From the NCBI GenBank assembly GCA_902622515.1, contig CACNQE010000014.1, forward strand, positions 1 to 37,464: a stretch of 37,464 nucleotides of DNA, given 5' to 3'. This DNA is from an uncultured SAR116 cluster alpha proteobacterium. Lineage in GTDB: Bacteria; Pseudomonadota; Alphaproteobacteria; Puniceispirillales; Puniceispirillaceae. Positions 1 to 37,464 of the stretch are shown here, piece by piece; the first letter of the stretch is position 1; each line of letters starts with the position of its first letter. Position numbers and translations under genes: made by a program. The notes under the pieces were generated by a model. That model ran no database searches. It worked only from the letters and a program-made list of their open reading frames with translations, and was not told the DNA's origin.

Positions 1-113
1 ATATATTTCTACTCGAAATGTGATTTTTGTATTAACGTTTTTAATCAGATCGCTCTAACAAAAAACCGAAAAGTTAGACTTTAATTAGAATAAAAGGAAA
101 AGGAGAATGATCT

Positions 114-1658
114 ATGTTTAATAAATTAGTAATTCCTGCGGTGATGATTTCTTTCACAATGGCATCAGCGTCCGCAGAAACTGTGCGATGGGCAAGGGCA
201 GGGGATGCAATAACAATGGACCCACATGCACAAAATGAGGGGCCAACACACGCGTTGAACCATCAAATTTATGATTCTTTGCTTCAACGTGATATGTCAG
301 GAGCAATAATACCATCTTTAGCAACAGATTGGTCTGCTTTACAAGACAATCCAAAAATTTGGCGTTTTAATTTACGAAAAGGTGTGACGTTTCATAACGG
401 AGCAAGTTTTGATTCGGAAGACGTTGTTTTTTCCTTAAATAGAGCTAGGGCGGATGGTTCAGAAATGAAAGAATTACTTTCTTCGATCAAAGAGGTTCGA
501 GCTGTCGATAGCCACGTTGTAGATATTGAAACAAATGGTGCTAACCCACTTCTTATTAACAATCTGACTAACATGTTCATGATGGATAAAGATTGGTCAG
601 AGGATAATGATGTAACCACGCCGCATGATGTTGCAAAAGGAGAAACAAATTTTGCAACCATGAATACAAACGGAACTGGCGCATTTATGCTAGTAAGTAG
701 GTCAGTTGATGAAAAAACTGTTCTAAAAGCAAATCCTAATTATTGGGGTAAAGATATCTATCCTAATCAGGTAACAGAAATTATATATACTCCGATTCAG
801 TCATCAGCAACTCGTGTTGCTGCTCTTTTATCTGGTGAGGTAGATATAATCCAAGATGTCCCAGTGCAAGATTTAGGTAGAGTTTCTTCAACGGATGGAT
901 TGCAACTAGCCACGGCAGCACAGAACCGTGTCATTTTTCTCGGTCTTAACACTGTTGAAGGTCCAACCTCAGAACTAAAAGTTCGTCAAGCAATGAACAT
1001 CGCAATTAATCGAGATTCAATTAAAAAAGTTGTAATGCGGGGTCAATCTGATCCTACGGGTGTGATAATGCCACCGTTTGTGAATGGATGGACTAAAGAG
1101 CTTAATAAGTATCCTGCGTTCGATTTAGACAAAGCAAAGACTCTCATGGCTGAGGCCGGTTACAGCAGCGGGTTTGATATTGTTCTCAACTGCCCAAATG
1201 ACCGTTATATCAATGATGAAGCTATCTGTCAGGCGGCAGTCGGTATGATGGCTCAAATTGGTATAGATGTAACTTTAGATGCTAAACCAAAGGCACAACA
1301 TTTTCCAATCGCAAAAGGCGGAGATGCTGATTTTTACATGCTCGGATGGGGTGTGCCAACATTTGATTCCCATTATATCTTTAACTATCTAGTGCATACA
1401 CAGACAGAGGACCGTGGCTCATGGAATCCAACTGGTTATTCAAATGCGGATGTTGATGCTATGATTGTTAGTCTTGAGTCAGAAACAGATTTATCTGCTC
1501 GAAACGACACTATTGCTAAGATTTGGGCAAATGTTCAAGATGCGCAAATGTATCTTCCTATTCATAATCAGGTATTAAACTGGGGTATGAAATCAAATAT
1601 TGATTTTGACGTGCAGCCTGAAGACCAACCTCATTTTCAGTTTTTGAAATTTAATTAA
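114..1658 (+). CDS. Dipeptide/oligopeptide ABC transporter substrate-binding protein (SBP family 5)
   Basis: Periplasmic binding protein that should capture a peptide-like ligand and deliver it to the permease pair encoded just downstream. The 514-residue length is usual for family 5. Residues 1-21 form a signal peptide ending SASA before ETVRWA. The mature start reads ARAGDAITMDPH, and the body carries family signatures such as NPNYWGKD and a LLSGEVDIIQD segment. The start is supported by AGGAGA at 101-106, seven bases before the ATG. It is the first gene of a five-gene operon, and an intercistronic hairpin follows its stop. The ligand cannot be read from the sequence; peptides, glutathione or opines are all possible for this family. 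Confidence 0.93.
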   Translation: MFNKLVIPAVMISFTMASASAETVRWARAGDAITMDPHAQNEGPTHALNHQIYDSLLQRDMSGAIIPSLATDWSALQDNPKIWRFNLRKGVTFHNGASFDSEDVVFSLNRARADGSEMKELLSSIKEVRAVDSHVVDIETNGANPLLINNLTNMFMMDKDWSEDNDVTTPHDVAKGETNFATMNTNGTGAFMLVSRSVDEKTVLKANPNYWGKDIYPNQVTEIIYTPIQSSATRVAALLSGEVDIIQDVPVQDLGRVSSTDGLQLATAAQNRVIFLGLNTVEGPTSELKVRQAMNIAINRDSIKKVVMRGQSDPTGVIMPPFVNGWTKELNKYPAFDLDKAKTLMAEAGYSSGFDIVLNCPNDRYINDEAICQAAVGMMAQIGIDVTLDAKPKAQHFPIAKGGDADFYMLGWGVPTFDSHYIFNYLVHTQTEDRGSWNPTGYSNADVDAMIVSLESETDLSARNDTIAKIWANVQDAQMYLPIHNQVLNWGMKSNIDFDVQPEDQPHFQFLKFN

Positions 1659-1670
1659 TAGACTGATTTA

Positions 1671-1705
1671 ATTCTGCCGGCTTTTAAGTTTAAGGTCGGC
1701 AGAAT
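1671..1705 (+). promoter_or_regulatory. Intercistronic hairpin between binding-protein and permease genes
   Basis: Bases 1671-1679 (ATTCTGCCG) are the exact reverse complement of 1697-1705. The pairing continues inward through a G-U, C-G, G-U and two A-U pairs to leave a loop of about seven bases. No U-tract follows, so it is not a standard terminator. The position, just 3' of the binding-protein gene, is typical of elements that protect the upstream message and lower permease expression. It ends 15 bases before the permease start codon, which lacks a good ribosome binding site. Confidence 0.75.
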
Positions 1706-1720
1706 GATTGTAAAATTAAG

Positions 1721-2704
1721 ATGATTTTCATTATTCTAAGACGCATTCTGCAAGCGACAATGGTATTGCTACTTGTCGCGTTAGTATCATTCATAATATT
1801 TAGGTATGTGGGAAATCCTGTTGATAATATTTTAGGCCAGGAAGCGACAATGGCGCAAAGGGCTGCACTTGAGGATGCATTAGGACTTAATCAACCAATA
1901 TATTTACAATATTTTGATTTTTTGGTGAGCGCAGTTCAATTTGAGTTTGGTAATTCCTACAGAGGAGCGTTGCCCGTTGCAGAATTAATTTTATCTAGAT
2001 TGCCAGCTACTCTGGAACTCGCCGTTACTTCCGCTGTTTTAGGAGTTTTTTTTGGTATCACATTAGGTATTTATACCGCAATAAATCGTGGTTCTTTTAT
2101 TTCTAACTTTATATTATCATCCTCACTCATAGGAGTTTCTCTGCCGACCTTTCTTATTGGAGTTTTATTAATTTGGATTTTCTCCGTTGAATTGAATTGG
2201 CTACCATCATTTGGTCGCGGTGAAGTTATTGATTTAGGGTGGTGGACCACCGGATTCCTTACGATGAGCGGATTAAAATCACTTATACTACCTAGTATAA
2301 CGCTTGGCCTGTATCAGATGACTTTGGTTATGCGGCTTACACGTGCAGAAATGCTTGAGGTGTTAAAGCAAGATTATATAAAGCTTGCTTATTCATTAGG
2401 ACTTACAAATAAACAGATTTACTTTTTCCATGCGTTGCCAAATATACTTATTCCTGTAATCACAATTGCTGGACTCCAGTTAGGTTCAGTGATCGCATTT
2501 GCTATTATTACTGAAACAGTTTTTCAATGGCCAGGAGTTGGACTTCTTTTTATTAACGCCGTTTATTATGTTGATATACCGGTTATGAGCGCCTATTTGC
2601 TTTTAGTTGGTTTCGCTTTTGTAATTATAAATCTAGTTGTGGACCTCACTTATCTTATAATTGACCCTCGATTAAGAGATAACCAACTTAAATCAGAGAT
2701 ATGA
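1721..2704 (+). CDS. ABC transporter permease, DppB/OppB type
   Basis: Inner-membrane permease, expected to pair with the DppC-type protein encoded next. It is 327 residues, the family norm. The N-terminus (FIILRRILQATMVLLL) is the standard first membrane segment. The DALGLNQPIYLQY segment of the periplasmic region and a FGNSYRG stretch match DppB proteins. The cytoplasmic coupling (EAA-like) loop lies around EVLKQDYIKLAYSLGL, and the C-terminus ends in the usual IDPRLRD. Start ATG 1721 has only a weak upstream TAAG and follows the hairpin at 1671-1705, so translation may be lower than for the binding protein. It is separated by one base from the next gene. Confidence 0.93.
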   Translation: MIFIILRRILQATMVLLLVALVSFIIFRYVGNPVDNILGQEATMAQRAALEDALGLNQPIYLQYFDFLVSAVQFEFGNSYRGALPVAELILSRLPATLELAVTSAVLGVFFGITLGIYTAINRGSFISNFILSSSLIGVSLPTFLIGVLLIWIFSVELNWLPSFGRGEVIDLGWWTTGFLTMSGLKSLILPSITLGLYQMTLVMRLTRAEMLEVLKQDYIKLAYSLGLTNKQIYFFHALPNILIPVITIAGLQLGSVIAFAIITETVFQWPGVGLLFINAVYYVDIPVMSAYLLLVGFAFVIINLVVDLTYLIIDPRLRDNQLKSEI

Positions 2705-2705
2705 T

Positions 2706-3614
2706 ATGAAGCTCCCATTTTTAGAATCTGATTTATATTATAATTTTAAACGCACTCCTGTTGCTGTGCTTTCTTTTTTCGTTTTCTTAATAATCGTGAT
2801 AATGGCAATTTTTGCTGATATTATAGCACCGCATACGCCGTTTGAGCCTTTGACCCTTAATCTGTTGAATGGTTTCACACCTCCAATGCAGGCTAACGAA
2901 TTTACAGGTACTATCTTCTTAATGGGAACAGATGACCAGGGAAGAGATTTATTCTCAACTATTTTATTTGGGCTAAGAATATCACTTTTCGTTGGTTTAA
3001 TGGCTGTTTTTTTAGCAATGGTTATCGGCGTAACTTTAGGTCTTATAGCCGGCTTTGTAGGGGGAGTTCTTGATTCTGTGATAATGAGGTTTGCAGATAT
3101 TCAAATAACTTTCCCATCAATCCTTGTCGCAATGCTAATATATGGTGTTGCTAAAGGATTATTGCCACCAGATTTACGTTATGAGATGTCAATTACAGTA
3201 TTAATTATTTCGATTGGTTTGTCTGAATGGGTGCCTTTTGCAAGGACCGTTCGAGGTTCAACTCTTGTCGAAAAAGAAAAAGAATATGTCATTTCTGCTA
3301 GAATGCTTGGATTGAGTTATCCCCAAATTATGGTTCGTCATATTCTCCCTAATATTTTAAGTCCTGTGTTGGTCATAGCTACGATAACGTTGGCACTCGC
3401 AATTATTACTGAAGCAACATTATCATTTCTTGGGGTTGGAGTACCTACTACCAAACCAAGTTTGGGGACACTTATTCGTATTGGGCAGGATTTTCTATTT
3501 TCTGGTGAGTGGTGGATATTACTGTTTCCTGCACTCACATTATTGCTGTTAGCATTATCTATAAACCTCTTCGGGGATTGGCTTCGTGACATGTTAAACC
3601 CTAAATTAAAATGA
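2706..3614 (+). CDS. ABC transporter permease, DppC/OppC type
   Basis: Second permease subunit of the importer, 302 residues. It has the short cytoplasmic N-terminus and first membrane helix followed by the family hallmark GTDDQGRDLFS (about residues 75-85), then five more hydrophobic segments. The coupling loop reads VISARMLGLSYPQIMVRHILPN, and the protein ends LRDMLNPKLK as usual for DppC. Its ATG sits one base after the stop of the upstream permease gene, consistent with translational coupling. A purine-rich AGAGAT just upstream could act as a ribosome binding site. Confidence 0.93.
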   Translation: MKLPFLESDLYYNFKRTPVAVLSFFVFLIIVIMAIFADIIAPHTPFEPLTLNLLNGFTPPMQANEFTGTIFLMGTDDQGRDLFSTILFGLRISLFVGLMAVFLAMVIGVTLGLIAGFVGGVLDSVIMRFADIQITFPSILVAMLIYGVAKGLLPPDLRYEMSITVLIISIGLSEWVPFARTVRGSTLVEKEKEYVISARMLGLSYPQIMVRHILPNILSPVLVIATITLALAIITEATLSFLGVGVPTTKPSLGTLIRIGQDFLFSGEWWILLFPALTLLLLALSINLFGDWLRDMLNPKLK

Positions 3615-3645
3615 AAAAAGGATTCAGAAAATCACCAAACAACCT

Positions 3646-4593
3646 TTGCTAGAAATTAATAATCTAGATGTAAATCTTAGTTACCGAGGGTCTCAAATGA
3701 AAGCTCTTGATAATTTATCATTTAATGTATATCCAGGCGAGATCCTTGGTCTCGTGGGAGAATCTGGTGCTGGAAAATCAATGACAGGTTTGGCAATACT
3801 TGGCTTAATTGAGGCGCCACTTTCTATTTCAAGAGGTAAAATTATTTTTAATAGGCAGAGAATAGAACAAAACGCTAATGCCGTTCGTGGGTCAAAAATC
3901 TCCATGATTTTTCAAGACCCTCTAGTAAGTTTAAATCCACTTAGAACTATTGGAGAACAACTAGTTGAGACAATTCGAACACATATTAAGTTTGGAAGGA
4001 AGGAAGCAATTGAATATGCCAAAAGCTTATTGGAAGAGGTTGGTATTGAGCAAGAACGGTTTGATGCCTATCCACACACTTTTTCCGGTGGAATGCGCCA
4101 ACGCGTTGTTATCGCTTTAGCCCTTGCTCCCAAGCCTTCTCTGGTTATTGCTGATGAGCCAACAACAGCACTGGATGTATCTGTTCAAGCCCAGATTTTA
4201 GAACTTTTAAAGAAATTATGTAGAGAGAGAGAAACATCGATTATTCTCATAACTCATGATATGGGGGTTATAGCAGAGACAACTGACAGAGTGGCCGTTT
4301 TATATTCAGGGACGCTTGCAGAGATAGGGAGGACTGTTGAGGTTTTGAATAACCCCCAGCATCCCTATACGAAGGGTCTAATTGAAGCAACTCCTCGTAT
4401 TGACGCAAATTCTTTAAATTCTAAATTATATCAAATTCCAGGTGTAATGCCAGATTTAAAAGAAATTCCAGTTGGATGTCCATTCCATAAAAGGTGTCCT
4501 CAATATATTAAAAAGTGTGTAGAGATAAAACCTCCTCTTCTTAATGAAAGAGCGGCATGCTGGTTATTAGACACTGAGAACGGTATATTATGA
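3646..4593 (+). CDS. ABC transporter ATPase, DppD/OppD type (start probably further upstream)
   Basis: ATPase that powers the peptide importer. Counting from TTG 3646, Walker A is GESGAGKS (38-45), the signature FSGGMRQR (146-153) and Walker B LVIADE (166-171). The C-terminus has a four-cysteine patch ([10 protein letters not shown], then C and ACW), as in DppD proteins that hold an iron-sulfur cluster. The start is doubtful. TTG 3646 lies 23 bases after the only Shine-Dalgarno (AAGGA, 3618-3622). An in-frame ATC at 3631 lies eight bases after it and would add five residues to read (M)[11 protein letters not shown], the usual family N-terminus. The gene overlaps the next ATPase by ATGA. Confidence 0.92.
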
Positions 4594-5417
4594 GTTTTCT
4601 TTTAGTAAATCAATTATCACGCATATTTGATCTTTCTGAACCCTGGATTCTAAGGAAAATCAAAGGACAGCAAAAAAAACTTTTAAAAGCAGTTGATAAA
4701 GTTAATTTCTCTATTGAGAGGGGGCAGACATACGCTTTAGTTGGAGAAAGTGGCTCAGGGAAGTCAACTATTGCAATGATGGTAGCTGGCCTGATTAAAC
4801 CATCATCAGGATTTATAACCATAGATGGATATAATTTTTTTTCACCCACTATTGAAAATAATATAAAGTCTTCTTTACGGAAATCGGTGCAAATGATTTT
4901 CCAGTCACCATATGCAAGCCTTAACCCACGCTGGAGAGTCGGGGATGTTTTAAAAGAGCCTATCAAAGCATTTAATTTAATTGAGAGCGAAAACGGGCAG
5001 AAGCGCCGTGTTTGCGAACTATTAGAGCAGGTTGGGTTATCAGAAAGAGATATTAACAAATTTCCACATGAGTTTTCTGGAGGGCAGAGGCAAAGAATTT
5101 GTATTGCAAGGTCTCTTGCATCTGAACCAAAACTAATTATCTGTGATGAACCAACTTCAGCACTGGATGTATCTGTGCAGGCACAAGTTTTAAATTTACT
5201 TAAAGATTTACAGAAACAATTCTCGTTAACCTACCTTTTTATTTCTCATGACCTTGCTGTTGTTTCAACAATGGCAAATAGGATTGGTGTTTTAAAACAG
5301 GGCATTCTCGTAGAAGAGGCTTCACCAAATAAGTTATTTGAAAAGCCAGAACATGACTATACAAAAATGCTTTTAACCGCTGCACCAGATATAAAAAATG
5401 TATCAAAAATACCCTAA
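4590..5417 (+). CDS. ABC transporter ATPase, DppF/OppF type
   Basis: Second ATPase of the importer, forming a heterodimer with the preceding one. It is 275 residues, with Walker A GESGSGKS (52-59), Q-loop at MIFQSPYASLNP, signature FSGGQRQR and Walker [13 protein letters not shown]. It is shorter than typical DppF proteins (about 330 residues) because the C-terminal oligopeptide-transporter extension with cysteines is missing; it ends shortly after the HDYTKMLLTAAPD helix. That division, with the cysteine patch only on the partner, is common. It starts at 4590 within the stop codon of the upstream gene (ATGA overlap), so the two are translationally coupled. Confidence 0.92.
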   Translation: MSFLLVNQLSRIFDLSEPWILRKIKGQQKKLLKAVDKVNFSIERGQTYALVGESGSGKSTIAMMVAGLIKPSSGFITIDGYNFFSPTIENNIKSSLRKSVQMIFQSPYASLNPRWRVGDVLKEPIKAFNLIESENGQKRRVCELLEQVGLSERDINKFPHEFSGGQRQRICIARSLASEPKLIICDEPTSALDVSVQAQVLNLLKDLQKQFSLTYLFISHDLAVVSTMANRIGVLKQGILVEEASPNKLFEKPEHDYTKMLLTAAPDIKNVSKIP

Positions 5418-5541
5418 TATTTTAGATTATTAATTCATTTAATTAAATTCTTATGAGAAAAGAAATTACGAAACATCCTTGATAGCTACGATGATTTAAT
5501 TTAATTTGTTCTTAAATCTTATATAAAGCCCAGGAAAAGTA

Positions 5542-5982
5542 GTGGAAGCAGAGTTACTTAAAAAATGCACAGATGCTGGGATTAGGATTACTGCTCAGCG
5601 TGCACTAATTATTGAGACGTTAATAGTTTCTGATGATCATCCCGATGCCGACCTTGTATATCGCCGTGCAGTGGAACGAGATCAATCTATTTCCTTACCT
5701 ACTGTTTATAGAACACTGAACCTTCTTGAAGATGCTGGTATAATTAAAAAAATAAATATGAATGATGGCAAAGCACGCTTTGAGCCGGTGAGAAAAGACC
5801 ACGACCACTTAATAGATGCTGATAATGGTCATATCCATGAATTTCAAAATCAGGAATTAAAAAAGATATTGGATTCTATAGCCAATGAGATGGGCTATGA
5901 GGTAATTGACCATCGAATTGAGATAGTCGGAAGAAAACGGGGTGAGTCTAACTGCGATTGCATACAGATTAAGGTATATTAA
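5542..5982 (+). CDS. Fur-family transcriptional regulator
   Basis: Metal-responsive repressor of the Fur superfamily, 146 residues. The winged helix ends in the recognition helix SLPTVYRTLNLLEDAGI (about 51-67). The dimerisation half holds E81, H87 and H89 (in KDHDHLIDADNGHIHEF), which fit the regulatory metal site. As in alphaproteobacterial Fur/Mur proteins, the DADNGHI segment replaces the CxxC structural zinc pair of enteric Fur. The only cysteines beyond residue 9 are in the C-terminal CDC. The start is GTG 5542 with AGGAAAA upstream (5532-5538); no in-frame ATG exists nearby. It lies 124 bases after the importer operon and converges with an MFS gene. Whether it senses iron, manganese or haem status (Irr) cannot be decided here. 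Confidence 0.9.
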   Translation: MEAELLKKCTDAGIRITAQRALIIETLIVSDDHPDADLVYRRAVERDQSISLPTVYRTLNLLEDAGIIKKINMNDGKARFEPVRKDHDHLIDADNGHIHEFQNQELKKILDSIANEMGYEVIDHRIEIVGRKRGESNCDCIQIKVY

Positions 5983-6078
5983 GTTTTCAATTTCACCTTT
6001 AGTTTTTAGTCGGAAAAAATTAAGTGAATAATAAATGAAAAATACTAATTAATCCAAAATCTAGTTTTGCTTTTAAAC

Positions 6079-7368
6079 TCAAGCTGCATTAGATTGCATT
6101 TTGGACGCGTCTAATTTTTTAAATATTATTATTAAGAAAACTGCTAAGAGACTCAGTAAGCCTGCGACTACAAATGAGGGCATATAGGTAAGAATTGTGT
6201 CACGAGACCAACCAGCGCTAGATGCAGCTATTGCCGAACCCATTTGGTGAGCTGCAAATATCCAACCAAAGAGTACCGGGCCATTTATTGTACCAAAATA
6301 TTTACTAGTAAGTTTAACCGTAGGAGGCACAGTAGCAATAAAATCTAGTCCAAAAAACATTGCCCATAAAAGAAGTGTAAAAAACTCAAATCCGCTAAAA
6401 GGTAAATAAATTAATGATAAAGCTCTGAGCCCGTAAAACCACATAAGCAATTTATAATTATCAAATCTATCAGAGAGCCATCCTGAACCTATAGTCCCAA
6501 TAAAATTAAATATACCCATAATTGCAAGATAAGAAGAGGCAGCAACAATACCCACATTATTATCGGCACAAAACGGTATAAAATGTTGACCAACAATACC
6601 TGTAGAAGACAAACCACATATAAAGAAAGTAGCTGATAATATCCAAAAAGCAGGTTGAGTAGTTGCGCTTTTCAGCACCTGGAAGCTAACTAGTACTGCA
6701 TTTTGACTTACTTTTTCAGGAGGCTTTTCGATAGTTAGACCGCCAAAAGGTATAAGATTTAGATCTGAAGGCCAATTTTTACCAAAAAATAAAAATAAGA
6801 TAGAAGAAATCAAAGAGCCCATAATCGGAATCAATAGTGCAAATCGCCAATCTACTACCGTAGTAATCCAAGCCATTAACGGAACAAATAGCAATTGTCC
6901 CGCGGCAAATGCAGCTGTTAGAAAGCCAACTACTAATCCGCGTCTTTTTACAAACCATCTAGAAGCAACTGTGGCAGTGAGGCCTAAACCAATTATACCA
7001 GAAGCTGCGCCAAGAAATAAGCCAATCGTAATTAAAAAGTGCCATTTTTCAAAGGAAATAATTGATAATCCTAAGCCAATTATGTTTAGTCCAAGTGCGA
7101 TTAGGACTACTGGTGTCACCCCTAAATTAAGTATTAAAGCTCCACTAAAAGGAGCAAGGCAGGCAAGCGTAAAAAACATAAGTCCAATTGCATTGGTTAT
7201 ATCTGAGATTTGCCAGTTATATTCTTCAGTGATTGGTAAAATTATGAGTTGAGGAGTGCTACTAACAGCTGATGCCATTATGGTCATTAAGAATACAAGG
7301 CCGGCCATTACCCAGCCATAATGAATCTTATGGCTCTTTAAATAAGAATTGAGGTAATTTGAAAACAC
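6079..7368 (-). CDS. MFS transporter (monocarboxylate/oxalate-formate antiporter-like)
   Basis: Inner-membrane secondary carrier of 429 residues with about twelve hydrophobic segments in two bundles. The N-terminus (HYGWVMAGLVFLMT), followed by a substrate-facing stretch with PITEEYNWQISDIT, resembles MFS proteins of the monocarboxylate/oxalate-formate group. GWLSDRFDNYKLL in the second half is the motif A repeat between TM8 and TM9. The start is GTG 7368; on the minus strand AGGA lies seven bases before it. The leader immediately upstream contains a 43-bp tandem duplication. It converges with the Fur-family gene. The substrate is unknown; organic acids are the family's usual cargo. Confidence 0.85.
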   Translation of the reverse strand: MFSNYLNSYLKSHKIHYGWVMAGLVFLMTIMASAVSSTPQLIILPITEEYNWQISDITNAIGLMFFTLACLAPFSGALILNLGVTPVVLIALGLNIIGLGLSIISFEKWHFLITIGLFLGAASGIIGLGLTATVASRWFVKRRGLVVGFLTAAFAAGQLLFVPLMAWITTVVDWRFALLIPIMGSLISSILFLFFGKNWPSDLNLIPFGGLTIEKPPEKVSQNAVLVSFQVLKSATTQPAFWILSATFFICGLSSTGIVGQHFIPFCADNNVGIVAASSYLAIMGIFNFIGTIGSGWLSDRFDNYKLLMWFYGLRALSLIYLPFSGFEFFTLLLWAMFFGLDFIATVPPTVKLTSKYFGTINGPVLFGWIFAAHQMGSAIAASSAGWSRDTILTYMPSFVVAGLLSLLAVFLIIIFKKLDASKMQSNAA

Positions 7369-7381
7369 GATTTAATCCTAG

Positions 7382-7476
7382 TAAATTAATAGTAAATGGA
7401 TAATATTAGTTTTTTAAGTTTAGATAAATTAATAGTAAATGGATAATATTAGTTTTTTAAGTTTAGATAAATTAAT
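7382..7476. repeat. 43-bp tandem duplication (about 2.2 copies) in the leader of the MFS gene
   Basis: Bases 7382-7424 are repeated exactly at 7425-7467, and the first nine bases (TAAATTAAT) recur at 7468-7476. The period is 43. The repeat begins 13 bases upstream of the GTG start of the minus-strand MFS gene ending at 6079. It therefore duplicates that gene's 5' untranslated region and possibly its promoter. Confidence 0.95.
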
Positions 7477-7560
7477 TTAATTAAAAATCAAAAATACTTA
7501 TTTGTTCTCAACTATATTTTGTGCTTGAATATCCAATAATTTCGAAAACTTAGAAATTCG

Positions 7561-8802
7561 CTAGTTACGTGTATTGTCTTTTGGGGGTAATAAAAGATAT
7601 CCTGCAGCGATGAGCAATAAAACAATGGACATTCCAATTCTATCATATCCACTCAACATTACTAACCAGCCGTATAGCAAAGGTCCAATAAAGCTTGTAA
7701 GTTTTCCGGACACCATATAAAGCCCAAACAACCCTCCTTTATAAATGTCTGAAGCCTCAAGACTAATATAAGTTCTTGAGGCAGATTGTATTGGGCCAAC
7801 AAATAACCCTAGGCTAATCCCAACAAACCAGAAAAGTAATTTATAAGGTGTAATTATAGCTACTAATCCACATAGAAATAGGCCTATCAGACCTATCTTT
7901 ATTGTTTTTAAAGGTCCTATAGAGTCATCTATATATCCACCAATCATTGCCCCAAAACCTGCTGAAATATTAAGGCATATGGCAAATAAAATGATTTCCA
8001 ACTGGCTAAAATTAAATACTTTTGCAGCATAAATTCCGCCAAAAGCAAAAAGCGTTACTAAACCATCATTGTAAGCCATGCGTGCAAAAAGAAACCTTGT
8101 CATATAGCGGATTTTTGTTGCTTCAACCAGACTCTGTTTTAAACTAGAAATTATTGAATATCGTCGTTCTTGTTTTCTGAATGAAGGCAAATAAATTATA
8201 ATTGGTAGCGAAAAAATAATAGCCCAGCCCGCAGCAAATAACATGGTAGCGCGAATATGTTCTGAGTCTGATTTATCAAGAGAAAATGCCGGACTTTCTG
8301 GTAAAATGAAGACCGCAAGAACAATAGTTAAGGTAATAACTGCTCCAATATATCCACCCCCCCAAGCGATACCAGATAGAGTGCCGATATTTTCTTTTTT
8401 GGTTATTTTACCCAGCATTGCATTGTAAAAAATAAAACTGCTTTCTAGAAAAAATATGGAGATTGCAGAAAAAATAATAGCATAGGTAATAAAAGCCGTA
8501 TCTGGTCGTGCAAACCATAATAGTCCAGTTGCTATTGAACCGATGCAAATAAATAAAACAATTAATTCCTTAAATTTTCCTGAACTATCTGCGTAACTTC
8601 CTAAGAAAGGAGCGACCATTGCTACTAATATTGCTGTGATACCAGTCATATAGGCCCAAACCACTGACCCCCCTTCCGGCATAATTACCGTTGTAAAATA
8701 TACAGAAAAAATAAAGGTAGCGTGAAGGGTTGGAACAGGAGAGGATGCCCAGTCATATAACGCCCAACCTATTTGCGATTTTTTAGAGATAAAAATATTC
8801 AT
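7561..8802 (-). CDS. MFS transporter, UMF1/Atg22-like family
   Basis: Multi-pass carrier of 413 residues. The N-terminal IGWALYDWASSPVPTL closely matches the GWALYDWA signature of the UMF1 (Atg22-like) branch, whose yeast member exports amino acids from the vacuole. The GSYADSSGKFK loop between TM2 and TM3 is the family version of motif A, and GGYIDDSIGPLKTIKIG is its second-half counterpart. ATG 8802 is a clear start. The gene lies 93 bases downstream of yejF on the same strand with no visible terminator between, so it may be the last gene of the yej operon. A role in moving amino acids released from imported peptides is plausible but inferred. Confidence 0.85.
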   Translation of the reverse strand: MNIFISKKSQIGWALYDWASSPVPTLHATFIFSVYFTTVIMPEGGSVVWAYMTGITAILVAMVAPFLGSYADSSGKFKELIVLFICIGSIATGLLWFARPDTAFITYAIIFSAISIFFLESSFIFYNAMLGKITKKENIGTLSGIAWGGGYIGAVITLTIVLAVFILPESPAFSLDKSDSEHIRATMLFAAGWAIIFSLPIIIYLPSFRKQERRYSIISSLKQSLVEATKIRYMTRFLFARMAYNDGLVTLFAFGGIYAAKVFNFSQLEIILFAICLNISAGFGAMIGGYIDDSIGPLKTIKIGLIGLFLCGLVAIITPYKLLFWFVGISLGLFVGPIQSASRTYISLEASDIYKGGLFGLYMVSGKLTSFIGPLLYGWLVMLSGYDRIGMSIVLLLIAAGYLLLPPKDNTRN

Positions 8803-8895
8803 GTTTAAATCTTAATTCATCGGTTATTTCATAAGAAGAACTTAATATAATAATTGAAATCGCTAAAATTTTGAAAATTAGCTGATTTATAATGC

Positions 8896-10485
8896 TTACT
8901 TTCGATTTGCTGCACTGATGAGATCTTTTGTGTAGGCGTCATTCGGATTTTTCAATATTTCCTGAGTAGTTCCTCTTTCAACTATCTTTCCATCTTTCAT
9001 TACCATCATTGAGTGGCAAGTCATACCTATTAAAGAAATATCATGGCTGATAAACATATAACTTAAAGAATGTCGTTTTTGAAGTTTAAGAAGCAATTCA
9101 ACGACTTGTTTCTGAATAGTTACATCTAGGGCAGAAGTGGGCTCATCAAAGATGATGATTTCTGGTCTCAAAATAAGGGCTCGCGCAATGGCGACCCGCT
9201 GTCGTTGCCCCCCAGAAAATTCATGTGGGTAACGTAATTGAGTTTCTGGTTCTAAACCCACCTCTTCTAATACCTTATCTATTTGTTTTTGGAGTGCTAA
9301 ATTATTTTTATGTCCATGCGCTTTTGGCCCCTCGGCAATTATCTCTCTGATAGATAACCTTGGTGATAATGAACCATAAGGATCTTGAAACACAATTTGC
9401 ACTTTTTGGCGATATGGTTTTAGCAACGACGAACTTTTATGTTCAACCTTATCGCCGGCATAGTAAACAGCTCCCTCATGCGGTATAAGCTTTGTTAAAG
9501 CTCTTGCTAATGTTGATTTTCCAGAGCCACTTTCTCCAACTATTCCAAGACTTTCTCCAGAATAGAGCTTAAAACTTGTATCTATTACTGCATGAACAAA
9601 GTCTGAAGTTCGACGGAGTAAACCTGTTCGAATTGGAAACTTAACATTAATATTCTTTGTTTCTAAAATAACTGCAGTTGATTTCTTCTTCCAATTCCTC
9701 TCCATATTTACTTTTGAATTAACTAATGAGCGCGTATATTCAGAGGTTGGGAAGTCAAAAATTTGTTGTTTCAAACCCTCTTCTATAACTTGGCCATTTT
9801 TCATAACAATAACACGATTAGCAATTTGTCTAACCAATCCTAAATCATGTGAAATGAATAGCATTGCCATACCAGTTTCCTGCTGAAGGTCTAGAAGTAA
9901 GTCAATAATTTGAGCTTCAATCGTAACATCCAAAGCAGTTGTCGGCTCGTCTGCAATAAGTAACTTAGGTCCATTTGCAAGAGCCATCGCAATCATCACT
10001 CGCTGTCTTTGTCCTCCTGATAATTCGTGAGGAAAACTTGATAATCGTTGTTCCGCATTCGAAATTCCAACCCTTTCAAGTAGCTTAAGAACACGTTTTC
10101 TTAGATGAAGTCCGTCAAGTTTCTGGTGAAGTCGAAGAGCTTCTCCTATTTGTTTTTCAATAGTATGCAGCGGATTTAATGATGTCATAGGCTCTTGAAA
10201 AATTATGCCTGCTTCTCTGCCTCTTATATCTGAAATATTTTTTTGGTCATAATTTAAGTGATCTTGGCAATGCCAATTAATTGAGCCGGAAATAACGGCA
10301 TTATCGGAAAGAAGACCCAGGCAAGCAAGTGCAGATACTGATTTTCCTGAACCACTCTCGCCGACAATTGCTAATGTCTCTCCTTCTTTTATACTGAATG
10401 TCAATTTACGAACTGCGATGGTATCTACACTATTTTTCCTAAATGCAATTTTAAGATTGTCTACGGATACTAATGTAGATTTCAT
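8896..10485 (-). CDS. yejF: Peptide ABC transporter ATPase with two nucleotide-binding domains (YejF)
   Basis: Fused double ATPase of the YejABEF importer, 529 residues, as usual for YejF. Domain 1 has Walker A GESGSGKS (42-49), signature LSGGQRQR (155-162) and Walker [13 protein letters not shown]. Domain 2 has Walker A GESGSGKS (317-324), signature FSGGQRQR (423-430) and Walker [13 protein letters not shown]. Both sites look catalytically complete. The start codon overlaps the stop of yejE by four bases. In enteric bacteria the system imports microcin C and antimicrobial peptides; in a free-living marine cell general oligopeptide uptake is more likely. That last point is inference. Confidence 0.93.
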
Positions 10486-11603
10486 GAAAATGTCTTTCTA
10501 GGGTCAAACGCATCACGGATGCCCTCAAATATGAAAACAAGCATCATTAACATTAAGGCAAAAACAGCGAACGCAGTAATACCAAGCCATGGTGCTTGAA
10601 GATTTTGTTTAGCTTGAAGGGTAAGTTCACCAAGAGATGGTGCAGAAGATGGTAGTCCAAAGCCAAGAAAATCTAGTGCGGCAAGCGAGCCAATTGCACC
10701 GGTCACGATAAAAGGAAGCATTGTTAAGGTAGCAACCATTGCATTTGGAAGGACGTGACGAAACATAATTTTCATTGGGGACACACCCAGAGCTTTTGCT
10801 GCTTGAACATATTCAAAATTTCTAGCTCTTAAAAATTCTGCACGTACGACTCCTACAAGTGCTGTCCAGCTAAATAAAGTCATTAGAAAAACAAGTAACC
10901 AAAAATCCATACGAAAAATGGCAGCAACTATTATGATTACATATAAAGAGGGTGTTGCTCCCCAAATCTCGATTAGCCTTTGCGTAAAAAGGTCAATTCT
11001 ACCTCCAAAATAACCTTGAACAGCACCCATTAATATACCGATTACAGATGACAAAACAGAGACAATTACTGCAAATAATACCGAAAGCCTAAAACCATAG
11101 ATAACGCGAGTAAGTACGTCTCTTGCTGTGTCATCTGTACCCAATAGATGTTTGTTATCAGGAGGAGAGGGGGCTGGTACATCAAGTGTGTCCACTGTGG
11201 TATAATGATAGGGAATAAGTGGCCAAATAACGAATCCTTTTTCGATTTTCCTATTTTTTATCATTCCATCTTTTGCATCAGCAATTAAAGTTTCTGGCGT
11301 ATCCCAGCATTCCTTCAAACCACCAGTAACAATTAGACATTCGATTTCTTTGTCCGAATAAATTGCCTCTGTTTTAAGATCACCACCAAATATTTCTTCA
11401 GAATAGAAAGAAAATATAGGTATATAAAGATCACCCTGATATTTGACTAAAAGCGGTTTATCATTAGCAATAAGTTCAGCGAATAATGATAAAATAAAAA
11501 AAAATGAAAATGAGATGAGTGACCAAAAGGCACGTTTGTTTTGTTTAAAGTTTTTCCAACGTAGATTATTGATATTCTGGTTTCTAAATTTTTCGATTTT
11601 CAC
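10482..11603 (-). CDS. yejE: Peptide ABC transporter permease (YejE)
   Basis: DppC-type permease of the Yej importer, 373 residues. After the first membrane helix comes the long periplasmic insertion characteristic of YejE. It opens [19 protein letters not shown], continues through about 90 residues including [11 protein letters not shown], and ends at [16 protein letters not shown]. The insertion contains two cysteines (in [13 protein letters not shown]) that could form a periplasmic disulfide. The membrane domain then carries [17 protein letters not shown] and the coupling loop [21 protein letters not shown]. It overlaps yejB and yejF by four bases on either side, so the three genes are translationally coupled. 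Confidence 0.93.
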
Positions 11604-12679
11604 GAAAGCCTCTTTTCAAAGTCAATTCTTGGGTCAATCCAGATATACATTAAATCAGATATTAACCCGATTACTAAGCCCACAAGACTAAATATATATA
11701 AAGTCCCAAATACGACGGGATAGTCTCTCGCAATTGCAGCTTCAAATCCCATTCTTCCTAATCCGTCAAGGGAAAATATTGTTTCAATAATCAGTGAGCT
11801 TCCAAAAAAAACCGAGACAAAAACTGCAGGAAATCCTGCAATTACGATCAGCATAGCATTCCTAAAAACATGTTTATACAAAACAGCTTTTTCAGATAAT
11901 CCTTTTGCTCGAGCAGTCATAACATATTGCTTACGAATTTCATCTAAAAATGAGTTTTTTGTGAGTAGTGTTAGAGTTGCAAAAGCAGAAATCGTAGAAG
12001 CAAGCACTGGAAGTGATATGTGCCAAAAATAATCAAGTATTTTCTGCCATAGTGTAAAATCTGCGAAATCTGGAGAGGTTAATCCTCGGAGAGGAAATAT
12101 CTTAAAATAAGAACCACCTGCAAATATAACCAATAACAAAATCGCAAATAAAAATCCCGGAATAGCATAACCAACAATTATGAGACTTGAAGTCCAACTG
12201 TCAAAAGTGGTACCATCTTTTACGGCTTTCCTGATCCCCAACGGAATTGAAATGATATATGCAAGTAATGTAGTCCACAAGCCCAGAGAGAGTGAAACAG
12301 GCATTTTTTCAATGATAAGTTCTGTTACACTTATTGATCGAAAATAGCTCTCTCCAAAATCAAATCTTACATAGCTCCATAGCATAGATAAAAAACGTTC
12401 TAATGGGGGTTTATCAAATCCAAACCGAACCTCAAGTTCTTTAATAAAGTCTTCAGGTAATCCTTTACTACCAAGATAGCTCTCTGCTTTGCTAACATCC
12501 CTTATTTCTCCTGCACCACCAGCAATGTTCTCAAAAACACTTGCATCACTCTCCAATCCTGCAATAATTTGTTCAATTGGACCTCCTGGTACAAATTGTA
12601 CAAGCATAAAATTAACCAACATTATGCCGAACAATGTAGGAATAATAAGAAAAAGTCGTCTTAGAATGTAAGAGGTCAT
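11600..12679 (-). CDS. yejB: Peptide ABC transporter permease (YejB)
   Basis: DppB-type permease of the Yej importer, 359 residues. The N-terminus [23 protein letters not shown] and the [10 protein letters not shown] stretch are typical of YejB. An extra segment with the GGAGEIRD and KAESYLG sequences (about residues 53-70), before the [18 protein letters not shown] helix, is also a YejB trait compared with plain DppB. The coupling loop is [21 protein letters not shown] and the C-terminus is the standard [11 protein letters not shown]. It begins 19 bases after yejA and ends in an ATGA overlap with yejE. Confidence 0.93.
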
Positions 12680-12698
12680 TTAGGATTTCTCTACAGCT

Positions 12699-14570
12699 TT
12701 AAAAAGCGCCTTTAGCCTTGAGATTATTATAAGCAGCTTCATCAAACCACCAAAAATCTAGTGTACCGAGATCATAAGGAGGCAGTTTTTCTGGATATCT
12801 ATACATATCAAAATAAGCAATAGTGTGGTTTTTCTTGAACCACTGTGGTATCCAAAAAATTTCTGCTCTGAGAAGTCTGTCTAGTGCACGTGTTGCATCA
12901 TTTAACGTTTCACGATCAGTTGCTGCTAAAATATCTTCTATTAGTTGGTCTGCACCTGCACTACTATAACCACTCAAATTAAATATCGAGTAATTTGCTG
13001 ATTCCGAACCAAAATACTGTTTTAGAGAGGAGCCTGAGGTTAAGGAAGTTCTAAAATTACCGACCAACATATCAAAATCGAAGTTTCTCTCTCGCTCAGT
13101 CATTTGTGCATTATCCACTCGAGTGTGGATAGCATCAATGCCAAGCTGTTGAAGATTTTCTATGAAAGGGTTGATTACCCGATCAAATGCCTGAGAGTCA
13201 TTTAATATTTCTAATTTGAGTTTCTGCCCCAAGTCATTGCGTCTTATTCCATCATCTCCTACTTTCCAACCCGCTTCATCGAGCAACTTTGATGCTAATC
13301 GAAGGTTTTTTCGGTCAAGTTGACGTTCTGAGGATTGTGGCGCTAATTTGGCTTCCTGACTAAAAACAGCTTCTGGAAGGTTTTCTTTCTTTGGATTTAA
13401 GAAAACTAATTCTCCTTCACTTGGAAGTCCGGTCGCTTTCAGATAGCTATTTTCCCAAAAAGAGTGAATGCGTTCATATATTCCATAAAATAACGTCTTA
13501 TTTGACCATTCAAAATTAAACATAAGACCAATTGCCTCACGCACACGTATGTCACTAAATTGTTCTTTTCTAAGGTTGAATATGAAAGATTGCCCTGAGG
13601 CCAATGTTCCATCTGGGGGCATATCTTTTTTTACCCAACCTTTTTCAACAGAGGGAAAATCGTATGCTGTGGCCCATATTTTAGAAGATGCCTCATTTCT
13701 AAAAGTATAAGAACCAGATTTAAATCCCTCAAAGGCACTATTATAATCAGCAAAATATTCTATCCTTATTTTGTCAAAATTATGTCGTCCTTTATTAATT
13801 GGTAAATGATACCCCCAATAATCAGGGTTTCGCCGATATATAATTTGCTGTCCTACGTCAATAGATTCCAGAACGTACGGTCCTGAACCTATTGCGGGAG
13901 TGAGAGAAGATGCCTCAAAATCTGCTCCCGATTCTAAATAATATTTTTTTGAAAATATTGGCAATCCTCCAACCATCTGAGGCAAGTCACGCGTTGGAAT
14001 ATTATCTTTAAATACAAATTTAACGCGATGTGTGCTCAAAGCTTCAGCACTTTCAACTTCTTTTTCAATCACTGCTCTGAAAGAGGGAAGCCCTTTATCT
14101 CGAAGAATTTCATATGAGAATACAACATCCTCCGCTGTTAAAGGATTTCCATCAGAAAATGTAGCTTCCGGACGAAGGTTGAAAATAACTTCACTTCTGT
14201 CTTTCGGGTATTCCATTGATGAGGCAATCAAACCGTAGGATGAGTCTGGTTCGTCTGCTGTGCCCTCTAATAAAGTTTCAAAAAATATTGATGATAATCT
14301 ACCGGCTCTTCCCTTAGTACTATATGGATGCATGGAGTCAAATGAACCAAAACCCCAAATCGAAATCTCACCTCCTTTAGGTGCATCAGGATTTACATAG
14401 TTTAAATAAGGAAAATTAGCATCATATTTTAGCTCACCAAATGTCGAAATCCCATGAGAGCGTATTATCTCTGAGTAAGCTTTGCTTTGGATCAAACAAG
14501 TATAAATTAAAAATATAATGACAAAACTGAATAAAAAGCGAAAGAAAGTATTAAAACCAAAATTATACAT
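12699..14570 (-). CDS. yejA: Peptide ABC transporter substrate-binding protein (YejA)
   Basis: Periplasmic binding protein of the Yej importer, 623 residues, the long form expected for YejA. A hydrophobic signal segment spans about residues 10-34. The mature protein begins with the family pattern SHGISTFGELKY, then NYVNPDAPKGGEISIWGFGSFDS. Later landmarks are RPEATFSDGNPLTAEDV, a NPDYWGYHLPINKGRHNFD segment and the C-terminal WWFDEAAYNNLK. Start ATG 14570 has AGGAA eight bases upstream on the minus strand. It leads the yejABEF operon and is divergent from the DmdA/GcvT-like gene, so the 14571-14917 gap should hold its promoter. Confidence 0.94.
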   Translation of the reverse strand: MYNFGFNTFFRFLFSFVIIFLIYTCLIQSKAYSEIIRSHGISTFGELKYDANFPYLNYVNPDAPKGGEISIWGFGSFDSMHPYSTKGRAGRLSSIFFETLLEGTADEPDSSYGLIASSMEYPKDRSEVIFNLRPEATFSDGNPLTAEDVVFSYEILRDKGLPSFRAVIEKEVESAEALSTHRVKFVFKDNIPTRDLPQMVGGLPIFSKKYYLESGADFEASSLTPAIGSGPYVLESIDVGQQIIYRRNPDYWGYHLPINKGRHNFDKIRIEYFADYNSAFEGFKSGSYTFRNEASSKIWATAYDFPSVEKGWVKKDMPPDGTLASGQSFIFNLRKEQFSDIRVREAIGLMFNFEWSNKTLFYGIYERIHSFWENSYLKATGLPSEGELVFLNPKKENLPEAVFSQEAKLAPQSSERQLDRKNLRLASKLLDEAGWKVGDDGIRRNDLGQKLKLEILNDSQAFDRVINPFIENLQQLGIDAIHTRVDNAQMTERERNFDFDMLVGNFRTSLTSGSSLKQYFGSESANYSIFNLSGYSSAGADQLIEDILAATDRETLNDATRALDRLLRAEIFWIPQWFKKNHTIAYFDMYRYPEKLPPYDLGTLDFWWFDEAAYNNLKAKGAF

Positions 14571-14917
14571 AGTTAATGTTCCTAAAGGGCATAAATATCA
14601 AAAAGGGTACTATAAATTAGAATAAAAAAAAATAAAAACACCGTTGGTCAGAAGTTTCAAGTTTCAAAAATGAATGTGTTTTTATAACTATTTTACATTA
14701 AAAATTAAATATCAAATTTTCTACGTACTCTTGAACTCATCAGATTGATAATTTCAACATAGAGGCAAATTCAGAATATTTAAGCCCAATAAAAAGATAG
14801 AAATGTTTTTGCTGAGTTACCGTCGGTGGGAAGTAGAATTTTGTCGCTTAAGTGCAATTTTGCTCTTTGTCGAAATATTATTTCTTATTTCTATTTAAGT
14901 TTAGCTGGTATTATTTT
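14571..14917. promoter_or_regulatory. Divergent regulatory region between yejA and the DmdA/GcvT-like gene
   Basis: About 350 bases with no convincing gene. Two similar 16-base sites are visible: ACCGTTGGTCAGAAGT at 14640-14655 and ACCGTCGGTGGGAAGT at 14819-14834, matching at 13 of 16 bases in the same orientation and 179 bases apart. An 8-bp inverted repeat (14634-14641 with 14676-14683) brackets the first site. An AAGTTTC heptamer is repeated in tandem at 14652-14665. No promoter box is strong enough to assign. A regulator site is possible but unproven. Confidence 0.35.
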
Positions 14918-16102
14918 ATGTCAAAAATTGAAGAAAATGATAACGTTGGATTTGGTATGCAAATTCGAAAATCACCTTATTTTCAGGCTACTGAAAGATG
15001 GGGTGCCACAAGTTATTCCGTCTATAATCATATGTATATTCCAAGGTCATTTGGTGACCCAGAAGAAAACTTTTGGAACCTGGTGAATGCAGCAACATTA
15101 AGTGATGTTTCAGTTCAACGACAAGTTGAAATAAGAGGACCTGATGCAGCAGAGTTCGTCCAGCTATTAACACCACGGAACTTGTCTAACCTCAAAGTTG
15201 GTCAATGCAAATATATTCTTATTACAAATGCCGATGGTGGTATTTTAAATGACCCAGTTTTATTACGATTGGGAGAAGAGCAGTTTTGGCTTTCTTTATC
15301 TGATAGTGATATTTTACTTTGGGCACAAGGTGTTGCAATAAACTCTCAACTTGATGTTCATATTTACGAACCAGATGTATCACCATTGCAACTTCAAGGC
15401 CCTCTATCAGGCAATATTATGGAAGCCTTATTTGGTGAGTCTATAAGAGAGCTTAAATATTATTGGTTGGCAGAATTTAGTCTTCAAGGAATACCTCTTG
15501 TAGTCTCTAGGACTGGCTGGTCTAGCGAATTAGGCTATGAAATTTATCTGTGCGATAGTAGTCGTGCTGACCAACTATGGGAGCATATTATGAAGATCGG
15601 AGAACCGCTTGGTTTAAAGCCAGGCCATACTTCGTCAATTCGTCGTATTGAAGGTGGAATGCTCTCTTACCATGCAGATATGGATGCCAGTACTAATCCA
15701 TTTGAACTTGGTCTAGATAGACTAGTTGATTTAAAAATGGAGGCTAATTTTATTGGCAAAAAATCATTGCAAAAGATTGCACAAACAGGGGTATCACGAA
15801 AACAAGTAGGAATAGAAATAGAAGGAAATAAGCTTTTAGGAACTAATAATGAATTTTGGCATATTGTCCAGAATTCAGTTCATATTGGTCACGTTACCTC
15901 TGCAATTTATTCTCCGAGATTAGAAAAAAATATTGGATTAGCTATGTTGCACATAAACTATTGTGAAATTGGACTTAAGGCGAAAGTTAGTACACCATTA
16001 GGTTTGCGGAAAATTAAGATAGTTCAAAAACCTTTTTATGATCCCCAAAAAAAACTAGCTGTTACCGGAAGTCCGGCAACAATCAATAATAATTCTGCTT
16101 GA
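14918..16102 (+). CDS. GcvT-fold folate-dependent protein, DmdA-like
   Basis: Aminomethyltransferase-fold protein (394 residues from ATG 14918) that should bind tetrahydrofolate and move a one-carbon group. Landmarks resemble DMSP demethylase DmdA more than glycine-cleavage GcvT: YNHMYIPRSFGDPEENFW, DVSVQRQVEIRGPDAAEF, a GILNDPVLLRL strand (NDP where GcvT has its catalytic Asp region), SLSDSDILLWAQG and RTGWSSELGYEIYL. The C-terminal barrel with GHVTSAIYSPRLEKNIGLAM is complete. An upstream in-frame ATG (14852) would add a hydrophobic tail unlike the family and is rejected; ATG 14957 is another possible start. The family also contains demethylases for other substrates, so DMSP is a hypothesis. 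The next gene is a crotonase 66 bases downstream. Confidence 0.82.
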   Translation: MSKIEENDNVGFGMQIRKSPYFQATERWGATSYSVYNHMYIPRSFGDPEENFWNLVNAATLSDVSVQRQVEIRGPDAAEFVQLLTPRNLSNLKVGQCKYILITNADGGILNDPVLLRLGEEQFWLSLSDSDILLWAQGVAINSQLDVHIYEPDVSPLQLQGPLSGNIMEALFGESIRELKYYWLAEFSLQGIPLVVSRTGWSSELGYEIYLCDSSRADQLWEHIMKIGEPLGLKPGHTSSIRRIEGGMLSYHADMDASTNPFELGLDRLVDLKMEANFIGKKSLQKIAQTGVSRKQVGIEIEGNKLLGTNNEFWHIVQNSVHIGHVTSAIYSPRLEKNIGLAMLHINYCEIGLKAKVSTPLGLRKIKIVQKPFYDPQKKLAVTGSPATINNNSA

Positions 16103-16168
16103 TTCATTGCTCCTTAGCATACAGTCTTTCCACGTAGAAATAATTTCATTTCCGGTTGGAGATAGAAG

Positions 16169-16972
16169 ATGGCAAATGGTGAAAAAGATTTGGTTTTGGA
16201 AGAATTAGAAAATGGAGTTATGCGCCTCATTTTAAATGATGAAAAACGTCGAAATGCGCTCTCAGAAAATATGCTTGATGCTTTGCATGAAAAAATTATG
16301 AATTCAGCAGAAAACTCAAAAATTCGTGTTGTTATAATAAGTGCTAAAGGACCAGTATTTTGTGCAGGTCATGATCTTAAAGAGATTACACAGGCGCGTG
16401 ATCATAAAGATGACGGAATAATTTATTTTCAGAACCTATTTGATAAATGTAGTGAGGTTATGAAAGGCATTGTAACAAACCCAAAACCTGTTATTGCCGA
16501 AGTTAATGGTATTGCTACTGCGGCTGGTTGTCAGCTTGTTGCAAGCTGTGACCTTGCGATTGCCTCGGATGAATCGAAGTTTGCAACGCCTGGCGTGAAT
16601 ATTGGACTATTTTGTTCTACTCCAATGGTTGCTTTATCAAGAAATGTCTCCAACAAACATGCTATGGAAATGCTACTCACGGGGGACATGGTCGATAGCA
16701 AAAGAGCAGAACAAATCGGGTTAATTAATTTTTCTTGCGCAGAAAAAGTTTTGAGTAATGAGGTTAACGCACTCGCAAAAAAAATTGCTTCTAAATCTAG
16801 CTTGACCCTCTCTGTAGGAAAGAGAGCATTCTATCAACAGTCAGAAATGACGTTGGGAGAAGCATATGCCTATACTGCTAAAACAATGGTCGATAATATG
16901 CTCAAAAAAGACGCAAAAGAGGGAATTTCTGCCTTTTTAACAAAAAGAAAACCGCAGTGGCAGGATAAATAG
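16169..16972 (+). CDS. Enoyl-CoA hydratase/isomerase family protein, ECHDC3-type
   Basis: Crotonase-fold protein of 267 residues. The oxyanion-hole segments FCAGHDLKEI and NGIATAAGCQLVASCD are present, so it should bind an acyl-CoA thioester. Both hydratase glutamates are replaced: the family GCE position reads GCQ, and the PE position reads PG in FATPGVNIGLFCSTP. This is the signature of the ECHDC3 branch, whose reaction is not settled, so a classical hydratase is unlikely. Start ATG 16169 has GGAGA at 16158-16162. It lies between the DmdA-like gene and an acyl-CoA synthetase pseudogene in the same direction, so the three were probably one operon acting on an acyl-CoA. DmdD is unlikely because that enzyme also relies on glutamates. 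Confidence 0.88.
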   Translation: MANGEKDLVLEELENGVMRLILNDEKRRNALSENMLDALHEKIMNSAENSKIRVVIISAKGPVFCAGHDLKEITQARDHKDDGIIYFQNLFDKCSEVMKGIVTNPKPVIAEVNGIATAAGCQLVASCDLAIASDESKFATPGVNIGLFCSTPMVALSRNVSNKHAMEMLLTGDMVDSKRAEQIGLINFSCAEKVLSNEVNALAKKIASKSSLTLSVGKRAFYQQSEMTLGEAYAYTAKTMVDNMLKKDAKEGISAFLTKRKPQWQDK

Positions 16973-17018
16973 TGCATTTTTATATTTAGCATAATGAGAT
17001 TAAAAATATGGTGATTTC

Positions 17019-17448
17019 ATGTCAAATATCTACAGCCAGAATTTAGAGAAAAATTCAGCAAATTATCAACCATTAAGGCCAACAACTTTTCTCGAACGTT
17101 CCGCTAGTGTTTATCTTTAACGAGTGGCAGTCATTTATGGAAAAAAAGAATATAATTATTCTGAGTTTTGCAGACGATGTAGGCAATTAGCCTCATTCCT
17201 TTCAAAAAAAGGATAAGCTTTGGAGATACAGTTTCTGTGCCTCTTGCAAACACGCTAAGCATTTGGAAGTCCATTATGCGGTGCCTATGTGTGGAGGTGT
17301 GTTGCACTGTATCAATACTCGCCTTGATGCTACTTCTATTGCCTTTCAATTAGATCATGCAGAATGTAATATACTTATCGCTGACACTGCCTTTTCATCC
17401 TTAATATCAGAGACATTTTCTAAAATTACTTCCAAACCGCTTGTTTGA
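17019..17448 (+). pseudogene. Decayed acyl-CoA synthetase (AMP-forming), N-terminal third only
   Basis: Three pieces in shifting frames read as the start of an AMP-dependent acyl-CoA ligase. Piece 1 (ATG 17019, MSNIYSQNLEKN to RSASVYL) stops at TAA 17118-17120. Piece 2 continues in the same frame (RVAVIYGKKEYNYSEF, RRCRQLASFLSKKG) to TAA 17214. The reading then resumes one frame over at 17213 (ISFGDTVSVPLANT). A second one-base loss near 17262 leads into piece 3 at 17263 (LEVHYAVPMCGGVLHCINT, then LDHAECNILIADTAFS), ending TGA 17446-17448. The P-loop, adenylation core and C-terminal domain are absent. Homologues have about 540 residues, so roughly three quarters is deleted. The original substrate cannot be told; short or branched fatty acids or methylmercaptopropionate (DmdB) are options. 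Confidence 0.88.
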
Positions 17449-17587
17449 ATGGACGGTAAATGAACCCGCAGATATCGACATTATGATCGACTTTGGTGTG
17501 GATGCAATTGTTACAGATTATCCACCCAGACTTAAGAAATACCTCTCATCAAAAGGGATGAATTGGAACACTGCATTAAGTGGATAA
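17438..17587 (+). pseudogene. C-terminal remnant of a glycerophosphodiester phosphodiesterase (UgpQ/GDPD family)
   Basis: In the frame of TGG 17450 the DNA reads WTVNEPADIDIMIDFGVDAI, followed by VTDYPPRLKKYLSSKG and a TAA at 17585-17587. This is the last strand and helix of GDPD enzymes (pattern VWTVNEP, then GVDGIITDYP). Only about 45 codons remain, and everything upstream, including the HRG catalytic site, is missing. It abuts the acyl-CoA synthetase remnant at about 17430-17450, so a deletion probably joined two unrelated genes. Its end overlaps the stop of the convergent amidase gene by about 12 bases. Confidence 0.85.
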
Positions 17588-19894
17588 TGGGCCAAAATTT
17601 GGTGGTGAAATACGTCTATTAGATGCATTTTGATAGGTTGAGGCAATTTTTAATAAAATATCTTCTGTTCCAGGTTCAGAGCGAAAAACAATTGAGAACG
17701 GCAGCCCTGGGGCATCTATGTAGGTTGGATTTTTAGATGCCTTTGATATATAACGAGTACCGTCAGAACTCAGAGTAAATATAGGGTCGTAGGTTGTAGT
17801 TACAAAACCCGCTGGAACAAGTATTTCTGATAACCCTGCGTTAGGTCCGTAAAGGCTTTCTGGACGCAAATTATGAATAGTATCATATTGATGTGGTTGC
17901 CCAATTATTCCGGGTGCCCAGGGGGTGTGCAGCCGGACAAATGCATCGAGCTTATTTTCCAGTAAAACCATCATATCAATGCGCCTTAACAATTCACGAA
18001 GCATAATACGCTCATTTACGCCTTGCCTTCCATTTAGTGCATTGCGGGGGTCAGTTGTCTCCTCCCAATTTTTGAATGCAGCGCGTTGGTCGTCACCCCA
18101 GAATTTTGAGCGATCATTTAATGCCTTCCAATTATCCAGTGCCTCGTGAAAACCAGCTGCTTTCCAATCACTAGCTCTGCGAAGCAAATATTGACTAATA
18201 TGATAACGAAAAGTATTTGCCAGTTTCTGCTCTTGAATAGAGGCTATTGTTAAATTTTTAGGTGGTTCAATACTTCCTTCGGATAGGCCTACCATGTAAT
18301 CTATAGGGTCAAGAGAACCATTACCAAATTCCTTTCCAGGAAGAAATTCCGTTGGTTTTATGGCGTTTGCAAAATCTGTAAAAAGTGGTTTACCTGTGCT
18401 ATCTAATCGAAAAAGGATATCTGGCATAAATACAGGTAGAAGACGTGTAAGTGCTCTTCGAAAATCTACCTTCATTACACCCATATCCTTATCAGTGCTC
18501 CATAAAGGGTCACTTGACTGCAAAAGTTTGGCATTGAGTTTGTGGCCAAGAATATTTTTTATTTCTGCTAAGGCTGCATCTACAATTGGTTTCTCAGTTA
18601 AAGAGTCCTTAGGATAAACTAAAGACTCTGAAATCAAACCAAGTCTCACATTTGCAAGTGACAATCTTGTATTTTTATCAGCTAAATTATCCACAAATTT
18701 TGTTTTGATAATGGAGGACCGAGGAACGGTAGTATATGGATCCCGTTCATCATAATAACCTTCTTTCGGATCCTTTAAAGCATCAAGAATTTTTGCACAA
18801 TCGTCTAAAGACTTTCCGTGCACACCTGTGCGGTCACAGTAAATATCTGCCCCAATTGCTCCTCCATCAAATCCAATCATCGCTTTATGAGGTAGAATAA
18901 GTGAAACGGCGTTATGGTTTGAAGGTCCTCTGCATGATGCTCTTGTCTCTTCACCAAGGCTCGCCATCACCAAATTTGTGCTAACAGATACCGCAGAGCC
19001 TGAGCTTGAGCCGAGAGAGGCAGCCCTCGTGGTATCGTATGGATTAGATGGATTGCCGCCCCAGGTTGAACGTTGATATCCTAAAGTGGATGGAAGTATT
19101 GAATCGGGAGTATTTCTACCACCAGGGTCCCCCGCTCGCCCATTATATTCAGTATTTACAGCCTTCGCAAATATGATAGCACCTTTATCGCGCAACTGTT
19201 TGACCAGAAGATGGTCTTGGGCAGGAAAATCTATTTCATAGGCAGCATCTGCACCACCCGTAGAACGCATATCGGAGGTATCAAATGGATCCTTGAATGA
19301 AAAAGTAACACCATACATCGGCATCGTATCTAGGTCAGGATTGCAGCCATATTTATCATCTAATTCTGCTGCCCTCTCAAGAGCATCGGGCTGTTGTCTG
19401 AATATTTCACAAACTGCAGGTGCACCCTCTGGAAGGGGTCCTTCAGAAGGATGTTTGTCAAACTCACCCCAACAGGTTACTGAGCGTTCCCCTCTAATAT
19501 TGATTGTAGAAAGAGCATTAACCTGTCCTGCATTAGGAATTCCTGCAATCATTCCAAACTGCTGGTAAACATTACCTTTTGATGCTGTCTTTTCCATTCT
19601 CCCAAATTCCAAGGGGGGACCTTTATAATTATTCCTATCGGGAAGTACCTTGTCTACATGTACTGTTTCTGTTGGGAATATTATCTCATGCCCACCACGT
19701 TTTACTCCGGGCACCCTATCAACTTCACTACCGTTCTCTGTAACTAACATACTCGAAACGCCATTATAAGCTCGAACCCTATCAATATAGCTCTGTGTTA
19801 CTTCAACCAAGGTAGTTTCACCAGCTTTGATCGCGGCATGGAGATCCTCTATGGATGCTTCTACAACGTTAAATTTTTTTTCCTTTGTAGGCAT
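17576..19894 (-). CDS. Amidase-signature family protein, unusually long (772 residues)
   Basis: Member of the amidase signature family, which hydrolyses amide bonds with a Ser-cisSer-Lys triad. Lys201 lies in TFSFKDPFD, the cis-Ser in LGSSSGSAVS (about 297-299), and the nucleophile is probably Ser320 in GEETRASCRGPSNHN, an atypical version of the usual GTDTGGS. It is about 300 residues longer than common amidases. Some 100 extra residues sit between the N-terminal helix (SYIDRVRAYNG) and the Lys strand. There is also an added helical segment near 560-650 with ASDWKAAGFHEALDNWKAL. No signal peptide is visible, so it is cytosolic. It follows the ABC importer gene at 19999 by 104 bases on the same strand, suggesting it acts on the imported solute (inference). 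The ATG start is preceded only by a weak GAAAG. Confidence 0.85.
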   Translation of the reverse strand: MPTKEKKFNVVEASIEDLHAAIKAGETTLVEVTQSYIDRVRAYNGVSSMLVTENGSEVDRVPGVKRGGHEIIFPTETVHVDKVLPDRNNYKGPPLEFGRMEKTASKGNVYQQFGMIAGIPNAGQVNALSTINIRGERSVTCWGEFDKHPSEGPLPEGAPAVCEIFRQQPDALERAAELDDKYGCNPDLDTMPMYGVTFSFKDPFDTSDMRSTGGADAAYEIDFPAQDHLLVKQLRDKGAIIFAKAVNTEYNGRAGDPGGRNTPDSILPSTLGYQRSTWGGNPSNPYDTTRAASLGSSSGSAVSVSTNLVMASLGEETRASCRGPSNHNAVSLILPHKAMIGFDGGAIGADIYCDRTGVHGKSLDDCAKILDALKDPKEGYYDERDPYTTVPRSSIIKTKFVDNLADKNTRLSLANVRLGLISESLVYPKDSLTEKPIVDAALAEIKNILGHKLNAKLLQSSDPLWSTDKDMGVMKVDFRRALTRLLPVFMPDILFRLDSTGKPLFTDFANAIKPTEFLPGKEFGNGSLDPIDYMVGLSEGSIEPPKNLTIASIQEQKLANTFRYHISQYLLRRASDWKAAGFHEALDNWKALNDRSKFWGDDQRAAFKNWEETTDPRNALNGRQGVNERIMLRELLRRIDMMVLLENKLDAFVRLHTPWAPGIIGQPHQYDTIHNLRPESLYGPNAGLSEILVPAGFVTTTYDPIFTLSSDGTRYISKASKNPTYIDAPGLPFSIVFRSEPGTEDILLKIASTYQNASNRRISPPNFGPLST

Positions 19895-19998
19895 AAAAAT
19901 TTTACTTTCAAGCTACTATTAATAACGAGATAACTTAGTGGCGATGTATCTTCATTCTAGATTCTTGTGATTATATTTCGTAATTTTGTTGCTAAATT

Positions 19999-21063
19999 TT
20001 ACTTTAACCTGTTACCGTCCAAATCAAATATAAATATATCCTTAGAATCAACACTAACAGATACTGATATATCATCAGTTATCTCTTTGGCAGCCTCACT
20101 TGTCATTAAAGAGACAAATTTTTCATCTGTTCTAGCATCAAGATATATTAATTTTTCTCTTCCTAGAGGTTCTATAACTTGAATTTGGTGTGCGTCTTTT
20201 CCCTTTGATTTTTTAATTTGTGTTTTTTCAGGACGGATGCCAATTGTCACTTCGGAAGGTAGATCTTTTGCTTCCTTCTTATCCAATTTTACCGTAAAAT
20301 ATTTCGTCGTTATGGTGTCGTCATTAGTTTTTCCATTGCAGAAATTCATAGAAGGGGATCCAAAAAAGTCGGCAACAAAGAAGTTTTTAGGATTATTATA
20401 GATTTCATCTGGGGTGCCGATTTGTTCTATATCACCCTTGTTCATTATTACAATTTTGTCTGCTAATGTCATGGCCTCTTCTTGGTCATGGGTAACATAT
20501 ATAAATGTTTTTCCAAGCTCTTTGTGAATTCTTCCACACTCAGCTCTTAATTCTCTTCTTAATTTGGCATCTAGACTAGATAATGGCTCGTCTAATAAAA
20601 ATATTTGTGGTTCTGTAACTAATGTTCTGGCAAGAGCTATACGTTGTGATTCTCCACCAGAGCATTGAAATGGCATCTTTTTAAGGAGGTGCCCGATTTG
20701 GACTAGCTCAGCTACTTCTTCGACTTTCTTTTCCATTTCAGTGTCGGAAACTTTTTTCATTCTAAGTCCGAACTTAATGTTGTCTTCGACTGTTTTATTG
20801 GGGAATAATGCATGATTTTGGAACACCATTCCTATGCCTCTTTTTCCCGGTTCAATATCGTTCACCACGTTATCGCCAATAAGAATTTCACCCTCTGTCG
20901 GGTCCTCAAATCCAGCCAGCATTCTTAAAGTGGTTGTCTTGCCGCATCCAGAGGGACCCACGAGCACAACAAATTGACCGTCATCAATATCAAAATTGAT
21001 ATTTTTAACAGCATCTACAATACCAAAAGATTTTTTTAATGATTTTATTTGAATATGACCCAT
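19999..21063 (-). CDS. ABC transporter ATPase, MalK/UgpC (CUT1/spermidine-like) type
   Basis: ATPase of the importer encoded at 19999-24399, 354 residues. Walker A is GPSGCGKT (36-43), the Q-loop MVFQNHALFP, Walker B IFLLDEPLSSLD and the switch VTHDQEEAM. The signature is unusual: CSGGESQR (134-141) where nearly all relatives have LSGGQ. The C-terminal part (from about 240) is the OB-fold regulatory domain with IGIRPEKTQI, as in MalK. It starts 13 bases after the permease gene at 21077, with AGGAT upstream of the ATG. Confidence 0.92.
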   Translation of the reverse strand: MGHIQIKSLKKSFGIVDAVKNINFDIDDGQFVVLVGPSGCGKTTTLRMLAGFEDPTEGEILIGDNVVNDIEPGKRGIGMVFQNHALFPNKTVEDNIKFGLRMKKVSDTEMEKKVEEVAELVQIGHLLKKMPFQCSGGESQRIALARTLVTEPQIFLLDEPLSSLDAKLRRELRAECGRIHKELGKTFIYVTHDQEEAMTLADKIVIMNKGDIEQIGTPDEIYNNPKNFFVADFFGSPSMNFCNGKTNDDTITTKYFTVKLDKKEAKDLPSEVTIGIRPEKTQIKKSKGKDAHQIQVIEPLGREKLIYLDARTDEKFVSLMTSEAAKEITDDISVSVSVDSKDIFIFDLDGNRLK

Positions 21064-21076
21064 TTATAATCCTAAT

Positions 21077-21952
21077 CTATTTTCTTATCATTCCAAAACT
21101 AAATCCACGCGCAAGATGCTTGCGGATAGTTATACCAACTATGATGAGTGGGATTGTAATTCCCACCGATAGTGCTGCCTGTCTGCCATATACACGACCC
21201 TCTGAAGATCCCTCATATTTTGCAAGTTCCACCGGAAGCGTGACCGCATCAGTTTTTGAAAGTATGAATGCGACTAAATACTCTGACCATGTGAGAATTA
21301 GAATGAAGAGAAACGTTGCGAGAAGTCCCGAACGAATTACGGGAAAAACTACTTCAGTAATGATGGTCCATCTATTTGCCCCCATAATTTCAGCAGCTTG
21401 TTCAAGTTCTATTGGGACTTCATCAATAAAGCTTTTTGTCATCCAAACTGCGTATGGGAGGGTTGTAATAAAATAGATAGCAATAAGGCCGGTGAGAGAG
21501 TCAATCAGTCCGATAGTTGTATAATAAAGTGATAAGGGTCCAACAAGAACGATAGGAGGCACCATCCTTAACATTAGTAATTGAAACATTCGTGTTTCTG
21601 ATAACACTTTGTATCTGGAAACGCCATAAGCAATGAAAGCACCAAATGAAACAGATAAAAATGTTGATATGAATGATATAATCGTTGAGTTACGAAGTGC
21701 TGTGAATGGTTTCTGAACGGATTGAGCATATTGAGTTTCTGCATGCTCCATTGCACCCCCCCAAACATTGTTATAATTGCTCATAGTTGGTTCTTCTGAC
21801 CAATATACAGGTGGCCATGCTAGCCAATCTTTGTCAGGCTTGAATGAAGTAGCTACGATCCAGAATAGTGGGAATAATACAATCAATAGCCAAACTGTAA
21901 GAAGTGTATACCGTATTACATTATCTAAATTTTGTTTTTGAGATTTAGTCAT
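21077..21952 (-). CDS. ABC transporter permease, MalG/UgpE type
   Basis: Inner-membrane permease, 291 residues with about six hydrophobic segments. The N-terminal half has the PDKDWLAWPPVYW periplasmic stretch typical of MalG-like proteins (family pattern FKP..E....P). The coupling loop is EQAAEIMGANRWTIITEVVFP (EAA motif). The protein ends in a basic tail, RKHLARGFSFGMIRK. It starts two bases after the stop of the partner permease gene at 21955, so it is translationally coupled. Confidence 0.92.
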   Translation of the reverse strand: MTKSQKQNLDNVIRYTLLTVWLLIVLFPLFWIVATSFKPDKDWLAWPPVYWSEEPTMSNYNNVWGGAMEHAETQYAQSVQKPFTALRNSTIISFISTFLSVSFGAFIAYGVSRYKVLSETRMFQLLMLRMVPPIVLVGPLSLYYTTIGLIDSLTGLIAIYFITTLPYAVWMTKSFIDEVPIELEQAAEIMGANRWTIITEVVFPVIRSGLLATFLFILILTWSEYLVAFILSKTDAVTLPVELAKYEGSSEGRVYGRQAALSVGITIPLIIVGITIRKHLARGFSFGMIRK

Positions 21953-21954
21953 TT

Positions 21955-22875
21955 CTAGTTTGCCTGCACTTGTGCTATTCGTTTATTTTCTTTTTGCAGA
22001 ATTTTAATAGCTGTGAGAATTATTACTACCATCATCATCATAACAATGTAGCTCATGGCAGCTGCCTTCGACCAATCAAAGTAATACCAGGTGTTAAGAT
22101 AAATTAGCACTGGTATGGTTTCTGTAGCGGTTCCTGGTCCCCCTTGAAATATTGCCCATGTTTTTGGGAACTCTGCCATGGCTTCTAAAAACCGTAAAAC
22201 AAGAGCTAACACAATTATTGGTCTAAGCAGTGGGAGTTGAATTTCATAGAAAATCTTGAGGCGAGAGGCTCCAAGTATTTGAGCCGCTTCTACAGGCTCT
22301 TTAGGAAGAGACGCAAGCCCTGCCATCATTATTATGAAACTAAATGGTGCCCAATTCCAAACTTCCATTAAAACGACTGTTAACAAAGCAATATCAGGAT
22401 TGGTAATCCACATAATCAACATATCTCTTCCAACGATAGATGATAGTATACCGTTTAGAGGCCCCTTTTGATAAAGGATCATTTCAGCTGTATATGCGAT
22501 AACAATCGGCACTGTAAGCATTGGAATAATAAAAATAATGTAATAAAACCATTGAAGCCTAAAATTTTTATACATTAGTAAGGCCAGTCCAAAGCCTATT
22601 ACAAAACAACCCACTGTAGAGGCAAGAGCAAATCCTAAGGACCTAACGATAGCTATATGAAATCGGCTATCAAAAACCACTTCTGAAAATATATCCAAAG
22701 CATACCATTCCGATGCCCACCAACCCTCTGAATAAATTGAGTAGTAATTAAATGAAAGGTATAATTGCAATAACAATGCAGGCCCTAGAATCAGCATAAT
22801 TGATGCAATAAGGGGAAACAAAACCATTTTTTTATAACGCTTCGTGCGTTGAAGCATAATTTCGGAACGTGCCAT
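21955..22875 (-). CDS. ABC transporter permease, MalF/UgpA type
   Basis: Partner permease, 306 residues. A basic N-terminus (QRTKRYKKM) leads into the first of about six membrane segments. The periplasmic segment with FNYYSIYSEGWW and the coupling loop EAAQILGASRLKIFYEIQLPLLRP fit the sugar/polyol importer class. The gene starts 66 bases after the binding-protein gene, and that gap contains a perfect 12-bp hairpin. Substrate specificity cannot be read from the permease. Confidence 0.92.
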   Translation of the reverse strand: MARSEIMLQRTKRYKKMVLFPLIASIMLILGPALLLQLYLSFNYYSIYSEGWWASEWYALDIFSEVVFDSRFHIAIVRSLGFALASTVGCFVIGFGLALLMYKNFRLQWFYYIIFIIPMLTVPIVIAYTAEMILYQKGPLNGILSSIVGRDMLIMWITNPDIALLTVVLMEVWNWAPFSFIIMMAGLASLPKEPVEAAQILGASRLKIFYEIQLPLLRPIIVLALVLRFLEAMAEFPKTWAIFQGGPGTATETIPVLIYLNTWYYFDWSKAAAMSYIVMMMMVVIILTAIKILQKENKRIAQVQAN

Positions 22876-22902
22876 TTAATACTCTTGAAGATAATTAGAG
22901 GA

Positions 22903-22931
22903 ACCACCTGGCTCGATTAGAGCCAGGTGGT
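22903..22931 (-). promoter_or_regulatory. Perfect 12-bp hairpin between binding-protein and permease genes
   Basis: Bases 22903-22914 (ACCACCTGGCTC) pair perfectly with 22920-22931 around a five-base loop. On the transcribed minus strand the hairpin follows the binding-protein stop by about ten bases. It is followed by a moderately U-rich TTCCTCTAATT, not a clean U-tract. It is best read as a partial terminator or 3' stabiliser that keeps binding-protein mRNA in excess over permease mRNA. Confidence 0.85.
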
Positions 22932-22941
22932 GAATAAATGA

Positions 22942-24399
22942 TTAAGCAGGAGCGTCAACTTTTGGCATCACCATTTTGTAACTCTCAAGCTCAGCTTTAA
23001 GCTTACGCTTTCCAGTCTTCTTAACGATACCAGCAAACTCTTCCTGAGTTTTCTTTATACCTTCGGATACTGAAATTGACCCAACATACGCCTCTGATAA
23101 GTTCTTATTAAGAATGTCAGTAAACTCCATATATCCAGTCAGATAAATTGGAGGAGCAGCAACTTGCAAGCATTGCTGAATTCCCTCTAAACCACCCTTG
23201 GTGTAAGTTTTGGCAACCATATCACTAGTCATATGAGATTTAGCCCATGGATCGTGGAAAGTATTAGCTGGATCGGCAACGATTGCCTCACTCTCCTGCT
23301 CAGTTGTTAACCACATTGCTAAGTAAGCTGCGAGTGCCTTTCTTGGGCTATGTTTGTTAACTAACAGAGCACCTAATGGATCTGAGATAGACCTATATAT
23401 GCGCTTACCGCTAAAATCTGAGCCTGGGACAAGGCCATATTTCCACTGGCCAACTGTCTTAGACTTTTCTGGATTTTCGTTTAACGCAACAATACCATCC
23501 CAATATTGCCCAGAGAAAACCTTACCTCCGGTCATTCGTGGAATCATTTGTGGTGTTCCCCAACCTGGTGCCTCTGGATGAGAAACATCTTTATATTTCA
23601 TGTATGTTTCCCAAGCGTATACTGCTTCATCAGTATCCATTGTTGGATTCATGTCATCATCGAAAGTAAAACCGCCTGCACTATAAAGTTGCATGAACCA
23701 CCACGTTGCACCATTGGCTCTGTTTCTTAAGTTCATGGAACCGTAATAATCATCAGCTGTCGCTTTTGAAGGAGGTGCGAAGAATTTCATCCATTCAATT
23801 TCTTCTTCCCAGGTTCCTGGCCATGTTGGGCTCTTTCCAAACTTGTCTTCGTAGGCTGCAGCATTTTTTTCTACTGTTGCCCAATGAATAAATTGGGTGT
23901 GAACGTTTCCGTCTGTTGGCATTCCATAAGTCGCTCCTTTGTACTTCATGAAAGTATCAAACGTACCAACAGCATTATAGTCGAACCCAACTTCATCCAT
24001 GTATGAATCTAACTCTTCGAGCATTCCAATAGATGCTAATGTCGGTATCATATTTGAATTAATGTGGAATAAGTCAAACTCAGGTGATTTTGCAACGCCC
24101 TCCGCAACAACCGCAGGGGGTGCAACGAAAATTGATATGTCTTTTATGTCTTTAAAGTTTGTTCCTGTCTCTGCAGCAAACTTTTCACATGAAGCTTTCA
24201 TTGGTGCATAATAAAGAGCCCATATAATCCCCTTTAAGTCGGCTGTTCCAGCACTCTTAGCAGCTTCGATGATCTTTTGATTTACTGCATTATGTCCACC
24301 GGCTGTAGCCATTTTTGGCAAAGCCATAAGGGCAGTAGTGGAAATCGCAGTATTCATAAAATCTCTGCGAGACAATAATTGTCCTAGTTTTAATCGCAT
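22942..24399 (-). CDS. ABC transporter extracellular solute-binding protein, family 1, Tat-exported
   Basis: Periplasmic binding protein for the importer encoded downstream, 485 residues from ATG 24399. The N-terminus MRLKLGQLLSRRDFMN carries a twin-arginine motif (SRRDFM, residues 10-15), a hydrophobic stretch and a cleavage site near ATAGG, so it is probably exported folded. The start is fixed by a strong GGGAGGG at 24405-24411 on the minus strand, six bases upstream. The longer reading from TTG 24423 would place that Shine-Dalgarno inside the gene and is rejected. Residues such as GTWEEEIEWMKFF and GQYWDGIVALNENPEKS fit family 1 proteins. The ligand is not predictable. It is divergent from the CocE-type hydrolase gene. 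Confidence 0.9.
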   Translation of the reverse strand: MRLKLGQLLSRRDFMNTAISTTALMALPKMATAGGHNAVNQKIIEAAKSAGTADLKGIIWALYYAPMKASCEKFAAETGTNFKDIKDISIFVAPPAVVAEGVAKSPEFDLFHINSNMIPTLASIGMLEELDSYMDEVGFDYNAVGTFDTFMKYKGATYGMPTDGNVHTQFIHWATVEKNAAAYEDKFGKSPTWPGTWEEEIEWMKFFAPPSKATADDYYGSMNLRNRANGATWWFMQLYSAGGFTFDDDMNPTMDTDEAVYAWETYMKYKDVSHPEAPGWGTPQMIPRMTGGKVFSGQYWDGIVALNENPEKSKTVGQWKYGLVPGSDFSGKRIYRSISDPLGALLVNKHSPRKALAAYLAMWLTTEQESEAIVADPANTFHDPWAKSHMTSDMVAKTYTKGGLEGIQQCLQVAAPPIYLTGYMEFTDILNKNLSEAYVGSISVSEGIKKTQEEFAGIVKKTGKRKLKAELESYKMVMPKVDAPA

Positions 24400-24518
24400 C
24401 TTTTCCCTCCCGTAAGTTTGCAATTTATTTTTTTAATCGATGACATTTAGTTTAGATTCATTAGTTAGTATTTACTTATCTAAATTTATCGATAATCTAA
24501 TTGATGATGAAACGCAAA

Positions 24519-24552
24519 AATTCTATTGTCAACAGTTTGTAAAGATAGAATT
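24519..24552. promoter_or_regulatory. Inverted repeat in the divergent promoter region
   Basis: AATTCTAT at 24519-24526 and ATAGAATT at 24545-24552 are exact reverse complements separated by 18 bases. They lie between the binding-protein gene (-) and the CocE-type gene (+). The position suits an operator for either or both, but the arms are AT-rich, so chance occurrence is not excluded. Confidence 0.35.
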
Positions 24553-24634
24553 CATACTTTGGAAAATATAAAAATTAAAAAAAGCTATTAAAGTGAATTT
24601 TATTTGATGTTTTAGGCGCTTTTGGGAGGAAGAA

Positions 24635-26392
24635 ATGGACGACGTAACAAGTTTTAAATCCGAAATAAGAGATGGAATGATAATCGATTGGGATGTTCCG
24701 ATTAAAATGGATGACGGATTAGTATTAAGAGCTGATGTTTATAGACCTATCAAACAGGGCAAATATCCAGTAATTCTCTCTTATGGACCGTATGGAAAAT
24801 ACCTTCATTTTGAGGATGGGTATGAGACATGTTGGAATATCATGTGCAAGAATCAACCAGATGTACCAGCTGGGTCTACGAATAAATATCAAAATTGGGA
24901 AGTGGTAGATCCCGAAAAATGGGTTCCTGACGGGTATGCAGTAGTGCGTGTTGATTCTAGAGGATGTGGACGTTCTCCTGGATATATAGATTTATGGTCA
25001 TTACGTGAAGCCCAAGATCAAGGATTATGCGTGACTTGGGCGTCTAAGCAAGACTGGAGCAATGGGAAAGTTGGAATTAATGGGATTTCTTATTATGCAA
25101 TGAATCAATATCAAACTGCTGCTCTACAACCTGAGGGGCTTGAGGCTATATGTGCTTGGGAAGGTGCAGCGGATTTCTACAGAGATATGTCACATCATGG
25201 CGGCATATTATGCCTTTTCGGAAAGAATTGGTATGATATGCAGGTGAAATCAGTTCAATATGGGGTAGGAGAAAATGGCTATCAAAGTCGCATGAATGGC
25301 GACTGGGTCTCTGGTCCTGAAACTCTTACCGCGGAGGAATTAGGCTCTAATAGATGCGATTTTGATAAGGATTTGTATGAAAATGACCTCGTAAATACAG
25401 AATATTTTCAAAGTAGAAATCCAGATTGGAGCAAGGTAGAGGTTCCAATGTTAACATGCTCTAATTGGGGTGGGCAAGGACTTCACCCAAGAGGTAATTT
25501 TGAAGCATATACTCAATCAGCCTCCAAAAATAAATGGTTAGAAGTTCATGGAAAAGAGCATTGGACGGAATTTTATACAGATTATGGTGTAGAGATTCAA
25601 AAATTATTCTTTGGGCATTTCTTAAAGGGTGAAGACAATGGTTGGGACAAAAGACCAAAAGTGCAATTGCAAGTTAGACACCCAGGTGAGAAGTTTGTAG
25701 AGCGCTTTGAGCAGGACTGGCCATTGCCAAGTACAAATTGGTCAAAATTTTTCCTAGATTACGAAAATATGTCTTTAGGAAATTCAAATCCTGGCGCTGA
25801 ACAGACGGTATCTTATGATCCTATGGGTGACGGAGTTACCCTAACAACAAAGCCATTAGAAGAAGAGATTGAAATTACAGGCCCAATGGCAGCAAAATTG
25901 TTTGTTTCTTCAGAATCAACAGATGCTGATTTGTTTCTTGTTGTACGTGCTTTTTATCCAGATTTTAAAGAGGTGGTTTTTAAAGGAGCACTCGACCCAC
26001 ATACGCCTATTGCACAAGGCTGGCTTCGAGCATCTCATCGAAAATTAGATGAAGCATTGACGCGTCCAGATCGTCCTTATCATACGCATGATGAGAAACA
26101 GCCATTATCTCCGGGGCAGGTTTATGAGCTTGATATTGAAATTTGGCCAAGCTGTATAACTTTACCAAAGGGATTTCGTATTGCACTTTCAATTAGAGGT
26201 CGTGATTATGTGTATCCAGGAGGAGCTGATAGTGGCCTGTCCAATATGAAAAATAAATTCACGGGTGTGGGGCCATTCCTTCATGATGATCCCAGAGACA
26301 GGCCTTTGGAAATATACGGTAAAACAGTCACTCTGCATAATTCACCGTCACAACAGTCCTATTTGTTGTTGCCGGTAATACCAAAAAAATAA
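24635..26392 (+). CDS. CocE/NonD-family alpha/beta hydrolase (X-Pro dipeptidyl-peptidase S15-like)
   Basis: Hydrolase of 585 residues: an alpha/beta catalytic domain followed by the C-terminal jelly-roll (from about 385) of the CocE/cephalosporin acylase group, which cuts esters or amides. The nucleophile is Ser152 in INGISYYAMNQ and the likely catalytic His is H309 in HGKEHWTEFY. VDSRGCGRSPG (107-116) is the usual oxyanion-side motif. At the place where relatives have the acid (WADQGLH or similar) this protein reads NWGGQGLHPRGN, so the standard Asp is absent and another acid must serve. No signal peptide is visible. The ribosome binding site is GGGAGGA before ATG 24635. A terminator follows at 26413. 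It is divergent from the Tat-SBP importer. Confidence 0.88.
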   Translation: MDDVTSFKSEIRDGMIIDWDVPIKMDDGLVLRADVYRPIKQGKYPVILSYGPYGKYLHFEDGYETCWNIMCKNQPDVPAGSTNKYQNWEVVDPEKWVPDGYAVVRVDSRGCGRSPGYIDLWSLREAQDQGLCVTWASKQDWSNGKVGINGISYYAMNQYQTAALQPEGLEAICAWEGAADFYRDMSHHGGILCLFGKNWYDMQVKSVQYGVGENGYQSRMNGDWVSGPETLTAEELGSNRCDFDKDLYENDLVNTEYFQSRNPDWSKVEVPMLTCSNWGGQGLHPRGNFEAYTQSASKNKWLEVHGKEHWTEFYTDYGVEIQKLFFGHFLKGEDNGWDKRPKVQLQVRHPGEKFVERFEQDWPLPSTNWSKFFLDYENMSLGNSNPGAEQTVSYDPMGDGVTLTTKPLEEEIEITGPMAAKLFVSSESTDADLFLVVRAFYPDFKEVVFKGALDPHTPIAQGWLRASHRKLDEALTRPDRPYHTHDEKQPLSPGQVYELDIEIWPSCITLPKGFRIALSIRGRDYVYPGGADSGLSNMKNKFTGVGPFLHDDPRDRPLEIYGKTVTLHNSPSQQSYLLLPVIPKK

Positions 26393-26412
26393 ACAAATAT
26401 AGAATTTAGTTT

Positions 26413-26458
26413 GACCGGTGTAGCAGCAGAATTTCCCATTATGTTTCACCGGTTTTTT
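26413..26458 (+). terminator. Intrinsic terminator after the CocE/NonD hydrolase gene
   Basis: GACCGGTG at 26413-26420 pairs with CACCGGTT at 26447-26454 (eight pairs, the outermost a G-U) around a 26-base loop. A run of six T follows from 26453, then ATTT. It separates the hydrolase gene from the cupin gene. The cupin gene's GGAGGA ribosome binding site (26463-26468) lies directly after it, so the cupin is expressed by readthrough or from a promoter inside the loop region. Confidence 0.75.
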
Positions 26459-26477
26459 ATTTGGAGGAAAGAAAAAA

Positions 26478-26867
26478 ATGGAAAAATATAATTTTGACCA
26501 AGAGAAAGAGTTTGATCCTATAAAACATGTTGAAAAAAAATTAGGATTGTTTGGAGAGGGAGATGTGTCTATCGCGTGCTGGGAGCCAGGGCAGGTTAGC
26601 CCAAACCATTGTCATCCCGAAGCTACTGAAATATATTTTTGCTTTGAAGGCGGTGGTATAATGCGCACTTTGGATGAGCAAATTGATGTTGTAAAAGGAG
26701 GGCTTGTGGTTCACCCACGTGGAGAATTACATGAATTTACAAATGGACCGGAGAGGACGATATTATTCCGAGTACGTTATGGTGATTCTATGACAACTAG
26801 AACAAAGAACTGGCCAACTAACTCAAAATGGAAACCGACTGAAATAGACTTAGAATATTTTTCATAA
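26478..26867 (+). CDS. Small cupin-domain protein
   Basis: Single cupin barrel of 129 residues. The metal-binding motif 1 is NHCHPEATEIYF (H44, H46, E51) and motif 2 is HPRGELHEF (H85), giving the usual 3-His/1-Glu site. Such stand-alone cupins include isomerases, dioxygenases and sensor proteins; nothing here selects one. GGAGGA lies nine bases before the ATG. It follows a terminated hydrolase gene, and another hydrolase gene begins 70 bases downstream, so it may belong with the latter. Confidence 0.85.
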   Translation: MEKYNFDQEKEFDPIKHVEKKLGLFGEGDVSIACWEPGQVSPNHCHPEATEIYFCFEGGGIMRTLDEQIDVVKGGLVVHPRGELHEFTNGPERTILFRVRYGDSMTTRTKNWPTNSKWKPTEIDLEYFS

Positions 26868-26937
26868 ATACAGAAAGAATGTTTGTGATTTAATTAGTTG
26901 AGCAAAATATAATATCCATTTTTAGAGGGTATATTTT

Positions 26938-27870
26938 ATGTCAAAAAAATTAAGATCATCAGATGCAAAAGATACAGACCAACCGGTAATTAAAACTGAT
27001 ATAGATGGTCATATAACCTATTTGATTTTAATCGAAACAATGGATGGGTTATACACCCCTATTGGGTTGGAGCTTCCAGATGGAGAAGGTCCTTTTCCAG
27101 TTGTTCTTCTAGCTAGCGGTAATGGCGGTGAAGGGATGAAATGGATAGAGGAAAATACTAAAAATAGGCGTTTTACTATTAATAAACTTTTAGAACAAGG
27201 CTATGCGTGTGGCTGGATTCGTTACCGAACAGAAGTTGAGCTTGGGTATAATAATAGCGGTAAATTAATTAGGGACCAGAGGCAAGGACGTGAAATGTTT
27301 AACCGTTCGCCGCTAGAATTTGAGGATGAAATATCCATCATTGAAGCAATTAAAAAATATCAAGAAGTAGATGAGGATAGGGTAGGTCTTTTAGGAATGA
27401 GCCACGGTGGAGAGATGATATTAAAATTAACAAGTGAATATCATGGTGTTTGCGCTGCTGTTGCAAGTGAACCTGCCGCTCATGAATTTCTAGCTTTAAC
27501 TCCAGATGATTCAGTCTCCATTAATCCTGAAACTCAGCTTCGGGACATAGAATCTATGCAGATGCAATCTGTGAATAAAGTTCGTAATAGAATAGATATG
27601 AAGATAGCCCGAGAAAGAATAGCTTCTATTAACACACCCCTTTTTATAATGGGAAGAGATCAAGATGAACTGCAGGGGATTTTCCGAGTGTGTTATGATT
27701 TGTTATCTGAGGAAAACAAAGATGTTATTTGGAAGAGCTATAATCACGATTTACATGGATATGTTTATCCACTTTTAGGGGAAGATGGTAATTATATTGT
27801 TAATAATGTTCAAGAAGAAGCTATAAATGATGTGATTTCATTTTTCAAAACGCATTTTTCAGAAAAATGA
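26938..27870 (+). CDS. Alpha/beta hydrolase, dienelactone-hydrolase-like
   Basis: Cytosolic alpha/beta hydrolase of 310 residues. The nucleophile elbow is GMSHGG (Ser155), the acid is probably Asp241 or Asp243 in MGRDQDELQG, and the base is His273 in YNHDLHGYVYP. The oxyanion strand is LLASGNGGEG (about 58-67). A short cap with EFLALTPDDSV lies between the nucleophile and the acid. Family members hydrolyse lactones, esters or small peptides, and no substrate can be named. The ATG follows GAGGG within about ten bases. It converges with the minus-strand cysteine-dioxygenase-like gene, with 36 bases between them and no terminator that I can see. Confidence 0.85.
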   Translation: MSKKLRSSDAKDTDQPVIKTDIDGHITYLILIETMDGLYTPIGLELPDGEGPFPVVLLASGNGGEGMKWIEENTKNRRFTINKLLEQGYACGWIRYRTEVELGYNNSGKLIRDQRQGREMFNRSPLEFEDEISIIEAIKKYQEVDEDRVGLLGMSHGGEMILKLTSEYHGVCAAVASEPAAHEFLALTPDDSVSINPETQLRDIESMQMQSVNKVRNRIDMKIARERIASINTPLFIMGRDQDELQGIFRVCYDLLSEENKDVIWKSYNHDLHGYVYPLLGEDGNYIVNNVQEEAINDVISFFKTHFSEK

Positions 27871-27906
27871 TAAACACACCTGCCGAAAAGAGCTTAGTAT
27901 TTTATC

Positions 27907-28464
27907 TCAAATCCTAGCCCCTGTTTCTGCGTCATATGCTTGCCTCGAAAGTTGTGTTAAATCTTGGCCGGTAAGTCTGATCCAACTTGCTGGTGCCGTG
28001 GGGTGTGAAGCGCTATGAACAGAGCCGGGCGGAAAATAAATACCAATTCCAGGTTGCATCTCAATAGTTTGGTCTAACACAACCTTTGTTGCTTTATTGG
28101 CTGGTTTATTTCCATTTTTGTCTTGGTATATGTTCATAGTTGTAACACCAGTAACCTGAAAATATAAAGCCCATGAACTTCCGTGATCGTGGGGTTTCCC
28201 AGTATTAGGGGTAGAAGTTGCATGATATAAGATCTGAAGCTTATTACTGTCTTCTCCCCAAATACGAGCATTCCCGTCCGAAAGGAGTTGTGACAGCTTT
28301 GATTTTATCTTTGGAAAATTAAGTAATCCATTAAGCAATGTATTTGCAATATTTTCAAAACTATTACTTGGTACATTATCATCGCTGATTTCTGCAGATA
28401 AAGCATGTGCTAGTGCAGAAATCGAATGGGATAAATCATCATCTAACTGAATTACGTGTGACAT
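27907..28464 (-). CDS. Cysteine dioxygenase-like cupin
   Basis: Cupin-fold protein of 185 residues resembling the cysteine-dioxygenase type I/thiol-dioxygenase group. Its N-terminal helical part is followed by the barrel with KPHDHGSSWALYFQVTG (H92, H94) and PPGSVHSASHP (H150), a 3-His iron site without the cupin glutamate. VTTMNIYQD is a barrel strand of that group. The substrate might be a thiol, but other relatives have no known activity. GGGAG lies about nine bases upstream of the ATG. It is the downstream partner of the disrupted hydrolase gene, 39 bases away on the same strand. Confidence 0.75.
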   Translation of the reverse strand: MSHVIQLDDDLSHSISALAHALSAEISDDNVPSNSFENIANTLLNGLLNFPKIKSKLSQLLSDGNARIWGEDSNKLQILYHATSTPNTGKPHDHGSSWALYFQVTGVTTMNIYQDKNGNKPANKATKVVLDQTIEMQPGIGIYFPPGSVHSASHPTAPASWIRLTGQDLTQLSRQAYDAETGARI

Positions 28465-28503
28465 TAGCTTACACTCCCAAAGTTAGTAGGTATCCTTACC
28501 TTC

Positions 28504-29331
28504 TTATTTTATGATATTTTTTACAAGCCATTTGCTAACTATTTCAGTAACTTCATTCTCTTTATTTTTATAAAAATGGTCACAATTTTTTATTATTTCA
28601 ACATCACATTTACCAGAGCTGGCAGCAGCAAATGCTTCTGCCGGATAAGCTTCAGGAATTTCTAAATCGCCTCTGATAAACAACGATGGACATTTTATTT
28701 TGGGTGCTGTTTGAACAGTATTTGGCATGGTTGTAAGCCTATCTATGTAGCTATTTGCAGTTGTTACATACCACCAACCCGGGAGTAACAATAGCTCATT
28801 TCCTTTTCCTTCTGAAATCATCTGAATTGCTTGTTCTCGAAGTTCATTAGTTTTACTCCCGCCTAACAACCCAGTTTTTGTAGCGAGTTTTTCCGCCACT
28901 TTTCCACCACCATGCGCTGATAATAATATTGAAGCAGGAGTATGTGGGTTTCTAGCTGCATGCTGAACTGCTAAAAATCCACCATTACTATGACCAATTA
29001 AAATTGGGTTTTTAAATCCCTTTCTTTCTAGCCATTTTGAAGCAAACGCATTATCTGCAATGCCTTCTCCTGTTGTTTGAAATGCCGCACCGACAGCTTT
29101 CCTTGAGTCACCTATGCTCATTATGTCGTGTCCTCTTCGATTGAACGAAAGGCATGCAAATCCTAGTTGGCAAAGTCGAGGTGGTCAAAAACGTGGGGCA
29201 CCAGTGTAAAAATTCATCGTATTTCCATGACAAATCATTATGGCGCCTTTTGCAGGCTTTTCTTCTGGTTCGTAAAATATACCATCTAATGAAATTGTAT
29301 CTGTTTTAATCCCGATGAGTTTAAGCTTCAT
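28504..29331 (-). pseudogene. Alpha/beta hydrolase interrupted by one in-frame TGA
   Basis: Read from ATG 29331 the gene would give a 275-residue alpha/beta hydrolase. Residues 1-48 (MKLKLIGIKTDTISLDG, later MICHGNTMNFYTGAPRF) end at TGA 29185-29187. The same frame then continues PPRLCQLGFACLSFNRRGHD into the long open part with nucleophile GHSNGG, FIRGDLEIPEAYP and KNCDHFYKN (catalytic His). The expected residue at the stop is Leu, so one T-to-G change in TTA explains it. No other lesion is visible, so inactivation is very recent or the stop is a sequence error. A shorter protein from ATG 29121 would lack the oxyanion strand HGNTMN. Confidence 0.87.
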
Positions 29332-29688
29332 ATCATGAACAGTTTTAATATTATTAAACTTTAAAGAAATTTATAATAGAGAAAAGAAATTTATAATAGA
29401 GAATTAGCTGAGTCTACAAGATATCCTAAGATGAAGGTCAGTTGAATTTAAAATATTTGATAAAGATCGGGTGATTTATAAGGTATCAGGAAGGCCCAAA
29501 TGCCAATAAATGGAGTAGGGTACCGAACCTTAAAAAATAAAAAATATCATTTTATAAATTTGCTAGGACATCTGGTATTTTTAAAAAATTTGTAATTCAA
29601 TACTTTATTCGATTGTTAGAATGTGGTGAGCTTAGAAAAGCAAAAATAGATTGATGAAATTTAAAAAATTTATCCAAGGAGATTGTTC
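29332..29688. other. Intergenic region with a 20-bp tandem duplication
   Basis: About 350 bases without a supportable gene, between the divergent hydrolase pseudogene and the deacetylase-like gene. It must contain the promoters for both. The only structured element I see is an exact tandem repeat of 20 bases: 29363-29382 is repeated at 29383-29402 (unit begins AAAGAAATTTATAATAG). It lies 32 bases upstream of the pseudogene start. AAGGAG at 29676-29681 is the ribosome binding site for the next gene. Confidence 0.6.
29363..29402. repeat. 20-bp exact tandem duplication
   Basis: Two exact copies in direct orientation with a period of 20 bases (G at 29366 corresponds to G at 29386), in the leader of the disrupted alpha/beta hydrolase gene. 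The unit is AT-rich and contains TATAAT, which resembles a -10 box on the plus strand. Confidence 0.95.
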
Positions 29689-30582
29689 GTGAAACCAATT
29701 CATCCTAATCAAAGACTGCCTTATTCTGCAATTAATGATAGAGCACCACTTAAGATGCCTGATAATGCAAGGGTAGTGATCTGGCCAATTCTAGCGTTGG
29801 AGGTTTGGGATATCTCAAGACCTATGGCAAGGATGATTATCACTCCGCCGCAAGGTGCACCGATGCTTCCTGATTTTCCTAATTGGAGCTGGCACGAATA
29901 TGGTATGCGTGTTGGATTCTGGCGAATAAAAACCATGTTAGATAGACTCGGAATTAGACCGACTGTTACCTTAAATGCAAGAACCTGTCTAGAATATCCG
30001 CGTGTTGCAGAGGCTTGTCTGGAGGCCGGCTGGGAGTTTAACGCACATGCTTATGAGCAAATACCTATGCATAAGCTTGATGATGAAAGTTCTAGCATTC
30101 AAAAAACAATGGAGATAATTCAGAATTTTGCAGGTAAAAAGCCACGAGGTTGGTTTGGGCCTGGTCTCACACAGACTTATGACACAATGGATTATCTTGC
30201 TGATAATGGTGTGGAATATATTGGAGATTGGGTGCTCGATGATGAACCAGTATGGGTCAAAACAAAGACAAAACCTATTGCAGCATTGCCTTATAATTAT
30301 GAATTACATGACATTGTGATGATGGCAATTCAGCATCATGAGTCACACACCTACAGGGACCGAACACTTGATTATTTTGATACTCTTTATTCAGAAAGTG
30401 AGGATAGGCCTAAAATTATTGCTGTAGCTATGCATCCTTACCTTTCTGGCTCTCCTCATCGTATTCGTTATGTAAGAGAGGCTTTTGAGAGAATGTTAGA
30501 AAATCCCGGTGTTGTATGTTGGGATGGAGAACAAATTCTTGACTGGTTTAGTTCGCAAAGTGAAAAGCCCTCTTCTATTTAG
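29689..30582 (+). CDS. Polysaccharide deacetylase/PuuE-like (NodB-fold) protein
   Basis: NodB-fold carbohydrate esterase-like protein of 297 residues. The order of motifs is RLPYSAINDR near the N-terminus, ISRPMARM, FPNWSWHEYGMRVGFWR, then FNAHAYEQIPMHKLDDE holding the histidines near the active site. RGWFGPGLTQTYDT and the C-terminal AVAMHPYLSGSPHRIRYV complete the fold. This arrangement resembles allantoinase PuuE and related uncharacterised deacetylases; the metal-binding DDG pair of true chitin deacetylases is absent. GTG 29689 is chosen as start because AAGGAG ends seven bases upstream, whereas TTG 29683 is almost touching it. Amide or N-formyl/carbamoyl hydrolysis is plausible. It leads a run of plus-strand genes with the amidase and the gamma-glutamyltransferase-like gene. 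Confidence 0.83.
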   Translation: MKPIHPNQRLPYSAINDRAPLKMPDNARVVIWPILALEVWDISRPMARMIITPPQGAPMLPDFPNWSWHEYGMRVGFWRIKTMLDRLGIRPTVTLNARTCLEYPRVAEACLEAGWEFNAHAYEQIPMHKLDDESSSIQKTMEIIQNFAGKKPRGWFGPGLTQTYDTMDYLADNGVEYIGDWVLDDEPVWVKTKTKPIAALPYNYELHDIVMMAIQHHESHTYRDRTLDYFDTLYSESEDRPKIIAVAMHPYLSGSPHRIRYVREAFERMLENPGVVCWDGEQILDWFSSQSEKPSSI

Positions 30583-30664
30583 AGTTTTTATAAAATGTAA
30601 TGATATTTATATTCTAATAATCTTGTAATAAGAATATGCCTCTTAATAATTAACGAGCGTGATA

Positions 30665-31849
30665 ATGTATAATAAGGAACAAGTCAGAGCTAATGTGCCT
30701 CACGATTTAGCAGCCCCTATAAGTGGAACGGATACTGGCTCGCTAACAGGACTTACATTTATGGTAAAAGATTTATTTGAGGTTAAGGGGCATAAAACAG
30801 GAAATGGTAGCCCAGATTTTTTGAAACATAATAAAGAGTCAACAAAAACGGCTCCTCTTATTCAAAAGCTTTTAGATAGTGGCGCTAGTCTAACTGGCAT
30901 GACAATTTGTGACGAATTTTTTTATAGCCTCACAGGTATTAACGCTCATTATGGCTCTCCGCTCAATGTTCGGGCAACAGGAAGAATGGCAGGTGGTTCT
31001 TCATCTGGTTCTGCAGCAAGTGTGGCAGCTTCATTGTGTGATTTTTCCATTGGAAGTGATACCGGTGGTTCTGTTAGAGTGCCTGCTGCTTTTTGTGGAT
31101 TATTTGGTATTCGGCCAACTCATGGTGAGATTGAATTAACTGGTGCCACTGCGATGGCACCCTCATTTGACACACCTGGTTGGTTTGCAAGAGAAGTTGA
31201 TTTATTAGAAAAAATTGGTGATGTTCTTCTGCCTGATCTAGAAGAAGATATTTCTAAAACTAAATTGCATATCGCAACAGATTCATTTAACCAAGCAACG
31301 GATGAAGTGAAGGTTGAGCTGTTTTCAGTGTGCGAACGGTTGGAAGATAAAATGCCTTTTAATAAATCTATCATAATCAATAATGATGATTATTTAAAAT
31401 GGCGTGAAGCATTCAGAATCATTCAAGCATACGAAATTAAATCGACTACCTTGAAATGGGTAAAGGCCTACCAGCCAAATTTAGGACCGGGCATCAAAGA
31501 GCGTTTCGAAATGGCTGATAAAATTAATGAAGAAGAATATCAAAACGCAGAAAAAATACGTCAATCTGTTTGCAATAGGATGGATGAGATTTTAGGCGAA
31601 AATTCTGTTTTTCTGATACCCACCGCCCCAGTGATTGCTCCATTGATATCAACTCCAGCGAACGAACTTGAGACATTTAGACAAAATACTATGGCTTTGA
31701 CTTGTATTTCTGGATTGACGGGGGTACCACAGATCACCATGCCGGTTTCGGAATATTCAGGATGTCCGATAGGTTTATCCATTATTGGAAAAAGACAGAC
31801 AGATAAAATGCTTTTAAAATTAGCATCAGAAATAACAAGAAAGCTTTAA
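30665..31849 (+). CDS. Amidase-signature hydrolase (GatA-like fold)
   Basis: Amidase of 394 residues from ATG 30665. The triad is readable: Lys35 in TFMVKDLFEV, cis-Ser in AGGSSSGSAAS (about 112-114) and nucleophile Ser136 in GSDTGGSVRVPAAFCG. The C-terminal half is shorter than in GatA and no GatB partner is near, so it is a catabolic amidase rather than a tRNA amidotransferase subunit. GTG 30659 is a possible alternative start, but the only Shine-Dalgarno-like bases (GAG at 30655-30657) fit ATG 30665 better. It follows the deacetylase-like gene by 82 bases and precedes the gamma-glutamyltransferase-like gene by 54 bases, probably in one operon. Confidence 0.9.
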   Translation: MYNKEQVRANVPHDLAAPISGTDTGSLTGLTFMVKDLFEVKGHKTGNGSPDFLKHNKESTKTAPLIQKLLDSGASLTGMTICDEFFYSLTGINAHYGSPLNVRATGRMAGGSSSGSAASVAASLCDFSIGSDTGGSVRVPAAFCGLFGIRPTHGEIELTGATAMAPSFDTPGWFAREVDLLEKIGDVLLPDLEEDISKTKLHIATDSFNQATDEVKVELFSVCERLEDKMPFNKSIIINNDDYLKWREAFRIIQAYEIKSTTLKWVKAYQPNLGPGIKERFEMADKINEEEYQNAEKIRQSVCNRMDEILGENSVFLIPTAPVIAPLISTPANELETFRQNTMALTCISGLTGVPQITMPVSEYSGCPIGLSIIGKRQTDKMLLKLASEITRKL

Positions 31850-31903
31850 TTAAAAAATAATAATTGATATAAAATTTTTGAGTAATTTAGAAGGAATATG
31901 CCA

Positions 31904-33499
31904 ATGCGGGATTTTCAGCAACCTGGACGCTCTCCTGTATTTGCCTCTAATGCAATGGTTAGTACTTCTCATCCTTTGTCATCTGCCGCAGCACTTGATG
32001 TCTTGAGAAAAGGTGGTAATGCTGTTGATGCAGCTCTTGCAGCAGTCTCTGTTCAGTGTGTTGTAGAACCCGCTTCTACAAGTGTTGGTGGAGATTGTTT
32101 TTGTTTATATGCACCTGTAGATAGTCAGTATCCAGTAGCAATGAATGGCTCAGGGTGTGCTCCAAAAAGGTTATCTTTGAATTGGATGATTGCTAATGGT
32201 TATGATTCTATACCACAACAATCTCCACATTCCGTTACTGTTCCAACAGCAGTTGATGCATGGGTCACATTGAATAAAGATTACGGAACAAAGCCTCTTG
32301 GGGACTTATTACAGTATGCCATTGAATATGCAAGAGATGGTTACCCTGTAGGTCAGAGGGTCGCTTTTGATTTTGCTAATACGTCTGATTTGATAAAACA
32401 AGACAAAGACTTATCTAAATTATTTTTGTTTAATGGGAAAACATTGCCAAACGGTTTTTATCATAAACAGCCCAACTTAGCTAAAACTTTATCTGAGATT
32501 GGTAAAAATGGAAGGGATGGTTTTTTTTCTGGTTGGGTAGCAGATGATATTATTAAAAAGTTAAATTCTCTAGGTGGCTTTCACCAAAAAGATGATTTTG
32601 ATGATGCTATTGCAAATTATGTGAAGCCAATTAGTTCAGAATTCAGAGGATATAAAATTTGGCAATGTCCGCCTAATGGTCAGGGGGTAATAGCTTTATT
32701 GTTATTAAATATGGCATCAGAAATGAATTGCTTTGGAGATGACCCGATTAATCTTGAACGCATACATTATGAAATTGAGGCGGGAAAACTTGCTTATAGA
32801 GATAGGTCTGCTGTTTTAGCAGATCCCAAATTCCATTCAGTGCCTGTAGACCAACTTTTGTCAAAAAAATATGCAAAAGAGCTATTAAGCCAAATAAGGG
32901 CCGACAAGGCGATTTCTTCCCTACCAACATCTTCGCTACCCAAACATTCAAATACAGTTTATATCACTGTAATTGACCAAAATCGAAACGCTTGTTCGCT
33001 TATTAACACAGTTTATAATTCTTTCGGATCCGGTCTTCTAGCCCCTAAATCTGGAGTTTTGCTGCACAATAGAGGTATGGGTTTTGTTCTTGAGGAAGGT
33101 CATCCAAATTGCCTAGAACCAGGAAAACGACCATTGCATACTATCATACCTGGCTTAGTAACCAAAGATGACAAACTTGTAATGTCATATGGAGTTATGG
33201 GAGGGGAATATCAGGCGTTTGGGCATATGCAATTTTTATCTCGTTTTTTTGATTATGGACTTGATATTCAAACTGCACAGGATAAACCACGCTTCTTTCC
33301 CGATCCTTTTTCTGAAAATATAGATATGGAGACGACAATACCACGCAGTATTCAAAATGATTTAGTAAAGATGGGTCATCAGGTAAGAAAAGCATCGATA
33401 CCAATCGGGGGCTCACAAGCAATCCACCTTGACCAAAATTCAAATGTATTGACCGCAGGCTCTGATCCTAGAAAAGATGGTTTGGCAGTGGGTTTCTAG
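31904..33499 (+). CDS. Gamma-glutamyltransferase/acylase-family Ntn hydrolase
   Basis: Member of the gamma-glutamyltranspeptidase family, made as a proenzyme that cuts itself before a catalytic threonine. From ATG 31904 it has 531 residues. The processing site is KHSNTVYITVID, with Thr351 as nucleophile; downstream SLINTVYNSFGSGLLAP and NRGMGF are substrate-pocket strands. The N-terminus MRDFQQPGRSPVFASNAMVSTSHPL is the usual start for this subgroup and has no signal peptide, so the enzyme is cytosolic, unlike periplasmic GGT. AAGGA (31891-31895) fits ATG 31904 (eight bases), not ATG 31898 (two bases). Substrates may be gamma-glutamyl or other N-acyl amides. It converges with the cupin gene, three bases apart. 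Confidence 0.9.
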   Translation: MRDFQQPGRSPVFASNAMVSTSHPLSSAAALDVLRKGGNAVDAALAAVSVQCVVEPASTSVGGDCFCLYAPVDSQYPVAMNGSGCAPKRLSLNWMIANGYDSIPQQSPHSVTVPTAVDAWVTLNKDYGTKPLGDLLQYAIEYARDGYPVGQRVAFDFANTSDLIKQDKDLSKLFLFNGKTLPNGFYHKQPNLAKTLSEIGKNGRDGFFSGWVADDIIKKLNSLGGFHQKDDFDDAIANYVKPISSEFRGYKIWQCPPNGQGVIALLLLNMASEMNCFGDDPINLERIHYEIEAGKLAYRDRSAVLADPKFHSVPVDQLLSKKYAKELLSQIRADKAISSLPTSSLPKHSNTVYITVIDQNRNACSLINTVYNSFGSGLLAPKSGVLLHNRGMGFVLEEGHPNCLEPGKRPLHTIIPGLVTKDDKLVMSYGVMGGEYQAFGHMQFLSRFFDYGLDIQTAQDKPRFFPDPFSENIDMETTIPRSIQNDLVKMGHQVRKASIPIGGSQAIHLDQNSNVLTAGSDPRKDGLAVGF

Positions 33500-33502
33500 C
33501 GT

Positions 33503-34084
33503 TTAATCTGAGGCTAAACCAGCATTAAACTTAAATCCCACCTTTTCAAATTGCTTAACGAGGTTAGGTTCGACTGAATTAATTTTATCAGCTGCTGCTG
33601 GAGTGAAAGCGATATCGTTCATATCATGAACGCCACCAGATATTATAACCTGCAAGAGACCATCTGTTGTTCCAGAGTTTTTAAAAGAGCGACATACACC
33701 TGGTGGAACGGATATAGTATCAAACTTTTCCAAAATGATTGTGTCTGCCCCATCATCATTCCAACTCACTTCAAATTGGCCTTCTAGAACAGTAAAGGTC
33801 TCATAAGTATTTACATGATTATGTAAACCAGGCCCTTGTCCTGGAGGACACTTTGCGTGCGTCATGGTAATCCCACCAGCCCCAACAATAGGTGCTCCGG
33901 CATTAATAGGAGTATTTCCTTCTGCTAGGTCAAGACCTATTACAGATAAAAGCTGCCTCGCATAAACTACATCCCTTCCTTCTGTAGGGATATTGGCGTC
34001 TTTTTGAATTGCAAGTGGCTCAAGTTCTTTAAATTTTGAAACTCTTTTGGTCATTTCTTCACGGGTTATATGGTTTGTTTTCAT
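33503..34084 (-). CDS. Cupin-domain protein
   Basis: 193-residue protein with one central cupin barrel. Motif 1 is GPGLHNHVNTYETFTVLEG (H88, H90, E95), the strand EVSWNDDG follows, and motif 2 is the degenerate VPPGVCRSFKNSG. That motif lacks the usual third histidine, so metal binding may differ from the norm. An N-terminal helical arm of about 60 residues precedes the barrel. The gene is divergent from the fumarylacetoacetase-family gene, with a 165-base shared upstream region, which hints at joint regulation. The reaction is unknown. Confidence 0.83.
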   Translation of the reverse strand: MKTNHITREEMTKRVSKFKELEPLAIQKDANIPTEGRDVVYARQLLSVIGLDLAEGNTPINAGAPIVGAGGITMTHAKCPPGQGPGLHNHVNTYETFTVLEGQFEVSWNDDGADTIILEKFDTISVPPGVCRSFKNSGTTDGLLQVIISGGVHDMNDIAFTPAAADKINSVEPNLVKQFEKVGFKFNAGLASD

Positions 34085-34249
34085 TGCTCTCTCGCTAATG
34101 TGATTAAAACACTTTGACTCTAGTGATGAATATTATCTCAATGATATTTTCAATTATTTTATTCTATTTTGACAATAAATGGAAAATAATCTTTGATAAA
34201 TAGAGACTTTAATAATTATACAATTTGAGTAAAATATAAGGAGATAAAT

Positions 34250-35092
34250 ATGAAGTTGGTTAGATTTGGTTCAGAAGGAAATGAAAAACCAGGATTAATC
34301 GACGAGCAGGGGAATTTGTGTGATTTATCGTCCTATCTCGATGATATTTCTGGCCCAAACCTCTCTGGAGATAAGCTGCTAGAAATTTCAAAAATTGATA
34401 CAATTAACCTTCCAAAAATTGATAAATCGACACGTTTAGGCCCGTGCGTAAATAATGTTGGAAAGTTTATTTGCATTGGACTCAATTATGCAGACCATGC
34501 AAAAGAAGCTGGTATGGAAGTGCCGCCGGAGCCAGTCATTTTTATGAAGGCGACTAGTGCTATTTGTGGGCCAGCAGATCCAATCTTATTGCCAAGGGGA
34601 AGCCTAAAAACTGACTGGGAAGTTGAGCTGGCCGTTGTGATAGGAAAAAAAGCAAAATATGTCAATTTAGATGAAGCGATGTCATATGTCGCCGGATATG
34701 CTGCCAGCAATGATATTTCTGAGCGCACTTATCAGTTGGAAGGTACAGGGCACTGGACTAAAGGAAAATCATGCGATAGCTTCGGTCCGCTTGGTCCTTG
34801 GCTTGTCACCAAAGATGAAATACAGGACCCCCAAAACCTATCCATGTGGTTAAGTGTAAATGGTAAAAAAATGCAAGATGGTTCAACTAAAACCATGGTA
34901 TATGGGATTGCGTTTCTTGTTCACTATATAAGCCAATTTATGAGTTTGATGCCAGGAGATATAATCTCAACTGGTACCCCACCAGGAGTTGGTCTTGGTA
35001 TGACACCACCGGTTTATTTGAAATCTGGTGATGTTGTAACTTTGGGAATTGAAGGCTTAGGTGAACATAGACAATTGGTTGTCGCCGAATAG
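34250..35092 (+). CDS. Fumarylacetoacetate hydrolase (FAH) family protein
   Basis: Cytosolic C-C bond hydrolase or decarboxylase of the FAH family, 280 residues. The catalytic half has GLNYADHAKEAG (His83), the metal ligands Glu124 and Glu126 in DWEVELAVVIG and Asp155 in AASNDISERT, and the closing GDIISTGTPPGVGLGM and IEGLGEHRQ motifs. It is close in layout to proteins labelled ureidoglycolate lyase or 2-keto-3-deoxy-fuconate hydrolase; sequence alone cannot choose. AAGGAG lies about eight bases before ATG 34250. It is the last catabolic gene before the cyclase pair and is divergent from a cupin gene. Confidence 0.9.
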   Translation: MKLVRFGSEGNEKPGLIDEQGNLCDLSSYLDDISGPNLSGDKLLEISKIDTINLPKIDKSTRLGPCVNNVGKFICIGLNYADHAKEAGMEVPPEPVIFMKATSAICGPADPILLPRGSLKTDWEVELAVVIGKKAKYVNLDEAMSYVAGYAASNDISERTYQLEGTGHWTKGKSCDSFGPLGPWLVTKDEIQDPQNLSMWLSVNGKKMQDGSTKTMVYGIAFLVHYISQFMSLMPGDIISTGTPPGVGLGMTPPVYLKSGDVVTLGIEGLGEHRQLVVAE

Positions 35093-35304
35093 ACCATTAA
35101 AACTGGAACAAAATAATACAAAAACAAAGATTTTTATAAATTAGCAGCGTTCTCTCATCAGGTGGTTTTTTGTCTGTTGATATAGAACTTAATTTATTTC
35201 TTTATAATTTTGGAATAGATAGATTATTATCAGATGTACGGATATAGCATTAGCTTCATTAAGTTCTAAAAATTTTGAGAAAAAGGTTACATGGGATTTG
35301 AGAG

Positions 35305-37053
35305 ATGGAAAGAAGGTTAGCGACAATACTTGCTCTAGATGTTGTAAATTTTAGTAAATTAATGGCTGAGGATGAAGTAAAAACTCTAGAAAATCTTGGT
35401 TCTGCTCGTTCTTTGATTGACTCATGTATTGCGGAACACGAAGGCCGAATATTTAATACGGCAGGGGATAGTGTGCTAGCAGAATTTTTTAGTCCTGTGA
35501 AAGCTGTTGAATGCGCCGTTAAAATACAAAATGCCACAAAGGTAAAAAATAGTGAGTTATCAGAATCCGATAAAATGGATTTTCGAATTGGTATCAATAT
35601 CGGTGATGTAATGGTACAAGATGGTAATTTGTTCGGAGACTCAGTAAATATTGCTGCACGACTAGAATCGCAGTCTATAACAGGAGGCATTTGTATCTCT
35701 CAAAGTGTTTTTGACATGGTAAATATGAAAGTCAAAGTATCCTATGAGGATGCAGGTGAGTTGGAACTTAAAAATATTGGACGGCCAATCAAAGCATATA
35801 ATGTATTAAAATGCAAAGGTGCTCAACGAGGCTTTGTAAGTTCAGAGGATAAGCCTAAAGTAGAAATAACTCTCAAGGAGCCCGGGTCGCTTGCGGTTCT
35901 TTTGTTTAAAAATTTGTCAAACGACGAGGAGCAATCTTATTTTTGTGAAGGATTTTCAGAAGACCTAATTTCTGCTCTTTCAAGGTATCGAAAACTCCTG
36001 GTAATTTCTAGCAATGCTAGTTTTTCCTATGCATCAAAAGAAAAAAAACATTCTGAGATTGGTCAAGAGCTTGGTGTTCGTTATCTTCTTGAAGGAAAGG
36101 TTCGAAAGTTAGGTAATCGAGTGCGCATTAGCGCGGGTCTATTATCAACAGAAACAGCTGAAACACTATGGTCTGATAATTTTGATACCAATATGGATGA
36201 GATTTTTGACGTGCAGGATAATCTGATAGAGACCATTGTGTCTACAATTGTAGGAAACGTTGAAAGAGACGAAATTAAAAAAATCTCCAATGCAAAACCC
36301 GAAAATCTGAAGGCATATGACTTAGTTCTTCAGGGCCTCGAATATCATAAGAGAAGTTCCGTTTCTGCTGAGAATAATAAAAAGGCGTTAAGTCTTTTTA
36401 CACAAGCAACAGAGGTTGATCCATCGTATGCAAGGGCATTTGCCTGGAAGACTTGTTCGTTAGCAAATAATGCTGAGTGGTTTCAAGACGAAATGCCCGA
36501 GGGCTGGATGCAAGATGCTTTTGCATCGGTTAATAAAGCAATGGAATTAGACCCTAATGATCCTGAGGCGCATCGTATAATGGGAGCGGTAAAGCTAATG
36601 TTTGAGGGTGATATGGAAAAAGCGTTGTTCCATCACGAGAAGGCTATCGAGATTTGTCCCAGTGATACTTATCACATTGCTAGATATGCAATATTGCTTT
36701 GTTACCTGGGTGAGCCAGATAAAGGTCTCAAAGAAATTGAGCGGGCTATAAGAATAGACCCTTTTTGTTCAGAACTGATACTAGAAACTCAAGGCATGTG
36801 TTATTATTTGATTGGAAATTACGAAAAAGCAATTTCAAGCTTTAAAAAAATGCAAATCGATACTAGAACTAGCCTTTTTTATAAAGCGGCTTGTCACCAA
36901 AAGTTAGAGCAGACTGATTTAGCTAATAATATATTGGAGCTAGCTTTTAATGAAAGTGGTATGGATATAGAAAAATTCATTACTACGCAGTTTTTTCAAG
37001 ACGAAAGTATGAAAAATTCATTAGTTAATGTCTTAGAAGCCATTAATGCTTAA
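35305..37053 (+). CDS. Class III adenylate/guanylate cyclase with TolB-like and TPR regions
   Basis: Predicted cytosolic signalling enzyme of 582 residues that makes cyclic AMP (or GMP). The N-terminal cyclase domain (about 1-170) keeps the two metal aspartates, Asp12 in ILALDVVNFSKL and Asp55 in NTAGDSVLAEF. It also has GDSVNIAARLES, whose Asn-Arg spacing fits transition-state residues. Residues about 190-340 match the TolB/FlgO-like region found after many alphaproteobacterial cyclases (LAVLLFKNLSNDEEQSYFCE). The rest forms helical TPR repeats such as AMELDPNDPEAHRIMGAV and AIRIDPFCSELI, for protein contacts. No membrane segment is seen. It converges with a second cyclase gene. Confidence 0.92.
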   Translation: MERRLATILALDVVNFSKLMAEDEVKTLENLGSARSLIDSCIAEHEGRIFNTAGDSVLAEFFSPVKAVECAVKIQNATKVKNSELSESDKMDFRIGINIGDVMVQDGNLFGDSVNIAARLESQSITGGICISQSVFDMVNMKVKVSYEDAGELELKNIGRPIKAYNVLKCKGAQRGFVSSEDKPKVEITLKEPGSLAVLLFKNLSNDEEQSYFCEGFSEDLISALSRYRKLLVISSNASFSYASKEKKHSEIGQELGVRYLLEGKVRKLGNRVRISAGLLSTETAETLWSDNFDTNMDEIFDVQDNLIETIVSTIVGNVERDEIKKISNAKPENLKAYDLVLQGLEYHKRSSVSAENNKKALSLFTQATEVDPSYARAFAWKTCSLANNAEWFQDEMPEGWMQDAFASVNKAMELDPNDPEAHRIMGAVKLMFEGDMEKALFHHEKAIEICPSDTYHIARYAILLCYLGEPDKGLKEIERAIRIDPFCSELILETQGMCYYLIGNYEKAISSFKKMQIDTRTSLFYKAACHQKLEQTDLANNILELAFNESGMDIEKFITTQFFQDESMKNSLVNVLEAINA

Positions 37054-37072
37054 ATGGGGCTAAGCTATCCTT

Positions 37073-37104
37073 AATTCACGTTTAAAAAAGAAACGTTTTG
37101 AATT
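37073..37104. terminator. Possible bidirectional terminator between convergent cyclase genes
   Basis: AATTCA plus CGTTT (37073-37083) pair with AAACG and TGAATT (37091-37104) around a seven-base A-rich loop, with a three-T bulge on the right arm. The T-rich and A-rich flanks would suit either direction. The stem is weak and AT-rich and touches the minus-strand stop codon, so this is a tentative call. Confidence 0.35.
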
Positions 37105-37464
37105 ATTTATCTGTTGAGTTTTGTGCTTCGTTCATTATGTGTTTCATTTTTAGATAAACGTTTTCGAGGTTTAATAAGTCTTCTTTTCCGAAAGACTTCT
37201 GGTTTAATTCGATTTTTAAATGACTGGTATCGATTATTAATCGCTCTGCTTCTTCTGTTTGTTCGCTTATCACTTCATAATATTTTACAGGACGAGAAAT
37301 ACCTTTCAGTTTTATTTCACCTACTTCTTCAAGCGCAAATAAATCGCGTACCAAAAGATAAGTTTCTTCAGATACAATAATTTTATTTGGTTGTGCTGAA
37401 CTTTCTAATCGCGAAGCTAAATTAACGGGGGATCCAATGACTGTGTAATCTAAACGATTCTCAG
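37103..37464 (-). CDS. Class III adenylate/guanylate cyclase, C-terminal part (continues past window end)
   Basis: Partial gene entering from the right edge on the minus strand. The open frame covers 37103-37464 without a credible start, and its first visible residues ENRLDYTVIGSPVNLASRLES are the core of a class III cyclase catalytic domain. It continues with IIVSEETYLLVRD and GEIKLKGISRPVKYYEV, the usual end of that domain, and a 50-residue helical tail. The catalytic domain is therefore C-terminal, unlike in the neighbouring cyclase, and any sensor or membrane domain would lie outside the window. The reading that begins at the internal start 37354 would cut the domain and is not used. Confidence 0.88.
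   Translation of the reverse strand, partial: ENRLDYTVIGSPVNLASRLESSAQPNKIIVSEETYLLVRDLFALEEVGEIKLKGISRPVKYYEVISEQTEEAERLIIDTSHLKIELNQKSFGKEDLLNLENVYLKMKHIMNEAQNSTDK

Follow-up and report, generated by a model that had tools for sequence, protein, structure and literature searches.

A conserved PuuE-like and amidase gene pair within a genus-level gene row of SAR116, with a predicted role in the opening of small cyclic imides

The window, the whole 37,464-nucleotide stretch of SAR116 DNA that was analysed, carries a row of five genes, and the first two of these, encoding a PuuE-like protein and an amidase, are a true conserved neighbour pair and, in our reading, the functional core of the locus. 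The row itself is real and is kept within the genus, but it is not one conserved module. By analogy with known systems, we tentatively favour, with a little less than even confidence, a reading in which the pair would open a small cyclic imide, or a similar compound, and would then hydrolyse the resulting half-amide, the substrate being predicted.

The locus and its row of five genes

All five frames lie where the first-pass annotation had placed them and profile matches put them in the families that it had named. The features of the locus are as follows.

29122 to 29688, no strand assigned: upstream gap without an open reading frame of at least 100 aa, a possible promoter region
29683 to 30582, plus strand: PuuE-like frame with a Polysacc_deac_1 match (PF01522, 32 bits)
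29689 to 30582, plus strand: PuuE-like polysaccharide-deacetylase-fold protein of 297 aa, predicted ring-opening amidohydrolase
30659 to 31849, plus strand: amidase-signature hydrolase of the PRK08310 type, predicted half-amidase (PF01425, 207 bits)
31898 to 33499, plus strand: GGT-fold Ntn hydrolase (G_glu_transpept) of 533 aa (PF01019, 450 bits)
33503 to 34084, minus strand: single-domain cupin (Cupin_2) of 193 aa (PF07883, 41.5 bits)
34250 to 35092, plus strand: FAH-family hydrolase (FAA_hydrolase; PF01557, 246 bits)

The GTG at 29689, also the start chosen at first pass, is the probable start of the PuuE-like gene, and AAGGAG is found at 29676-29681. The sequence TTTATA-16-TATAAT at 29370-29397, upstream of this gene, comes from a scan that performed at chance level (27 promoter-like sites between 28400 and 35400, against a mean of 23.2 in shuffles), and the terminator scan of the locus did no better than chance. 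The gap between the PuuE-like and amidase genes is 76 bp and that between the amidase and GGT genes 48 bp, while the cupin gene converges on the GGT gene, with 3 bp between them, and diverges from the FAH gene across 165 bp. One operon is possible for the first three genes only, and the cupin and FAH genes lie outside it.

The five genes are contiguous in six of the ten genus genomes (G000, G001, G002, G003, G007 and G009), and in G006 and G005 part of it is present where a contig ends. The row was not found in G004 (64% complete) or in G008 (61% complete), and the one match in G008 is a remote paralogue of the amidase (39%). In G007 an IolC-type gene lies immediately upstream of the pair, and the same holds for G003, judged from the matching C-terminus; therefore, the region is a patchwork. 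Among the 80 PuuE-like loci examined, in which genes were sought with tblastn and a score-filtered ORF set (longest-frame calling missed genes in GC-rich loci), none from outside the genus has all five together. CocE-type genes occur near six of the 80 loci, three of the six being from the genus; because there are up to three CocE matches per genus genome, CocE is not claimed as a partner.

The PuuE-like protein and the amidase

Conserved adjacency is clearest in the subgroup of PuuE-like proteins that are at least 56.5% identical. An amidase gene is adjacent and codirectional in 34 of its 44 evaluable loci, that is, those with at least 600 bases after the PuuE-like gene (31 of 41 once the three loci of the genus are set aside), and the ends of the PuuE-like and amidase tblastn matches are 9-173 bp apart in the paired loci. 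In a quick tree of 116 of the 123 rows, from which six near copies (L032-L037) and the stray match L108 were left out, a branch with SH-aLRT 99 separates the subgroup (46 rows) from the rest. The distances of the two proteins agree, with r 0.84 and none of 2000 permutations as high, a correlation that shared species history would explain in part. The ten evaluable subgroup loci without an amidase include that of G069 (L053). The G069 and G095 orthologues are the nearest relatives of the window PuuE-like protein in the tree, and their neighbours are TauD, VOC-like, SDR, enolase-superfamily and M19 dipeptidase genes and another GGT gene, with no amidase.

PuuE is the closest solved relative of the window protein in both sequence and fold. 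The predicted structure (pLDDT 86) matches PuuE 3cl6 best in the PDB, with Z 33.4 over 282 residues, whereas classical deacetylases lie near Z 15-19. The protein reaches 101.9 bits against the PuuE model TIGR03212, for which the cut-off is 424.6. Numbered from the TTG at 29683, it has the residues E40, H122 and Q126. Gln126, shared by its clade, stands four positions beyond the first metal-site His. This position holds Trp in 3cl6, 1z7a, 3s6o and the PuuE encoded on another contig of the same genome (C16), and His in HP0310; the alignment covered non-identical rows with at least 150 aligned residues and frames of 230-700 aa. Identity between the window protein and the C16 PuuE is 25%.

The amidase scores 456 bits against NF006169, the PRK08310 model (cut-off 391). 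Amidase signature enzymes use a Lys-cisSer-Ser catalytic triad, and Lys37, Ser115 and Ser138 are invariant in the 34 paired loci; the catalytic residues are intact. After PRK08310 the best model is the AtzE family, whose cut-offs are missed; allophanate hydrolase is also among the models, and the PDB matches include biuret hydrolase. A literature search gave, among the matches listed, no paper on a bacterial pair of this kind, and no activity was found reported for any member of the amidase-paired PuuE-like subgroup.

The GGT-fold, cupin and FAH proteins

The GGT-fold protein exceeds the TIGR00066 cut-off (372.5 against 357.85 bits). In the alignment with 2e0w its nucleophile is kept, Thr353 aligning with position 391, and T409 is kept as well. 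All six positions checked among those that we take to be gamma-glutamyl contacts (E. coli numbers) are replaced: R114 by S, N411 by Y, Q430 by R, D433 by G, S462 by H and S463 by T. On these residues the reading as a gamma-glutamyl enzyme is rejected. The nearest PDB entry is 2nlz (342.6 bits), which is presumably a YwrD-type GGT homologue and has most of the same contact replacements; the chains of 5hft, which serve for the comparison with HpxW, give 121 and 83 bits.

GGT proteins of this type are encoded by 90 of the 289 genomes of the class. Twenty neighbourhoods were read elsewhere in the class, from better-scoring places, some at contig ends being passed over (L159 has the GGT gene at the edge); none contains the pair or any PuuE-like gene, and no neighbour family is common to more than four. 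A regular partnership of the GGT gene with the pair is unsupported in these neighbourhoods, and the GGT-fold protein is a neighbour of the pair at the genus level only. The GGT proteins of G069 and G095 are 25-28% identical to that of the window and have a signal-peptide-like leader, as judged by eye (the G069 copy gives 405 bits with TIGR00066); they are of a different type and therefore do not represent the same partnership. Their position beside the PuuE-like orthologue may nevertheless point to a substrate of the gamma-glutamyl or peptide kind. At L097 another GGT relative (30%) lies 4 kb off.

The cupin and FAH proteins are likewise genus-level neighbours of the pair. The window cupin has no NCBIfam match at E 0.001, TIGR03214 included. 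The model nearest to the FAH protein is L-2,4-diketo-3-deoxyrhamnonate hydrolase (NF053535), at 393 bits below the cut-off of 500, and PDB entry 8gsr is matched at 292.6 bits. Outside the genus, none of the GGT, cupin and FAH genes has a conserved link to amidase-paired loci, bar a few exceptions: weak cupin relatives (37-38% identity) 4-5.5 kb from the pair in three loci (L060-L062), and FAH in one Pseudolabrys locus. In the conserved-neighbour comparison suggested at first pass for the five genes, the PuuE-like and amidase genes thus stay together, and for the other three the link is confined to the genus.

Predicted function and known systems

We infer a reaction in two steps. The PuuE-like enzyme, which probably binds no metal, would hydrolyse a small cyclic imide, or a cyclic amide much like one, to the ring-opened half-amide, and the amidase would act second, converting this half-amide into ammonia and a dicarboxylic acid. 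The other three proteins (the GGT-fold hydrolase, the cupin and the FAH protein) would be local additions in the SAR116 genus, and may have roles in other tasks or in the conversion of additional amide or keto-acid intermediates. This reading is preferred because of the conserved adjacency, the kinship with PuuE, the precedent of HxnM and HxnN, and the CoA-transferase and hydratase neighbours. Of the seven paired loci that are nearest outside the genus, six (L058-L063, 70-73%) have a CaiB-type CoA-transferase gene and an enoyl-CoA hydratase gene as divergent neighbours of the pair; L064, the seventh, begins with the PuuE-like gene itself. The transferase of L061 comes closest to the models for succinate-glutarate and mesaconate transferases, without reaching their cut-offs. 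These genes fit a dicarboxylate product, although such genes are common: in the 20 GGT neighbourhoods used for comparison, a hydratase relative is found in four and a CaiB-like frame (by eye) in three. Their occurrence beside an unrelated gene type lowers the imide reading and slightly raises its cyclic ureide rival. L058-L063 are closely related to one another.

According to that rival, which seems unlikely though it has to be taken seriously, the PuuE-like enzyme would open a hydantoin, dihydropyrimidine or substituted barbiturate to an N-carbamoyl acid, from which the amidase would remove the carbamoyl group. The substrate of PuuE itself is a ureide ring, and the AtzE, allophanate hydrolase and biuret hydrolase matches of the amidase point the same way. 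In a sister clade an isochorismatase is nearest to biuret amidohydrolase and RutB, below cut-off, and on two plasmids amidohydrolases are nearest to TRZ/ATZ-type and purine deaminase models; these neighbours fit ureide or purine-like substrates equally, which counts against the imide reading, but all the named models are well below cut-off. The orotate phosphoribosyltransferase gene 3' of the pair in two Pseudolabrys loci is an ordinary PyrE, both loci being of one genus, and a pyrimidine link through it was set aside. The CoA-transferase and hydratase of L058-L063, common as they are, suit a dicarboxylate better.

That the five genes form one genus-specific pathway is improbable. In such a pathway the GGT-fold protein would be an amide hydrolase resembling oxamate amidohydrolase, the FAH protein would cleave or decarboxylate a keto acid, and the cupin would bind or convert an intermediate. 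On the one hand, the contiguity in six genus genomes, with partial rows at contig ends in two more, the distant cupin relatives at three paired loci and the service of a GGT-family enzyme, HpxW, in nitrogen-ring breakdown (in the available text on that enzyme) speak for it, as does the recurrent pairing of PuuE-like proteins with FAH instead of an amidase in sister clades (Variovorax, Limnohabitans, Bradyrhizobium and Streptomyces). On the other hand, the 20 GGT neighbourhoods lack a PuuE-like gene and share little else, the FAH protein is nearest to a sugar-acid hydrolase, the cupin and FAH genes are outside any operon with the pair, and the IolC-type gene marks the region as a patchwork. Of the route for a cyclic or acylated amide suggested at first pass, cyclic-amide opening followed by the amidase survives as the best reading.

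A role of the PuuE-like protein as an N-deacylase that acts on a small acylated amine, akin to carbohydrate esterase family 4, with the amidase as an unrelated clean-up enzyme, is very unlikely: the superfamily is the same and the Pfam name is polysaccharide deacetylase, but Gln replaces the second metal His in the clade, the fold is far nearer to PuuE than to classical deacetylases, and an amidase partner suggests that amide bonds are hydrolysed in sequence. A separate allantoin set of this genome is encoded on C16. It comprises AllA, a PuuE-UraD fusion that exceeds the TIGR03212 cut-off at 473.5 bits, and a ureidoglycine aminohydrolase, a cupin scoring 288.6 bits against a cut-off of 200 for the TIGR03214-type model, with urease genes, named by eye, beside them. 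Although the allantoin pathway offers a counterpart to each fold and the nearest solved structure is PuuE, the ureide (allantoin) module suggested at first pass is ruled out almost completely by this separate set, together with the low PuuE score, the 25% identity and missing Trp of the window PuuE-like protein and the unmatched window cupin, and the window should not be annotated as allantoin breakdown.

The window PuuE-like protein has at least 583 relatives, and plasmid-borne ones, where annotated, are called polysaccharide deacetylase. It is possible, though doubtful, that the large unnamed clade with Glu-His-Gln consists of enzymes that hydrolyse cyclic imides or amides without a metal and differ both from PuuE and from the metal-binding HP0310-like branch, with separate partnerships, one with amidase and one with FAH. 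If so, several hundred bacterial genes would encode small-ring hydrolases, which might be sorted by two neighbour rules (amidase or FAH adjoining); through the amidase type, SAR116 and other bacteria of the ocean would be able to draw on imide nitrogen, and the organic nitrogen sources that SAR116 may use would include one of the imide type.

The reaction logic of the preferred imide reading is that of the Blastobacter-type route, in which an imidase and a half-amidase convert a cyclic imide through a half-amide to a dicarboxylate; the likeness drawn here is one of reaction logic. PuuE allantoinase (3cl6, TIGR03212) shares its fold with the window protein, and neither has the second metal-site His, but the two are only 23-25% identical and differ in motif, with HxxxQ and WHEYG in the window protein and HxxxW and YEYG in PuuE. 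The first-pass annotation had regarded a GGT homologue as foreign to such pathways; the available text of two reports contradicts this, describing the GGT homologue HpxW as an oxamate amidohydrolase in bacterial urate breakdown and stating that YwrD resembles it (PMC5270733, PMC3560190). The window differs from that system in having no hpx-type (hpxWXYZ) operon, and its GGT gene is tied to the pair in the genus only. In Aspergillus nidulans, as far as the available text of PMC9304392 goes, HxnM, which is related to HP0310 and PuuE, is the proposed opener of 3-hydroxypiperidine-2,6-dione, and the amidase HxnN is proposed to hydrolyse the half-amide in the nicotinate pathway, both proposals being based on metabolites and on strains with deletions; HxnM shares 64% identity with a cyclic imide hydrolase homologue of Pseudomonas putida, and HP0310 is described as its nearest structural relative (PMC9304392). 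The window protein is nearer to PuuE (78 bits, against 28 for HP0310) and carries Gln in place of the second metal-site His of HP0310, and because of both it probably lies outside the HxnM branch, if the His of HP0310 marks that branch, HxnM being compared here through its published description. What the two pairs would have in common is the proposed division of labour, in which a relative of PuuE and HP0310 opens a small ring and an amidase then frees ammonia.

Gene row and its upkeep in the genus

The first-pass annotation had proposed a possible ureide-like or N-acyl-amide breakdown module of five neighbouring genes, and all five are present with the families as named:

29689-30582, forward strand, PuuE-like gene
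30659-31849, forward strand, amidase gene
31898-33499, forward strand, GGT-fold gene
33503-34084, reverse strand, cupin gene
34250-35092, forward strand, FAH gene

The first three genes are codirectional, separated by gaps of 76 bp and 48 bp; the cupin gene is convergent with the GGT-fold gene, and the FAH gene points away from the cupin gene. All five occur together in six of the ten genomes of the window's SAR116 genus, and partial rows are located at contig ends in two further genomes (the window's own genome consists of 39 contigs, 2.11 Mb in total).

Outside the genus the last three genes are not regular companions of the PuuE-like/amidase pair. Among the best 80 of at least 583 loci, relatives (tblastn, E 1e-6, a quarter of the query covered, up to 10 kb on each side) of FAH were located near 14, of the cupin near seven and of GGT near five. 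The 14 FAH-bearing loci comprise three from the genus, one from Pseudolabrys, nine in which FAH directly follows a PuuE-like gene of a sister clade, and one elsewhere. The window's GGT type is present in 90 of 289 genomes of the class, its own genome counted (E 1e-110). In 20 neighbourhoods of this type, taken from the better-scoring places, no PuuE-like gene was found; two contain weak amidase matches (24%), one an FAH relative (44%), and the commonest neighbour family is a hydratase family (4/20). The GGT-fold, cupin and FAH genes are neighbours of the PuuE-like/amidase pair that are kept only locally.

Aligned with E. coli GGT (2e0w), the GGT-fold protein retains its nucleophile, Thr353, as well as Thr409, but R114 is replaced by S, N411 by Y, Q430 by R, D433 by G, S462 by H and S463 by T (E. 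coli GGT numbering). The nearest solved structure, 2nlz (342.6 bits), carries the same residues at five of the six places and N at that of D433. No signal peptide was seen by eye. Other functions are known among GGT homologues: HpxW is described as serving urate breakdown as an oxamate amidohydrolase, and YwrD as resembling HpxW (PMC5270733); hpxW is reported to be frequently misnamed ggt (PMC3560190).

The region around the PuuE-like gene is a patchwork, since an IolC/DUF2090 gene that is absent from the window immediately precedes the PuuE-like gene in the genus genome G007 (L034 10600-12510) and, judged by a matching C-terminus, in G003. The alpha/beta hydrolase frame at 28504-29121 (reverse strand) encodes 205 aa, its counterpart in G007 292 aa (L034:12757-13635); the match in G009 is as short as the window frame. 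Further upstream, a GcvT-fold protein (14852-16102, forward strand) has DMSP demethylase as its best model (378.7 bits, cut-off 410), and an enoyl-CoA hydratase gene (16169-16972) adjoins it. At 17576-24423 (reverse strand) an ABC transporter (a binding protein without a Pfam match, two permeases and a MalK-type ATPase) precedes a 772-aa amidase-domain protein; together they may form an amide importer operon. Two adenylate-cyclase-domain proteins on facing strands occupy the window end (35305-37462); the first carries TPR repeats, and the second, named by eye, is cut by the window end.

Pairing with the amidase and other combinations

The relatives were collected from 84,980 species, one genome each. 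Among the best 80 of the at least 583 confirmed loci, 47 encode a PuuE-like protein that shares 56.5% identity or more with that of the window, and in 34 of these the amidase lies directly downstream and codirectional (ten are without an adjacent amidase, and three end too soon to judge). Three paired loci belong to the genus; most are alphaproteobacterial, together with one from Burkholderiales, one from Thermoleophilaceae (Actinomycetota) and two labelled just Proteobacteria. Amidases from paired loci of other genera share 40-53% identity with the one in the window, and Lys37, Ser115 and Ser138 are unchanged in all 34. The distances of the two proteins across paired loci agree (r 0.84, reached in none of 2000 permutations); shared species history alone would give part of this agreement. 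At more distant loci (52-56% identity) an amidase is adjacent in 3 of 33, and those amidases are 26-29% identical.

Two observations speak against the role proposed below for the pair. First, the window's nearest PuuE-like orthologues (genomes G069 and G095) are without an adjacent amidase and are located instead in a cluster of TauD, VOC-like, SDR, enolase and M19 dipeptidase genes that also includes a different GGT; second, two Nitrospinota copies (75%) also lack the amidase. In the quick tree these copies (L054 and L056, 75% identity) are nested among Alphaproteobacteria rows, and gene transfer is therefore likely.

Sister clades join PuuE-like genes to FAH, so the PuuE-like, amidase and FAH proteins named in the first-pass annotation are real partners, but in combinations that differ across clades. 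In Limnohabitans, Bradyrhizobium and Tardiphaga the FAH gene is flanked by two PuuE-like genes, within clusters that contain branched-chain-type ABC transporter genes (by eye). Two plasmids, one from Variovorax and one from Streptomyces, carry an FAH gene adjoining a PuuE-like gene that falls into one clade with the second Limnohabitans copy (66-75% identity), accompanied by MFS, TauE/SafE and amidohydrolase genes; the FAH proteins of Limnohabitans, Variovorax and Streptomyces are 55-68% identical. A Mesorhizobium plasmid carries a PuuE-like gene without FAH, in an SDR/mandelate-racemase-type/tartrate-dehydrogenase/asparaginase cluster.

The window's genome has a second PuuE-like paralogue (42-44%) on contig C11, 5 kb from another FAH gene (L040, 3506-4375 and 9417-10298), surrounded by flavin-reductase-like, dehydrogenase-like and ABC transporter genes (by eye). 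In Pseudolabrys (L069, L072) three PuuE-like genes, an amidase, an ABC transporter and orotate phosphoribosyltransferase genes share one stretch, with a sulfoacetaldehyde acetyltransferase gene nearby. L039 (3796-6116) and L038 (7574-9900) share a conserved gene pair located between M19 dipeptidase and enolase-superfamily genes; one gene encodes a 567-aa protein without a Pfam match, the other a DUF3726 protein, which was scanned in L039 and is 204 aa long there.

Properties of the PuuE-like protein

The AlphaFold2 model, with a mean pLDDT of 86 but a poorly predicted stretch at about residues 41-70, best matches PuuE 3cl6 (Z 33.4, rmsd 2.3, 282 residues) and then two near PuuE relatives, followed by 3rxz (Z 29.5) and HP0310 (Z 29.0); classical deacetylases match near Z 15-19. 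When the window protein was aligned with 122 rows from the loci (123 in total), Glu40, His122 and Gln126 were present in it and in its clade (tree groups G1, G2, G2b and G3), as was His71, L056 excepted. The place of Gln126 is taken by Trp in PuuE and by a second His in HP0310 and 3rxz. Because the window protein has Gln126 and no second His, and metal is described as bound by HP0310 and not by PuuE (PMC3084791), its residues suggest a metal-free mechanism. In a quick tree the window's subgroup (46 rows) lies on one side of a branch with SH-aLRT 99, with the two true PuuE rows standing apart, and the window protein is probably outside the metal-binding imidase branch, a further point against the role proposed below.

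A role of the row in the ureide pathway itself is not upheld, since AllA, a ureidoglycine aminohydrolase cupin and a PuuE-UraD fusion are located on contig C16 of the same genome. AllA scores 162.5 bits against a cut-off of 160 (NF009932) and falls under the cut-offs of narrower models, the cupin 288.6 against 200 (TIGR03214) and the fusion 473.5 against 424.6 (TIGR03212), its UraD half being under its own cut-off; urease genes, named by eye, adjoin this set. The window PuuE-like protein reaches 101.9 against the same PuuE cut-off (424.6) and shares 25% identity with the PuuE on C16. The window cupin has no match among NCBIfam models, and the FAH protein is nearest to a sugar-acid hydrolase, under that model's cut-off.

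Probable role of the pair

A ring-opening and amide-hydrolysing role is probable for the conserved pair, and the interpretation in the first-pass annotation is partly supported. The main rival is a ureide substrate, because sister clades adjoin an isochorismatase nearest to biuret amidohydrolase and RutB, as well as TRZ/ATZ-like amidohydrolases. An imide giving a dicarboxylic acid product, on the other hand, suits the genes beside six of the seven paired loci that come closest outside the genus, namely L058-L063 (70-73%); the seventh, L064, starts at the PuuE-like gene. Divergent to the pair, a CaiB-type CoA-transferase is present in all six of L058-L063, and an enoyl-CoA hydratase was clustered in five and matched by tblastn in L062 too. 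The L061 CoA-transferase is fitted best by the models for succinate-glutarate CoA-transferase (319.8 bits against a cut-off of 750) and mesaconate CoA-transferase (288 against 700). A reservation is that such genes are common, with a hydratase relative in 4/20 and a CaiB-like frame (by eye) in 3/20 of the GGT neighbourhoods.

For the imide reading, the closest worked example in the sources consulted is the fungal HxnM and HxnN. According to a proposal based on deletion strains and accumulated metabolites, HxnM, a relative of HP0310 and PuuE, opens 3-hydroxypiperidine-2,6-dione, after which the amidase HxnN hydrolyses the resulting half-amide (PMC9304392). By analogy, the PuuE-like protein would open a ring and the amidase would then hydrolyse the half-amide, as proposed for HxnM and HxnN.
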